A stretch of DNA of 64,000 nt, from positions 2,070,722 through 2,134,721 of the forward strand of contig OY101121.1 of the NCBI GenBank assembly GCA_956465555.1, given 5' to 3'. The notes below the pieces were generated by a model. It had not been told where the DNA came from and made no database searches. It saw only the letters and a list, made by a program, of their open reading frames with translations. Shown here in pieces: positions 1 through 64,000 of the stretch (positions are counted from its first letter, which is position 1; each line of letters begins with the position of its first letter). Source of the stretch: Nitzschia sp. pyKryTriq1 (Eukaryota > Bacillariophyta > Bacillariophyceae > Bacillariales > Bacillariaceae). Both the position numbers and the translations under genes were made by a program.

Positions 1-948
1 TTTGCTTGGCTGGAGGCCAAAAGAAGAGATGCCAAGGCAACGCGAAAGATCGTCATCTTGGTGTGAGTAAAAGTAAAATGAGAGAGAAAGAAAGTGAAAA
101 CCCGCCGACCCGCCGGTCCCGTCGCGATACATACTGTACGGCAGGCGAGCCCCAAGGCGCCGCGTTCCATCGCGGAGGAAGGAATTCTGGCGCTCTGGGC
201 CCAAATCATCATGAAGGCTCATCATAATACCCCTCAGCTACTTGTTTTTGAAAAAATGTTCATAATATTCGACTTTATGCTTGGGGGTAACCAGATCACT
301 CCCCCGAAAGTGTGATTTACAAGTCACATCGCGAGCTCTACAGGTGCCTGGTACACTTTCTACATTCATGAGGTGCGCTTCGAGCTCGTATGACTCAAAT
401 TTCGTTCTCCTACTACTTGCTGGCTTGCTTCTCCTTGGACGTCAAACAACATTCCAAAACCTACAGCAACGAGGATAATAATCCATCCAGCAAACGCGAG
501 ATGAGCTATAGTACTAACAGTAGCTGCTGGTACTGGTACAGTATCGTAGTCTACGCTCGATGGCAAACAAAAAGAAGAGAATCTTGCTTCGACCGCCGAC
601 TGGCCTGCTTCCACGCACCGACAACAACGACAACACCATCGTCCGACCCTCGCGACGACGACCGACGACGACGAGGACAACTTCACTCTACTAGGTCCCT
701 ATACTTTGTTATATGTTGTTTGTAAGCTATCGTTATTTTGCCAGCATGCCAATAATATACTGTACCGGTACCGCAGATAACGAAGAAAGACGCCACACAC
801 GAAACATCTGATTCATACCCTACGAACCTCCTGAAAGCTAAAGCAGTCGATTTTTTGTCAAAGATATTCATAGTATTGGAAATTCGAGCCGTTGTTAACA
901 AGTTTCCTCATTCCTGACGAAAAAAGTTCGGATATCGTCATCATTATC
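1..948. other. Intergenic, no gene supported
   Basis: Short ORFs on both strands here have no recognisable domain and low-complexity composition. Nothing like a tRNA or a clear repeat is seen. The last 200 bases are presumably the promoter and 5' leader of the CX9C gene. Confidence 0.5.
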
Positions 949-1347
949 ATGGTCGACTGCAAGATCTTTAGCGATCGGCGCTTTAAATGTCATTCCGTCT
1001 ACGGAAAGCAAGGCGAAGATTGTCTCCACGAAGAATTAACCGAAAAACGGTGCCTCTCCTTGCATCACTGCCCTCGACAAGCCAAGGAATACTATGGAGA
1101 TGCCCCGATGACGACCAATAATAATACTGCTGACGCCACGCTCCCTTTTTTGGTCAACAAGGCGCTGTGTGCTTCCTGGGCCGAATCTTTTGCCTACGTC
1201 GATAAGGAATTGGAATTTGGACCTGATGTGGCGGCTCATCATCGGGATGCCAAGGAAATTGTGTCGAAAGATCGGGCCTTGAAACGAGAATGTCGAGATA
1301 TTGCCTTTACCTTGGCCCAGTGCTTGAGAAACAAAAAACTATTTTGA
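949..1347 (+). CDS. Twin CX9C (CHCH-like) protein, probable mitochondrial intermembrane-space factor
   Basis: A 132-residue protein. The first ATG in the open frame is at 949; the frame stays open upstream only to a non-ATG codon. Cysteines lie at 4/14 and 25/35, each pair exactly nine residues apart and separated by ten residues: a twin CX9C arrangement. A further Cys is at 41, and a third CX9C pair at 115/125 lies in a C-terminal helix. No cleavable presequence is evident, as is usual for substrates of the Mia40/Erv1 disulfide relay, which fold in the intermembrane space. Known twin CX9C proteins are small and act in respiratory-complex assembly or as accessory subunits; which one this is cannot be told. 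The His/Asn-rich middle (about 42-70) is probably a linker. Intronless. The family call rests on Cys spacing only. Confidence 0.75.
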   Translation: MVDCKIFSDRRFKCHSVYGKQGEDCLHEELTEKRCLSLHHCPRQAKEYYGDAPMTTNNNTADATLPFLVNKALCASWAESFAYVDKELEFGPDVAAHHRDAKEIVSKDRALKRECRDIAFTLAQCLRNKKLF

Positions 1348-2008
1348 AGGAAGCAACAACACCTGTGTGGTGGTTGAACGCTACCAACTTTCAAGTAGAC
1401 GATTTCGATTGACTTTTGTCGTCAATCCATCATGCTACGCATCAGTCGACGCGAATCATCTGTCAATTGGGACCTTTCAGTATCTTGAGACGTACGAGAA
1501 TCGGTGGATCTACTAATTTACGGATTGCTTGGAAGATGACAGACAACTACTAGAAAGACTCTGGCTCGACGAAAAAGTTAGGACAGTAACAACCAAGGAG
1601 CAAGTCAACTACGCGTACACACGCTATCGTTTTTAACATGAATAGATTGTGAACTATGCGAGGAGTCTCTACCGGTATTCAATGCTAACATGAACGTCAC
1701 TTTGGTAAGTCAATCCGAGAGATGGTCTACTAGTAGAGAAGTGACAAGTTACGACAGTCAATAGGATGTGATGTGAGATGGGGTAGAAAATAGCTTAGTC
1801 GCATTAATCGGACGTGGAAAAGTTTAGTCGAATTAATCGGAGTAATGCTAACGGCTGAGTGTATCGGCTCGGTGCGCCGTGCCCGCCAGCTAGATGCGCC
1901 GTGTGGCCGAATTCACGAGACGGTTTCCCATCAAACGCTTCCGACTGCGTTCTTCTTCCACATCCCATAAAATAATCATTGCATTCGTTCATTCGTGACC
2001 TGCTGACC
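1348..2008. other. Intergenic, no gene supported
   Basis: No coding frame with recognisable content. The stretch before 2009 should contain the promoter and 5' UTR of the vacuolar sorting receptor; no clear TATA box is seen. Confidence 0.5.
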
Positions 2009-3952
2009 ATGATGAACCTGAAGACTGGTGTTTTCTCAGCCTTTTTGGCTGCCGCCGGTCTATCCCATTCCGATGCGGCGGGTACGACAAGTCGTCTTCA
2101 AATTCAAGTGAGTTTGTTCGTCCTGTTATCTTTGGAGTTGCAAATGACCGAGGACTGCACTGGTCGCGGAAATCCTCGCGATCTTGCGCCGTGACCCCCA
2201 ACGACCGACACGTAGAAACAGTACTGAAAGCTAGGTAGAAATCTTCCTCCGATGCGCAAAAAGTGAGAAGGATCACACAGAAGTTCGCTTTTCCTTCATG
2301 CTTTTCGACCACCTAACTCTCCGACCATATGCATGCATTTGTATTTGTATTTGTACGAGTATGGCCTGAGTATGATACCACCACCATGTCGCTCACCATA
2401 TTGATCTATTGCTATCTTTTCCTTCCTTTTTTACCTGGTTGCGGTTGACTAATCATGCGCATTTCTATTTACCAACCAAAAGCTTCCCAAGGAGTTTCGC
2501 AAAACGGATGGATATGATCATCGCGAGGCTCTGTTTGGGTTACCTCCGTATGGAGGAGCCATTCAGCAGAATGTGTATTACGCAGATTCGACAATGTGTG
2601 ATTCTTCCGAGGACGCTGCTCGTGGTGGATTTCCCACTCGCGACAAGGACGAAAGTGGAAAAATGGCGCCTTGGAAGGCTCCTTTCATCTTGATGGTAGA
2701 TCGTGGGGACTGTACCTTTGTCATCAAAGTCCGGAACGCTCAAAAGGCAGGTGCCGCGGGTGTTTTGATCGCCGATGATACCTGTTTGTGCGACGCAGGA
2801 GATTCTTGTAAACCCGACAATGATTTCGAAGAGTGCGAAACCAAAGAGCCCATCATGGCGGACGATGGATCTGGCGCGGATATTACCATTCCTAGTTTCC
2901 TAATGTTCAAGCAAGATGCGGACCCCGTCAAGGATTACTTGAAGCAAAATAAGATGGTTCGAGCGGAAATGTCCTGGGCGCTTCCGGCACCCGATGCACG
3001 TGTCGAGTACGAACTGTGGACGACACCCAAGGAGGCGGTCAGTGCCCCACTCAAGAGCACGTTCCGCGAGGTGGCTGTCGCTTTGGGTGAACATGCCCAG
3101 TTCACACCTCATTTTTACATTTATGATGGTTTGTTCGCTGGATGCCGAGGATCGGACGGAGAAAACCAATGCTACAATCTTTGTACCAACAATGGACGCT
3201 ACTGTTCGACGGATCCGGATGACGACCTAGACAGAGGAATTTCTGGAGCTGATGTCGTCACCGAGTCCCTTCGTCAGATCTGTATCTGGAGAGAGTACGG
3301 AGATGATGGTGTAGGCCTTCCCTGGTGGGATTACATTGAGGAATTCGATTTCCGTTGTGATAAAGACGCAGACGATGGGAAGTTCTTTACCAATGAGCAA
3401 TGCATCAAGGATGCCATGCAACGATCGGGTGTCGATTACGACAAAGTCAAAAAATGTATGGATGATGCAGGTGGTCTCGAGGGCGATGGTGAAAACAATG
3501 TATTGGAGGAAGAACTTGTCGCTCGCGAGGCGTCCGGTGTCTTGATTTTGCCGTCCTTTTTTGTCAACCAAGCTCCACTTCGTGGTGCTCTCGTCACCAG
3601 TGAAGTTTTTGAGGCTATTTGCGCCGGTTTCATCTCCGGATCAGAACCTCCTGTCTGCCAGAAATGCGGGAAGTGTGGTGATGTCAACACATGCGTGGAA
3701 GTCGGATACTGTCCAGGATCCGGTTCGCCCAACTCGGTATCGGTCCCTGTCTTTGCTGCTTCCTTGGCGGGAGTTGTCGTGTGCTTTGGATTCATGGGAC
3801 TGATTCAGTGGCAAAGATCACAACGGCAAATGAGAGCTCAAGTCCGAGGAATCATGGCCGAATACATGCCTTTGGACGAGAACAATAAGGTCGATCAGGT
3901 GGGAATCCCGGATGACGAAGACCACGACGAGGATGGCGTCGAGCTGAATTAA
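2009..3952 (+). CDS. Vacuolar sorting receptor-like protein (PA domain, TM, YMPL tail)
   Basis: Two exons, 2009-2107 and 2483-3952, with a 375-nt phase-0 GT-AG intron; 522 residues. Exon 1 gives a signal peptide (hydrophobic 5-24). Exon 2 opens with the plant-VSR-like stretch around PPYGGA, then a protease-associated domain (VDRGDCTFVIKVRNAQKAGA region, about 95-180), a Cys-rich thioredoxin-like central region ending near 430, a very short Cys cluster (CQKCGKCGD) where plant receptors carry full EGF repeats, a transmembrane helix (about 456-480) and a cytosolic tail with YMPL at 494-497. YMPL is the tyrosine sorting signal of plant VSRs that binds AP-complex mu subunits, so the protein probably cycles between Golgi and vacuole/endosome carrying soluble cargo. 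It is shorter than the usual 600-plus residues because the EGF part is reduced. The tail ends in an acidic stretch. Confidence 0.92.
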
Positions 3953-4446
3953 TAATTAGGAGTGAACAACGAAACAACACTCGAAGGGCATGAGCGGGCA
4001 GTCAATCAACACCAACGCAATTATACATACATCACCACACTAAGAACTCGCACCCATAATACAACCACTACATAAATCCCATTTGTCCTTTCAGTTGCTC
4101 CATCGAACTCTAGAGTAGTCTTGACTCTCTAGTAGGGTAGACGAGGAATTCTGGTTGATGTAGAGATGCACACATGACGGAAGAAGAAACAATGATAATG
4201 ATGTAAATATTCGTCCATTATTCTAGTGCTCTACTCGCAATCAGCATCCAGAGCATAGCAGGATGGAAAATTGGACTAAAACGACTTTTTGGCCTTCTGT
4301 CGGTCCGCCGACCGCGGGAAGAGACAAAAGGCAAATTTCAGAGCTCGAACTCAAACGACGAGGTCGGGATGCACTTTACAGTACCGGTGCTGGTACCGTA
4401 CTCGTAGAGACAGCAACAAAAACGAACGAGCAGCGCGGCAGCGATT
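3953..4446. other. Intergenic 3' region, no gene supported
   Basis: Holds the 3' UTR of the sorting receptor. Only short chance ORFs are present and no repeat stands out. Confidence 0.5.
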
Positions 4447-4545
4447 TTACAGTAGCACGATGATGATGCGAACGAGCGATGCGACGATGATGAAAGTCAG
4501 CGTGCCAATGGAATAGACTGCAAGAATCGCTTCTTCCTGATTCAT
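4447..4545 (-). CDS. Possible 32-residue single-helix membrane peptide
   Basis: A minus-strand ATG at 4545 opens a 32-codon frame beginning MNQEEAILAVYS. After a short acidic head, most of the rest is one hydrophobic helix (about 7-32) containing a single Arg. It starts 58 bases from the divergent NDUFA9 ATG, so the two would share a promoter. The same frame stays open further upstream, but there it lies antisense to NDUFA9 exon 1 and has no recognisable content. I do not recognise a family. It may be a genuine micro-protein, the last exon of a spliced gene, or chance. Confidence 0.25.
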   Translation of the reverse strand: MNQEEAILAVYSIGTLTFIIVASLVRIIIVLL

Positions 4546-4603
4546 TCCTCTGTACCTGTAGGGGAATATTTCGTCAGTAGTAGTAGACAGGTTTTCAATC
4601 ACC

Positions 4604-5890
4604 ATGTTGAGGAGTCTCCAACGAGCAAGCGCCGTGAACGGGCGCCGGGCCCTAGCGACAGAGCCCTTTCTCCCTAAAATTACAGAGCGACGAGTGGAAG
4701 AGCAAGGTCCGGGTGGACGCGCTTCCAACGCTGGGCTCAGATTCGCGATCTTCGGAGCCACTGGTTTTCTCGGAAAGCATGTTTGTTTCCAACTAGGTAT
4801 GTGCGATCGGGGAGCAATATATTGAGGTATTGAGGTTTGTTCCGCAGTGTTGATAGTTTGTGTGATCTTACTGGTTGTTGCTCGTATGTGTTCGTTGGAT
4901 TTAATTTGATGTTCAGGCAAGAATGGTGCGTACGCGTACGTTGGCAACCGCGGAGACGAAGCCGAGCATCGAGATATCAAACCCATGTTCGATTTAGGGC
5001 ATACTCGCTTTGTTTTCTACAGCCCCAAGGATGTAGACTCGATGAAGGAGGTTATCGCAGATGCCGACATCGTTATCAACCTCATCTCGAAAACGCACGA
5101 GAGTCACCAACCCATTCAGATTGACAAATTCCCCTACGTGGGCTTTCAAAAGAACTATTCCTTTGAAGATGTGAATGTGGGAATCGCCAAGCAAATTGCC
5201 GAGCTGTGCGTGGAGATGCAAGTGGACAATTTGATCCATGTATCTTCTGCCAACGCTCGCGCAGATCACCCCTCTGAGTGGGCGCGTACCAAGTTCAAGG
5301 GAGAACAAGCAGTCAGGGAGGTTTATCCATGGGCCACCATTATCCGCCCAACACAATTGTTCGGAACTGAAGACAAGTTCCTCCATTATTATGCAAATAT
5401 GGCCAAGACCTTTGGCTTTGTTCCACTCATCGATGGTGGTAAATCCTTGACTCAACCTGTCTGGGCAGTGGATGTAGCCAAGACCATTGCTAGAGTCACA
5501 GATGACCCCCGCAAGTTTGAGGGCCGCACTATCGACTGTTTTGGTCCCTCTGATTACACTCATGATGAGTTGGCTCGTTTCGTGCTGGATCTCACCGAGC
5601 AACATTCCGCGCGCATCCTCCCCTTGCCCAAAGCGGCCTACTTTGCTATGGCTCGGGCTATGAACAATCAGTCATTGTTCTCTATGAACGAAGACATTGC
5701 CAAGGTCTGGTCCGAAAACTTTTTACCTCAAATGACTGAGGAAGAATACAAGGCTCAAGACGAGGAGGGCAAGATCTTGACCATGGCCGATGTGGGAATC
5801 ACTGCAACTCCTATTGAAAAGGAAGCATTTTCCTACTTGCATCGGTTCCGAGAAGCTGGTCACTTTGGTCGTGTGGATGGTTACCACTAG
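4604..5890 (+). CDS. NDUFA9: Mitochondrial complex I 39-kDa subunit (NDUFA9-like)
   Basis: Two exons, 4604-4796 and 4917-5890, joined by a 120-nt GT-AG intron that splits a Gly codon; 388 residues. The N-terminus is basic and hydroxylated (MLRSLQRASAVNGRRALAT), a mitochondrial presequence. The Rossmann dinucleotide motif GATGFLG is at 51-57 and the rest follows the atypical extended-SDR fold: HVSSANA, WARTKFKGE, RPTQLFGTEDKFL, DGGKSLTQPVWAVDVA. NDUFA9 is an accessory matrix-arm subunit of NADH:ubiquinone oxidoreductase that binds NADPH structurally. The catalytic Tyr of true SDRs is replaced by Trp in the YxxxK position (WARTK), consistent with a non-enzymatic subunit. Length agrees with animal and plant homologues. 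Confidence 0.93.
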
Positions 5891-7177
5891 AGATGGATGC
5901 CGGCTCATACAGTAGCTGCGATATCTCCCTGCAATATTTTACTCGGTGTACCTTTTATAATACACGGATAACGATGGATGGAATTTGCTCCTTGTTGTCG
6001 AAATTTTGCATTGCGTTGTGGAGTAGGAGTAGAGTACGAACATACTACGTGCTGTGCAGTACCAGGTATACGATTGTCTTAGCCAGTCGGGCGGGTAGGC
6101 GATGCAAAAGCGATGCTCATTTAAAATGCTACTGCGGAAACATTCACGACAAGCTAGAACGAACAACACTCGGCCCAGCGATGTAGACTTCGTACCAAAA
6201 ACAATTTCATCATGGAAACAAACTATGTACTTTCTTTGCAGCCAGCACAGACCCCTACTCTAGGTGTAGTAGTCTCTATCGGTATTTAGTGTCCATTATA
6301 GAAATGGTCTCGCATGTGCTGGTCGACACTATTCTCCAATGTCCTCGCTACTACCGGAGTAGTACCGGAGCTACAACCTGCTCTACTAGTAGACATTGCT
6401 CTCGAACATCAAGGTAGTAGTAGCTAAATTAGACAGTGGACTTTTTCGCTGCTTTAGCTCTCTACTCTACTCTACTCTACTCTACTACTAGTAGAGAGAG
6501 TATGTAGTAGAGAGAAGGCTAAATTTGTAGCGAGAACTCTCGCTCAGTCCCGACCGGCAGAGTAATGTGTCTTGCTCCCGTGGGTCTTCATATCCTCTGA
6601 GCACTTTTATTATTATGGTGTTGTGTCTCGTACCGGTACACTTTACTGCTTTTATGAGTGTCACAGCGAGCCGGTCAGCTTTTCTTTTTCCTCGTCTATC
6701 TTCCCGCGCAAAAATCGGTATTTTTGCTTGGTGTTGGGCGGGTGGAGGTTCTTTTGTCGAGGTCATTCTCATCACTCTCATCAATCAATCATCACATGTC
6801 TGATCCCGTGTCTTGGTCGTTGTCGACATACACACCCTTACTACGCGAGAGCACACAAGGATACTTGTACCGGCAAAGTCTCCGGCTCGAGTAGCCAAAC
6901 AGTGATATTATTTTACACGTCAAGAAGGAACCTCATTTCCACGGCGTTTACGAACATCAACGGACGTGCGACAACTTCCACGTTTTGTCGACAACGAAGG
7001 ATAAGACTGGAGTGGTTTTCGACAAGGTTGCGTGGATTGTTGGGGTCGACTGCCACCGTTTTGCATTGGAGCTACCTATATGGACAGTTCATTTCCCAGG
7101 TTAAGGTGGTGAATGCAGCAGGCATTATTACTGTTTGCATTTGAAAGATCTTTCCAGCAAAACAAACAAAAGCGACC
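5891..7177. other. Long intergenic region with simple repeats
   Basis: Contains a CTCTA-type simple repeat and a CTACTAGTAG palindrome near 6462-6500, and one copy of a dispersed repeat (listed separately). A 190-codon open frame at 6572-7144 is His/Ser/Cys-rich with no family features and was not accepted. The end of the region should hold the promoter of the coiled-coil gene. Confidence 0.5.
6393..6457 (+). repeat. Dispersed repeat, copy 1
   Basis: About 60 bases, including AAATTAGACAGTG, CTTTT and CGCTGCTTTA, recur at 40564-40615 with a few changes and one short gap. Both copies are followed by CTACTCTAC/CTAGTAG simple sequence. Origin unknown; possibly a remnant of a small mobile element. 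Confidence 0.6.
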
Positions 7178-9214
7178 ATGAGTGCTACTAACGCCCACTC
7201 ACCTGCACGCTCGCAAGATACCGACGGGAGCTACGACGAGAGTTACGATAAAGATGATGTGGTGGATGAAGTCTCGTCAGAAGGTGGGGAAGATAATGAT
7301 AGTCGATCAGACGAAGAAGTCGCTGACGACGAGGAGGAGGCACTTTCTTTGGACGACTTGTTGCAAGAAAAGAACGCTCGTATTGAGGCACTTGAACACT
7401 CGAATCGAATGAAGGACGAGCGGCTACAATTACTACAACAAAAGCTTAACGAGACCAAGGCAAAGCAAAAGGAAGGCATTTACTGGTTGCAATTGGAGTT
7501 GGATAATGCCCGTCGAGATAACGAGGCTACGGAAGAACAAATGGCCGAATTGATGAACGATTTAAAGGGCATGACCAAAATTCTAGACCCAAACGACGTA
7601 GCCAAAGAAGTTCTACGTGAGGATATTATTAAAAATTATGAAGTGGCATTGGCTTCCATGGACAATCAGATTACCATGATCAAGACGAGTGCTGGGGAAG
7701 TTGTGAAAACTCTCAAAGAAGAAATCGCAGATTTGATGGAAGACCGTGCCAGTCTGGAAGTGGACTTGTTGAACCAGTTGGCTGCTTTGAACAATGAAAA
7801 AACATCCCGTGAAGAAGAACTCGAACATGAGCTGAAAGCGAAAAATGATGTCATTCATCGTCTCACTTCGGCGGGTGGTACAGCGACGACATCCGCTGAA
7901 ACTGCAGATTTTGAAGAATACGAATCGGAGATCGGCCGATTAATGGACGTCCAAAAGAAGACACAGGAAAAGCTTTCCAAGACGCGCGAAGAAGCGAATG
8001 AGGAGATTCAAAGACTCGAATTAGCGAATGCCCAGCTAAAGTCGGATCTCGACCGGGCCGAGGATGACTTGGCAATGTTCCAGTCAGAGAACGATGCGCA
8101 AGAAACAATACAGGCCCTTCAGCTCATTTCACAAGAGCGAGAGGACACCATTGAGACTTTGGCAAGCGTAGCTGGTATCTGGGAAAAAGCGGACTCTGCT
8201 ATTACCGCATTGGAAGATTCTATGGATCAGCTTCGCCCCGACGACAGTATCGCTGTAAAAGGAGATAGGGAGCGGTTGCTCGCCACACTCGAGACGGCCG
8301 CGCTCGTGCATGGACAAATCAAGGTCTCTCTCATGCTGATCGAGCTCAAGCTTAGGAATCAATTACAGAGCCTGACGAATGACAAGATTAGCATGAGACA
8401 AGCTGGCACAAGTGACAAAACGGTCGTGGAACAAATGAAGTCTATACAGGGTGATGCCTTGAAGGTCTTATCTCAAGTAGAAACTAAATTGACGGCCCAA
8501 ATCCACGAAATGGAGAAGCGAGCACTTGAGGAAACAAAGCTAATGAAGACTGCTATCCAGCAGCGCTCGACAACTTTGGAAACAATGCAGGACGAACACA
8601 AAGCTCTGGAAGAGGAAATCGCTCGGCTGAAGTCTGTGCACGGCCAGTCTAACGGCAATCAGAAAAATGAGGAAGCCAAGTCGTCATCAGACCGGAGTAG
8701 CCACAGCACCGTTCTGAACGGAATCAGCAAGGCCATTGTTGACCAACTACAGCTGGAAGTTCTTCGAATATTGGAACGGGTGAAAGAAAAGAATGAGCTT
8801 ATACAAGCAATGAAGACAAAGATCACGGATCACAAGACAACAGAAGAGCGACTGAAAAAGGAACTGAAAAGGGCCCTACGGAAACCTCCAACACAGCTTA
8901 AGTCTCAGGAAAGCACCAAGTCAGCACCCGATAGCCCCCGGCGGTCGCCTCCAAAAGCTGTTGTCTCTACTATCAGTCCAAAAGCTGTGGTCGCTGCTAT
9001 TAGTCCAAGTCCGACGTCGCCGGCACCCCTCTCCCCTATGAAAACGAATTATCGGCAAAATCCAATCAGGACTCCACAGAGATTGACCTCCCCAGTTCCA
9101 ATGTTGAAGCCAAGTCCAAGAGAGGTTTCAAAGGGAAGACTTTTTGCAGGTCTATTGAGTCCAGAACATATACCGAAGAATGGAATATCTCCCAAATCGA
9201 ATTCTTCCAATTGA
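7178..9214 (+). CDS. Coiled-coil protein, 678 aa (shared-module family)
   Basis: Intronless, ATG at 7178. Residues 1-60 are acidic and disordered. About 60-600 are almost continuous heptad-type coiled coil, interrupted near 225-245 and 500-520. The last 90 residues are basic, Ser/Pro-rich with repeated SP sites (SPRRSPPKAVV, SPSPTSPAPLSP), likely phosphorylated by proline-directed kinases. About 145-230 (LREDIIKNYEVALASMD, EVVKTLKEEIADLMEDR) resembles the same-length module in the coiled-coil proteins at 19399-20232 and 20975-21847. No enzyme domain. The overall plan is like cytoskeletal, centrosomal or Golgi scaffold proteins, but a specific function cannot be assigned. The reading frame itself is secure. 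Confidence 0.85.
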   Translation: MSATNAHSPARSQDTDGSYDESYDKDDVVDEVSSEGGEDNDSRSDEEVADDEEEALSLDDLLQEKNARIEALEHSNRMKDERLQLLQQKLNETKAKQKEGIYWLQLELDNARRDNEATEEQMAELMNDLKGMTKILDPNDVAKEVLREDIIKNYEVALASMDNQITMIKTSAGEVVKTLKEEIADLMEDRASLEVDLLNQLAALNNEKTSREEELEHELKAKNDVIHRLTSAGGTATTSAETADFEEYESEIGRLMDVQKKTQEKLSKTREEANEEIQRLELANAQLKSDLDRAEDDLAMFQSENDAQETIQALQLISQEREDTIETLASVAGIWEKADSAITALEDSMDQLRPDDSIAVKGDRERLLATLETAALVHGQIKVSLMLIELKLRNQLQSLTNDKISMRQAGTSDKTVVEQMKSIQGDALKVLSQVETKLTAQIHEMEKRALEETKLMKTAIQQRSTTLETMQDEHKALEEEIARLKSVHGQSNGNQKNEEAKSSSDRSSHSTVLNGISKAIVDQLQLEVLRILERVKEKNELIQAMKTKITDHKTTEERLKKELKRALRKPPTQLKSQESTKSAPDSPRRSPPKAVVSTISPKAVVAAISPSPTSPAPLSPMKTNYRQNPIRTPQRLTSPVPMLKPSPREVSKGRLFAGLLSPEHIPKNGISPKSNSSN

Positions 9215-9676
9215 GAAGGGTTCTCGTCCAGTTGTTCGAGTGAGCTGCCCCTTTTGTCTTTTCAATCCGTGGAGGAATGCCCAAGAAAGCAGTCTCACTT
9301 CAGGCACTGTACAGTAGTACGGATGCGGGCTTTTTGTTAAAATATTTAGTATGGTACAGTTGCAATCTACCGGTACTCGTACTCGTACCTTGTGATATTC
9401 CATTTGATACATAGATACCATTAGGTCGGGGCAGTCTTGATAACTTTGATCGCGGTATTCGGACCTTGGGGATGACGTCACACGTCAGCCGGGCGGGCGG
9501 GAAGAACGAAAAAGAAAACACATCATCATCCCAACGAGATGGTGATGAGATGATGATGATGATGATCCGTCACCAAAACATTTCACCACATCATTATCAC
9601 TTTCTTCTTTCCACTGTTCTTGCACCCGTAGTGCCTCTCTCAAGAACACAACATAACACCACTTGTCTATCACGCA
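9215..9676. other. Intergenic, promoter side of the aldo/keto reductase
   Basis: Contains ATG/GAT simple repeats near 9540-9570 and a CGTACT cluster near 9375. No gene seen. Confidence 0.5.
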
Positions 9677-10936
9677 ATGAAGTTGAACATCAAAGCATTT
9701 GCCTGTTGGATGGCTGCGGCGGCTCTCGCGCCCTCCACTGTCCAAGCCTTTTCCGCCACTACTGCGTCGTCGCCACCCAAGAAAGTGGATGCTACTGCAC
9801 GAGCACCTGTCAAGAATGTTGCCGTACCGGGCCTAGAGAAGGGCATGGATTACGTCATGCTGGGCGACTCTGACTTGATCGTTTCAAAAGTTTGCATGGG
9901 TACCATGACGTTTGGAGAGCAAAACACTTGCGAGGAAGGCGTCGAGCAACTGCGAAAGGCGTGGGATACCTACGGAATCAACTTTTTGGACACTGCCGAA
10001 ATGTATCCCGTCCCCACGAAAGCGGAGACTCAAGGCCAGACGGATAGGACTGTAGCAAAATTCCTTAAAACCCAGGCGAAACGAGAAGATGTTATTTTGG
10101 CGACCAAGGTTAGCGGAAGGGCCCAGCACATCACGTGGTTGCCCCGATCGGAGCCCGAATCGACACCAGAATTGAGCCGAAAACAAATTTTGGAAAGTGT
10201 TGATGCTTCTTTGGGACGTTTGGAAACGGATTACATTGACTTGTTGCAGTTGCATTGGCCTGACCGATACATCGGTGGCTTCTTCGGATCCCCTGATTTC
10301 TCGCCTGCGAGTTACGAAAAAGCTCCGACTCCGATCGAGTTTGAAGAAACGTTGGGGGCCCTTCAAGAATTGATTCGGGCCGGAAAGGTTCGATACGTGG
10401 GTGTCTCGAATGAAACACCTTATGGAGTATGTACTATGGTTCAGCTTGCCGCACAGTTCCCGGATTTGTACCCCAAGATTGTTTCGATTCAAAATTCCTA
10501 CTCGTTGGTCATGCGAAAGGACTATGAGGCCGGATTGGCCGAAGCTTGTTACCACCACAACGTGGGATTGCTTCCATACTCTCCTTTGGCCGGAGGATCT
10601 CTCTCAGGAAAGTACCGTGATCCTGAAAACGTCCCCCAAAATGCTCGCCTCAAGCAATTCCCTGGATTTATGGATCGCTACCTTGGCAGTCTCAATGAGC
10701 GCGCAGTCAACAAATACTGTGATTTGGCGGCTGCCCATGATATGACCCCCTCGGAATTGGCCTTGAGCTGGTGTTATCACAATGAAAAGGTCGCCTCGAC
10801 GATCATCGGTGCCACGACAATGACACAGTTGGACGAAAATATCAAGGCCTATGACATTCGCCTCAGTGACGAAGTCCACGAGGAAATCGCCAAGATTTAC
10901 AAGGAATTTACGGATCCTACCAAGGCACGAAATTAA
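9677..10936 (+). CDS. Aldo/keto reductase, probably plastid-targeted (Tas-like)
   Basis: Intronless, 419 residues. Residues 1-24 form a signal peptide ending VQA, followed at once by Phe25 (VQA/FSATTASS) and a Ser/Ala-rich basic stretch: the diatom bipartite ASAFAP-type plastid signal. From about 58 the protein is an AKR TIM barrel. The catalytic tetrad is visible as Asp105 (FLDTAEMY), Tyr110, Lys144 (ILATKVSG) and His193 (LQLHWPD). The NADPH-binding end has SWCYHNEKVASTIIGATTMTQLDEN. A longer loop around the active site and the AEMYPVP motif resemble E. coli Tas and the Kv-beta-like AKR branch. The reaction would be NADPH-dependent carbonyl reduction in the plastid; the substrate is unknown. 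Confidence 0.92.
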   Translation: MKLNIKAFACWMAAAALAPSTVQAFSATTASSPPKKVDATARAPVKNVAVPGLEKGMDYVMLGDSDLIVSKVCMGTMTFGEQNTCEEGVEQLRKAWDTYGINFLDTAEMYPVPTKAETQGQTDRTVAKFLKTQAKREDVILATKVSGRAQHITWLPRSEPESTPELSRKQILESVDASLGRLETDYIDLLQLHWPDRYIGGFFGSPDFSPASYEKAPTPIEFEETLGALQELIRAGKVRYVGVSNETPYGVCTMVQLAAQFPDLYPKIVSIQNSYSLVMRKDYEAGLAEACYHHNVGLLPYSPLAGGSLSGKYRDPENVPQNARLKQFPGFMDRYLGSLNERAVNKYCDLAAAHDMTPSELALSWCYHNEKVASTIIGATTMTQLDENIKAYDIRLSDEVHEEIAKIYKEFTDPTKARN

Positions 10937-11296
10937 ATTAAATTTTTAACAAGAACAGGCAACATGTCTTCTATAGCGAAATGTGGGAACGGGGATGCTG
11001 GATCCAAGCAAACATATCCTTCCAAGTTTCTTGGCCTGCAGAAAGTTTGATAGGATCATGATATGCTCCCAATCCATCTGGGTTGGCTCGTTGGCAATCT
11101 TTCAGCTTTGCTTTCATATTCTTCTCTACGATTACTCGAGCGAGTTTGTCAAAATGATGTTACTACTTCTACCAAATGGTTACCTCTATGGTGGTGCATT
11201 CCTTACTTTGCTCTAAAAAAAGTCAATGGGTTAGTAGAAGCAAACAACGGCGATGCAATGAGCAAAATTTGACGGCACTCTCGAGAACTAGTAGTA
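10937..11296. other. Intergenic between convergent genes
   Basis: Shared 3' flank of the aldo/keto reductase (plus) and the mannitol dehydrogenase (minus). No gene or clear repeat seen. Confidence 0.5.
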
Positions 11297-12859
11297 CTAC
11301 ACCATCGCCAACAGGGCTGGGTCATTTTCCTTATTGGACTCGTCAATGGCGCCGTATTTGGCAATATAAGCTTTCATGGCAGCTTCCACGCCGTCCTTGT
11401 TCACCTGCTTCACAGCCGCCGCAAATGCCTCGGCGAATCGCTGATTCTCACCAGTCGAACCATAGATTTCCTTCAAACTCAACCAAGCTTGAGGGTCTGC
11501 CTTCGTCCTTTTCGCTGCGGCGTTGAGCCTGCTCCACTCACAATCAACCTGCGGGACTTTGTTGCCGGCCTCATCTGTGCCCTGACAGTAACGACTCCAC
11601 ATGGCACACACCAAGGCCAAACCTTCTAGAGGAATGTCGCCCTTTTTAATAGCCGCGCGGATGGCAGGAATAATAAACTTGGGTTGACGATCGGATCCAT
11701 TTTCACAGTTGCGATCGATCCTGTCATAGATGGTAGGGTTCTCGAATCGCTTCTTAATCGTCTCCCAGTACTCCGTAGCCGTAATGTCAGGGAGGGGTGG
11801 CACACCTGGTACAATTTCTGTGCGCTCCAAAGTGTCCAAAAACGGTCCAATCACAGGATGTTCCATGGCTTCGTGGACGTATTCAATGCCCAACAAAGCA
11901 GCCGGATAACAGAGTGAGGCGTGACCACCGTTCAAAACACGGAGTTTCGCCAACTCGTAGGGTGTGACGTCCTCGACAAACTGGACGCCCACTTGCTCCA
12001 GGGCCGGACGGTCTCCGTTGACAAAAGTGTCTTCCACAACCCATTGAGTAAAAGGTTCGCAAAAGACAGGGTCTGTATCCTCGTAGCCATACTTTTCTTT
12101 GATAAATGCAATTTCTTTCTTTCCCGTCTTGGGTGTGATGCGATCCACCATACTGTTGGGAAAGCACACATTCTCTTCCATCCACTTGCCCAACTCTTCG
12201 TCTTGAAGTTTAGCGAGCCCGCAGACCACTTGTCGGGTGGCATCGCCATTGTGTGGGATGTTATCGCAACAGAGGACAGTAAAAGGCGTCATGCCAGCAT
12301 CCCTTCGATGTTTGAGTGCCTGCACAATCACCCCGATAACAGTTTTGGGTTTATCAGGATTCGCAAGATCGTGTTGGATGGAGGGATGATCCACATCCAA
12401 GCACCCTGACGAGGGTTCCAGAAAGTACCCACCCTCGGTAATGCATGTGCTGACAATCTTGATTTCGGGATCTTGCATCTTTTCAAGAATCGGTCCAAAC
12501 TTGGCATCGTAAGGCAAAAGATCGATCAACGAGCCGATGACGCGGGCGCTGGATCCTTCCCCGTCGCGCTCCACCAGGGAGTAGAGCATGTCTTGAGATT
12601 CCAGGGTCTTCTTTCGCTTGGAATAACTGCCGTTAGTGACTCCAGCACCCACAATACCCCACGCCGAGTTGGATTCGGGGTCCTTGTTCAAGAGCTCGTC
12701 CAAGTAACTGGCAAGATGGGCTCGGAAAAAGCCACCCACGCCCAGGTGCAAAATACCGGGCGAGAGTGTCGCAGGATCGTACTGCGGGACTCCCACATTC
12801 TTATCCGGTGGAGCCGCCGAGGCTAGCCACCCAAGGGTCGCTTTCTTGAGGAGTTGCAT
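11297..12859 (-). CDS. Mannitol/polyol dehydrogenase family oxidoreductase
   Basis: 520 residues from the first ATG (12859); the frame is open a little further but without ATG. Belongs to the long-chain mannitol dehydrogenase family, which oxidises mannitol, fructuronate, altronate or arabinitol with NAD(P). The N-terminal Rossmann domain has GVGGFFRAH (40-48), the family form of the GxGxFHRAH nucleotide motif. Also visible are the CDNIPHNG motif, EPFTQWVVED and the catalytic signature KLRVLNGGHASL, whose Lys, Asn and His form the polyol-binding site. The C-terminal helical domain is complete. No clear organelle signal, so probably cytosolic. Mannitol-type storage polyols are used by several stramenopiles; the actual substrate here cannot be told from sequence. 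Confidence 0.92.
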   Translation of the reverse strand: MQLLKKATLGWLASAAPPDKNVGVPQYDPATLSPGILHLGVGGFFRAHLASYLDELLNKDPESNSAWGIVGAGVTNGSYSKRKKTLESQDMLYSLVERDGEGSSARVIGSLIDLLPYDAKFGPILEKMQDPEIKIVSTCITEGGYFLEPSSGCLDVDHPSIQHDLANPDKPKTVIGVIVQALKHRRDAGMTPFTVLCCDNIPHNGDATRQVVCGLAKLQDEELGKWMEENVCFPNSMVDRITPKTGKKEIAFIKEKYGYEDTDPVFCEPFTQWVVEDTFVNGDRPALEQVGVQFVEDVTPYELAKLRVLNGGHASLCYPAALLGIEYVHEAMEHPVIGPFLDTLERTEIVPGVPPLPDITATEYWETIKKRFENPTIYDRIDRNCENGSDRQPKFIIPAIRAAIKKGDIPLEGLALVCAMWSRYCQGTDEAGNKVPQVDCEWSRLNAAAKRTKADPQAWLSLKEIYGSTGENQRFAEAFAAAVKQVNKDGVEAAMKAYIAKYGAIDESNKENDPALLAMV

Positions 12860-13601
12860 CTTTGGCAGTGCTGTATGCTGTAAGGTCAAGAAGAAGAAGA
12901 AGCAGTAGAAGAAAAGTGAGCGTTTTCGGCTGATGGAAACTGAAAAAATGATCCAAGAAAATGATGAGCCGAAAAAAGAAGAATTCTTTTGTCTGTTCTA
13001 TTGGGTGTTCCGCGAAACGTATCTTTCGACGGAATTCAGAATTCGACAATTCCATCTGTGCATTTTGATGCTCGAAGAAAATAATGTACCAGAGGGGTAA
13101 CAGAAAAATGGGATGATGAAACATTGAATATTTCTATACCCCTTTGTCAGAATCTCATGTGGATGGATACTGACGTGGCCAGGTGTGGTAGAACCCGGAG
13201 AACATGACGTGGTCGGGGTGGGATGGTCGAGAAGTGTATGCGCCTATTTTCGTTTTTCATTTTCACATAGTTATAGGTATCTTAAAAGAGCATATATGGA
13301 TACATAGCTCAGCTTCCACTTAACTTGATCTGAGTAGTCGATTTTTCATTCCAATGATCTTTGGCCTTTGGCACGCACGCCAGCAGACGCACCCCGATCA
13401 AGCGATGAAACAACGCAACGACTGATTCTTGAGGAGGACGATGGCGCCGCCGCTCGATGAGATGTAATACGGCAATGGTACAAGTATGCTCATCTATCTG
13501 CTGCGCCTCAGCGATGCAACTTGACCCCACACTCTCACCTGGTAACACCACAACAAGATTATCTTACTACTACTTTAAAATAGCAAAAACAAGAAACCAT
13601 C
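12860..13601. other. Divergent intergenic promoter region
   Basis: Lies between the start of the mannitol dehydrogenase (minus) and the WD40 gene (plus). AAG-type simple sequence flanks the dehydrogenase start. No gene seen. Confidence 0.5.
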
Positions 13602-14882
13602 ATGTTTTCGAATCAACATGCCGAAGTCGCGTTGAATGTCCCCATTCGCACTTTGGAGGCCGTTCGAGGCGACCATGCCGAATCGCGGTTTTTGGCGGGC
13701 TCTTGCTCCATGCCTGATGATGGTACCGGTACTAGTAACAATCACTTGTACTTGTTGCGATTTCATTCGGAACTCAATCAACTACGACATGAAGGATTGT
13801 TGGAGCATCCGACAGGAGCCGTCGCGAGAATGTGTACCAGTCCTGCGGACTCGACCATGGTGTTGACGGTAGCGGAAGAGTCGAACGATTTTGCGACCTT
13901 GTGGAAGATTCCTTCAGAAGTGATGGAGCAAAGTAGTAGTCGTCCAGTGGGAGGATATGCGGATGATGATGATGACGACGACAATGACGAGTATCCCATG
14001 GCAGAAGTATCGACTTTGGAAGAGCGGGCGGTTCTGCGCAGTAGCAACGGTGGCGATGGCGAGGGTACTTCTTCAGAGGAGATTGTGGATCTAAAGTGGA
14101 GAGGGGGCGGAGACGAACATTCGTCGTCTCCGATGGGGGATGTCTTGACATTGGATCGTCAAGGGAAGTTGACGCAATGGGATGTGGCGTTTGGTGCGGC
14201 GGAGAGCACTCGACATATTTCCACAGACGTCTCCCAAGCGCAGTGGTGCTCGCCGCCCCGCATGGCATGGGATCCTCATTCCTCGGACGCGACCGCCGTG
14301 GCGGCAGGAACACACATCCAGCTAGTAGATTGGCGCGCCGATACATCGGTACCGGAGGGTACCGTCCAACGATTTCCTTGCCATCGATACGGTGTGACGG
14401 ATTTGGATTACAATCCCAACAAACCTCATGTCTTGACGACGGCTGGACAAGAAGGTTTGATCAAATTTTGGGATCTACGGAACGCCAAACAACCTCTATT
14501 AACCGTTCGAGGTGGACACCGACATTGGGCCACCCGAGTATCGTATAATCCTTTCCATGATCAACTCGTCATGAGTGCGGGGACAGATTCGGTGGTCAAT
14601 CTATGGCGAATCAGTACCATCTCCAGCGCTCCCTTATTGACCTTGGAGGACGATGACGAGCATCATCATCATCATCTTTTTGGTGACGATCCCGCCGGAA
14701 CTGGTGGGACAGGAGAATCGTCTGGACCGAACGTTCGAGTATCACGACTCGAACATATGGATTCCGTTTATGCCACAGCGTGGGGTGCTGCCGATGCTTG
14801 GATTTATGCGTCGGCGGGATACGATGGAAAGGTGATCTTGAATCATGTACCGAGCAAGGAAAAATACAAGATTTTGCTGTAG
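13602..14882 (+). CDS. EIPR1: WD40 protein, EIPR1/TSSC1-like
   Basis: Intronless, 426 residues, a single beta-propeller. Recognisable blades include HRYGVTDLDYNPNKPHVLTT, GLIKFWDLRN, HRHWATRVSYNPFHDQLVMS, SVVNLWRI and the C-terminal VYATAWGAADAWIYASAGYDGKVILNHVPSKEKYKILL region (split motifs), whose final ILL ending matches animal EIPR1. EIPR1 binds the EARP and GARP tethering complexes and directs endosome-to-Golgi and recycling traffic. Two acidic/His-rich insertions (about 120-135 DDDDDDDNDEY and near 350 EDDDEHHHHH) are loops not found in animal proteins. The orthology call rests on motif similarity; the WD40 fold itself is certain. Confidence 0.85.
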   Translation: MFSNQHAEVALNVPIRTLEAVRGDHAESRFLAGSCSMPDDGTGTSNNHLYLLRFHSELNQLRHEGLLEHPTGAVARMCTSPADSTMVLTVAEESNDFATLWKIPSEVMEQSSSRPVGGYADDDDDDDNDEYPMAEVSTLEERAVLRSSNGGDGEGTSSEEIVDLKWRGGGDEHSSSPMGDVLTLDRQGKLTQWDVAFGAAESTRHISTDVSQAQWCSPPRMAWDPHSSDATAVAAGTHIQLVDWRADTSVPEGTVQRFPCHRYGVTDLDYNPNKPHVLTTAGQEGLIKFWDLRNAKQPLLTVRGGHRHWATRVSYNPFHDQLVMSAGTDSVVNLWRISTISSAPLLTLEDDDEHHHHHLFGDDPAGTGGTGESSGPNVRVSRLEHMDSVYATAWGAADAWIYASAGYDGKVILNHVPSKEKYKILL

Positions 14883-15168
14883 TAAAGCACTATGGTACTA
14901 ATACTTTGTACTTCATAAACATGTATGTATTCTCTCTGTTAGTAGAGTTGTTTTAACTAGCTGATCATGGAAAGATGAGCGCTGTAGAGTATAATATCGA
15001 TATGAATGCCCCAGCGATGCATTTTAACAATGCCGTGGGCTGTACGAACATGCAGGTTGAGAGGAGTCGTCGAAAGATGAAATTGAAATCGACAGCGTCT
15101 TCTGGGAGAACCGGACCGACAGTCTAGCTCTACCCGGTAGTAGTACTAGTGGTACCCGTCTGGTAGTT

Positions 15169-15585
15169 CTAGCAGGTCAAATCGCTGATGTCCGAATCCA
15201 CAGTCGGATGGGAAAGCACTCCACTGTCGCTCTCTTGATCACTATCGTAGGATGTTGTTGTGTCTCGTGGTGGTTGTCGCAAGAGGAGCTGCATTTGACG
15301 TCGAAGGTCGTTGGCCTCCAGGAGGGTTTGTCGGGCTTCTTCGCGAAGGACTCGTAGGGAAGCCCGAGACTTGCGAATGGATTCTCGAGTGAGACGGGCC
15401 GATATGATTGTATCTCGCATCGAGCTGACGGAAGAGTAGGTACTTAGTTCTCCTTCGGACAAGGTTCGAGTCAATGTTGTTCTTCCTCGCGCCGCCGCCG
15501 AAGACTGGAATAGAGCGAAAGCGGCACTGGTACTGGCGCTGGACAAGTCGGAGGGAGTCGTAGTCAAAATCGGAATTGGAGACAT
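15169..15585 (-). CDS. Hypothetical 138-residue Ser/Thr-rich protein
   Basis: First ATG at 15585; the open frame extends 51 bases upstream only to a TTG codon. The first 60 residues are Ser/Thr/Ala-rich, then a basic Arg-rich helix of about 45 residues (TRESIRKSRASLRVLREEARQTLLEANDLRRQMQLLL) with heptad-like Leu spacing, then an acidic tail. No recognised domain. Composition and the helix support a real gene, but there is no homology evidence. Confidence 0.5.
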   Translation of the reverse strand: MSPIPILTTTPSDLSSASTSAAFALFQSSAAARGRTTLTRTLSEGELSTYSSVSSMRDTIISARLTRESIRKSRASLRVLREEARQTLLEANDLRRQMQLLLRQPPRDTTTSYDSDQESDSGVLSHPTVDSDISDLTC

Positions 15586-16386
15586 GGTCGATGACAGATT
15601 TTCTAGAATATTGAGGTGCTTGAATGAATCAATCAATTGGAATGTGAACTTTTTTGGACGAAAGACGACGACTCTTTGTTTTGATGGATGAGAAATGATG
15701 CAGGATAGGTGTACAAGTATGGTTTTCGAAAGGAGGGTTTGGCGACACCCAAATTGTGAGGGGCTTTTTGGCGGTTTCTACGACTCGCTGGGTCGTTTGA
15801 AGATCGGAGTGTCGAGGTCGGCTGGCTCGCTCTCCAAATTCCAAAGTCTCGTGCCAAAGTGTCGGCCGACTCATATGACCTGCGGGACACGCGACGTCAC
15901 GCCAGCCGAACGCGTAGAACAATTCCGTGTATTTCGAGATGTCTCCGCCCATGCTCCCCTGCTTCTTTCATCAACGACAATAATGTCCCATGTCCCTAGT
16001 CCCTTTCCCTTTGCCTGTTGCTCTCTGAGTTCATTCGAGAAAAGCTAGTAGAGAGAGAGTTTCGTTCCTGTTATAATTCGGAGGAATCATCTTGATCGAT
16101 ATTGTTCCAAACGGCGCGGTTTTGCCCTGCTGTTGTTATTTCTACATTATTTATCAGTGGGACTAAAGCGTTGGGTGTCATTAAAATTATCATTGTGCCG
16201 GTGCCGGTCCAACTTTGGCACGACCGTGAACAAATTTTGGCCAGCAAGTTTTGCCCAAGGAATAATCTTAATCATCAACACCATCGAGAGGAGCGAGTCT
16301 GTTGACTGGCATAATTTCAAGAATTTAGTTTTACATCTACCTTCCGAGCCAGAACCAAAGGACAAAGAAGAAGAAGAAGAAACATC
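15586..16386. other. Intergenic between divergent genes
   Basis: Separates the minus-strand hypothetical gene from the plus-strand 950-residue coiled-coil gene. Short ORFs on both strands overlap each other and carry no recognisable motif. Confidence 0.45.
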
Positions 16387-19239
16387 ATGGTGTCGGAACG
16401 GGAAGAGTTATCTTTGGATGAATTGAGTTCCATCATGAATTTACAACGCCAGGAGGCGTTTGATGATAACACGGAAGCTATACACAAGACTCTGAGCAAG
16501 CGGGGGACGCTGGTCGGGCGGAATTCCGGCTCGAGCAAACAAAGCAGCGATGGCGGTGGTGGCGGCGAAAAAGAAGAAGAAAAGGCCGAAGAAATGCTGC
16601 TGAAAATCATCATGAATCAAACAAAGACATCATCATCGAAACCTTCGGAGAATAATAATAAATCATCCAACAAAGAACGCAGTCATTCAGTCAGTCGGAG
16701 CAGGCAGCATCGATCGTCTGCTTCTGTAGGTGGCGAAGAACCCACCAAGCGACGGTCTTCGTCTACGGCGAGAGGCAATTCATCGTCACAAAAAACTACT
16801 GATAAAATGCATTCATCTCTTGGAAATTTGAACGAACAACCCTCGCTCTCTCTTTCCCGTCGTTCTTCGGTGCAACATCATCGACGACGGTCTAGTTCAC
16901 AGTCTGGAGACTCGCTTCGAAACCACTTTCAAAAATCTCAGAGCGTGGGGAATATCAATACTACGGAGCCGTCAGTGAATGGGCAAAAACGGGGAAGAAG
17001 GCCTTCAAACAAACGTCCGCCGGGCCGATCTTCCAGTGCAAAAGAGGGTCTCCCCCAAACAACCAAGAGTGTGCAGGGTGAGGAGAACAAACAAGCTACA
17101 AATAATAATAATAACATCAACGGCGAGGGAAGCAGGCTCAAATCCCGACGAGAATCATTACGAGACCCTGCCCATCGAGCATCGCGACGGGCACTGGGTA
17201 CTGGTAGTGCTGCTATCCCTTCGAGAAGCCAGAGTGTCGACGAAACGATGTTAGCCGCTACAATTACTAGGGACTCGGACAGTTTTGAACAAATTTGGAG
17301 CAAGGGTGGTGGTGGTGGCGGTGGTGGTGGGGCTTCCATGACAACGCCTCCTGGAAATACGAATCGGCCGAAAGTTCCAAAAGCACCCCTGAGTGCAGGG
17401 AGTGCTGGCCGTCGCTTTCAAAATCAATTATCAGGTTTGCCCGGTACTGCTGTAGACGATCGAAAAGACTCGGAGGATTCCGCCGACTTGAGATCACTGG
17501 GAACGACCTTGACGAAAGAAACGGACGGTGGCAAACCGAAAAAGACCAAGCTTGAAAAGATCCACGAACTCCAGGCCAAATGCGACCGATACAAGACAGA
17601 ATGGATCGAAACGACAAAGGAAAAGAAAAGGCTTCGAGGAGTAGTGCAAGATGGCAAGTCCGAGATTTTGTCTCTGACCAAAGAAATCGATGCACATAAA
17701 TCGGAGACAGCGATCCTACAAAAGAAATTGTCGGAAAATCTCCAGAAGCTGGATGAGTTGCAGGACGAACAACGAAAGGAACGGAACGACTTTTCCAATA
17801 CCGCGAAAGAGCTAGCCGAATCACGTATTGAATTCACCAAGGCGTTGAACGAGACCCGGGAACTGCGAATGGAGTTGGAAAAGCTAGAAGCGGTACTTCG
17901 AGAGAAGGACCGTCGAATAATAGATCTCGAGGACGATTTGAAAGAATCCAAGACTCGGGCGGATGATCTAGATTCCGACCTCAACTTTGCCGAAGAAACT
18001 GTGCTCAAGCTGGAGAAGGATATGAGACGAATCGAGGAAGAGCTAGTGGAATATCGTGCTGCTGCCGACAAGGATCCTGACAACAACGGAGAAAGCATGC
18101 GCCGAGTCAGGGATGATATGGAGAAGCGCCTTTTCGCAGACCGGGAGCAACGACTCGAAGAGAAGCAGCAAAAGCTCGAGGATAAGATTCGCCAATTTGA
18201 AGAAGAACGGGATCGCTTTGTCGAAAAAGAGAAAGAACGAGAGCAGGAAATCCGTGAACAGATTCGTCTAGAGGCCGAAAAGAACAAAGCTCGGGAAGAA
18301 GAGCGTACACGGTTAGACGACGATATCCATGGGCGCCTACAATCTTTGGAGTCGAACAATGCAGCCTTGCAGGGGCGATTAAAGAGCGAGCAATTGGATT
18401 CCAACGTAAAATTACGACAGAAAGATGAGCGCATCGAAAGTCTGCAAAAGGAACTGACTATCGTCCAAGGTCAACTTGCGGAACTTGGCTCAGATCCCAA
18501 TGGCGCGGCGTCGTTGAAAAAGGAAGTCGATGCCGCCACTTCGGAAACAAATACGCTGAGAGAGGAACTTGAAGAGGTGCAGAAGCACAATACCATGCTT
18601 TCCGAGGAAATTGAAGAGCTTCAGTCTGGCGCAAAGGAACTGAAGACACAAATGGCCGGTCTTCAGCAGCAAGTGGCTACTCACAAGAAGGAAGTGGAAA
18701 TGTGGCAACGAAAGTCATCCGAATGGGAAGCTAAATCTGGGGAATGGACCGACAAGGCCCACCTGTGGAAAGAAAGAGCAGAGCAATGGGAAAAGATAGC
18801 CAAGGACGTCGATCCTGCTGCATCCGAAGAGCCGGAAGCTGCGGATCCGCAAGCCCTTTTCCTCCAAGCAGCCGTCCAGCGTAGACAGGCACTTCAATCT
18901 AATTCATATGCTCAGGGAAGCAAGTGGAATGTCCTTGGGAACTTTCTTGGTGCGAGGACTGCATCTGAAGTTACCGATGGTGGCACAGAGGCACAAAATG
19001 AGCGAATCCAAGAGCTGGAAGCGGACAATGCCAAGCAGGCCGAGATTATCAAGAATCTTCGAAGTGAGATGATGAAAATGCAAGGCAGTTACAAAGAACA
19101 AGTTTATACCCAAGAGCAGAAGGTGCAGGAGCTGATAAAAGAACGTGAAGCGGTGGAGGCCAAGAACACCAACCTCATGAAAGAGCTGGAACTAGCGCGG
19201 AAGTTGGAGAGTCTGGTAGCGCAAGATATAGAATACTAA
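16387..19239 (+). CDS. Large coiled-coil protein, 950 aa, with tryptophan heptad segment
   Basis: Intronless. Residues 1-380 are disordered, very rich in Ser, Arg, Asn and Lys, with many RRxS/SQSV-type sites (SVSRSRQ, RRSSVQHHRRRSSS, SRSQSVDET) and a Gly9 run near 311, suggesting regulation by basophilic kinases. About 385-765 is long, highly charged coiled coil (EEKQQKLEDKIRQFEEERDR and similar). Residues 773-801 carry Trp at 773, 780, 787, 794 and 801, exactly one per heptad. After an acidic linker comes a short conserved-looking motif GSKWNVLGNFLG (about 872-883) and a final coiled coil. No motor, kinase or GTPase domain. Probably a structural scaffold or tether; function unknown. Confidence 0.88.
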   Translation: MVSEREELSLDELSSIMNLQRQEAFDDNTEAIHKTLSKRGTLVGRNSGSSKQSSDGGGGGEKEEEKAEEMLLKIIMNQTKTSSSKPSENNNKSSNKERSHSVSRSRQHRSSASVGGEEPTKRRSSSTARGNSSSQKTTDKMHSSLGNLNEQPSLSLSRRSSVQHHRRRSSSQSGDSLRNHFQKSQSVGNINTTEPSVNGQKRGRRPSNKRPPGRSSSAKEGLPQTTKSVQGEENKQATNNNNNINGEGSRLKSRRESLRDPAHRASRRALGTGSAAIPSRSQSVDETMLAATITRDSDSFEQIWSKGGGGGGGGGASMTTPPGNTNRPKVPKAPLSAGSAGRRFQNQLSGLPGTAVDDRKDSEDSADLRSLGTTLTKETDGGKPKKTKLEKIHELQAKCDRYKTEWIETTKEKKRLRGVVQDGKSEILSLTKEIDAHKSETAILQKKLSENLQKLDELQDEQRKERNDFSNTAKELAESRIEFTKALNETRELRMELEKLEAVLREKDRRIIDLEDDLKESKTRADDLDSDLNFAEETVLKLEKDMRRIEEELVEYRAAADKDPDNNGESMRRVRDDMEKRLFADREQRLEEKQQKLEDKIRQFEEERDRFVEKEKEREQEIREQIRLEAEKNKAREEERTRLDDDIHGRLQSLESNNAALQGRLKSEQLDSNVKLRQKDERIESLQKELTIVQGQLAELGSDPNGAASLKKEVDAATSETNTLREELEEVQKHNTMLSEEIEELQSGAKELKTQMAGLQQQVATHKKEVEMWQRKSSEWEAKSGEWTDKAHLWKERAEQWEKIAKDVDPAASEEPEAADPQALFLQAAVQRRQALQSNSYAQGSKWNVLGNFLGARTASEVTDGGTEAQNERIQELEADNAKQAEIIKNLRSEMMKMQGSYKEQVYTQEQKVQELIKEREAVEAKNTNLMKELELARKLESLVAQDIEY

Positions 19240-19398
19240 GTTCTTTGCTGCGATAGTAAGAGTCAATTTTGCCTGCTGAGTGTACACTTATCACAATTAT
19301 TTTAACTACTTGAACGTGCTCCGCAATGCAATGCAATACAATACGATGCAATATTTCATACTGTATTCGTAGATCTACAGTACTAGTAGTCCCTCGCT

Positions 19399-20232
19399 CT
19401 ATTCGCCATTCGCGGCCGGATCCTCGCCTCCCCCATTTTCCAGTGTTTCATTCAGCTCCTCAATTGTTCGTTCTTGCATTTCATGAATACTATTGAGCTG
19501 TTCCAATTTAGCTTCCGTTTCTTCCAATTCTGCCTCCAAATCCGCCACAGTCGTCTCGACCGAGACTTTCCCCTTGAGACGCTCCAACTCCTTTTGATTC
19601 TCACGAATCCGATCATCGTACTCGGCCTGCATTTCGGCCTTTTGTTCTTCCAGCAATTCCAGCTGTTTTCGCAATTCCAGTTCGGTACGGCACCGATCCT
19701 CGACAATTTCGGAAATCTCCTTTTTGAGCGAGTTGACGACATCCTCACAGGACTGTTCTACTTGCGCCATTTGATGCGACGTGGCATCCATTTTCTTGAC
19801 TGCTTTGGCTAACTGCGACTGCAGCTTCATGACATACTGGCTGTCGACCCCTCCCTTCGGTGCCACGCCCTTGATCAAATTGGCATATTCTTGAATCGCA
19901 TCCTTATCTTGCATATCCCTCTCGAGTGCCTCCAGCCGTTCTTCTACTGCCTTGGTTTGTCGCTTGAGCCGTTCCACTTCAATCCGGTGCAGAATCGCCT
20001 CCTTCATTTGACGCAACCGTTCTTCTTCCAATTCCTTCTGAAGACCCGCCAGTTCTTGGTGCTTTTCGAGGCGGGTCTTTTCCAGAGCGGAAATTTGGGC
20101 ATCGCGGGCCCGGACTTCCTTTTCCAAATCGGCGCGGACGCCTTCTTCTTCCTCGTCTAAATTGACCACGTCCGGATGGAGTCCCCCTCCTCCTCCTTCA
20201 GTAGCAGCAGTAGCATCCTTCTCGGTGGCCAT
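19399..20232 (-). CDS. Coiled-coil protein, 277 aa (shared-module family)
   Basis: Intronless, ATG at 20232, divergent from the next gene with 742 bases between starts. Residues 1-30 are Ala/Gly-rich then acidic. Almost all of 35-260 is coiled coil. The segment 131-220 (SQYVMKLQSQLAKAVKKMD, QMAQVEQ, VVNSLKKEISEIVEDR) aligns without gaps over about 60 residues with 108-170 of the 20975 protein and over its second half with 170-230 of the 7178 protein. The tail is acidic (ENGGGEDPAANGE). No other domain is seen and no function is known; the conserved module may mediate mixed oligomers among the family. Confidence 0.8.
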   Translation of the reverse strand: MATEKDATAATEGGGGGLHPDVVNLDEEEEGVRADLEKEVRARDAQISALEKTRLEKHQELAGLQKELEEERLRQMKEAILHRIEVERLKRQTKAVEERLEALERDMQDKDAIQEYANLIKGVAPKGGVDSQYVMKLQSQLAKAVKKMDATSHQMAQVEQSCEDVVNSLKKEISEIVEDRCRTELELRKQLELLEEQKAEMQAEYDDRIRENQKELERLKGKVSVETTVADLEAELEETEAKLEQLNSIHEMQERTIEELNETLENGGGEDPAANGE

Positions 20233-20974
20233 GATAGGATTGTAAGAGTGGTAGATGTTTTGGATGGAAGAAAGTCGGGTGTGATTTATGTGCAGTTAGA
20301 CTAGTCTCTACTGTACTACCAGTAGCAGCACTGTACCGTTAGTTATTCTCGTGCTTGTTTTCATCAAGCACCAGCATCCAGCACCATCATGGTCGGCCTC
20401 TCGCATCTCGGTCATGGTGGTCCAACGAACCGTCGGTTTCCTTCATCTCCGGGTCCTTTTACTCGTACCGGCAAGAGCCAGCTTTGTATTTTCGGATCTT
20501 CATGTCGGTAAATGATTATTTCCTTTTGAGACTCGCATGCGACACGTCAAAAAATGCCTCACACGATCCGGCCACGCCATGCATGCGTATTGTGATACTG
20601 TAGACAGACAGACTGCCCACCGTGGTCCGTTGAGCGTTTTTGTCGTTGTTGAGTGTTCCGGCAGGCGATCCAGATCTATGTATCGCGTTGAGCGACGAGA
20701 ATATCTCTCGCTTCTCGTTACTGTAGTAGCTCTTAGCTTTCTGCCTCCACCGCACCGACCATGGTGGTGGAGCCGCGGAGAGGACGACGACGACGACTCC
20801 TCCAAATGGTGGATCGAGATCGCGGTCGTCTAATGCTACACCATTATTCACAACTCTTTCCCACCTCTACTATCAAAAGTCTCATCTCTACTTGGACCAC
20901 TTGAGCCTGGTGGTGCCCACAATTTGTTGTATCTTTCATTATTTTTCTAAAAATTTCAAAATAAAAAAATAACA
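20233..20974. other. Divergent intergenic region between two related coiled-coil genes
   Basis: A bidirectional promoter region is likely. An A/T-rich stretch (AAAATAAAAAAATAAC) directly precedes the ATG at 20975. ORFs on both strands in 20500-20850 lack recognisable content. Confidence 0.5.
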
Positions 20975-21847
20975 ATGGAGGAAGAAATCTTGCAAGAAAT
21001 GATCCGGGATCGCGAGACCCAAATCAAAATGATTCATACCAAAATGGAGCTCCAATCTCACAAAATGGACCGATTGAAGAAGGAATTGGAAGATATCCGG
21101 GAAAAGTACGGAAAGGAGCACGTGGATCATACCATGTCGTTGGAACAATCGCATCAACATAATTCCAAAATAATTAAACAATTCAAGGAAGCCTTGCAGG
21201 GATTGGATATGAAAAAACAACAGCAACAAGGGGCACAACAAATGCACATGTACAATGAAATGACGAAAGCGATTGCGTCCCCCGAAACAAGAGAATCGTC
21301 GTATGTGATTCGGATGCAAGCACAACTCTGTAAAGCCATGCACAGTATGGGAATGATGGAAACGCAACTCGCCATGGTGACGGCCAATGCGGCGGATTGG
21401 CAAAAATATCTCAAGGAAAGCATCACTCTGACCATGGAAGAGAAATCTCAAGTGGAATTGGAACTGATGAACGATTTAATAATGGCAGATAACGGGAAAC
21501 GAGAAGTGGAAACGAAGCGCAAGTCAATGATTGAATCCTTTACGAAAGAGAAGGACGCGCTCATGGAGAAAATAGAAAAACAACAAGAAGAGGCAGAGAA
21601 AGATGAAGAAGAAAAGGAGGAAGACGACGACGAGGAGAAGGAGGAGCTCAAAGAAATTCTTACGCAAGGACGGGAGGAGATTGAACGATTGGAGGCGGAA
21701 AACAAGGCGGAGCTTGCCAGGCTGGAGGAACTCAAGGCCAAAGTAGCCGCCGTCCGAGGCGAACCTTTTGTCGAAGAGCTAGTGGCGACTATTTCTGAAG
21801 AATTCAAAGATCAAGACGAGGATGAAGAGGAAGAGGAAGAGGATTAG
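20975..21847 (+). CDS. Coiled-coil protein, 290 aa (shared-module family)
   Basis: Intronless; starts with acidic MEEEILQEMIRDRE and is coiled coil over most of its length. Residues 108-176 (SSYVIRMQAQLCKAM, QLAMV, YLKESI, VELELMNDL) match 131-200 of the divergent neighbour at 19399-20232. Unlike the neighbour it is Met- and Gln-rich (KQQQQGAQQMHMYNEM). About 195-225 and the last 20 residues are almost pure Glu/Asp/Lys, ending DEDEEEEEED. Likely an ancient inverted duplicate of the neighbour. Function unknown. Confidence 0.8.
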   Translation: MEEEILQEMIRDRETQIKMIHTKMELQSHKMDRLKKELEDIREKYGKEHVDHTMSLEQSHQHNSKIIKQFKEALQGLDMKKQQQQGAQQMHMYNEMTKAIASPETRESSYVIRMQAQLCKAMHSMGMMETQLAMVTANAADWQKYLKESITLTMEEKSQVELELMNDLIMADNGKREVETKRKSMIESFTKEKDALMEKIEKQQEEAEKDEEEKEEDDDEEKEELKEILTQGREEIERLEAENKAELARLEELKAKVAAVRGEPFVEELVATISEEFKDQDEDEEEEEED

Positions 21848-21850
21848 TCT

Positions 21851-21878
21851 AGCCTAGCCTAGCCTAGCCTAGCCTAGC
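21851..21878 (+). repeat. AGCCT pentanucleotide tandem repeat
   Basis: Five perfect AGCCT units and a partial sixth begin four bases after the stop codon of the 20975 coiled-coil gene, so they lie in its 3' UTR. Each overlap creates CTAG. Confidence 0.9.
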
Positions 21879-22253
21879 GCAATGGAGTAATGACCTTGAC
21901 TTTTCATTACTGTGTTGGATCAAGGTGTGCTCGTACTGTACACTGTCTGTACGAATTTGCTGGTTTGGGATGCCGTCCGTCCAGTAGTCAACGAGGACGA
22001 CGGAGCTGTGCGGCATCGAATTCCTTGGAATTACAATTCCTAGTAGCAGCATTGGGCAATATCGACTACAGGTGCAATCTACTAGACTATCCCACGTTAC
22101 GCTGATTTTGCTTTACTAGCAAAGCTACCATAGTAGCCTACTCTCTAGAGCTAGAGGTACAGTATTAGCTGTACAAAAGTGGACGTCTCCTCTACAGTAT
22201 CGTTTCTCTTTTACTGCGTCATCTCGTTATTACGTGCCATAGTCACTATCTCG
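21879..22253. other. Intergenic between convergent genes
   Basis: Apart from the preceding pentanucleotide repeat, only CTACTAG-type simple sequence near 22080-22160 is seen. No gene. Confidence 0.5.
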
Positions 22254-23411
22254 CTACGTGCCATCATCACTGGTTCCGAACAACTTTGTCTCCCCAATAA
22301 GCCAAGGCTGAAACCTGTCTCGATCTTCTCTGTCTTTCATAAGCTCAATCAACCTATCACGAGGTTCAAACGTTGGTTCTATCGTCATGGGAAATGTCCC
22401 CCAGTGAATGGGCACAGCATAGTTGGCTCGTACAGCATCTTTCATCCGAACAGCTTCGTCGACATTAATGTGGCTAAATTTCATAAATTCTCTTGGCTCA
22501 TAGGCACCAATTGGAATCGCGGCGACATGAAAGGGACCATATTCTTGACCAATCGCCTCGAGTCCATCGAACCATGCCGTATCACCGGGAAAGAGTACTT
22601 TGACTGACTTGGACGACTGTAGGGCGAATCCGCACCACAAGGTCTTGTCACGATCACCAGTACGATTTGTCCAGTGCCGCATAGGAACAGCAGTGATAGA
22701 AAGCGAGGGAGATTGGCCGTCAGGATGGTCCAGTTTGGTAGTTTCATGCCAATCTTGTTCATACGTGGTAATGGATTTGGAAACGTGCCGTTGGAACCAT
22801 TGTCGAAGTCCCAGAGGTACGACAAATGCCGCGTCCGTGTTCTGTGCAAGGAACTGAACAGTATTGAAATCCAAATGATCGTAATGATTGTGTGAAATCA
22901 AAACTAAATCAATGGAAACTTTTTCCACAAGTTCATCAAGGCCACAGGGAGGCGGGCGATAGCGTTTGGGTCCGGCGAATTGGACTGCACTGCAGCGATC
23001 ACTAAAGATGGGATCGGCTAGGATGTTCCAACCGTTGAATTGGATCAAGACCGATGCATGGCCTAACCATGTTAGCTGGATCATGTCCTTGTTAGGATCT
23101 TGAACTGTTTCCCATTGCAGATTCAACAAGGGGAATTCTCTGTCAAGTTCTTCTCGGCTGGGCGGCTGAAAGTCGAAATTCATTTTCGTCAAGAATTTCA
23201 AGAGACCTCTTATGGTAGGCTGCCCATCGGTCCAAGAATCTCGTTCTTTCACTCGTTCTTGGATCAAAGATTGGATTTCCGATTGTGTCCGGGTGGCATG
23301 GATAGAAGCCGGCACGGTGTTGGAAGCACTGGTGCTGCTGGAATGCGGACGTTGTCGTCGACCCAGCACGTTCCGCCCAGAAACATTACGAAGACTGCGT
23401 CGGAAAAACAT
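22254..23411 (-). CDS. NAPE-PLD-like metallo-beta-lactamase-fold hydrolase
   Basis: 385 residues from the ATG at 23411, chosen because it opens a mitochondrial-type presequence (MFFRRSLRNVSGRNVLGRR); the frame is open 168 bases further, but that part is Cys/His-rich and unlike the family. Metal-binding motifs follow the NAPE-PLD/UlaG order: TWLGHASVLIQF with DPIFSDRCS, HNHYDH at 174-179, MRHWTNRTGDRDKTLWCGF, FPGDTAWF, SHINVDEAVRM and VPIHWGTF. These give the dinuclear zinc site His/His/Asp/His plus bridging Asp. N-acyl-phosphatidylethanolamine phospholipase D releases N-acylethanolamines from membrane lipid. Substrate assignment is by family only; the hydrolase fold is sure. Confidence 0.9.
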   Translation of the reverse strand: MFFRRSLRNVSGRNVLGRRQRPHSSSTSASNTVPASIHATRTQSEIQSLIQERVKERDSWTDGQPTIRGLLKFLTKMNFDFQPPSREELDREFPLLNLQWETVQDPNKDMIQLTWLGHASVLIQFNGWNILADPIFSDRCSAVQFAGPKRYRPPPCGLDELVEKVSIDLVLISHNHYDHLDFNTVQFLAQNTDAAFVVPLGLRQWFQRHVSKSITTYEQDWHETTKLDHPDGQSPSLSITAVPMRHWTNRTGDRDKTLWCGFALQSSKSVKVLFPGDTAWFDGLEAIGQEYGPFHVAAIPIGAYEPREFMKFSHINVDEAVRMKDAVRANYAVPIHWGTFPMTIEPTFEPRDRLIELMKDREDRDRFQPWLIGETKLFGTSDDGT

Positions 23412-23906
23412 GATGGTTGTTTTGATCGGTATGCATGTACGAGCTGTCCAATGGAGATTCAGCTGAACGCTCGCTTGTTGTTCAAGTCCACATACAGAGG
23501 AGTAGATTTCCCTCGTACAGGTATTCGTATTATGATACTTCTTGTCATTGTCGAACATATGTATATGCAACAGGTGCATTGGATCTCGATGATACTGTAT
23601 CTTTTTCGCGTGTTACTTTGTACTTCTTCTTTTTGTACTCGGGGTAGTCGTGGCTGGCGGCCGCGCGCGCCGCGCCCCCACAAGCCGTTGCAGTAGTTCG
23701 TCGAGGAGGAGTCACGAGTACCGTATCCAAAACATGCTTCCGATCATCGATGAGACATCAGACACGCGTGAGACGCGATATTACCGTTTGCCTTTTGCTT
23801 TTGCTTTTGCTTGGGTGTGATGTACTGTAGGAGTAATAGACAAGCACAACACGCATGTACCCTATGAGGATATCTCTCTTACATTCCATACATTACAGTA
23901 GCTGAC
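23412..23906. other. Divergent intergenic region with TTTTGC repeat
   Basis: Lies between the metallo-hydrolase (minus) and TPR gene (plus). A short (CTTTTG)n repeat lies near 23792-23812. No gene. Confidence 0.5.
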
Positions 23907-24770
23907 ATGACGAGCAACGAACAAGACGACGAGGACGACGACGAGCGGAATATGGCCGAGGATGATCGCCGTTGGGATGGGAATTGGATGACCGCTGGTT
24001 TGAATGGGATGTTTGCATCGTTGGACGACGACGACTTTTGTGAGAATGAGCTAGATGAATTTTTAGAGGAAAAAGAAAAAACTGCCGGAAAGTCGTCCTT
24101 GCAAATGGAGGATGAATTTCTTATATTGCCTCCCGAGGGGGCTGACGGATGGTTTCGAGTTCATCATGAAATCCTTCAACCCCGGGGCCTTCATGCTGCG
24201 AGTGGGTTGATTCGACGCTTCGTGGAAGGGTCTTGTCCACCACGAATTCGAATCCGCAAACTCGACCCAGAGGAAATACAGGAGCTTCTATCACATAAGA
24301 AGCTGGGTAATGAAGCATTTTCGAGGAAAGAATATGAAGAGGCTGTGGAGCATTATGATGACGCGCTAATGCTGGTTATGGATTTGTTTGTGGCACCCTT
24401 GGACCAGGTCAAGGAAGTTGTGAATGTTCTTTCAAACAAAGCCGAATGTTATCTTCGATTGAAACGATACAGTGATGCAGGTGATACAGCAACAGAGGCA
24501 CTGATGTTCGACGGAAGTCATGAGAAGTCAAGACTGCGCCGGGCCAAAGCTGAATTAGCCATTGCTGGGGCACCCCATCTTATTCAAGCACAAAGAGATC
24601 TGAACGAGATAGTCGAAAACAAGGTTTCAAAGGCTGGTGTCAACGAAGCAAAGGAATACCTTGAGCAGCTAGATGAACTCTTACGAATGGAGAGGAAGGC
24701 ATTGGAAGACAAGAAACCTGATTCAGATTGGGATTTTTACGTCCGTCTGTTAAAGTCTAAATGTTGGTAA
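23907..24770 (+). CDS. TPR-domain protein, 287 aa
   Basis: Intronless. Residues 1-70 are acidic and disordered. About 128-160 (HKKLGNEAFSRKEYEEAVEHYDDAL) is a canonical TPR with the G-N-x-x-F and Y-x-x-A signature; 170-203 (VLSNKAECYLRLKRYSDAGDTATEAL) is a second, and 205-240 (KSRLRRAKAELAIA) a degenerate third. The SNKAECYL/RLRRAKAEL pattern is that of three-repeat clamps that bind Hsp70/Hsp90 C-termini, as in TTC4 or STIP1-like co-chaperones, but a full set of carboxylate-clamp residues was not verified. The C-terminal helix is charged. A co-chaperone or assembly role is an inference. Confidence 0.85.
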   Translation: MTSNEQDDEDDDERNMAEDDRRWDGNWMTAGLNGMFASLDDDDFCENELDEFLEEKEKTAGKSSLQMEDEFLILPPEGADGWFRVHHEILQPRGLHAASGLIRRFVEGSCPPRIRIRKLDPEEIQELLSHKKLGNEAFSRKEYEEAVEHYDDALMLVMDLFVAPLDQVKEVVNVLSNKAECYLRLKRYSDAGDTATEALMFDGSHEKSRLRRAKAELAIAGAPHLIQAQRDLNEIVENKVSKAGVNEAKEYLEQLDELLRMERKALEDKKPDSDWDFYVRLLKSKCW

Positions 24771-24849
24771 CTACTACTTCTTCCAATGAGATTATTGCAG
24801 CATACTATGCCGCTTGCTGACTGCTGACGACTTTCAAACTGCTTGTGCA

Positions 24850-24990
24850 GTACCGGTACCGGTACCGGTACTTGTACCGGTACGGTACGGTACCGGTATT
24901 CTGGGCGTGCGTCGTCGGAGGGAGTAAATATCGCACACCGGTACCGGTACAGTACACGTACCAGTACGAGTACAAGTACAAGTACCGCGG
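24850..24990. repeat. GTACCG microsatellite
   Basis: Two runs (24850-24898 and about 24937-24990) of overlapping GTACCG/GGTACC hexamers and decayed GTACAA/GTACGA variants. Each unit is self-complementary in phase, so the array can fold back. A similar array lies at 27486-27580. Confidence 0.85.
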
Positions 24991-25271
24991 TAATGCCGTT
25001 AGACGCTCTGCGCCTATCCGCGAGTCTGTCCGGAGCGCGTACAAGTAGTCGAGATAGTCGGAGTAAGCGCCAAGTTACGTTACATAATCCTTGATAATAC
25101 TCACGTACGAAACCACCTCTTTATCATTCTTTGTATGACTGCCAAACTGCGCAACACAAAGAACAATTTCACCACCGCCATTTTCTACACGCAAACCGCC
25201 GCAATAGCTCTCACAAAAAATCACCTTCGACAACCCCGTCGTATTTCACAGTCAGTATTTAGATTAATATC
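24991..25271. other. 5' flank of Sec14-like gene
   Basis: Follows the GTACCG array. Presumed promoter and leader; no defined element seen. Confidence 0.4.
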
Positions 25272-26177
25272 ATGACAGATTGGCCATGGATGGTAGGCAT
25301 TGATGTTGCCATTGCCGATGCGATCGAGCCCGTCAACGCCTCAGATTCTCGTCCGGCTGTCAAGGATCTCATCGAACAGAATCGCGCTGCTATCGATCAA
25401 GTCAAGAAGGAAATCGAGAACAACGCGCTGTTCGACCCACAGAAGCATGACGACTTGTGGATTTTGAGGTTTGTGTTGAGTCACAAGAAGAAGTTGAAAG
25501 ATGCCACCAAAGCCGCTCGACACACTATGAGCTTTCGAGACGAGCATAAATTGGATTCCACCGATATTCGTTTCCATCCTGTGGGACCCAAAGCGCTTTC
25601 CGAAGAAACGAAAAGATACTTGAGTTATTGTTCCGAGGATGCGCTGTCGATTGTATTGCCCGACCCTCAGCGTGGCGTTGTGGGATTCCTTAACTTTGCG
25701 GGGATCCATCAACATGATCTGGTCAAGAATCTCGACCCAAAGGACTGGTTGCCGACGTTCCTCTACACTACCGAGTGGACACATCAGTGGCTGGACTATG
25801 TGAGTCGAACCACGGGGCGTCTTACCAAATCGGTTCGTTTGGCAGATTTGAAAGAGAATAAATTGAGTGGCATTAACAATGAAGCAAATAAACGGGATGG
25901 TGAGGCGATGGGCACAATGGAAGATGTCTATCCTCAACTCCTGCAGACTTTGTTCATTTGTCACGCTCCCGCCTGGATTCAAATCCCCTGGCGCATCTTG
26001 CGTCCCATCTTGCCTAAGCGAGTGGTGTCCAAGATGGACTTTATCAACCCTGACAAGAAACCAAATGAACGAAAACGACTATACGAATACGTAGATGAGG
26101 AACACCTTCCCGTCCGTTTCGGTGGCAAGTATGAGCCTTGGCCGGTGGCTTTTCCGCTTCCCGAGAAAGATGCCTGA
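25272..26177 (+). CDS. Sec14-like CRAL-TRIO lipid-binding protein
   Basis: Intronless, 301 residues. An N-terminal CRAL-TRIO-N helical part includes the characteristic DDLWILRFVLSHKKKLKDATKAARHTMSFRDEH (split here: DDLWILRFVLSHKKK then LKDATKAARHTMSFRD). The lipid-binding CRAL-TRIO core follows to about 260, with YPQLLQTLFICHAPAWIQIPWRILRPIL matching the Sec14 YPERLGKFYIINAPWGF region. It ends EHLPVRFGGKYEP, the family's LPxxFGG end. Such proteins bind or exchange phosphatidylinositol and other lipids between membranes. The ligand is not predictable. No membrane or GOLD domain, so soluble. Confidence 0.9.
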   Translation: MTDWPWMVGIDVAIADAIEPVNASDSRPAVKDLIEQNRAAIDQVKKEIENNALFDPQKHDDLWILRFVLSHKKKLKDATKAARHTMSFRDEHKLDSTDIRFHPVGPKALSEETKRYLSYCSEDALSIVLPDPQRGVVGFLNFAGIHQHDLVKNLDPKDWLPTFLYTTEWTHQWLDYVSRTTGRLTKSVRLADLKENKLSGINNEANKRDGEAMGTMEDVYPQLLQTLFICHAPAWIQIPWRILRPILPKRVVSKMDFINPDKKPNERKRLYEYVDEEHLPVRFGGKYEPWPVAFPLPEKDA

Positions 26178-26341
26178 ATAAATATACGAATGCCATTCGC
26201 CAGTCTACGACGAGCGCTGCAGGATGAGTAGAAGAAGGGGAAGTGGTGCTCATGTAACGAATAGAGGGAATCAAATCCAATATGTGATATAAGTGTTCCG
26301 AGTTTTTTTCGAATTTCGTTCCTATAAATACATCATTCTGG

Positions 26342-27352
26342 CTAATGCATCAGACCCCGCTTGATCAAAATTCTCGACCCTTCTCGATAGCTCAAGCCAC
26401 TCAAATTGGCTTTCTCAGTAGAGAGAAACGTCCTGACGGCATCGGGTGCCGTCTTACTATACTCTCGAAGGACCCATCCAATAGCCTTGCGAATAAAGAA
26501 TTCTTTTTCATGCATACGATTGCGACAAAACTGAAACAATAGTTCTTCGTCCATACGATCCTTGAATTTCAATTGGGCCAAAATGGCGGTGCGTCGAATC
26601 CACATATTATCGTCTCGAATCCATCGCTTCAAAATGGGCTTCATTTCCGTAGGACATTGGTAGGTCACTTTTCCCACTAAATTGACTGCGATTGGATCGA
26701 CAAGATCCCACCATTGGTAGTCCTCCCGCAGCATTTGTTCGTACATCGGTAGACATTGCATCGTGATACAGTCTTCATAGTGCAGTGCTACATCCAGTGC
26801 CAAATACTTTTCTTCTCGGCGAGGCAAATTCCAGAGCGTTTCCACAACCGTTTGGTAGAGATCCATGGGCAATTCTTTCTGTCGTTTCAAACAAGCAGTT
26901 CTTGTTCCATCGGTGGTGGTTTCGTTAGCAAAAAAATCCCACATGCTCTTCTCAATCGGAACACGCCCTGGACGTTGAATCCCGTACATGGGCATGTCCG
27001 ATTTTAAATAGCATTGCATGGCCCTAGCCTTTTGTGGGTCGGCGAGCTGCTCCAGTTGTGGCTGCACCAGTTTTACAAGACGGCGGGCAATACCACGCGA
27101 GGACTTGGAATCGTCATCTGATTTAGTCTCTTGTTGCTTGAAAGACGAAGAGGACCGGGTGGAGATTGCCCGCCGGACAGAGGCGGATGCACCACGGGGC
27201 ATGGAACTATCGACGCCAGAACTCGTGTGGATTATGCTACCACACCTAATACGGGTTCTATGGACCAAAAACTGACTACTTCCAAATCCCGCCTTGACAC
27301 TTTCGATGATCCCCGTCGCAGCTATTAGGCTAATCAAAACAGGTAATCTCAT
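26342..27352 (-). CDS. AlkD-like DNA alkylation repair glycosylase
   Basis: Intronless, 336 residues. About 95-330 is an array of HEAT-like helices with the AlkD signatures MYGIQRPGRVPIEK, WWDLVDPIAVNLVGK and WIRRTAILAQL. The catalytic residues of Bacillus AlkD (Trp109, Asp113, Arg148) correspond in spacing to Trp215, Asp219 and Arg254. The family excises N3- and N7-alkylated purines without base flipping. The N-terminus (1-24) is a hydrophobic signal-like stretch ending KAGF, followed by a long Ser/Arg-rich region, so organelle (possibly plastid) import is plausible, though the ASAFAP match is weak. Typically bacterial but known in some eukaryotes. Confidence 0.9.
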   Translation of the reverse strand: MRLPVLISLIAATGIIESVKAGFGSSQFLVHRTRIRCGSIIHTSSGVDSSMPRGASASVRRAISTRSSSSFKQQETKSDDDSKSSRGIARRLVKLVQPQLEQLADPQKARAMQCYLKSDMPMYGIQRPGRVPIEKSMWDFFANETTTDGTRTACLKRQKELPMDLYQTVVETLWNLPRREEKYLALDVALHYEDCITMQCLPMYEQMLREDYQWWDLVDPIAVNLVGKVTYQCPTEMKPILKRWIRDDNMWIRRTAILAQLKFKDRMDEELLFQFCRNRMHEKEFFIRKAIGWVLREYSKTAPDAVRTFLSTEKANLSGLSYREGSRILIKRGLMH

Positions 27353-27957
27353 TCAGACGGGTGTTGCTATTCAAAAATGGAGTGGGTTTGGCATTGTGGC
27401 CATCATCCATGTCATGCCGCTTCTGTCGTGATCAAAGATCTTCAATCTTGCCGCTCTAATGTACAGTATCATCGTACAAGAACCAGGGTATGTACCTGCG
27501 TACCGGGGGTACCGGTACCAGTACACGGTACTGTACACGTAACGGATGTACCGGTACCGGTACCGGTACCGGTACGAGTAGCAGAGTAAAACTTGATGCC
27601 GTGACCCGTGACGTCGTCGTGTTGAAGTGTTCGCCAAGACGATTTCGCGAACCAAAAACGGGGGCACACCGCTCAGCGATGTGCCCCCTCGCGCTGCCCT
27701 GTACACGTATGATAGATACGGTGGTGTGCTGTTCATGCGATAAGATGCGACAAGAAAGTGTCGATCGCATCGCGCCGTCGTCATTGTGGCATCATTTTTT
27801 CCGCATCATTATCTCATTCATAGTATTCACTTTATCATTCCTATTTCCTATTTACTCCACACTCCACTCCACTACTCGTACGATACTGAGCTACTCTTGC
27901 ATACCGCTCTACCGGTAGACTTCTATTCCTTTTTTGTTTCGAAGGAAGAATATCATC
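27353..27957. other. Divergent intergenic region with GTACCG array
   Basis: Between the AlkD-like gene (minus) and SDR gene (plus). Contains the GTACCG microsatellite listed separately. A/T-rich sequence from 27785 to 27880 probably precedes the SDR transcript start. Confidence 0.5.
27486..27580. repeat. GTACCG microsatellite
   Basis: Overlapping GTACCG/GGTACC units with variants (GTACAC, GTACTG), perfect from about 27548 to 27575. Same unit as the array at 24850-24990. Confidence 0.85.
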
Positions 27958-29031
27958 ATGTCAACGGACGACCGCGACGACGACAAAGAAGAAAATGCAC
28001 AAAAAACATATCTTGTCACAGGTGCCAACCAAGGTTTGGGACTCGAGGCAGTGCGACAACTGGCACTCTTACCACAAACGAAACGAGTGTACATGGCCTG
28101 TCGGACCGAATCCAAAGCTTTGGCGGCCATCAAAAAGTTGGTCGAGGAGAACAGCAGTAATAGACGTATTGACAAGAATAAACTTGTTTTCGTCTCGTTT
28201 GATGCTTCTGACAGTAAGGAAATGATTGCTAAAAAAATATCACAGGGGCTTCTTACTTTTCCCAAGAAGGACAAGGACGAGGAGAAGAAATTGCGATTGG
28301 ATGGTCTTTTGTTCAATGCTGGCGGCCTGGGTCATGATACGTCTGGCAAACCCACAGGACCGAATCAAATCCTGGATATGTATCAGATAAATATACTCGG
28401 CCACATTCACCTCTTGGAAGCACTTTTGAAAATAACAAGAACACAGAAGGCTCAATTATCGTGTCAGCACCAGCAGCACGCCACGACCACCACCATTGTG
28501 GTTTCAGGATCCGAAGTCGCTCGGGGAGTGCCTTCTTTGGGCTCGCCAGCCCCCAAACTTCCGAGGACCGAACAAGAATATAGGGCGCTACTACAGGGGA
28601 CGGCATTTCGGCGATTTGATGGTGCGAGAGAATACAATCATGTCAAGGCCATGACGGCCTTGTACTGGGCAGCCTGGGCGCGACGAAATCCTGGTTTTCG
28701 CGTCTTGACGGTCAGTCCGGGAATGACGCAAGGGACATCCTTAGGGAAGCACAAGAGCATGCCTGCGATAGCAAGAGCTTTCTTTCCACTTTTGTTGGCT
28801 GTCACGGGAGCTTTGGGAACCTCTCATTCCGTGGAAGTGGGCGCCAAGCGTTACGTGGATGCCTTGACAAATAGAAAAGGCAGCGCTTTCGAGGGGATGC
28901 CCAGCGGGTCGTTTGCCGCATCGGCACTCAAGGGGACTTGTGGCCCTGTCAGCAATGAACAAGGGCCTGTTTTTATCGATACGGTTGTTCAGGATGCTGT
29001 GTTTGATGCAGTTCGTTCAGTTGCTGAGTAG
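27958..29031 (+). CDS. Short-chain dehydrogenase/reductase
   Basis: 357 residues from the ATG at 27958. Classical SDR features: cofactor motif TGANQGLG (21-28), NAG at 120-122, active-site Ser in VVSGSEVARG (about 183-185) and YNHVK with Tyr226 and Lys230. The layout, with a long segment between Ser and Tyr and an extended C-terminus, resembles the protochlorophyllide-oxidoreductase/retinol-dehydrogenase/WWOX-type branch. VYMACRTESKA after beta-2 has Arg in place of an acidic residue, which favours NADP(H). No targeting signal seen. Substrate unknown. Some insertions (KDKDEEKK, CQHQQHATTTT) are lineage-specific loops. Confidence 0.9.
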   Translation: MSTDDRDDDKEENAQKTYLVTGANQGLGLEAVRQLALLPQTKRVYMACRTESKALAAIKKLVEENSSNRRIDKNKLVFVSFDASDSKEMIAKKISQGLLTFPKKDKDEEKKLRLDGLLFNAGGLGHDTSGKPTGPNQILDMYQINILGHIHLLEALLKITRTQKAQLSCQHQQHATTTTIVVSGSEVARGVPSLGSPAPKLPRTEQEYRALLQGTAFRRFDGAREYNHVKAMTALYWAAWARRNPGFRVLTVSPGMTQGTSLGKHKSMPAIARAFFPLLLAVTGALGTSHSVEVGAKRYVDALTNRKGSAFEGMPSGSFAASALKGTCGPVSNEQGPVFIDTVVQDAVFDAVRSVAE

Positions 29032-29720
29032 AAAATGCACCAGCCCAGGCAAGTTATTAAAATAAGTGCGTGCTGGCGGCTCCATTGTTCGACGACCCCT
29101 AAAATAAAGTAGCCCAGCTGGTCGACCATACTAACTGCTACGTACGACGAAGTACTGGTACGGTGGTCGTCGTTGGCGATTGACCCAACAAGTGAGTAAG
29201 TCGTACATCTATGGAACCAAACGACGAAGACGAAGACGGGTAGTATAGTTTCGGCTTTGCTATTACTACCCTGTGCATGTGTGCAATCAGTAGGTACAAT
29301 AAGTATAGTACATTACTGTATAATAAGTCTTCTCTCTCTCTCCTCTCTCTCTCTACATACAGGTAGAGAGGATAGTTTTGTCTTGAAAAGGAGGATTGTG
29401 TACTTCGTACAGTAGTACGGTACTCTAGTACACCGGTAGTCTTTCACACCAAAAGTACCAGGTACAATATACCGGTATGGTACTGTATTACCTGCTAGTA
29501 TCGATGATACTTCGACTAACCGGAACAAAAAATACTAAACTGGGTCTGTCCTTCGAGCGATGGCGGGAAAACTGCCCAAGATCGCAAAGATCTTCTTCCT
29601 TTGCGGATTGTTTGGACATGTCAATCATCTTGCTAATGCGACGACCGACTCCCGTGAAGTACGGGTACGTGCAGTGCGAATGCATAATGCATACTTCTCG
29701 GATTGCATCTCAGGAACATA
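29032..29720. other. Intergenic with CT-rich repeat
   Basis: Holds a TCTCTC-type simple repeat at about 29326-29353 and decayed GTAC motifs. The open frame at 29477-29773 overlaps the LRR gene in another phase and is not supported. Confidence 0.5.
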
Positions 29721-32021
29721 ATGTCATCCTTGGAGGAACGAGTGCGAGTGCTGGTCCGACCACCCAACGATAAGGTGTCCTACTCTTCCGCAGTGGTTCG
29801 CGCGTATGATGATGTTGACGTTGATGCTGATCGCTTGTCGTTCGCCACGACGAGCGACGGCAGCAACCAATACCACAAGCACGTGACCATGTCACAATTG
29901 CTTGAGGAAATCCGGACGCTTCTACGACGAATGCAATGTCAATCCAGAGAGAAAGAATGTACCTATTGCGGTCGACTAGGGAGCCACTGGCCCCCGCTCC
30001 AGCTGCAATTTGGATCCAGCAGCAACACCACCACCACCACCGCCGATGGACGATTTCTGGAAGATTCATCATCACCATCTGGGCGGCGGGGAACCCCACC
30101 AACAGCTTTGTGCACTCTGACCTTTTCCAAGCACTTTCGCTCGACCATTTGTACCTCTACGATCAATCTTCAGATTAGAGCTTTTGGATATACAGAAGCT
30201 GAACTTTGGCAAGCAATGGCTCCGATGATACATCGTATCCAACTTTCGTCCCTTCCACCGACCATGAACGCCGACGATGAAGCAGCAACTATACAAGTTC
30301 TCGAATTGAGGGCCAAGGGACGAATACCCAAGAATTCCTTTCACGGCGACGATGATGATAATTGGTTGAACGATGACGGTAATTCTTCTCTCGGCGGCGG
30401 CGACGACGACGACGACGACGAACGAGCGAAGAAACATGAAGAAGACCCCGTTGGTCCATCAGCTCTGCCACTATTCACACCTACCGAGCTGGAAACGCTG
30501 CTGACAATCTTGGTTCGATCGTCATCGTCACCACCTACTTCCTCCAATCATTTACAAATTTTGGACTTGACACGATGCTCCTTTGAAAATCTTTCGTTTG
30601 ATCTTTTGTTTGATGCTATTGCACAAAGTCCCGCTCTTGTCGATGTCAGCCTGAAAGATTGTGATCTCGCGACTACTTGTTTGCGGAGAAGTGACGAAAA
30701 TTATTTTACTACTAATGATTTGAACGGCTCAAACGCATCGTCGTCATCTTGCTTGAGAGATTTGACAATCACAGGATGTGTCCTCGGTGAAGATGCTATT
30801 CAATGCTTGCGTCGATTGCTGTTGAATACTACCCAACGACTGCAACATCTCGTCCTGGTCAAAAACGACTTGCCACTCCATGCTGGCAAAGTGGTGGCGG
30901 AGAGTTTGATGGATCATATCTCGTTGGAAAGCTTGAACCTTTCGGGCCTGGATGGTGGCAAGGATGCTATCGAAGCTATTGGCCGTTTGCTGCAATCATC
31001 TCCTAACAGTACTGTCTGCCGTACTACGAGCCTGAAGCGCTTGAACCTGTCGGAAAATCCACAGCTCATCGACGTGACTCCTCTTGCTCGCGCCTTGAAA
31101 ATCAACACCACCTTGATGGAACTAGATCTTTCTCTCAATCGACTGGTGAATATGGGTGCTCTAGCGGAAGCACTGTGCCAGAATCACCAGACGACGCTGA
31201 AGCGCCTTGTATTGTCCAAAGTCATTTTGGAAGACGACGATGATAATTCTTCGGATGACGATGGCGACGAAGGCTCGCCCACTCCGAGTATTAGCGTGGA
31301 ACAATCCACAGATACAGAAACGAAATCTCATTGTTGCTCCTTCTTTGCGGGCATCGCGAATACCAAGGTATTACAATTTCTGAACCTCTCTTACGTTCAG
31401 CTTCCCGTGAGCTCCATGAAGGAGCTTGCCGAAAGTCTACGCCACAATAATAGTAGTGTTCAATCACTGCAACTGAATGATTTGGACCGAAGCTTTGAGC
31501 CGGCCGAGTTGCACTTGCTATTTCAATCTCTCCGCGACAATACGACATTGAAATCTTTGGAAGTCGGACGCAATCCATTGACAATAACGGATATCGAGGC
31601 TCTAGTATCGTCCTTGGTGATCAATAGGTCCTTAGAGGCTTTGACGTTGAGCGGCTGTGATTTGACGGACGACCTCCTGCTACCCTTGGCTCACCGACTG
31701 ACCGACTTTTGGCTGATGGAGTTGGATCTCAGCTTCAATGCGATTGGAAAGCTGAGCGTCGGCGCCTTGCTACAGAACTTGCGCTCTAATAGCAACAAAT
31801 ATCGTATCCAATCGATGGCCCTCTACAATTCGTGTTGGAGCATCGGCGGTCCGACGAATTTCGAGTGCGATGGATTTGCGCAAGAAAACACAGAGATTCA
31901 AAATCTTTTGCGAGCTCATCGAGGATCTGGATGGGCCTTTCGAATAGAACATTACGGTCAGGGGAAGGATTTTACCCGACTATACCAGCTATTACGCAAC
32001 GAAGTTTTCTGCCAGAGTTAA
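29721..32021 (+). CDS. Leucine-rich repeat protein (RNI type), 766 aa
   Basis: ATG at 29721. The first 260 residues are not recognised and include acidic loops (DDDDDDE). From about 270 to 720 there are repeated ribonuclease-inhibitor-like LRRs: LQILDLTRCSFENLS, LRDLTITGCVLGED, LQHLVLVKNDLPLHA, LESLNLSGLDGGKD, LKRLNLSENPQLIDV, LMELDLSLNRLVNMG, LEALTLSGCDLTDD and LMELDLSFNAIG. No F-box, NACHT or kinase domain was seen. RNI-type LRR proteins of stramenopiles are large, mostly uncharacterised families acting in protein binding. Intronless. Soluble by sequence. Confidence 0.85.
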   Translation: MSSLEERVRVLVRPPNDKVSYSSAVVRAYDDVDVDADRLSFATTSDGSNQYHKHVTMSQLLEEIRTLLRRMQCQSREKECTYCGRLGSHWPPLQLQFGSSSNTTTTTADGRFLEDSSSPSGRRGTPPTALCTLTFSKHFRSTICTSTINLQIRAFGYTEAELWQAMAPMIHRIQLSSLPPTMNADDEAATIQVLELRAKGRIPKNSFHGDDDDNWLNDDGNSSLGGGDDDDDDERAKKHEEDPVGPSALPLFTPTELETLLTILVRSSSSPPTSSNHLQILDLTRCSFENLSFDLLFDAIAQSPALVDVSLKDCDLATTCLRRSDENYFTTNDLNGSNASSSSCLRDLTITGCVLGEDAIQCLRRLLLNTTQRLQHLVLVKNDLPLHAGKVVAESLMDHISLESLNLSGLDGGKDAIEAIGRLLQSSPNSTVCRTTSLKRLNLSENPQLIDVTPLARALKINTTLMELDLSLNRLVNMGALAEALCQNHQTTLKRLVLSKVILEDDDDNSSDDDGDEGSPTPSISVEQSTDTETKSHCCSFFAGIANTKVLQFLNLSYVQLPVSSMKELAESLRHNNSSVQSLQLNDLDRSFEPAELHLLFQSLRDNTTLKSLEVGRNPLTITDIEALVSSLVINRSLEALTLSGCDLTDDLLLPLAHRLTDFWLMELDLSFNAIGKLSVGALLQNLRSNSNKYRIQSMALYNSCWSIGGPTNFECDGFAQENTEIQNLLRAHRGSGWAFRIEHYGQGKDFTRLYQLLRNEVFCQS

Positions 32022-32077
32022 AAATCGTTCCTTACAAGCTACAAAGTTGTTGACAATAGTAACATCAGCCAATATTA

Positions 32078-33583
32078 CTACTGCTTATTATTGTTATTAT
32101 TCAGTAAGTAATCTTCTACCTTCCATACTCGTTCCTGCATGAATTGAACAAACCATTGTTGTAGTCGTTGTTGCCTCGCATCCAACGCCTCGGGACCTTC
32201 GTTCATGATACGTTCCAAAGTGGATTCCAATAGCGTCCAATTGTTCAGTATGACAAAGGGCAAATTATCTTGCAACAGTTTAAAATGATCCTCCGGGTGT
32301 TCGATCACTTGCTGTATTTGGGATAGTAGAGCTTTATCATCCACTTTGGCAGTATTGGTATTGGTATTGGTATTGATATGATGATGATATCGCAAGGCCG
32401 ATTCCAAAATCGGTGCCAGAGCGTTGGGACATTTGTGCGTTTGATATTCCGAATCGGCGACGACCATTACCGGAATGCTTCCCATCCATATACTTTCATA
32501 GAATCGAAAGCATTCGGGATTGTGCCCGGTCGGTGAGAGGGTAAATTTCGACTTGGACAAAATTTCGACATAGGCACTGGAATTGACGTGAAAGACGGGA
32601 TGCATCTGGCGTCGCCATTTTCCTGGAATTTGAATAAAATAAGAATGATCATTGTTCTTGGCGGCGGAGGCACTGGAAGAATATCGAGGGGAGTTCAATA
32701 GCATGTCTTTGAGCTCTTTGCGAGAGGGACTGGTACTTTTGGAAAAGATAGCATTGAATATAAGAGGACGTTGGGATGTTTTTATCATGCCTGTTGTTGA
32801 AGCTGTTGTTGCTACTGCAGATGATGGAAGAATCTTCCGCATCTCCAATGTCGTCATCGTCGTTCCCCCATTATGATACCGTTCGCGAAAGGCTCGATCA
32901 AAATCGTAGCGAGGACCCAAGGGAACAAAGAGTTCCTTTTCATTATTACTATTGCTGGGAGACGACAAAGACGTCGACAATGGTTGTTGTTTGAAATAGT
33001 GTCGAATATCCCCTTGCTGCTTACAATATTCATCATTGATAATCCATGTTTTGCAGTGTGGAGCATGTTCTTGCCGAATTTCTTGTAGTCCCTTTGGATT
33101 GGAAACCAGCAAACACGCTGATGACGATGATTTTTCGCTGGCGAGTCTTTGCAATCGTTGAGGATCGTTGGTAAAATCAAACCATTCCACCTTGTAGTTA
33201 TGCCGACCGTAGAGTTCCAGTTGTTGGGCCTCGAAAAACGAAAATCCCCAGTCTTTCCATCCACGCTTATCCACCATGACTGCAATGGTAATATTATTAT
33301 TCCTTTTGGATTCTCCTCCTCCTCCGCCACTCAACGTCCCGCCTGCTAGTAGCAGTGATGAGGATGCTGACGACGATGACGATGACGATGACGAAAAGGA
33401 CGGAACATCGCCGGGAGACACTTCCACTGTTGCAAACCCTGGAACCACTTTCGAGGATAACCAAATAGAATGAAACGACGCCAGGACCGACAACAGTACA
33501 AGTACCACGGATCCCACGAAACAGGCCCAGTTATTGATATTGCGACGGAACCGTCTCGCCACCGACGAAGACGTCAGAGCCAT
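32078..33583 (-). CDS. GT47 (exostosin/RXYLT1-like) type II membrane glycosyltransferase
   Basis: Intronless, 501 residues; convergent with the LRR gene, 56 bases between stops. Short basic cytosolic head, single TM anchor (about 19-41), Ser/Gly-rich stem to about 95, then a catalytic region. The conserved GT47 block SKFTLSPTGHNPECFRFYESIWMGSIPVMV (about 355-385, split as SKFTLSPTGHNPECFRFYES and IWMGSIPVMV) matches exostosin and RXYLT1/TMEM5, where the Glu of the FYES motif sits in the nucleotide-sugar site. Golgi localisation is inferred. Donor and acceptor are unknown; RXYLT1 transfers xylose and exostosins transfer GlcA or GlcNAc. Asn/Ser homopolymer runs are typical of the organism. Confidence 0.88.
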   Translation of the reverse strand: MALTSSSVARRFRRNINNWACFVGSVVLVLLSVLASFHSIWLSSKVVPGFATVEVSPGDVPSFSSSSSSSSSASSSLLLAGGTLSGGGGGESKRNNNITIAVMVDKRGWKDWGFSFFEAQQLELYGRHNYKVEWFDFTNDPQRLQRLASEKSSSSACLLVSNPKGLQEIRQEHAPHCKTWIINDEYCKQQGDIRHYFKQQPLSTSLSSPSNSNNEKELFVPLGPRYDFDRAFRERYHNGGTTMTTLEMRKILPSSAVATTASTTGMIKTSQRPLIFNAIFSKSTSPSRKELKDMLLNSPRYSSSASAAKNNDHSYFIQIPGKWRRQMHPVFHVNSSAYVEILSKSKFTLSPTGHNPECFRFYESIWMGSIPVMVVADSEYQTHKCPNALAPILESALRYHHHINTNTNTNTAKVDDKALLSQIQQVIEHPEDHFKLLQDNLPFVILNNWTLLESTLERIMNEGPEALDARQQRLQQWFVQFMQERVWKVEDYLLNNNNNKQ

Positions 33584-33805
33584 TATTTTGGATCTTTTTT
33601 GCGGAATGAGTGAGTTAGTGAGTCGTCGTCAGTCAGTCAAGCCCCAAACGACCCTTAGAGCCGTATTTCTCTTGTAATTTATGTTGTATTTTATCGGTGT
33701 ATGACCATAGCGTAGTCTTTGAGCACCCAGTAGAGGAGGAGGCAGAGCAATTAGACTTCTTCGAAGGCGGATCCCAATGATGAGGCGACAAGGATTTCAC
33801 AATAA
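33584..33805. other. Unique flank left of the duplicated block
   Basis: No gene seen. Homology with the second locus begins at about 33806. Confidence 0.5.
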
Positions 33806-33859
33806 TCACTCATCTGTACTGTAGTAGTGTCATTCGTGGGCGAATGGCGAATGAAGGGC

Positions 33860-33866
33860 TATATAA
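33860..33866 (+). promoter_or_regulatory. TATA box (TATATAA)
   Basis: TATATAA about 214 bases before the ATG of the duplicated gene at 34080, conserved at 57615-57621 in the other copy at the same distance. The leader between has no in-frame coding signal. Confidence 0.45.
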
Positions 33867-34079
33867 TGCACTTCAGGTTCCTAGAGCCAATCAAATCACG
33901 ATCCAAAGGGCGAAACCGGCGAACAGTGCAAACCATAACAAAGCAAACCGTACATCAACGGCCATTCACACAACAAAACAAGAACATCATCGCTCACATT
34001 GCTTGGATTTCACCCCACAATTTCCGAATTGACCCACTTTGTTGAACACAACATCATTGCTAATATTGCTACTATCACC

Positions 34080-35066
34080 ATGATTTCCATGATCACCATC
34101 ATTGTTTCCTACCTCGTTGCCATTGTTGCTTCAGCCATTCTTGTTGCGTCCTTCCTTTGCAAGAAGGCCATCGTCGCTCATGCTCGTCCTGTCGCTTCGT
34201 CGGATGAAGTCGTCGTCGCCGCGGACGACGTCGACTACAGCGCTATTCCTTCCATCCGATCATTCGCTCCCATTGTCATCCCGACCCGCCTCTTCAATGG
34301 TATCGAACGTTCTACGCCCGGATCAAAGACCCGAAAGATCCGAATTGGCCACAACACGCCCCTTTCTGTCTTCGATATCCCCGTCTACGCCGTTCACATG
34401 AACGCAAGCGCCGCGAAACAGTACCAAGCTTCGTGGCGACCCAATTTGTCCTCGATCGCGGAGCTTCCTCAACTCCCCGAAAATGGCTTCATGGCTGTCG
34501 GTGAGGCTCCTTCTGCGCCCACCAAGAAGTTGCTTCCAGGACCCAAGAACTTATACTGGGAACTCTGTCGCGAGGCCGATCTTGCCGATGAGAAGAAGAC
34601 GCTCTTTGGTTTTGAAGAGCCAGTTTCGTCCAATGTTTCGAAGAATGTTCCATCCGCACCTTTGAAGAGAAAGAAGGGCGATGTTACGAAAAAGGATCGA
34701 TTTGGTTTTGCTTCTGTCCATCATTTTTGGACTTGCGCGACCGACGATGGCGAGTATTCGGCGCCGGCGGAAGAAGAAAGTGTTGTCGTTGTCGCGGATG
34801 AAGTCGACGACTTGACCTCGCCATTTCCTGATGCCGAATTGGACTTGGAAGACGAAGATGATAATGATATGGAAGATGAGAACCGCAGCGACAACAATGA
34901 AATTTCTATTGTCGACGAGACAACTCCCATTGTTCTTCGTCGATCACCTCGTTTGGCCGCCCGCCAAAATGAAACGCAAGATGTTGTCTCGTCGTCAGAA
35001 TTGTTGGGTCTCGTTTTTTTGAATGGTCGACGACGATCCCTTCGATTGATGCACCGCACTTGTTGA
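34080..35066 (+). CDS. Unknown single-TM acidic protein, duplicate 1
   Basis: 328 residues, intronless. Begins with a strongly hydrophobic segment (1-27, MISMITIIVSYLVA...) ending in CKK, so it is a signal anchor or cleaved signal peptide. The middle contains DIPVYAVHMNAS and LLPGPKNLYWELCREAD stretches and no known domain. A Ser/Glu/Asp-rich region (about 235-285) precedes a basic end with two related motifs, RRSPRLAARQ and RRRSLRLMHRTC. It is one of only two fully intact ORFs duplicated between the loci (partner at 57835-58827). The two proteins differ by about a dozen residues and a two-residue insertion in the TM region. Not recognised; conservation of the frame in both copies suggests selection or recency. 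Confidence 0.75.
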   Translation: MISMITIIVSYLVAIVASAILVASFLCKKAIVAHARPVASSDEVVVAADDVDYSAIPSIRSFAPIVIPTRLFNGIERSTPGSKTRKIRIGHNTPLSVFDIPVYAVHMNASAAKQYQASWRPNLSSIAELPQLPENGFMAVGEAPSAPTKKLLPGPKNLYWELCREADLADEKKTLFGFEEPVSSNVSKNVPSAPLKRKKGDVTKKDRFGFASVHHFWTCATDDGEYSAPAEEESVVVVADEVDDLTSPFPDAELDLEDEDDNDMEDENRSDNNEISIVDETTPIVLRRSPRLAARQNETQDVVSSSELLGLVFLNGRRRSLRLMHRTC

Positions 35067-36155
35067 TTGTTTTGTTGATGAATTACTATGTTTGCTTGAC
35101 TATGATTGCTGCTTGACTGTTTTTGCTTGAATTGTTGGGATTTGTTTTTTTGCTTCGAACGGAAAGGTCCCTCGTCGAGGATCCATTCACCACCAAGATT
35201 TATTGATTTACCTCGCCAGCACATGATCGATTGATTGTTGTTTCTTTTCGTCTTCGGTCCTCTCGTTTCTCTTCGACTATCATATGTGAGCCTCGTTAGT
35301 CCGTCCTAACCACCACGGCAGGGTTTTATAATTCACATCAATATGATTTTCACGAGAATGATGACACTACGAACGATGATAGAGATCAACTGTTTCACAT
35401 CGCATCTACGCAATAATGGCAACCACCACCACCACCACCACCACTACTACTACTACTACCTTATTTGTTTGTAATTTTTCGAATAGATCTATTTATCTGT
35501 ACAGCATTTCCATTTTCTTCCGATCTTGCTTATTTTTAATTTAGATTCTGCCTTTCGATGAACAAGTGCTAGAGGATCAACGCGCATTCTGCGTATCGCG
35601 ATCGATCAATCAATTACTCGTCTTTTCTCGCATTTCAAATTCAATCTCCTCCTCACCGTCATCGTCCAGCAAACCCCGACGTTCTGCCATCGCGCCTGTA
35701 TCTTCCTGCAGAATACCTGCCCGTGGTACACCAGCCGCCGCTGAAGAGTTGTTTCGACCATTGAGCTTTTTCTCAAAATTCACGGCAAACATTTGTGGAG
35801 CCGCCGACATTCAGATGCAAGACATCAGAATCTTTTCCGGCATTCGGAAACTCTTCTTCACACAAACGAAGTCGCCTGTCAAACTCTTTCTCTCGCTTGG
35901 TCAAATCTTTTTCTTTTGATTGAACGAGACCCATTAGTTGAGCCAAAGCCGAGGGGATATCACTTTCACTTTAGGTTTCGGAGACAGTCATGCTTCATAG
36001 GCTTTTGTCGAAGCTACCAAAATAATGAGGTCTTTTCTATCTTGGTACACCCCACGATCACGAAATATCGGAGTATGCACGTTGTTCCGAAAATATAATA
36101 CTCCCATCCAATCGCAAAAGTCTCACGGGATTGGTCCCACCAGTATGTATTTTAT
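35067..36155. other. Non-coding part of block A with CCA/CTA repeat
   Basis: Contains an ACC/ACT triplet repeat at about 35421-35459 whose length differs from the other copy. A relic frame is listed separately. The plus-strand open frame 35566-35919 is an antisense shadow without features. Confidence 0.5.
35773..35934 (-). pseudogene. Relic with BTB/T1-like motif, copy 1
   Basis: A 53-codon minus-strand frame from ATG at 35934 contains a charged coiled-coil run (KDLTKREKEFDRRLRLCEEE) followed by DVLHLNVGGSTNVCREF and then a stop. HLNVGG is the opening of the BTB/T1 (KCTD) fold, normally followed by about 90 more residues that are absent. The frame upstream is closed by a stop. Also present at 59546-59707. 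Probably the broken start of an old BTB gene; an exon of a spliced gene is the alternative. Confidence 0.4.
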
Positions 36156-37322
36156 TCACAGCCACTCGATCGTCTTTTTGGATAGCGTGTATTCCTTAAC
36201 GTCTCCGTCTTTGTAGCGAACACGATGTTTGCCCGTTGTGGGATCAAAATTGTCCACGATGCCCTCATAGAATGTTCCCTTGGCCCAGCGCACCTTGAGT
36301 GCCCGACCAATGAGACTTTCTGGTGGTGCTGACCAGTCCACTGTACCAGTACCGGTACTGCTGCTAGCAGATATTGTTCTCGTCTCGTTCTCTTTTGCTG
36401 TCATTTCATAACTTTCTCGAAGATTGGTAGCCAGTTGAGACCATTCGGAGGAATTCGTCACATCAGTGGATTTCTCAGGACCGTAGACGAGCAAGACGGC
36501 ACAATAATAGATCGTACCACCACCACCACCACCACCACCACTTTTGTCCCGATGGGGGGCTCCACTCAACCAACGAAGAGCCGTTTCGGAATCCACTGGT
36601 TGACATGTATCATCGTCAATCAATGTCCAGGAGGATTGTGACGCTGACGATGATGCCGACGGAGAATTATTATCATGATTGCATATGGAAACCAAAGTAA
36701 CGTAGTGCCCCTCTTCGTCAATGAAATCATCATCTTCGCTGACGTGAAGAATGCCACCCTTGAGCTGCAAGTTACCACTACTACCACCACTACTACCACC
36801 ACCACGAGATGATGAAGACCACAACAACCATTCTGATAAATTCAGCTGCGTAGGTATTGCCATTCCTCGTGGATGTCTCCAAATTCGTTCCCCCTCTGCC
36901 GTGTAGGAAAATCGATCCAAAGTCAGAAAGAAGTAGCGTGGAATTTGTAGAATTTGCATAGATTTGGTGGTCATCCAGTCATCGCCCACCACCACCCAAA
37001 AAGGATCGTCCGCAGCAGCAGCAGCAGCAGCAGTGATATCCTTTGAAAAATCATCGCCATCGCCTACTATTTGTCGTTCTTCTGTATTCAAGTTTTTGGA
37101 TTGCGACTCCCAATCATATCCCTCGAGTCGACTCCCAGCAGTGCCTTGACATAGATCTCGTAAAGCACTCTCGACCGAACATTCTTCTTCTTCTTCTTCA
37201 TCCTTATTCGTAGTAGTAGTTGTTGTTGTAGTAGTTTTACCACCCGACAGGGACAACGGAAAAGGACACGCCATTCGTTTCTCTTTGCCATACTTTCGTC
37301 GAATCAGCAACACAGAGGAAGT

Positions 37323-37354
<32 letters not shown>

Positions 37355-37668
37355 CACGTTTCGATAATCGTTTTCTCCCACAAATCAGTTGTCGCGTTTG
37401 TCCACTCAGCACCAATTAGTCCACTACCGCTTTCCAGGCACTACCTGTACCTGTACCTGTACCTGTACTACCACTGTTTGTGCTTGTAATTTTACTTCTT
37501 GAAGAAGAAGAAGAAGAAGCACGCGAGAGTATTTGCCAGAGCTGGTAGACGGCCGTCGAAACATCTCCCACATCTTGTCGATTCAGCAAACGAGCCTCAT
37601 CTCGTTCCAACAAGTCAAAGAATTTCGTAGGATCCAATGGTGCTGGTGGCGGCGGCGGTGAGGCAGCG
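36156..37668 (-). pseudogene. Truncated USP/Tudor gene (copy of 59929-61857)
   Basis: Collinear with the C-terminal three quarters of the intact ubiquitin-protease gene. Two lesions are visible. A TAA at 37416-37418 replaces the Tyr codon of the intact copy (VVDYLVLSG becomes VVD-stop-LVLSG). At 37668 the sequence switches to the transporter block, so the N-terminal part with the catalytic Cys box is absent. The IPRYFFLTLDRF, GHYVTLVSICNHD and Tudor-like segments remain. Downstream ATGs could still make a fragment, but without the Cys it could not be a protease. Confidence 0.9.
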
Positions 37669-38821
37669 TATAATGGTATTCTCCATGAGGGTAGGTCGTT
37701 GGATGAAGAATTGTGACTGTAGATTTTGCTCGGATCTACTTTTGTGGTCGCCTTGAAGGAGTGGGATTTCTTCAGCTAATTCCACAGGTACTATGTGTGG
37801 ACCGTTGACAAAGACATCCAAAACTTCCAGCAAACTAGCTCGACATGGCAATAGCATCATCGCCATGCCAAGCATAATAGTGATGCCACACCCCAGACGT
37901 CCCAAGAAGAACATCCAGTCGGCATGAATGCTGGCATTTTGGAGAATGTTGCCCTCCGTATCCACGCCCGCATACAAGTACCCCGCCATTCCAAATGTCC
38001 ACATCAAGACAAAGCAACTTCCTACCGCCCCATCGATAACCAGTAGCATCCGTCCCCGACTGGGTTGGATGAGACTACCCTGGATAGGTAGAACATTGAA
38101 GATGCTCAAGAATGACAAAATGATGATTGGAAACGAAAACAAAATGTCGCCAAAGGAAGTACTCCACAAAAGTAACGGTGACGGCAGTGGCGTTACCATA
38201 GCGTGGTTGCAGAGCGCCAAACAGAGCATGGAAACCGACGCAAAGCCAATATAGCAATTGTATCGTAGGCTATGGAGTGATCGTTGCACCAAAAAGGGGC
38301 TCATGGCAAGCAAAATGCCCGAGAGAACCCATTGAGCATTCGGAGGAGCTTTTAACCTCAGAACAATTTCGATAATAGAGGACCAGATGTCTTGAACCAG
38401 CACCATATAGCCAACCAGTACAAACATCAAAAAGACAAAAAGCAACAGGGAAATGAAGTATTCCATGTATTTTCCAAAGGCCACCTTTCCGACTTCCCCA
38501 TAACTGGTCGCTCCCGTGATGCGAGCACAAATGCAGAGAAGATATAGCGACCGTTCCGTCACGATTCCTGCAATGACCATCAAAAGCGTCCCTAGGACGA
38601 TGCCACATTTCGAAAACGCCAAGGGAAGACTCAAAACACCACCTCCAACAATCGTGGCACACAAGTTGAACGTAGCAACCACCACTGGAGATTTTCGATC
38701 CGTCGAATCAAACTCGGAGACGAGAATATCGACTCCTCCCGTCATGTTGTTGTTGTCGTTGTTGTACCGAAGTGCAATAGCTTCTTCTTCGTCGTGTCGT
38801 GGAGGAAGCCTATACTCGGAT
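37669..38821 (-). pseudogene. Truncated amino-acid transporter (copy of 53780-55318)
   Basis: Matches 54053-55214 with one 9-bp difference in an Asn codon run and a few substitutions. Both ends are damaged. The C-terminus after MENTII runs into the reversed USP sequence and stops after a 16-residue foreign tail (ending at 37615), losing the last two to three TM helices. At the 5' end the normal first 30-odd codons are displaced by a 1.2-kb insertion; a substitute open frame reaches an ATG at 38952, and the internal ATG of MTGGVDIL is intact. It could be expressed as a shortened protein but is best read as a pseudogene. Confidence 0.85.
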
Positions 38822-38963
38822 GTTGTAAATATAATACAGTAGTTGGAAGTTAGGTAGAGGCATTTAGTGTGTTTGTGTACTGTACTGGTACCGGTATGAA
38901 GCCGTGCGTGTGTGGGCGTGGTCGTGTCTATGATTTTCATATATTTATACATATCTTTGTTTC

Positions 38964-39027
38964 ATGTATGAGCATACATAAAAATTTGACGGCCATGGCC
39001 GTCAAATTTTTACGTATGCTCATACAT
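38964..39027. repeat. 64-bp near-perfect palindrome
   Basis: Arms of 32 bases centred between 38995 and 38996 (GGCCATGGCC at the centre), 31 of 32 positions paired; outer ends ATGTATGAGCATAC / GTATGCTCATACAT. Would form a cruciform or long hairpin. Only the right arm recurs in the second direct copy near 39440-39462. Confidence 0.92.
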
Positions 39028-39084
39028 TTGGTTTGAACTATCCTCTATTACATATGAACATAAGTAACCGTGCCTGTGTCCCGA

Positions 39085-39256
39085 TCAACAATACGTAATA
39101 TCGCGCGCAAAACTTCAATGGGGTACTTGCCCCATTGTGGTCAACAACACGTAATATCGCGCGCACAGGTTCAATGGGGTACTTGCCCCATTGTGGTCAA
39201 CAACACGTGATATCGCGCTCAACGGTTCAATGTGGTGCTTGCCCCATTCTGGTGGT
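39085..39256. repeat. 56-bp minisatellite with internal hairpins (three units)
   Basis: Units start at 39085, 39141 and 39197, an exact 56-base period. Each contains ACGTAATATCGCGCGC and the 8-bp inverted repeat CAATGGGG / CCCCATTG around TACTTG; the last unit is decayed. Further units occur at about 39523-39620 and a degenerate one at about 39755-39800. Confidence 0.85.
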
Positions 39257-39308
39257 CAGGACTCGCACGACTCCTTGTTTCCTGATTTTGTGGTATCGGT
39301 CATCACGA

Positions 39309-39356
39309 CTTCCTGATTTCGTGGTTCCTGATTTCGTGGTTCCTGATTTCGTGGTC
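39309..39356. repeat. 16-bp tandem repeat
   Basis: Three perfect units of TTCCTGATTTCGTGGT, with a decayed fourth just upstream near 39278-39295. Confidence 0.85.
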
Positions 39357-39372
39357 AATAATCTCAACATAT

Positions 39373-39580
39373 GTATGATTTTCATATATTTATACATACC
39401 TTTGTTGAGTGCCAGAGAGCACAGATGGGGAGCTCAGTCAAATTTTTACGTATGGTTATACATTTGGTTTGAACTATCCCTCTATTACGTATGAACATAA
39501 GTAACCGTGCCTGTGTCCCGATCAACAACACCTAATATCGCGCGCAAAGGTTCAATGGGGTACTTGCCCCATTGTGGTCA
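39373..39580. repeat. Direct repeat of 38929-39139
   Basis: Begins TATGATTTTCATATATTTATACATA in both copies (split motif) and continues through AACATAAGTAACCGTGCC into the 56-bp unit. In this copy the left palindrome arm is replaced by unrelated sequence (GAGTGCCAGAGAGCAC). Confidence 0.8.
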
Positions 39581-39624
39581 ACAACACGTAATATCGTGCT
39601 CAAAGGTTCAATGGGGTGCCCCAA

Positions 39625-39738
39625 CTACTGTACTGCTACTGCTACTACTACTACTACTACTACCAGTAGTAGTACTGCTACTGCTACTGCTACTGCTGCT
39701 ACTACTAGTACTGCTACTGCTACTGCTACTACTACTAA
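39625..39738. repeat. CTACTG/CTACTA microsatellite
   Basis: Imperfect (CTACTG)n and (CTA)n with one internal CAGTAGTAGTA inversion. It interrupts the minisatellite; chance Leu- and Thr-rich frames across it are artefacts. Confidence 0.9.
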
Positions 39739-40007
39739 CCCCATCGTGGCTTCCGCACGTAATATCGTGCGCAAGGTACAGTAGGGGATCTGCCCCATTG
39801 CCCTAAAACGGTTTTCCAGAGTGTTTCATTCACGTCTACTACTTATTGTTACTACTTCCTATCGACTTGAAGGAATGCACTGATTTCTAGGTGTATATTC
39901 GGCGTCTTTGCCCTGAGAAAGGAGAGAGAAGACAAGTCCACAACAACATCCCGCGGAATCTGAGTAGATAGCTACGCCCCCTGTGATTTTGTAGGGGGGG
40001 GGGGTAG

Positions 40008-40167
40008 CAGATGATGTAAGAGATTGTTGGTTGACGACGATGAGGATACAAGCAGCAGAGGTCATCCGAGTATCATAGTTGCATGAGAGGTGATGGGTTT
40101 TGCCACCGTTACGCGATGTTCGATGTTCTCGATTCTTCTCGATCTTCGTGATCCGATCTCGCGCGAC
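40008..40167 (-). pseudogene. Displaced 5' fragment of the duplicated transporter
   Basis: Matches 55263-55427 of the intact locus. It carries the original start (ATG at 40065, MTSAACILIVVNQQSL), now separated from the rest of the gene by the 1.19-kb insertion, after which the frame reads into unrelated sequence. Confidence 0.8.
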
Positions 40168-40189
40168 CCGGCTGTTGCACAGCCGGGTC
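40165..40189. repeat. Perfect hairpin, 10-bp arms
   Basis: GACCCGGCTG and its exact complement flank the loop TTGCA, starting exactly where homology with the other locus ends (the shared sequence stops at about 40167). Confidence 0.85.
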
Positions 40190-40792
40190 CCCATAAAGAT
40201 CCCCCAAAGGTACCCCCGGTCTGTACGTCAGCCGATAGCTAAAGAGTGGATCGCAGCAGGACTCATGCGAAGCTTCCGTCTATCGTCGACCGATTTCATT
40301 CGTGCGCGCCCGTTTCATGCGGACGTTTCTGACCGTTACGAGGAAGAACAAAAATCAAAATCAAGATCTTCTAGAAAAAGAAAAAAACAAAAACTTCTCA
40401 GAGCAGTACTACTCGAGTAGAGAGAGGTTCCATCGTCTCTGTAGATGTGCAGACTACTAGAGAGCACTGATGATCCCGTACGGGTGAAAAGAGTCTACTG
40501 AGTCAATCAGAGGACTGTCTGGCGTGGCTACTATCTCAATATCGTTCCGGCGGAAGAGAGATTCATTGCTCTCGGTAGTAACTAAAATTAGACAGTGCAC
40601 TTTTCCGCTGCTTTACGATATAGACTACTCTCTAGTAGAGTAGAGAGCTAGCTGAATAGTTCTGTAGTTCCACTACTCTACTACTAGAATGAAACAGCGT
40701 TCACTGATCATCGATCAACTGGTAGTACAGCAGCTAGAAATAAAAGTAGCAAGTTTCTTCGAGTATGATAGTACTATGGTACATAATAATAT
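40190..40792. other. Intergenic with dispersed repeat and CTAGTAG simple sequence
   Basis: Contains dispersed-repeat copy 2 and CTACTCTCTAGTAGAG-type palindromes near 40622-40650. No gene. Confidence 0.5.
40564..40615 (+). repeat. Dispersed repeat, copy 2
   Basis: CATTGCTCTCGGTAGTA then AAATTAGACAGTG, CTTTT and CGCTGCTTTA, matching 6393-6457 with a short gap. Confidence 0.6.
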
Positions 40793-42373
40793 TCAAATAA
40801 CGGGCTCTTCTCCAGAGAGGAGTTGATTGAGCCGTTCTTCTTGCATCCTCAGAAAGTCTCGGCCATAGCTTTGTAATCCTTGGCAGGTATTGCGACATGC
40901 TTGTACTAATGATTCGGGAGGCATGAGCTGATCCGGCTCGAGTGGTTGGACAAGCATGCGACTTATCATGATGACATTGTCCAAATTCACCACAGGAGCA
41001 CCACCAGTACCACCGTCATTGTTGTTGTTGTTGTTTGCCGCCGTCATGGCCGCCGCATCATGGTACGGCAAGAGTTCTTCCGTCTTCTTGTCGAAAAATC
41101 GGGATTGACCCAGGGGGACCAAATCTTTGGCACGTTCCATAAGGGGTCGATTTTGAGGTGCTCGCAAGCCACGCATATACTGTCCGACCAAGACGGTATT
41201 ACTATTCCTTGTTTCGTCGTCTCCTTCTTCGGTACCGGTAGGTGGCAGTCGCAGTAAACAAACGCCGGGTCTATAACAAAGCTGGAAAGAATGATGAAAA
41301 AAATCGAGGAGAACAGTGATGAGTATGTTGTTCTTACACAGATGCCCAAGACATGCACTGTATTATGATGATTGATGATTCCAACCAAATTTCTGAGCTA
41401 GTACTCGTATTCGTATTCGTAGCGAGCTGATACCATCACCTGATACTTGACGACGTTTGATGTTTCCCCTTACCTGTGTCCATTCGGGCCAACCCAAGGG
41501 CGCCCGAAAGTTATTATATTGCAACTTGTCGCCCAAGAAATTCTCGTCCAACGGATACAATTGACTAACAAATCCATTCGATTGCGAATCCCGATTGAAT
41601 TGAAAGGATCCATCGCAATAATACGTATGAATCTCGCCGCCGCCACCGCCACCACTATCCGTACTTCCATTATTTCCTCCTCCAAACGGAGTTTCAAATC
41701 GTCCATCGAGCCATTCCGGCTGTCGTCGCAATATTCTTAAATGAGGCACTCGTCGTCGGTTTCGTAAACAGAAAGCACCGGCATAGGAAGTGTGTCGACA
41801 AAAGGCAATATCGATGACTTGCAACGAATTGGCTGCCGCTTTCGAACGACTGATACAATCCAATCCAAAATCCGACACTTGATCACAAGATCGCAATCGC
41901 AAGTTTTGTAAATTGGGAAACAATTCCAATTCGACCAAGGCGACGTGAAGAAATCCGTCGGTACAACCAAAATCCATCGACAGGGAAGTGATGAGCAGGG
42001 AGGATGACATGCCTCCAAACATTTGTTTCAACCTCGTTTCCGACTGAAACGGTTGGTCTCGAATCAAACGTCTCGCTTCTTGTTCTTGGAATTGGATACG
42101 GCGCGTCTTGCTTTCGATCCTCGCACGACGACTCCATAATCCTTGTGATAAAGATAAGAGACGACGCCGTTCGGTAAAACTTAAATACTCCAAGATTTCT
42201 TCTTCGAACAGACTTTCGGGAAGACTCGATTCCAATAAAGAAGAAGAAGAAGAAGACGGCGACGAAGAGGAAGAAGAAGAAGTGGGTGATGTTGTAGCAT
42301 CATCCGCGATTTGTGTCGCTGCTGTGGAAGCGGATAATGCCGTTGACGGAACATCAGGCGAGGACTTCATCAT
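40793..42373 (-). CDS. F-box/LRR-like protein, 462 aa
   Basis: Two exons on the minus strand: 42373-41474 and 41281-40793, with a 192-nt phase-0 intron (CAG/GTAAGG donor, TTTCCAG acceptor). ATG at 42373. Splicing joins GWPEWTQ to LCYRPGVCLLRLPP. Residues 1-50 are Ser/Thr/Ala-rich. About 52-85 (SLFEEEILEYLSFTERRRLLSLSQGLW) resembles a divergent F-box-like helix set. LRRs follow (LQNLRLRSCDQVSDFGLDCI, LQVIDIAFCRHTSYAGAFCL) as in AMN1/FBXL proteins. Gly- and Asn-rich loops interrupt the rest. The C-terminal 110 residues are not recognised. A substrate-receptor role in an SCF ubiquitin ligase is possible; the F-box call is weak. Confidence 0.7.
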
Positions 42374-42957
42374 CACGGTAGAGTACCTGGTACGGTCGGT
42401 GCTTTTGGTGCTTCTGCTTTTGCTTTTGCTCTTGTGCTTTTGTGCTCGTAGTAGACCTACGCGTATGGTCGCGATGGATCGTTCGTTGTTGGATGGAAGA
42501 TGGAATTGATGGAATGGAGATGGTTTGGGATATAAATCAATCAATCTTTGATTGTTGCAACAAACAAGTAACTCCTAAAGTACATCCGAGTAAATAGTGC
42601 TGGGTAATACTATATAGCGCGGGTGTGTGTGATGATGATGTTCCGTGAAAATAAAAATAGCTAGAAATGCAGCGCATGTACGAGTACGTGTACGAGTAAA
42701 AATAAGCAAGCGGAAGCAGAAAATGACTGACAAAACTGACTCCCTCGACTAACCAGCCGTCTGTCTGTCCATCGGCGCTACGAACGAAGATTTGGGATCT
42801 GATGATTGATTTTTTGGCTGATGCGTTTTCTTCGAGATCATGACGACGATGACGACGATGACGACGATGATGACTGAACCGCAGATATCATTTACGTTGG
42901 TTGCCGTCTCGTCAAAAGGAAGGTTCCATTCAATCTATATAATAGCATACCGTCACG
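42374..42957. other. Divergent intergenic region
   Basis: Between the F-box/LRR-like gene (minus) and cyclophilin (plus). TTTTGC and GACGAT simple repeats are present. TATATAA at 42936-42942 lies only 16 bases before the cyclophilin ATG, too close to act as an ordinary TATA box for that start. Confidence 0.5.
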
Positions 42958-44249
42958 ATGTTTACAGCTTCAGCCGCTAGCTCAGCGCTTCGCTCCGCCT
43001 CCAGTCGACTCTTGGCATCGACCGTCACGACGAGGCGCTACTCGTTCTGTGCTATCACCCGCCCATCGTCAACAAAATCCTTCCAACACCACTCGTCGGT
43101 GGCAGCCACACCAGCACGATCCACCACCCGCTCCTCGACGACTCGAAAGTTTTCTTCTTCTTCTTCTTCTTCTGCCTCCTCCACGCCTCCTCCCCCGAAA
43201 CCTTCTGCAACAAGTGGTGGCGGCGGCAGCAATAATCTTCTGTGGCAAGTGGGTATCGGTGCTAGCGTCATGTGTGCCTATTTAGGTGCCAACTACTTTA
43301 TTTTCAAAACAAAAGATACTATCAACGAAGATGGAGAGTTGGTGCTGACCTCCGATGTACCAGGTACGTGCGATACAGCAGATGTATTTTATGACTATGA
43401 CAATGACTACGACCGTCCGTGTACTTTTTTGGAAGGATGGTTTGTGATCTGTTCTCACTCACCATGCACCATTATTTCCTGTTCGCTTTATTGTTAATGC
43501 CTTGGTCTGGGTCTTCGTCTTCGTCTTGATCTGTCGTCATGGATGTACAGTCGCCCCTCAAGCAGAAATTACCAGCCGTGTCTATTTTGATGTGGAAGTG
43601 GACCGCCATGAAGCGGGACGTATTGTCATAGGATTATACGGCAATGTCGTTCCCCAAACGGTGAAAAACTTTGAAACGCTGTGCCGCGGAGATACGTCCC
43701 ATCCCCGGGGCGCCAAACTTGCCTATCAAGGGTCTAGTTTCCATCGGATCATTCCTGGATTTATGATTCAAGGAGGAGACTTTACCAATCATAATGGAAC
43801 GGGCGGCATGTCGATTTACGGGAACAAGTTTGCCGACGAAAACTTTCAATTGAAACATACCGGTCCAGGCGTTTTGGTACGCATGCTATTTTGTCGCTGT
43901 TGCTGCCTTGGGACGACGCTCTTACCTTTGCTTATTTGCGGCTGCATGGATTGATATTGACTTTTTTCCTCACCAAATTATCTGACTCTTATTTCTTTCT
44001 TTCTTTCTTTCTTATTAGAGCATGGCCAATGCCGGTCGAAACACGAATGGAAGTCAGTTTTTCATCACCACCGCCAAGACGTCTCATTTGGATGGCCGTC
44101 ATGTCGTGTTTGGAGTCGTAGAAGAAGGATGGGACATTGTTCGATTGATTGAGAAATTTGGGAGTCAGTCGGGGCGTCCTTCACGTTCCATTACCATTGC
44201 CAAATGTGGAGTTTTGGGCGAGGAAGAAACAACAGGAAGTAAAAAGTAA
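42958..44249 (+). CDS. Membrane-anchored cyclophilin (peptidyl-prolyl isomerase)
   Basis: Three exons: 42958-43363, 43551-43876 and 44019-44249, all GT-AG; 320 residues. The N-terminus (1-35) is an Arg/Ser/Ala-rich mitochondrial-type presequence, followed by a Ser/Pro/Gly linker and one TM helix (about 93-116). The cyclophilin domain occupies about 144-312: [16 protein letters not shown] with catalytic Arg201, GPGVLSMANAG spanning the exon 2/3 junction, and NGSQFFIT with Phe259. The position of CypA Trp121, needed for tight cyclosporin A binding, is His267 ([11 protein letters not shown]). A mitochondrial inner-membrane isomerase is inferred; plastid or ER placement is less likely because there is no signal peptide. 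Confidence 0.9.
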
Positions 44250-44463
44250 AATATCTGCTGGATAAAGTATATACTATTTTTCTGTCCTCGTCGCTACTGA
44301 TAGCCAAACCACTCTCGCTCTCGCGAAACGGCCAGTAGAGAAAGGGGTAGGATCACTCATCCAACCACAAGACAATTAGAAGAAAGCTCTGCTATCTATC
44401 AAAGTTTGATGATTCATGTCAAGCTCTACTATCTTCTTGCTATGCCAACTGTCATCTTCAGCG

Positions 44464-44751
44464 TCAAAATAGTTCATCATGGAACAAAATCATCAGTATT
44501 AGACCAGTGAGGTAAAAGGTGGATTGACCAATCCGAGCTGACGACTCATCCGACCGATCGTGAGAATGGTCATGAGTCTGTACGCCACCCGTTCGGCCAC
44601 CAAAGATCTGGAAGGAACCGAGCAGAAGCGACGCGACGACCAAGTCGATCGACGAAGCCGCCGCGTTTTCTCGCAGCATGCTGTATAGGGCGGCAAGGCC
44701 CACCTTTTCCCTTGTCCACACCGTTGCATTGTATTGTATCCGCTCCCTCAT
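44464..44751 (-). CDS. Possible 95-residue two-helix membrane protein
   Basis: ATG at 44751; the frame is open 36 bases further without ATG. Two hydrophobic stretches (about 35-55 SSIDLVVASLLLGSFQIF and 77-92 FYLTGLILMILF) are separated by a His/Asp/Ser-rich loop (THDHSHDRSDES). It starts 87 bases from the divergent proteasome gene. No family recognised. Chance cannot be excluded. Confidence 0.35.
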   Translation of the reverse strand: MRERIQYNATVWTREKVGLAALYSMLRENAAASSIDLVVASLLLGSFQIFGGRTGGVQTHDHSHDRSDESSARIGQSTFYLTGLILMILFHDELF

Positions 44752-44837
44752 CGACAAGGACAGCACTGTAGCAATCAACACTGCCAACGTACACTTTCAT
44801 AGATTAAACTGGTCCTCCGGATAATTACTTAGTCACA

Positions 44838-45701
44838 ATGAGCCGCGATTCGTAAGTGGTGATCTCGTTGATTTCGATTAATGCTGCGATGTGATCGCCA
44901 TGATGTTTGGATGCATTGCATCGGCTCTCTCACCAATATCCACCCTCTCTTCTATTCTTCCCATGCGCCAACAACAGCAACTATGATCACCATATTTCCA
45001 TCTTTTCGCCGCAAGGTCGTCTGTATCAGATGGAATATTGCTTCAAATCAGCCAACTCGGGCTTGACAGGAGTCGCCGTCCGCGGCAAGGATTCGGCGTG
45101 TGTCGTCACCCAGAAAAAGGTCCCGGATCGATTGATGGACCCCTCCAGTGTCACGCATCTCTTTCATGTGACTCAAAAGGTCGGATGCTGCGTCACAGGC
45201 ACCATGGCCGACTCCAAGTCCATGGTCCAACGCGCTCGCTACGAGGCTGGCAAGTGGGCCTTTGACAATGGGTATCCCATGCCTGCTGGAGTCTTGTCCC
45301 GACGAATGGCCGACTTGGCACAAGTCAATACGCAGTCGGCGCATATGCGTCCTCTCGCTTGCATCGGGCTCTTTATTGGAGTGGACGACGAAAAGGGTCC
45401 TCAAGTCTTCAAGGTGGACTGTGCGGGCCACTACCTTCCCTTTTTCGCGGCAGCATCGGGACCCAAAGAGCAAGAAGCCATGAACTTTCTAGAAAAGCGA
45501 GTCAAAGAGATGAAGGAAATGGACCAAGATCAAGTAATTCGGACGGCAATTACATGCTTGGGACATGTCTTGGGAAGTGACTTTCGAGGAACAGAAATTG
45601 AAGTTGGAAGCGTCGAAGGCAAGGACGGAAAGTTCACGGTGCTGACAGAAGGAGAAATTGAGGGTCACCTGAACGCAATTGCGGATGACGCGGATGCGTA
45701 A
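44838..45701 (+). CDS. PSMA6: 20S proteasome subunit alpha type 6
   Basis: Two exons: a 14-nt first exon (44838-44851, coding MSRD plus two bases) and 44978-45701; GT-AG, 245 residues, against 246 in human. The N-terminus MSRDSNYDHHISIFSPQGR (split YDHHISIFSP, QGRLYQMEY) is the alpha-subunit gate motif. GLTGVAVRGKDSACVVTQKKVPDRL, TADSKSMVQRARYEA-like TMADSK and ITCLGHVLGSDFRGTEIEVG are specific to alpha6 (yeast alpha1/Scl1). It forms part of the outer ring that gates the proteolytic core; alpha subunits are not catalytic. The tail ends in acidic DDADA. Confidence 0.95.
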
Positions 45702-47244
45702 ATCATACTGTAATGGATATGGAATTGGTATTTTTTGCTTTCGCGTTTTGGTTTCGTTGCGTTTCATCTAGCCTAGTCTAGTCGATCGAAAGGAATGCTC
45801 TGATTCGACCATGTACTGGATTGCGAAGAAGAGAACGCTTGAGTACTGCCTATTGCGCAATAGTCTACTCCTTCTCTCTTCTACACGTGCATCATGCTAT
45901 GGTAGAGAGTGGTACCATGTAGTCTATACTGTAAGGGCGGACTCATCCTCCTCCTCCTCCTTCTCCTCCTCTTCTCTAGAGTTGAAGTGAAGAATCTACT
46001 CCTACTACAGTTAATTTTTTAAGACAGAAATCTCAGTCACGGGTAGTGCAATGACCATTCACGAGCCAGCAGGTCCATGTAGAGAATAGTAGAGTTTCTA
46101 CACACCATGGTATCACGCGTCGCACTTGGGCGTTTTTCCCATCATCATCATTGCAATAAGCTATGTCGCACCCCTACCGCGCAAGATTAGCGGTCTCTTG
46201 CAATTCTCTGTAAATCAATCTCAGGTACGTAGAACCTACGAGTTCCTTAGTACCAGCATTTTTTGAGCCCGAACTTCCCTTCACCGCGATGCAGCGCGTG
46301 AGGGAGGAGTCATAATTTCACAAACACCACGAACACACCATGGCGACTCTCCCATGGCTCCAATCTCTTCAATTAATGTCCATTTGACTTCACTCCTCAT
46401 CTGACTTATCATGCGGACACTACAAGGAACATGTGGTAGCGATTTCCCGGGATCAATTGACTCAGAAGGCCGATTTCTGCTTTTCCATCACATAAATGGA
46501 AGCCAATTTTTCAAATATTTTCACTTGGGCGCTTCCCAGTCACCTACCATTGCTCTTTGAGGCTCCAACATCAACAACAATACAACTACTGAATATACTG
46601 CGGTGGAATTCCTGCCCAAATCTTGATTTGAGGGATGGTAATGGGTTCTTGAGGCAGCTGGGGGTTTTGCAGTGATACCACGGGGTAAAATGCTACTTTT
46701 GGAAGGAGAGACATTCAGATGCTTTAATTGGCGCCATTGGATCCAGCACCTTCACATTAGTCTAGAAGTAATTAATCCCTGCCAAAATTCCAAAGTTTTT
46801 AAATGTAGAGATGATATTGGAAGAGTCCATCGTCTATCATTAAAAATAGCGCGCTGCTGCTGCTGATGTTCCTGCAACACGGTGTATCGCTATGACGCTC
46901 CCGTGTTATTTCATGCGATAAATAGTGTTTTACAGAGAATTGCAAGAGACCGCGAATCTTTCTACGTGGGTTTCTACGGGGTGCGACATAGCTTATGATG
47001 ATGAGTGGTCGGCCGCAACATCATCAAACACCCCACGGACAAAGAGGTCGTCATGCTCTCAAGTCGTACTAAGAAGACACGCACAAAACTGTCGTACGAA
47101 CTTTGAAAGCAAGAAGCAAACCGTAGTCATATCATAGTATTATACTCACTACAGTACAGTACTCTCATCTGTCTGTTCCCAGCACCATCAGTCCTTAGAA
47201 CTACATACATCTTCTAATCAACAGCAAGCAGAAATACAATCATC
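45702..47244. other. Long intergenic region, nothing recognised
   Basis: 1.5 kb with CCT/TCC-rich tract near 45948-45975 and CTAC simple sequence. The 64-codon ORF at 46672 has no recognisable content. No RNA gene was seen by eye. Confidence 0.5.
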
Positions 47245-47752
47245 ATGACCGATCCCAGATGTCTCGCGAACTTTTGTTGTCTATATTCGGTCGTGGGGAG
47301 TTTATTCATGGTAAGTCTCCCGCTGGGTCGTATCAATGGATGGGTATTTCGCACGGCGGACGAGTGGTGGTGTCGAATTCCACCCTTAAAATAACATGTG
47401 TGCATCTTTCTCACTTTATTACTGTATGCGGTATGATCAGCTGATGGTGGTGTTAATGTTAACGTACCAGCCATTAATAGTCGGGGGCATTGATGACGTG
47501 GGCAAGGCGAAAGCAAATGCGTACGGCGCCCTCTTTTCCTTTGTGGTGGCCTTTGGAGTTTCCGTATTCTATTTGATACAAGACGGGCTGCGAGGAGGAG
47601 GAAGGTCGGATAGTAATAGCAGTGATGGTCGGAGAAGACGGGGGAACGCGTCACATGACTATGAAGGGATACCGACCAACTCCAATGTCCTGAACGACTA
47701 TGCTCTGAATTTGGATTTACCTCCGAGTGTACAAGAAGGCGTATTTTCATAA
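47245..47752 (+). CDS. Small two-helix membrane protein, 125 aa
   Basis: Two exons, 47245-47310 and 47441-47752, with a 130-nt phase-0 GT-AG intron (ATG/GTAAGT donor, GATCAG acceptor). The spliced product begins MTDPRCLANFCCLYSVVGSL and has a first TM helix across the splice (about 8-32), a short loop with GGIDDVGKAKANAYGA, and a second TM helix (about 54-70), then a hydrophilic Arg/Ser/Asn-rich tail. The perfect splice consensus and continuous hydrophobic helix over the junction support a real gene. Family not recognised; the layout is that of small ER or endomembrane proteins. Confidence 0.7.
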
Positions 47753-49049
47753 AATGGAGGTGGTATGAGAGAGCAAATAGCAATAGCAATAGCGGGTGAG
47801 AGTAAATAATACATCCATTCGAAGGAGAGAATTGAAAATGGTGGGGTTGCGGCAACCCGGAGAAATAATCAGTTCTTCTTGGCGGGACGACCTTTTTAGT
47901 CAACCCTCCCTTCCCTTGGCGGCAGCGCTCCGTTTGTCACTTGGATTCTTCTGAAGATGTGGCGCACAACCCTTGTGCAGGCTTCTGTACTTTACCCTAC
48001 TCCCAGTCATTTCCACCTCTAGCAATAATATATTTCCAACTTGCTAGTTTCTTGTAGAATTATTAGTGCAGAAAACGAAATCCTCGGCTGATTTGTTGGG
48101 ATACTATGGCAACAGCACCGTACCAAAATCATCGCGCGCTAGCAGACCTGATATAGTCACCTGCCCACTCTATTTCACTCAAGACGAGCACTTTTGCGAT
48201 CTGTCATGCACTGGAATTCGACCAGCATGCTCCTGGATGGTGGTGTGCTGCAGCGATAGATACTCGTTCGTAGTAGCCAAAACTAGAGCCTGTACACGGC
48301 GTCCTCTTTACTGTACGTTCGAATAACCAATATATCAACTATTTTAGAATTGAATGGTTATTTTCCCTCAATTCTCCTCGGAGCTCTATGGAGTAGCTAA
48401 AAGATATTATCATGATTCTTCCTCATTCAGAAAAACCATGGTAGAGAGTCGACTAGTAGCTCTAGTGGTAGAGTAGAGTCTACTCTCTACTAGTAGAGTA
48501 CTGGTACTCATACTGGTAGAGAGAGCTACTACAGTACTACTAACATTATGAGAAGACACGGGAATCGGAAGTGAAAAGCGTGGAGGACGACCACAGAAAC
48601 GACCCCCACGCACGTCTGACTGACTGGCGGCCAACAGAGAGAAAGGGAATCTTCTCAGAGGGAATCTCGATTTTATCCAAAGCGCCATCACGCACGAATC
48701 TCGAACCATCAAAAAATGGAAATTCCGTCATGAAGACACTTAGACTACTGCCTACACGTGTATGTGACAGTTCCTTTCTATGTCTTATGTCCAATCAAAA
48801 ACTCTAAACGATGTCACATTGTGACGAATGCATTCTTCGCCCAAAGATCCCTAACCAATGATGTCGTTTGAAGGCTTGAAACTTGGGGCCGCCGGCAGGG
48901 CAGTTGCACAACCACAAACAGCATCGCGAAGCGGCGTCGAAAAACTCTCGACTGTATTTTTTAGACGAAGAAGACATCATCTTCAGTCAATAATCTTCTC
49001 CGACGACAGGAACAGAGTATTATATCACAAACTGACACTGTTCGTCAAC
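47753..49049. other. Long intergenic region with CTACTAGTAG repeat
   Basis: CTACTCTCTACTAGTAGAG-type palindromic simple sequence at about 48455-48540. No gene is supported; the last 200 bases presumably hold the DAHP synthase promoter. Confidence 0.5.
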
Positions 49050-50788
49050 ATGAAGCTTTCTATTGCTGCCTCCCTTTTGTGTCTATCGGCACCCACCTAC
49101 GGGTTTGCCCCCCAGGCCTCTTTGGCAAGGTAAGGACCGGGAAATTCGTTGGCCGTCGTCGAGTTGCCGACCAAAAGGATTCGTCGTGAACCTACGAAAG
49201 ATCTTATGGGAAGAATGGCTGTCTCATATGGTCCCTCCTTTCCTTTTCTTGTATTCGATCGTTTATGTTTGTTCTAGACAAGCAACGTCTCTATCCGTGG
49301 CATCGTCTTCGCCTCCCAGCACTTCGACTTCGTCGGACAGTTCTGATTGGGCTCCTAGCTCGTGGTCTAGAAAGAATGTGGCGCAACCTCCCAACTACGA
49401 AGACGAGGAAGAATTGAAGCGAGCAATTGAGAAGCTCGAGGGATGCTCACCTCTGGTGTTTGCTGGTGAGGTCCGAACGCTTCACGAACAACTTGCGCGG
49501 GCGTGCAGTGGTCAAGGATTTGTGCTCATGGGTGGAGACTGTGCCGAAGCATTCAACGAGTTCAATGTCGATCACGTTCGTGATACCTTCCGTGTCATCT
49601 TGCAGATGGCCTTGGTCTTGACCTTTGGATCCGCGATGCCCGTCATTAAGATTGGCCGCATGGCAGGTCAGTTCGCCAAACCCCGTAGTGAACCCGATGA
49701 AGTTCGTGATGGAGTCACTCTGCCCAGTTACCGCGGAGACAATATCAACAGGGAAGACTTCACACCAGAGGCCCGCCGCCACAACCCTTTCAACATGGTC
49801 GAAGCCTACCATCAAAGTGCGCAAACACTTAACATCCTTCGTGCTTTCTCCACTGGAGGATACGCCGATATTTCTCGACTTCATGCCTGGAACTTGGACT
49901 TTGTCGAACAAACCGAAGAGGGTAGCAGGTGCGTTTTTCGAATCTAATTTCATCATCACTTCGGATCCTTTTGAGGCCACCCTCCCTTATATTATTCTTT
50001 CCACTTTTTGTTTCAGGTACCGACAGTTTGCCACCAAGGTCGACGAATCTCTTCGCTTCATGAAGGCCATCGGTGTCGACACTTCCTCTCCCGCTTTCAC
50101 TAAAACTGACTTTTACACCGCCCACGAATGTTTGTTGTTGCCCTACGAACAAGCTTTGACCCGTATGGACTCTACTACTGGACGCTGGTATGATTGTTCG
50201 GCTCACATGTTGTGGGTCGGAGAACGCACTCGGCAATTGGACGGCGCTCACTTGGAATTTACTCGCGGTATTGGCAATCCTTTGGCTGTCAAGGTTTCCG
50301 ACAAATGCACCCCCGAGGAACTCATTCAGATCATTGAGACCATGAACCCCCAAAACATCCCCGGACGTTTGTCGATCATTGTTCGCATGGGTGCCGAGAA
50401 GCTCCGAAAGAACTTTCCTGGATTGATCCGTGCTGTCCAACGCGAAGGCAAGTCGGTCTTGTGGATTTCGGACCCTGTCCATGGTAATACCCGAAAGACA
50501 GAAAATGGTTACAAGACTCGTGACTTTGACAACATCCGTGCGGAACTCCGAGCCTTCTTTGATGTCCACGATGAAATGGGATCGCACCCCGGTGGTGTCC
50601 ATGTGGAAATGACGGGAGAGGACGTGACGGAATGTGTCGGAGGAATGAGCGATGTCACCGAAAAGACCTTGGCGGATCGTTACCAAACCTACTGTGACCC
50701 ACGATTAAACGGAGCTCAAGCCTTGGAATTGGCCTTTTTGATCGCTGAACGAATGCGAGTGAGGACCGGACTTCCTCCCATTGAGTAA
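49050..50788 (+). CDS. Type II 3-deoxy-D-arabino-heptulosonate-7-phosphate synthase, plastid
   Basis: Three exons: 49050-49129, 49278-49928 and 50017-50788, both introns splitting an Arg codon; 500 residues. It condenses phosphoenolpyruvate and erythrose-4-phosphate, the first step of the shikimate pathway. Exon 1 encodes a signal peptide ending in [13 protein letters not shown], a good ASAFAP-type plastid signal; exon 1 thus carries almost only targeting. The class II (plant-type) domain follows: [20 protein letters not shown] (metal-binding Cys), [72 protein letters not shown] and YCDPRLN. All active-site motifs are present. Confidence 0.95.
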
Positions 50789-51822
50789 GCAAGCAGCGAC
50801 ATGATCGGTACCCATTCACGCATACATCATCCTCTTGGCACAGTCAGCACTCTTCAAAAAGAGTACAACAAGACAGACAAGAATTCATTTAAAAATAGCA
50901 CCACTACCGAAGTATGTATGGCATGGTAGGAGTAAAGGAACTAAAATAGCCAGGGAGGGCGGAGTAACCTTGCATCATCGGACTCGTTCTTTTTCCGACA
51001 GGGTTGAGCTGGATTGCCCTCAGCAGCTGACCCATGCGGAGACTGCTGATTCCTCCGTCCTTCCCCCAAAAGACTTCTTCAATAGTGGAACAGCTGGATT
51101 GATATATTGTTTACTCCGGGTAGACCAGGCTACTAGTCTACTACCCACAGATGGAGTGAGTCTCCAGAAGTTCAAATGGCTGGAGGTCTATGGCGCAACG
51201 CGAACCTCTTTTCTCTCTCTCTTAGACTACTCGTATCGTACAGGGATCAGGGATGTACCCCCCCCCCCCCCCCCCCAGTAGAGTAGAAGAGCTCTCTACA
51301 AGTACCCCGTGGAGAGAGAGACTACTACCTGGTACCTCTCTACTATACGACTCTCTTGGTATGAGCATGAGACAGAGCTGCAGTACGTAGTGTACAAGTG
51401 CCGGTACGCTAGGAGTACAGTACCAGTCCCACACACACAACACATGAAAATAATGGCCATTAGAACTTAGAACCTTTGATATATATATGCCCAGATTCGC
51501 CAAAGATACATAGCGATGATGCTTTTTCTGTGATGATCGATGAGGAGCTAGCGAGAAAAAGGGCCTGAGAAAACCATGAAGTATTGTTTACGTGGTTCAG
51601 ACGACCCTGCATGCGCTGTGCTGTGGCTATCATTCCCAGGCACCCAATACCGCGGCACAACAAGCACAACAACAACACCCACTCACCACTCAAGTCTAGG
51701 AAACGCAAGGCTCGGGGTGCGTCGTTTGTGCCATCGCAGCTTGGATAGTTGCCATTCACTCGAAACCTTGCAACCAAGTATTACTCCAGCAAGTCCGATC
51801 GAAATACTGTAAAATCACCAAC
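50789..51822. other. Intergenic with poly-C tract and CTCTCTAC repeats
   Basis: A C19 run lies at 51258-51276, followed by TAGAGAG-type simple sequence and GTAC clusters to about 51430. Nothing coding is recognised. Confidence 0.5.
51258..51276. repeat. Poly-C run (19 bases)
   Basis: Uninterrupted cytosines in intergenic DNA. Length may be unreliable in assemblies. Confidence 0.9.
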
Positions 51823-53304
51823 ATGTCCGACGAGGCTGTGACGAACGACTACCTAACCGACAGCCAAGAGATTGCCATGTCGGTGCTGTATGTGTTATCC
51901 TCGTCGCTGTCCATCGTGGGGAGTTCCACGATTATTTACAAGGTGCTCTCTGATCGATGGCACGCAACATCTTACGACCGTTTGATGCTCGGTCTGTCGG
52001 TTTGCGATCTTATCGCGAGCTTGGGTTGGGCCCTGACTCCGTTCTTCTTGCCGAGTGAATCATCACCTCGGGTGTGGGCCGTCGGATCGGAGGCTTCCTG
52101 CACATTTGTCGGATTTATGACTCAGCTTGGTTTTTCCGCCGTCCTTTACAACGGCTTCTTGAGCTTTTATTATTTGCTGACGATTCGTTACGGTATCAAA
52201 CGACAAGTCTTCGCAAAACGATATGAGCCGTGGTTCCACGGCACTGTGTTCGTCTTCGCGTTCGGGACGGCGATCATTGGGGCGGTGATGGGCTTTTATT
52301 CTGAGGTTCAAGTGGGCATGGGTTGTTGGGTCAACGACTGGCCGAAGGGGTGCTACGATGATTGCAAGAGTGAGGAGATTGGGTGGGTCTTCGGTTCCGT
52401 GCCAGTATTTTTTGCCATTATTTCGCTTGTTGTCAACAACATGTTGGTGTACCTCCACGTTCGAAGAGTATTTCATACCACCGAAGTGGTCGAGACCAGC
52501 CGCACGCAGCGCCAGAAAATACAGAAACGAGAAGTTGCCACTCAAGGATTGTATTATGTGGCGACGTTTATATTTTGTTTCTGGTCGGCGATCGCACTTC
52601 GTGCGATTGAGGCTTTTAACAATGATCCGGTCGATGAAAGCAAGATTTATTGGATGTTGATGGTTCAGGCTGGCACACTTCCACTTCAGGGCTTTTTGAA
52701 CATGTTCGTCTACAACCGACCCAACTACAAACGAGTCCGTGCGGCATATCCCCATTTATCTATCTTGGCAGCCATTCGCAAAGCGTGCCTGGACCCCAAA
52801 ATTCCCAAGCTCACAGAAATCTCGGTAGGGTCGGCGTCTCTGACATCATCGAGCCGAAAGTACAAAAATAAGGATCGCTCTGGGAAAAACTTTTCATCGG
52901 GGTTGCAAAATATTCAAGAGGAGCTCGACGAAAGCGACGACGAAGATGGTCCTGCATTCAGCGACGACGACAATAATAATTTTGACAATGACGCAACCTA
53001 CGAGAACTGGCGATCGTCGGGTGTCAATATTGGGGACGATGGCGGCGCCGACGAAATAATACACAATGATGATTCCCTTTCGCCATCACACAACAATCCC
53101 CATATACCTGACAGCGACGACGACGACAACAACGATATGAATGAGCACGCATCGGGGATGGATGACGAAAACATAAATGGGAAAGAAGAAAAACCTATAG
53201 TTCTATCACCACGACGTCCTGTGAGCTCTCGAAGAATAGAAATGGATGGATCATTAACGAACATCAAGATTGATGAAGGAGAAGACCAACAGGTACTCTA
53301 TTGA
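51823..53304 (+). CDS. Seven-transmembrane receptor, cAMP-receptor/secretin-like, 493 aa
   Basis: Intronless. A short extracellular N-terminus (1-17) is followed by seven hydrophobic helices between about 18 and 310: SVLYVLSSSLSIVGSSTIIY, LMLGLSVCDLIASLGWALTP, FVGFMTQLGFSAVLYNGFLSFYYLL (split), FHGTVFVFAFGTAIIGAVMG, IGWVFGSVPVFFAIISLVVN, GLYYVATFIFCFWSAIALRA and LMVQAGTLPLQGFLNMFVYN. The SxxxYNRPNY end of helix 7 and a Cys pair around extracellular loops 1 and 2 fit the Dictyostelium cAMP-receptor/GPCR class common in stramenopiles. The long cytosolic tail is Ser-rich and highly acidic (DSDDDDNNDMNE). Ligand unknown. Confidence 0.88.
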   Translation: MSDEAVTNDYLTDSQEIAMSVLYVLSSSLSIVGSSTIIYKVLSDRWHATSYDRLMLGLSVCDLIASLGWALTPFFLPSESSPRVWAVGSEASCTFVGFMTQLGFSAVLYNGFLSFYYLLTIRYGIKRQVFAKRYEPWFHGTVFVFAFGTAIIGAVMGFYSEVQVGMGCWVNDWPKGCYDDCKSEEIGWVFGSVPVFFAIISLVVNNMLVYLHVRRVFHTTEVVETSRTQRQKIQKREVATQGLYYVATFIFCFWSAIALRAIEAFNNDPVDESKIYWMLMVQAGTLPLQGFLNMFVYNRPNYKRVRAAYPHLSILAAIRKACLDPKIPKLTEISVGSASLTSSSRKYKNKDRSGKNFSSGLQNIQEELDESDDEDGPAFSDDDNNNFDNDATYENWRSSGVNIGDDGGADEIIHNDDSLSPSHNNPHIPDSDDDDNNDMNEHASGMDDENINGKEEKPIVLSPRRPVSSRRIEMDGSLTNIKIDEGEDQQVLY

Positions 53305-53779
53305 AATTTCTCGTTTGTCACGAGTTTGGCGATACAACCACTGGTATACCTGGTGCTGGCGGTGGTTGCGTCCTAGCCGGCGATCTGGCCAATTTTCCAG
53401 TGTTTGGCTATCCGACCGATCGTGTGTTGGGCAGCGATTTCTCGCTGGACACGTCCTCCAAACATACATGGGTAGGCGGTTCGTCTAGAAAACGTGGCGA
53501 AGCGACGAGACTTCTAGCGTCTTGTCTTGTATTCTTCCTCGCCCGACATCACCCAGCAACGACAAAATTCCTGATGTCGAATGAGATTCCATACGAAGGG
53601 TCGGGACACAAAATCCCATGACACTGGTTGGAATTGCCATGACACTGGTTGGTCTTGGCATAGAGCGAGGCAGCGCTGTCGCTCCGGCGCAAGAGAGGTT
53701 TCCTCTCGACGATGTCAAGGTAGACTAGTTGCTTAATAATTACTAGCTATAGCCGGTGCACCTTTTCGAAAGATGTGAT
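53305..53779. other. Intergenic between convergent genes
   Basis: Flank between the 7TM receptor and the transporter. No gene. A short direct repeat (CATGACACTGGTTGG, at 53619 and 53638) is present. Confidence 0.5.
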
Positions 53780-55318
53780 TCAAGCTAGATTTATTATTGT
53801 CTGTGTCGTACAAGCAATTGAAGCCACAACCGATGTCACGATCAGAAACCACGAGAATCCAATCCAAGCTAGACTCTTCTCTACCACAGAGGGATGCGAT
53901 CGTTGAATTTCCAAATAGCATGCGGCCGGTAAAATAAAGGCAATTAAAAAGGCCATGAAACTCCCACACAGGCTCCACACAAAATCGACACCCGGCACGC
54001 GAACGGCGGCCACGTAGCACACGACCGCAATAGCCAACGTCGTGAAGTAATGTATAATGGTATTCTCCATGAGGGTAGGTCGTTGGATGAAGAATTGTGA
54101 CTGTAGATTCTGCTCGGATCTACTTTTGTGGTCGCCTTGAAGGAGTGGGATTTCTTCAGCTAATTCCACAGGTACTATGTGTGGACCGTTGACAAAGACA
54201 TCCAAAACTTCCAGCAAACTAGCTCGACATGGCAATAGCATCATCGCCATGCCAAGCATAATAGTGATGCCACACCCCAGGCGTCCCAAGAAGAACATCC
54301 AGTCGGCATGAATGCTGGCATTTTGGAGAATGTTGCCCTCCGTATCCACGCCCGCATACAAGTACCCCGCCATTCCAAATGTCCACATCAAGACAAAGCA
54401 ACTTCCTACCGCCCCATCGATAACCAGTAGCATCCGTCCCCGACTGGGTTGGATGAGACTACCCTGGATAGGTAGCACATTGAAGATGCTCAAGAATGAC
54501 AAAATGATGATTGGAAACGAAAACAAAATGTCGCCAAAGGAAGTACTCCACAAAAGTAACGGTGACGGCAATGGCGTTACCATAGCGTGGTGGCAGAGCG
54601 CCAAACAGAGCATGGAAACCGACGCAAAGCCAATATAGCAATTGTATCGTAGGCTATGGAGTGATCGTTGCACCAAAAAGGGGCTCATGGCAAGCAAAAT
54701 GCCCAAGAGAACCCATTGAGCATTCGGAGGAGCTTTTAACCTCAGAACAATTTCGATAATAGAGGACCAGATGTCTTGAACCAGCACCATATAGCCAACC
54801 AGTACAAACATCAAAAAGACAAAAAGCAACAGGGAAATGAAGTATTCCATGTATTTTCCAAAGGCCACCTTTCCGACTTCCCCATAGCTGGTCGCTCCCG
54901 TGATGCGAGCACAAATGCAGAGAAGATATAGCGACCGTTCCGTCACGATTCCTGCAATGACCATCAAAAGCGTCCCGAGGACGATGCCACATTTCGAAAA
55001 CGCCAAGGGCAGACTCAAAACACCACCTCCAACAATCGTGGCACACAAGTTGAACGTAGCAACCACCACTGGAGATTTTCGATCCGTCGAATCAAACTCG
55101 GGGACGAGAATATCGACTCCTCCCGTCATGTTGTTGTTGTTGTTGTTGTCGTTGTTGTACCGAAGTGCAATAGCTTCTTCTTCGTCGTGTCGTGGAGGAA
55201 GCCTATGCTCGGATAGCTTATCTGAAAAACTGTATGATGTACTTTCAGAGGCGGTGAAAAGGTATGATATAAGAGATTGTTGGTTGACGACGATGAGGAT
55301 ACAAGCAGCAGAGGTCAT
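53780..55318 (-). CDS. Amino-acid transporter, AAAP/SLC38 family
   Basis: Intronless, 512 residues, ATG at 55318 (the internal ATG at MTGGVDIL is an alternative). About eleven TM helices start near residue 85. TM1 TFNLCATIVGGGVLSLPLAF is the AAAP/SLC38 signature (N-x-x-x-x-G-G/A-G-x-L-x-L-P). Others include SLLLFVFLMFVLVGYMVLVQ, FSFPIIILSFLSIFNVLPIQ and CGITIMLGMAMMLLPCRASL. A hydrophilic loop (EIPLLQGDHKSRSEQNLQSQ) precedes the last three helices. The family moves neutral or cationic amino acids by H+ or Na+ coupling at the plasma or vacuolar membrane. This is the intact parent-like copy of the broken gene at 37669-38821. Confidence 0.9.
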   Translation of the reverse strand: MTSAACILIVVNQQSLISYLFTASESTSYSFSDKLSEHRLPPRHDEEEAIALRYNNDNNNNNNMTGGVDILVPEFDSTDRKSPVVVATFNLCATIVGGGVLSLPLAFSKCGIVLGTLLMVIAGIVTERSLYLLCICARITGATSYGEVGKVAFGKYMEYFISLLLFVFLMFVLVGYMVLVQDIWSSIIEIVLRLKAPPNAQWVLLGILLAMSPFLVQRSLHSLRYNCYIGFASVSMLCLALCHHAMVTPLPSPLLLWSTSFGDILFSFPIIILSFLSIFNVLPIQGSLIQPSRGRMLLVIDGAVGSCFVLMWTFGMAGYLYAGVDTEGNILQNASIHADWMFFLGRLGCGITIMLGMAMMLLPCRASLLEVLDVFVNGPHIVPVELAEEIPLLQGDHKSRSEQNLQSQFFIQRPTLMENTIIHYFTTLAIAVVCYVAAVRVPGVDFVWSLCGSFMAFLIAFILPAACYLEIQRSHPSVVEKSLAWIGFSWFLIVTSVVASIACTTQTIINLA

Positions 55319-55427
55319 CCGAGTATCATAGTTGCATGAGAGGTGATAGGTTTTGCCACCGATACGCGATGTTCGATGTTCTCGACGATTCTTCTCAATC
55401 TTCGTGATCCGATCTCGCGCGACGATG
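54053..55427 (-). repeat. Segmental duplication block B, intact-locus copy
   Basis: 54053-55214 matches 37669-38821 and 55263-55427 matches 40008-40167. The left edge is in mid-gene and is the fusion point to block A in the other locus. Confidence 0.9.
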
Positions 55428-55817
55428 CGTGAATGCGCCTGTCTTTACGAGGTTACTCATTTAGTTACGCGTGGAAGCGGTTGGTGGCCATGAAAATCTT
55501 GTGTCTGGCAGGCGACCGGAAAAGCGCGCACTTCGCGAGCACTTTTATTCCCACTGGGATAAATTTCACGGAGCATCCGGCATCATCCGCGACACTTTTG
55601 GATCATTTTCATCTTCATTCGTCATCCTTTCTTGAGGCGCAGCATCACAGCAGCATTCATGCTAACAAGATCCTCATTTTTCTAATCCATCAGATTGAGT
55701 CATGCGAGCGGATGGACTGTGAATAGAAAGAATTTCAGAAAAGCTTCCACAAATCAGAGGAAGACGCAATTTCATCCCTCCACTCCTCCTCATTCTCATT
55801 ATCTTCGTCCAACAAAG
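55428..55817. other. Divergent intergenic region, not duplicated
   Basis: Between the transporter start (minus) and trypsin start (plus). The open frame upstream of 55818 lacks an ATG and recognisable features. Confidence 0.5.
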
Positions 55818-57260
55818 ATGATGATTCGTTATTTTTATTTGATTATTCCCTTTGTTCTCTCGACCGCATGCGTGAGAGCGTCCGTGGTACCCGGTCCCAG
55901 CAAGAAGGACGACGCATCATTACTTCCCTCGCCTCATTCCCTCCGTGTCGATGAGGATGGAATGCGACGTCGTCGCCGCACTGTGGTGGGTGGAGTGACT
56001 GCCGATCCCGACAGATTCCCCTACTACGTGAGACTAGAAGAAGATGGAGAATTTATTTGCGGTGCGAGTCTGATCCATCCAGACTTTGTATTGACGGCGG
56101 CCCATTGCGTTATAGAAGATCCGTCCTTCCCATTGTTGAAAAATCGGCTGGACGCGATTGTTGGAGGTTACGACTACCAATCTGGAGTGAGACGGCAAGT
56201 GGAAAAGATATTTACATATGTGGCCTATGATGACTGGGTTTCCGTGAGCAACGATATCGCTTTGGTGAAGATCTATCCACCAATGGACAATGCGACTTTC
56301 TTGAACTACACAAATAATCGTACTTGGCTTCAGAATGGGGATTCAGTTACTGGCATCGGTCTTGGTCAAACAGATGGAAACGACGAAGATTCCTTTCCCG
56401 ACCAACTCCAGCAGGTTCAAATTCAAATTGTGGACGAAATCGACTGTGATGACCGATACGATGGCGATATTCATCGCAAGTCGATGCTTTGCGCCATTGG
56501 CGTTGGAAAAGATACCTGTAATGGAGATAGCGGTGGTCCCTTGATTGTCATGGGAGACGATCCCGGCCAGGATGTTCAGGTGGGAATTGTTTCTTGGGGG
56601 GATGTGTGCGGGGACGTCAGTTTACCGGGCGTTTACGCAGACGTCGCCTATTTCGCACCGTGGATCGACAGTATTCTATGTCAGCACTCGGACGAACCGC
56701 CCGAGGGATGCATGGTACGCATGGACACGGCTATTGAACCAATTTATTTGGACCCAACGATCGATACGTGCCGTGACTTTGCCGGTGCCTTTTATACCGA
56801 CTGGTGGCACCAATTTCAACGGTGCGATTGGTTGAGAGAAAAGGCCCGGATTACTCTCTATTGCACAGAATCGCAGGAGGCTTGGGTCACATGCCCACTT
56901 ACTTGCCATGCGTGCACCTATGAGACGGATGATGACTACTACTCCGATTTGAACGACGATACCACCTACTATGATGAAGCATCCTCGCCGGCCCTAGTCA
57001 TCTCCTTCATTGTGGTGACGTTGTTCCTTTGTTGTTTGTTGTGCATCCAGGGTGGCTACTGTGGTTGCTGTAGAGATAAATGTCGCAAGAAATCGCCTCA
57101 ATTGAATCCTCCTCCATCGGAATATCCAAAGAATCCCTCTGAAATGACAGAGGCGGAGGATGGCACCAGCGCCGTTCAGAATCCAGCTCAAACCACAAAG
57201 ACGAGTGACATATTCGACGAGGAAGGAGCTAGCAGAACCAAATCGGACAGCAGCACTTGA
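55818..57260 (+). CDS. Membrane-anchored trypsin-like serine protease
   Basis: Intronless, 480 residues, ATG at 55818. Signal peptide (1-21), propeptide ending in a basic cluster MRRRRRT before VVGG (56-59), then an S1 domain with catalytic His96 (LTAAHC), Asp146 (SNDIALV) and Ser238 (GDSGGP). Asp232, six before the Ser, predicts trypsin specificity for Arg/Lys. After the protease comes a six-Cys segment (CRDFAGAF..., RCDWL, LYC, VTCPLTCHAC; about 330-390) resembling an ShKT-like module, an acidic Tyr-rich stretch, one TM helix (ALVISFIVVTLFLCCLLCI) and a Cys/Lys-rich cytosolic tail. Activation needs cleavage near the RRRR site. This gene is absent from the duplicated locus. Confidence 0.93.
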   Translation: MMIRYFYLIIPFVLSTACVRASVVPGPSKKDDASLLPSPHSLRVDEDGMRRRRRTVVGGVTADPDRFPYYVRLEEDGEFICGASLIHPDFVLTAAHCVIEDPSFPLLKNRLDAIVGGYDYQSGVRRQVEKIFTYVAYDDWVSVSNDIALVKIYPPMDNATFLNYTNNRTWLQNGDSVTGIGLGQTDGNDEDSFPDQLQQVQIQIVDEIDCDDRYDGDIHRKSMLCAIGVGKDTCNGDSGGPLIVMGDDPGQDVQVGIVSWGDVCGDVSLPGVYADVAYFAPWIDSILCQHSDEPPEGCMVRMDTAIEPIYLDPTIDTCRDFAGAFYTDWWHQFQRCDWLREKARITLYCTESQEAWVTCPLTCHACTYETDDDYYSDLNDDTTYYDEASSPALVISFIVVTLFLCCLLCIQGGYCGCCRDKCRKKSPQLNPPPSEYPKNPSEMTEAEDGTSAVQNPAQTTKTSDIFDEEGASRTKSDSST

Positions 57261-57560
57261 GCCATGTAGAGTTCAAGTGCCGTCATAGGCATAAAATTAT
57301 TCTTTAGTCAAGATTTAAAACGGAGAATCGGTCTAGCATGGTCCAAACAATTATACTGGTAGTAGTTAGCAGTTTGACAGTCCACCTGCCTGACTAGTAG
57401 CATCGCTTAGTATAACATGCGAATACTCGCACTTGACGCGACCTTCTGAGCTCGCAATGAGAAAAAATAATGAGTACAGTGTACGTAGTATGTGTAGTAC
57501 ATAGCTCGGCTTCGTTCGTCGTTCGCTCGTATCGTCTTCCGTCTTCACCAGAGAATGACG
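57261..57560. other. Intergenic, unique
   Basis: 3' flank of the trypsin gene. Nothing recognised before the block A homology begins at about 57561. Confidence 0.5.
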
Positions 57561-57614
57561 TCACTCATCTGTTCTGTGGTAGTGTCATTCGTGGGCGAAT
57601 GGCGAACGAAGGGC

Positions 57615-57621
57615 TATATAA
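57615..57621 (+). promoter_or_regulatory. TATA box (TATATAA)
   Basis: Same motif and same spacing to the ATG (57835) as in the other copy. Confidence 0.45.
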
Positions 57622-57834
57622 TGCACTTCAGGTTCCTAGAGCCAATCAAATCACGATCCAAAGGGCGAAACCGGCGAACAGTGCAAACCATAACAAAGCA
57701 AACCGTACATCAACGGCCATTCACACAACAAAACAAGAACATCATCGCTCACATTGCTTTGATTTCACCCCACAATTTCCGAATTGACCCACTTTGTTGA
57801 ACACAACATCATTGCTAATATTGCTACTATCACC

Positions 57835-58827
57835 ATGATTTCCATGATCACCATCATTGTTTCCTACCTCGTTGCCATTGTTGCTTCAGTCATTCTTGTT
57901 GCGTCCTTCCTTTTCCTTTGCAAGAAGGCCATCGTCGCTCATGCTCGTCCTGTCGCTTCGTCGGATGAAGTCGTCGTCGCCGCGGAACACGTCGACTACA
58001 GCGCTATTCCTTCCATCCGATCATTCGCTCCCATTGTCGTCCCGACCCGCCTCTTCAATGGCATCGAACGTTCTACGCCCGGATCAAAGACCCGAAAGAT
58101 CCGAATTGGCCACAACACGCCCCTTTCTGTCTTCGATATCCCCGTCTACTCCGTTCACATGAACGCAAGCGCCGCGAAACAGTACCAAGCTTCGTGGCAA
58201 CCCAATTTGTTCTCGATCGCGGAGCTTCCTCAACTCCCTGAAAATGGCTTCATGGCTGTCAGTGAAGCTCCTTCTGCGCCCACCAAGAAGTTGCTTCCAG
58301 GACCCAAGAACTTATACTGGGAACTCTGTCGCGAGGCCGATCTTGCCGATGAGAAGAAGACGCTCTTTGGATTTGAAGAGCCAGTTTCGTCCAATGTTTC
58401 GAAGTATGTTCCATCCGCACCTTTGAAGAGAAACAAGGGCGATGTTACGAAAAAGGATCGATTTGGTTTTGCTTCTGTCCATCATTTTTGGACTTGCGCG
58501 ACCGACGATGGCGAGTATTCGGCGCCGGCGGAAGAAGAAAGTGTTGTCGTTGTCGCGGATGAAGTCGACGACTTGTCCTCGCCATTTCCTGATGCCGAAT
58601 TGGACTTGGAAGACGAAGATGATAATGATATGGAAGATGAGAACCGCAGCGACAACAATGAAATTTCTATTGTCGACGAGACAACTCCCATTGTTCTTCG
58701 TCGATCACCTCGTTTGGCCGCCCGCCAAAATGAAACGCAAGATGTTGTCTCGTCGTCAGAATTGTTGGGTCTCGTTTTTTTGAATGGTCGACGACGATCC
58801 CTTCGATTGATGCACCGCACTTGTTGA
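57835..58827 (+). CDS. Unknown single-TM acidic protein, duplicate 2
   Basis: 330 residues, ATG at 57835, intronless. It differs from the copy at 34080-35066 by a 6-bp insertion giving an extra Phe-Leu in the hydrophobic N-terminal segment and by about a dozen substitutions (for example ADD to AEH, VIP to VVP, YAV to YSV, GEA to SEA, KKG to NKG). Otherwise the same features: hydrophobic head, DIPVYSVHMNAS, LLPGPKNLYWELCREAD, acidic Ser-rich middle and the RRSPRLAARQ / RRRSLRLM basic motifs. Function unknown. Confidence 0.75.
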   Translation: MISMITIIVSYLVAIVASVILVASFLFLCKKAIVAHARPVASSDEVVVAAEHVDYSAIPSIRSFAPIVVPTRLFNGIERSTPGSKTRKIRIGHNTPLSVFDIPVYSVHMNASAAKQYQASWQPNLFSIAELPQLPENGFMAVSEAPSAPTKKLLPGPKNLYWELCREADLADEKKTLFGFEEPVSSNVSKYVPSAPLKRNKGDVTKKDRFGFASVHHFWTCATDDGEYSAPAEEESVVVVADEVDDLSSPFPDAELDLEDEDDNDMEDENRSDNNEISIVDETTPIVLRRSPRLAARQNETQDVVSSSELLGLVFLNGRRRSLRLMHRTC

Positions 58828-59928
58828 TTGTTTTGTTGATGAATTACTATGTTTGCTTGACTATGATTGCTGCTTGACTGTTTTTGCTTGAATTGTTGGG
58901 ATTTGTTTTTTTGCTTCGAACGGAAAGGTCCCTCGTCGAGGATCCATTCACCACCAAGATTTATTGATTTACCTCGCCAGCACATGATCGATTGATTGTT
59001 GTTTCTTTTCGTCTTCGGTCCTCTCGTTTATCTTCGACTATCATATGTGAGCCTCGTTAGTCCGTCCTAACCACCACGGCAGGGTTTTATAATTCGCATC
59101 AATATGATTTTCAAGAGAATGATGACACTACGAACGATGATAGAGATCAACTGTTTCACATCACATCTACGCAATAATGGCAACCACCACCACTACCACT
59201 ACCACTACCACTACTACTACTACTACTGCTACCTTATTTGTTTGTAATTTTTCGAATAGATCTATTTATCTGTACAGCATTTCCATTTTCCTCCGATCTT
59301 GCTTATTTTTATTTTAGATTCTGCCTTTCGATGAACAAGTGCTAGAGGATCAACGCGTATTCTGCGTATCGCGATCGATCCATCAATTACTCGTCTTTTC
59401 TCGCATTTCAAATTCAATCTCCTCCTCACTGTCATCGTCCAGCAAACCCCGACGTTCTGCCATCGCGCCTGTATCTTCCTGCAGAATACCTGCCCGTGGT
59501 ACACCAGCCACCGCTGAAGAGTTGTTTCGACCATTGAGCTTTTTCTCAAAATTCACGGCAAACATTTGTGGAGCCGCCGACATTCAGATGCAAGACATCA
59601 GAATATTTTCCGGCATTCGGAAACTCTTCTTCACACAAACGAAGTCGCCTGTCAAACTCTTTCTCTCGCTTGGTCAATTCTTTTTCTTTTGATTGAACGA
59701 GACCCATTAGTTGAGCCAAAGCCGAGGGGATATCACTTTCACTTCAGGTTTCGGAGACAGTCATGCTTCATAGGCTTTTGTCGAAGCTACCAAAATAATG
59801 AGGTCTTTTCTATCTTGGTACACCCCACGATCACGAAATATCGGAGTATGCACGTTGTTCCGAAAATATAATACTCCCATCCAATCGCAAAAGTCTCACG
59901 GGATTGGTCCCACCAGTATGTATTTTAT
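58828..59928. other. Non-coding part of block A, second copy
   Basis: Parallel to 35067-36155. The CCA/CTA repeat at about 59179-59232 is longer here. Contains the BTB-like relic listed separately. Confidence 0.5.
59546..59707 (-). pseudogene. Relic with BTB/T1-like motif, copy 2
   Basis: Same 53-codon frame as 35773-35934, with DL to EL and D to Y changes. LHLNVGG is kept and the stop is in the same place, so the break predates the duplication. Confidence 0.4.
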
Positions 59929-61857
59929 TCACAGCCACTCGATCGTCTTTTTGGATAGCGTGTATTCCTTAACGTCTCCGTCTTTGTAGCGAACACGATG
60001 TTTGCCCGTTGTGGGATCAAAATTGTCCACGATGCCCTCATAGAATGTTCCCTTGGCCCAGCGCACCTTGAGTGCCCGACCAATGAGACTTTCTGGTGGT
60101 GCTGACCAGTCCACTGTACCAGTACCGGTACCAGTACTGCTGCTAGCAGATATTGTTCTCGTCTCGTTCTCTTTTGCTGTCATTTCATAACTTTCTCGAA
60201 GATTGGTAGCCAGTTGAGACCATTCGGAGGAATTCGTCACATCAGTGGATTTCTCAGGACCGTAGACGAGCAAGACGGCACAATAATAGATCGTACCACC
60301 ACCACCACCACTTTCGTCCCGATGGGGGGCTCCACTCAACCAACGAAGAGCCGTTTCGGAATCCACTGGTTGACATGTATCATCGTCAATCAATGTCCAG
60401 GAGGATTGTGATGCTGACGATGATGCCGACGAAGAATTATCATCATGATTGCATATGGAAACCAAAGTAACGTAGTGCCCCTCTTCGTCAATGGAATCAT
60501 CATCTTCGCTGACGTGAAGAACGCCACCCTTGAGCTGCAAGTTACCACTACTACCACCACTACCACCACTACCACCACCACCACGAGATGATGAAGACCA
60601 CAACAACCATTCTGATAAATTCAGCTGCGTAGGTATTGCCATTCCTCGTGGATGTTTCCAAATTCGTTCCCCCTCTGCCGTGTAGGAAAATCGATCCAAA
60701 GTCAGAAAGAAGTAGCGTGGAATTTGTAGAATTTGCATAGATTTGGTGGTCATCCAGTCATCGCCCACCGCCACCCAAAAAGGATCGTCCGCAGCAGCAG
60801 CAGTGATATCCTTTGAAAAATCATCGCCATCGCCCACTACTTGTCGTTCTTCTGTATACAAGTCTTTGGATTGCGACTCCCAATCATATCCCTCGAGTCG
60901 ACTCCCAGCAGTGCCTTGACATAGATCTCGTAAAGCACTCTCGATCGAACATTCTTCTTCTTCTTCTTCTTCTTCTTCATCCTTATTCGTAGTAGTAGTA
61001 GTAGCAGTAGTAGTAGCAGTAGTTTTACCACCCGACAAGGACAAAGGAAAAGGACACGCCATTCGTTTCTCTTTGCCATACTTTCGCCGAATCAGCAACA
61101 CAGAGGAAGTATCATCATCATCATCATCATCATCATGATCATCAAGTTTCGATAATCGTTTTCTGCCACAAATCACTTGTCGCGTTTGTCCACTCAGCAC
61201 CAAGTAATCCACTACCGCTTTCCAGGCACTACCTGTACCTGTACCTGTACCTGTACTACCACTGTTTGTGCTTGTACTTGTGCTTCTTGAAGAAGAAGAA
61301 GAAGAAGAAGGAGAAGAACGCGAGAGTATTTGCCACAGCTGGTAGACGGCCGTCGAAACGTCTCCCACATCTTGTGGATTCAGCAAACGAGCCTCATCTC
61401 GTTCCAACAAGTCATAGAATTTCGTAGGATCCAATGGTGGTGGTGGTGGTGGTGGCGGCGGCGGTGAGGCAGCGGAATGATCCTCCTGTTCAAATTCCTG
61501 GTCCTCCTCATTTTGCTTCAAGGCACACAATACTCTGCCCAATTCTTCTATCAGAGGATGATCTCCACTGCGAATATTGTCAGTATGAATAGTATTGCCT
61601 GTATGATTATTACGTTCGTATAATATCATGGATGAATTATTCTGACTGGATTTGGATTGGGATTGGGATATGGAAACGAATAATTCCACCAAAGGAGGTA
61701 CGCAATGTGCCAACAACTGCAAGGCGCAGGAAATATGGCAGGACACTCCCGATACATTTTCAATCCCGCGGGCCTGATTCTTCTTCTTCTTCTTCGTCGT
61801 CGTCATGGTCGTCGTCGTCGTCGTGACTATTACCGGTATGGTCGAATGGTCGACCAT
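59929..61857 (-). CDS. Ubiquitin-specific protease-like protein with C-terminal Tudor-like domain
   Basis: 642 residues from the ATG at 61857 (ATG at 61806 is an alternative); the frame is open upstream only to a GTG. Divergent peptidase C19: the Cys box is GIENVSGVSCHISCALQLL (about 31-49, Cys40), IPRYFFLTLDRFSY matches the USP strand before the His box, and the His box is LKGGVLHVSE...GHYVTLVSI with His461. The C-terminal 50 residues (ALKVRWAKGTFYEGIVDNFD, GKHRVRYKDGDVKEYTL) are a Tudor/Royal-type barrel as in PDS5 or plant Tudor proteins. Pro, Ser, Thr-Gly, Asp and Glu runs separate the domains. The Asn normally three after the Cys in the Cys box is Ser here, so activity is uncertain. Function: probable deubiquitylation of chromatin-linked substrates (inference). 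Confidence 0.8.
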   Translation of the reverse strand: MVDHSTIPVIVTTTTTTMTTTKKKKKNQARGIENVSGVSCHISCALQLLAHCVPPLVELFVSISQSQSKSSQNNSSMILYERNNHTGNTIHTDNIRSGDHPLIEELGRVLCALKQNEEDQEFEQEDHSAASPPPPPPPPPPLDPTKFYDLLERDEARLLNPQDVGDVSTAVYQLWQILSRSSPSSSSSSSRSTSTSTNSGSTGTGTGTGSAWKAVVDYLVLSGQTRQVICGRKRLSKLDDHDDDDDDDDTSSVLLIRRKYGKEKRMACPFPLSLSGGKTTATTTATTTTTNKDEEEEEEEEECSIESALRDLCQGTAGSRLEGYDWESQSKDLYTEERQVVGDGDDFSKDITAAAADDPFWVAVGDDWMTTKSMQILQIPRYFFLTLDRFSYTAEGERIWKHPRGMAIPTQLNLSEWLLWSSSSRGGGGSGGSGGSSGNLQLKGGVLHVSEDDDSIDEEGHYVTLVSICNHDDNSSSASSSASQSSWTLIDDDTCQPVDSETALRWLSGAPHRDESGGGGGTIYYCAVLLVYGPEKSTDVTNSSEWSQLATNLRESYEMTAKENETRTISASSSTGTGTGTVDWSAPPESLIGRALKVRWAKGTFYEGIVDNFDPTTGKHRVRYKDGDVKEYTLSKKTIEWL

Positions 61858-62408
61858 CAAACATAATGATGGATAATGGGCAAAAGGCACAAACAGAATA
61901 TTGTAATGGTACAGTAGGAATGATGGACGAGGAGAGAGATGACAATGGTCGATGCGAGCAGAGCGGCTCGGGGGGAGATGAGGCGCAGTATAAGAGCAGG
62001 TCACGATCGGGATTGATTCATTCGCTCGCGCAAAACTCCCGCGTGTCTCTCACTCGGGGGTCATCACCATTTCCTCATTATTTTTGGAGCCTCGAGCCCC
62101 TGAAAAGACGCTATTTTACGTGGTGAAAGTTCTTATCAATGGCTTAAGGGGTCTCTCATACAGTAATACGAGAGCTATTATACTCTTACCAAAAGATCTC
62201 CTTCGCCTCCTTCACAAAACGCATATCTCGACAGAAAAAAAGACTCCTCCTCCTCCTCCTCCTCCCACTCCTATCATCACTACTACTAGACTATCGAGGA
62301 CATCACTCCTGCCATTTCAATGTTAGAGTACAGTACAGTATAGTATAGTAGGAGGCATCTACTCGTACAACAGAAATACGAATATACATAATATTGTAGC
62401 AGTACACA
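61858..62408. other. Divergent intergenic region
   Basis: Between the USP gene (minus) and the right-end transporter (plus). CTCCTC simple repeat at about 62247-62266 and a GTACAGTATAGTA cluster near 62328-62352. No gene. Confidence 0.5.
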
Positions 62409-63098
62409 ATGGCAGAGCAACCAGCATCCTCCACCAACAAACAGCTGAGTTTTGCTGCCATCGTGGTGATTGCTGCCAATACGATGAATGGTCCTGGCCT
62501 CACCACGTTGCCGTCGATCGCCAGTTCTTCTGGGCAAGTAACGTTTTCTGTGTTGGTACTGGTGGCTGCGTTGGCTACCAGTTTCGTGGTGCACCGACTG
62601 GTGAGTGTCATGTGGAACGTTCATCAGCACATATCACTACCACCATCAACACCACCAACAACACCAACACCTTGTGAGGATCTTGGGGATCTTGGGGATC
62701 ATCACGATGACGACAACCAACTCGAAAAGTTGTTGACGGACAAAAATGATGCTGTCGCAAGCATGCATACTCGTACTCGTACTCGTACTCGTACTCGTAC
62801 TCGTACTCGTACTCGTACTCGTACTAGTACTAGTACTAGTACTCGTACAAGTAGTCGACCAAGACTGGAAGAGACCGATATTGTGGCACTAACCGGGAAA
62901 CTGTTCAATCAAAAGAAGAAGAAGAAGAAACTGGCCTCCTTGGTGATGGTCGGATGCGCCTTGTCGTTGGCCTTGGCGCAAATGATGCTATGTGCCGCCA
63001 TTGCCGACAGTATGTTCGTGGCGTCGCTCGGAAAATCGTGTGGAGTGGCACCCTTCCAGATTTATTGCACGTCCAACCTTTCGATGAAGCCTTTTCAA

Positions 63099-63139
<41 letters not shown>

Positions 63140-64000
63140 ACAACAACAACAACAACAACAAGCAGAAAACGACAGCCACAACAGGATGACAATGACAATG
63201 ACGACAACAATCCCGCCCGTTTCCTTGATTTCGGCAGGATTGGTTGTGGCGTCAAGTATCACAATGTGCTTGGCGGCCGTCGATTTAGATTCCTTGTTGG
63301 TGGCTCAATATATTCTTTTTGGATGTTTACTGGTGGCATGTGCGCGATTTTGCTCTACGCTGTGGGACATGACGGGTGCCTCCACCACCACCACCACCAC
63401 CCCGGAAGGTACTACCGGTATTGTTCCCGTGGTATTTGACGACGACGTCTTTTCCTCGACGATACTACTCTCCACCTCGGCTCCCTATTGGATCGGACCC
63501 CGGCCCTTTGATGCAGTGGGACCCATCTTGTTCAACTTTGCCTTTGTGGTGACAGCGCCTCCCTTGATCTGTGGAACAAACAGTCCCGTACGAGGGTCAA
63601 AAGCACTCGTCGTCGCCTGCCTATTGATGGGGGCCTTGTACATGCTGGTGGGTCGCGCCGGGGCGAATGCTGCCACCAACACTCAGTTGGGTTTGGACGA
63701 CAATTTGCTGTCCTTGGTGTTACGAGGAAGGAATCCGGAATTGTTGGATCCTTGGGATATTCTGGCGGTCAGTTTGTTTGGAATGTCGCAACTAGCGGCC
63801 ATTCCCGTCTACTGCGAGCTCGCCCGTGAAACGCTGACTACCCACTTGCAAGTATCGTCAGCCTTTCTGCTAAGTCATGCATGTCCATGGATTGTGGTGG
63901 CACTCACGTACAATTCAGCTTTGTTTGAAGCCTTTGTCGAGTGGTCCAGTTTAATTCTGCTGGGATTTGCGAATTTTTCATTACCATTGCTATTGGACCA
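62409..64000 (+). CDS. AAAP-type amino-acid transporter with repeat-rich loops (partial, runs off the window)
   Basis: ATG at 62409; the frame stays open through 530 codons to the window end, so the C-terminus is missing. TM1 (LSFAAIVVIAANTMNGPGLTTLP) carries the N-x-x-x-G-P-G-L-x-x-L-P pattern of AAAP transporters. TM2 is VTFSVLVLVAALATSFVV. A cytosolic loop follows with an ACTCGT hexanucleotide repeat coding Thr-Arg dipeptides, then LVMVGCALSLALAQMMLCAA, a loop with Thr and Gln runs (ACG and CAA repeats) and more helices (ILFNFAFVVTAPPLIC, ALVVACLLMGALYMLVG, DILAVSLFGMSQLAAIPVYC). Not a copy of the 53780 transporter. Substrate unknown. Confidence 0.8.
62768..62847. repeat. ACTCGT/ACTAGT hexanucleotide repeat in coding sequence
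   Basis: About ten ACTCGT and three ACTAGT units, in frame with the transporter, coding Thr-Arg and Thr-Ser dipeptides. A hexamer keeps the frame under length change. Confidence 0.9.
63097..63153. repeat. ACG and CAA triplet repeats in coding sequence
   Basis: (ACG)12 then ACA and (CAA)6, coding a Thr run followed by a Gln run in an extramembrane loop of the right-end transporter. Confidence 0.9.

Follow-up and report, generated by a model that had tools for sequence, protein, structure and literature searches.

Two pieces of a gene cluster at 54–61 kb are duplicated at 33806-40167 with their order swapped and their strand unchanged, as revealed by BLAST self-comparison of the window (the whole 64,000-nucleotide stretch of DNA analysed here). 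The two pieces, block A and block B, meet at a joint with a single shared base, and the right edge of the copy falls inside a MITE of which only the right half is present. A single non-homologous copying event, by template switching or by capture of two fragments, with a later insertion into the block B copy, has in our judgement about an even chance of being the correct account of this arrangement.

Layout of the copy and its donor

The preliminary description had placed the blocks in the order A–B at the copy and B...A at the donor on one strand, and had given the edges of block A; the self-comparison recovered both this order and these edges (Table 1). The two main pieces were matched at a BLAST E value of 0, far beyond chance. 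Indels aside, block A is 98.15% identical to its donor (3774/3845) and block B 98.9% identical (1295/1310, with 15 mismatches over both pieces), and the divergences of the two blocks are not significantly different (71/3845 vs 15/1310, p = 0.10). At this copy-to-donor divergence of approximately 1.7%, the "recent" of the earlier account holds only in a relative sense. Block B is duplicated as described, but its copy is not contiguous, being split by an insert of 1189 bp that contains a palindrome, a minisatellite, TAC repeats and a terminal 49-bp repeat; its donor end lies at 55423 rather than 55427. The earlier account recognized the duplication itself; it overlooked the split of block B, the ~2 kb of dispersed-family sequence with which block A begins, and the extent of the divergence.

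Table 1. Coordinates of the duplicated blocks, their donors and the neighbouring features in the window
Feature	Position	Strand	Description
Block A copy	33806-37668	+	Donor 57561-61474; aligned over 3845 positions with 71 mismatches, and with 10 indels
Joint	37668-37669		Links donor positions 61474 and 54053; one base (G) could come from either side
Block B copy, piece 1	37669-38821	+	Donor 54053-55214; 11 mismatches in 1153 aligned positions
Copied transporter ORF	37615-38952	-	Aa_trans profile positions 4-337 of 410
Repeat insert	38822-40010		1189 bp; dispersed repeats; replaces 49 bp of block B
Block B copy, piece 2	40011-40167	+	Transporter start region; donor 55264-55423; 4 mismatches in 157 positions
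MITE, right half	40165-40248	+	Whole element 140-150 bp, TIR CACTCTTTAGCTATCGGCTGA; left half absent
Donor block B	54053-55423	+	BLAST self-match; most of the amino-acid transporter gene (53780-55318, minus strand) with its start region
Interval absent from copy	55424-57560	+	Trypsin-type serine protease gene and the initial 56 bp of the dispersed-family element
Donor block A	57561-61474	+	Dispersed-family gene and 3' three quarters of the ubiquitin-hydrolase/Tudor-like gene
Dispersed-family gene, donor	57784-58827	+	In block A
Ubiquitin-hydrolase/Tudor-like ORF, donor	59929-62004	-	3' three quarters within block A

Analysis of the genes indicated the direction of copying. Both genes cut by the joint, the transporter and the hydrolase, are full length at 54–61 kb (the donor transporter covers positions 4-410 of the 410 of the Pfam Aa_trans profile) and truncated in the copy, which identifies 54–61 kb as the donor; the reverse direction, with 33.8–40.2 kb as the donor, is ruled out by gene integrity. 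In the copy, the transporter has lost the C-terminal 90 residues and reads out of frame into block A, and the hydrolase gene has its 5' side cut off and carries one in-frame stop. The reading frame of the copied dispersed-family gene is open. The block B sequence occurs in the assembly only at the donor and the copy, apart from five short matches (30–58 bp), and the window holds no Rfam match at the gathering threshold.

Block A opens with ~2 kb of sequence from a dispersed family, which is also present on contigs C7 and C9 and partly on other contigs. In the donor, the family element begins at 57505, 56 bp before the edge of block A. Comparison of six further family copies revealed that five start at the equivalent of 57505 and run through 57561, whereas the remaining one begins only at 57551. 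In a comparison of six family sequences, copy and donor group as sisters. Over this part of block A, the other family members look more similar to the copy than to the donor, which runs counter to the donor-to-copy direction.

The copied blocks are separated in the donor by a gap of 2137 bp (55423 vs 57561), which holds a trypsin-type serine protease gene (55695-57260; Pfam Trypsin, E 9.9e-46). Sequence comparison upheld the earlier statement that this interval is absent from the copy, with refined limits. It has no second match in the genome, except that three family copies on C9 match the 56 bp at its end. Since 57505-57560 continues into 57561 in five of the six further family copies, at least 56 bp of the gap are ancestral, and a later arrival of the trypsin interval in the donor is therefore ruled out as a full explanation of the gap. 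The remainder of the interval, beyond 57505-57560, may have been inserted into the donor after the duplication.

Joint, edges and the half MITE

At the joint, blocks A and B adjoin without filler, and the outer ends of a 7.4-kb donor segment (61474 and 54053) are fused head-to-tail inside the copy. The exact position of the joint and its single shared base (G), as first reported, agreed with our sequence comparison. A 601-base probe across the joint gave three matches in the 40.65-Mb assembly, of which one spans the joint and the other two are the donor halves; a third locus with the A–B order intact, which the preliminary description had named as contrary evidence, was not found in the assembly with this probe. 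As the joint is taken from the assembly, a misjoin at 37668/37669 has to be considered, but it is very unlikely: copy-specific differences flank the joint on both sides, and assembly searches, in one of which 40 of the 51 candidates were scored, found no other location of either copied piece from which a wrong joining could come.

The left edge of the copy shares 0 bases on the donor side and consists of family sequence, not of a transposon end. No exact direct repeat of at least 4 bp was found at the block edges. The right edge falls in the central hairpin of the MITE (40165-40189), whose remaining half is 98.8% identical over 84 bp to an intact copy at C2:1652836-1652996. Taking intact MITEs as proxies for the lost target, the microhomology at this edge amounts to 3 bases with the C2 copy and 4 bases with a C8 copy. 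BLAST with two intact MITEs and left-half probes found no other piece of the MITE in the window.

The half MITE could be viewed as the right end of a Pack-MULE-like element carrying A and B as cargo, as its intact TIR adjoins the block and the four intact MITEs that were read have flanking repeats (exact 10-bp ones in two, imperfect ones in two), presumably of the kind found in Mutator-like elements. Transposition is nevertheless unlikely, because no second TIR was found near the copy (within five errors, the window has a single further match, at 963-981 and with five errors) and a target-site duplication of 9–11 bp was absent from a scan of 32500-34200 with the 8-, 9- and 10-mers of the MITE right flank at up to one mismatch. 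Together with the left edge, these results largely refute the cargo reading, which we consider extremely improbable. Helitrons carry TC at the 5' end and a hairpin followed by CTRR at the 3' end. Here the hairpin is followed by CCCCATAAAG, not CTRR, and the element ends of a Helitron were not seen; this reading was dropped, the hairpin being the centre of a TIR MITE.

We further read 12 MITE loci elsewhere. Both TIRs were present within four errors in four of them, and eight had one TIR in a short stretch, so the idea that half MITEs elsewhere arose by breakage at the hairpin was unsupported. By eye, several of the eight one-TIR loci run into shared sequence resembling the interior of longer elements. 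That MITE hairpins across the genome act as break sites trapping kilobase pieces of nearby genes, through circles or template switching, with some of the resulting chimeric and truncated genes, of which the transporter copy would be an example, retained by selection, would be a generalization from one locus to which half MITEs elsewhere lent no support, and we regard it as very unlikely.

Routes to the swapped order

In the copying account, two same-strand pieces of the 54–61 kb cluster would have been taken, A first and B second, and joined end to end in a break 13.9 kb upstream of the donor. The break would have lain inside the MITE, whose left half was lost. The likeliest route would be template switching (MMBIR/FoSTeS type) during the repair of a broken end, or else the capture of two fragments from this one locus, through joins requiring 0 to 4 matching bases, and the repeat-derived insert would have split the B copy at a later stage. 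A single event is the simplest reading, since A and B adjoin without filler, their divergences show no significant difference, and copy and donor are sisters in the family; on the first two grounds, two independent insertions are unlikely. The one shared base at the joint and the 3–4 bases at the right edge suggest that the event was non-homologous. Two of the block edges sit in repeats (the family element and the MITE), and the 2137-bp gap requires no additional step under template switching. On the other side, template switching is of low processivity, and 3.9 kb would be a long stretch for it to copy. The single base at the joint, compared with the 2–5 bp of microhomology in the founding MMBIR data (Hastings 2009, PMC2621351), suits end joining equally. 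The joint also links the exact outer ends of the 7.4-kb span, which comes free with a circle or tandem, whereas by our own reckoning two pieces taken from one locus without a circle would fall in this order and orientation in approximately one quarter of cases.

The preliminary description had proposed a circular or tandem intermediate. Such an intermediate is possible, compatible with the joint though unproven by it: the head-to-tail joint of the 7.4-kb ends speaks for it, the 2137-bp gap speaks against a circle cut once, and the lack of a tandem trace at the donor against a tandem stage. For a circle, 54053-61474 would have been closed by end joining, cut open between B and A, losing 2.1 kb from the ends, and inserted upstream. 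The same-strand order swap with outer ends joined head-to-tail is the signature described for such events (PMC7450558, PMC7188851), and the one-base overlap resembles the five closing joints resolved in the human cases of PMC7450558, which are directly adjacent or show one inserted base or a two-base microhomology. The missing interval weighs on the other side. It had been presented as expected of an opened circle, but a circle cut once leaves copy ends that abut in the donor, and here the two ends lie apart. Junctions in the base-resolved human cases had lost or gained 1–27 bp (Chicote 2020, PMC7450558), as against 2137 bp here, at least 56 bp of them ancestral. We consider the circle a reasonable possibility that is somewhat doubtful. 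If 54053-61474 had instead been duplicated in tandem, and the tandem had collapsed after an internal A–B piece was copied from it, the joint would arise directly and the gap would need no end loss, the copied piece being an arbitrary internal stretch. This route requires three events, and self-BLAST of the window found neither a second B after 61474 nor an A before 54053, making it unlikely. Template switching or two-fragment capture fits the data at least as well as a circle or tandem.

Comparison with known systems

Pack-MULE and Helitron capture places gene fragments beside a DNA-transposon end, as is seen at the copy; unlike in such capture, paired ends and a target duplication were not found here. 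The human circular-DNA-mediated segmental duplications (cSDPs) described in PMC7450558 share with this locus one donor locus, two blocks on the same strand, swapped order, fused outer ends, a closing joint with very little overlap and breakpoints mostly in repeats. The donors of those cases span 22–3918 kb, compared with 7.4 kb here, and the present locus further differs in the 2137 bp absent between the blocks and in the missing half of the MITE at the probable target. The locus also shares the swapped syntenic order, the two parallel dot-plot lines and the lack of a flanking tandem remnant with the eccDNA-mediated duplication treated by Takahashi and Innan 2020 (PMC7188851), who cite cases in yeast and cattle; the absent middle interval sets it apart from the pattern given there. 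Discontinuous pieces, little or no homology at the joins and ends near repeats are shared with MMBIR/FoSTeS, for which PMC2621351 describes endpoints near low-copy repeats. In contrast to that description, the joint here has one base rather than 2–5, and no piece is inverted or triplicated.

The locus provides a permuted duplication resolved to the base in an apparently algal genome. Its donor and its joint are recognizable, as is the target on one side, and it illustrates that a circle should not be concluded from swapped order alone. Were MITE hairpins to prove recurrent targets, this genome would provide natural cases in series for the study of gene-piece capture by broken ends. The duplication belongs to a known kind of accidental duplication; what is new here is a right edge in the hairpin of a half MITE, with 3–4 bp of microhomology to intact copies.

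Structure and direction of the duplication

Self-comparison of the window (C7:2070722-2134721 in a genome of 40.65 Mb and 20 contigs) recovered the two blocks of the preliminary description, in which a gene cluster at 54-61 kb is repeated on the same strand with its order B...A turned to A-B. The description is largely right, with the corrections that block B (54053-55423) is split in the copy and that the recency of the event was overstated. Overall, the copy differs from the donor at 86 of 5155 positions (1.67%), and if the mutation rate quoted for P. tricornutum (4.77e-10 per site per generation; PMC6604790) is assumed to apply here, the divergence would correspond to roughly 2e7 generations on each lineage.

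Features of the copy and of the MITE family
Feature	Position	Details
Block A copy	33806-37668	matches 57561-61474; 71 mismatches/3845 aligned positions, 10 indels
Block B copy, first piece	37669-38821	11 mismatches/1153 aligned positions
Insert between block B pieces		1189 bp, mostly dispersed and tandem repeats; 49 bp of donor replaced
Block B copy, second piece	40011-40167	4 mismatches/157 aligned positions
MITE, right half only	40165-40248	98.8% over 84 bp with the C2 copy
Other MITE family members	C2:1652836-1652996; C3:1473822-1473972; C3:1281782-1281926; C8:1368110-1368252

The 54-61 kb locus is the donor, since the transporter and ubiquitin-hydrolase-like genes are complete there and partial in the copy, where the hydrolase also carries an in-frame stop. 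The donor transporter covers positions 4-410 of the 410 in the Aa_trans profile (4-337 in the copy), and the donor hydrolase covers 2-242 of the 254 in the UCH profile (110-242 in the copy). Comparison of the blocks revealed no significant difference in divergence between A and B (Fisher p = 0.10), or, within block A, between the family part and the remainder (p = 0.28, from hand-entered, approximate totals). Outside these two loci, block B and the latter half of block A gave only short or simple-repeat matches (for A, among the best 40 of 51 candidates).

The initial 2 kb of block A belongs to a dispersed family with copies at C7:2038667, on C9, and partly on other contigs; in a comparison of six family sequences, the copy groups with the donor as its sister. 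The family part (57561-59568) changed more in the donor than in the copy: its 32 differences, polarised against the C7:2035000-2044000 locus alone, fall 17 on the donor branch and 10 on the copy branch (5 unplaced), and by the majority of four outgroups 21 and 8 (3 unplaced). This imbalance leaves the direction drawn from gene integrity untouched. The family gene (element 57505-59568, also present at C9:500000-519999 and C7:2035000-2044000) encodes approximately 350 residues with no Pfam match at E 0.01; it is dispersed across several contigs and forms a C9 tandem array of ~7.1-kb units with >99% identity. A tandem array of 54-bp units, perhaps subtelomeric, occupies C3:1-564 at the very start of that contig.

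Each of the 10 indels in block A has a length divisible by three (6, 9 or 12 bp), and one of them lies between genes inside a hexamer repeat; they likely arose from slippage in short repeats. Beside the insert, imperfect repeats ATGATGTA and ATGATATA were seen by eye (40011-40018 compared with 55236-55275); the block B copy may have lost ~30 bp between them, so that the insert would have replaced perhaps only ~20 bp.

Coding consequences

In the copy, the transporter ORF (37615-38952, minus strand) enters block A out of frame and is missing the C-terminal 90 residues out of 512. Its shared codons hold 3 nonsynonymous and 7 synonymous differences, the nonsynonymous count being below expectation under free drift of both copies (p = 0.002) and marginally low if constraint acted on the donor only (p = 0.04). 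Judged from these substitutions, constraint on the chimeric truncated ORF is possible. The family gene (11 and 4) showed no sign of constraint, with p = 0.49 when both copies drift and 0.89 when the donor is constrained. For the hydrolase fragment (22.5 and 15.5, rounded in the test), the counts deviate from those expected with both copies drifting freely (p = 0.008) but not from those expected with only the copy drifting (p = 0.36). We take the copy to consist mostly of decaying fragments.

Elsewhere, a seven-transmembrane receptor-like gene (51823-53304; Pfam 7tm_1 29.3 bits, just below the 30.5 cut-off) adjoins the donor cluster, and ORF 9677-10936 is presumably aldo-keto-reductase-like with a plastid-leader-like N-terminus, both judged by eye; such a leader would point to a stramenopile alga, perhaps a diatom.

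Joint, edges and the half MITE

At the joint, donor position 61474 is fused to 54053 with one ambiguous base, and the blocks adjoin without filler. On the left, similarity ends sharply at 33806, and the immediately preceding base is unlike that of the donor. The right edge, 40167, falls inside an 11-bp perfect hairpin (40165-40189). A genome search for the hairpin's core pattern (loop open, up to 2 mismatches) yielded three sites, all with 0 mismatches; the two besides this one form the middle of MITEs 148 and 140 bp long that carry the TIR CACTCTTTAGCTATCGGCTGA. BLAST of two intact MITEs found no left half in the window; a TIR search of the window allowing up to 5 errors gave, besides 40228-40248, just one 5-error match (963-981), and left-half probes either found nothing or hit only dispersed positions in the window, with 3-4 errors. 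The MITE had inserted into a second repeat, and the MITE in the window marks the point of entry: at five other loci the first bases of this repeat, CGCAGAACAACGA (or one letter off), are kept ahead of that point. This end of the second repeat is likewise absent from the left flank of the copy, with matches of up to 4 errors lying at 36212 and beyond. If MITE copies stand in for the lost target, the bases shared at the right join are GAC (C2 copy) or CGAC (C8 copy).

Members of the MITE family are ~140-150 bp long with 21-bp TIRs; flanking repeats are exact 10-bp repeats in two of four intact copies and imperfect in the other two. At least 57 matches occur in the genome (from 37 scored candidates), many spanning one half only. 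Inverted repeats at 46156-46217 and 46926-46996 (82%, ~0.8 kb apart) are possibly the ends of a DNA transposon.

Origin of the permuted order

A transposase product is unlikely, because the block edges showed no exact direct repeats (4 bp or longer) and a search on the left side of the copy for a repeat of the MITE's right flank was negative. The preliminary description proposed a circle or a tandem duplication. Its joint is indeed what a circle would give, the fusion of the two outermost donor ends being the expected product. A single cut of a circle, however, leaves a copy whose outer ends adjoin in the donor, and here they lie 2137 bp apart. Since five of the six other family copies continue through 57505-57560 (the sixth begins at 57551), at least this part of the gap is ancestral, present before the duplication. 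In the human circular-DNA set, as reported in PMC7450558, resolvable junction losses or gains amount to 1-27 bp, against 2137 bp here, although a circle with 2.1 kb lost is possible. A tandem stage at the donor is likewise possible; self-comparison of the window detected no tandem remnant there, the pattern described in PMC7188851 as a false positive for circle-mediated duplication.

We favour template switching, or capture of two fragments, over a circle or tandem stage, because the 2137-bp gap is free of cost there; either process would have joined two donor pieces. The case belongs to a kind of duplication that is already known.
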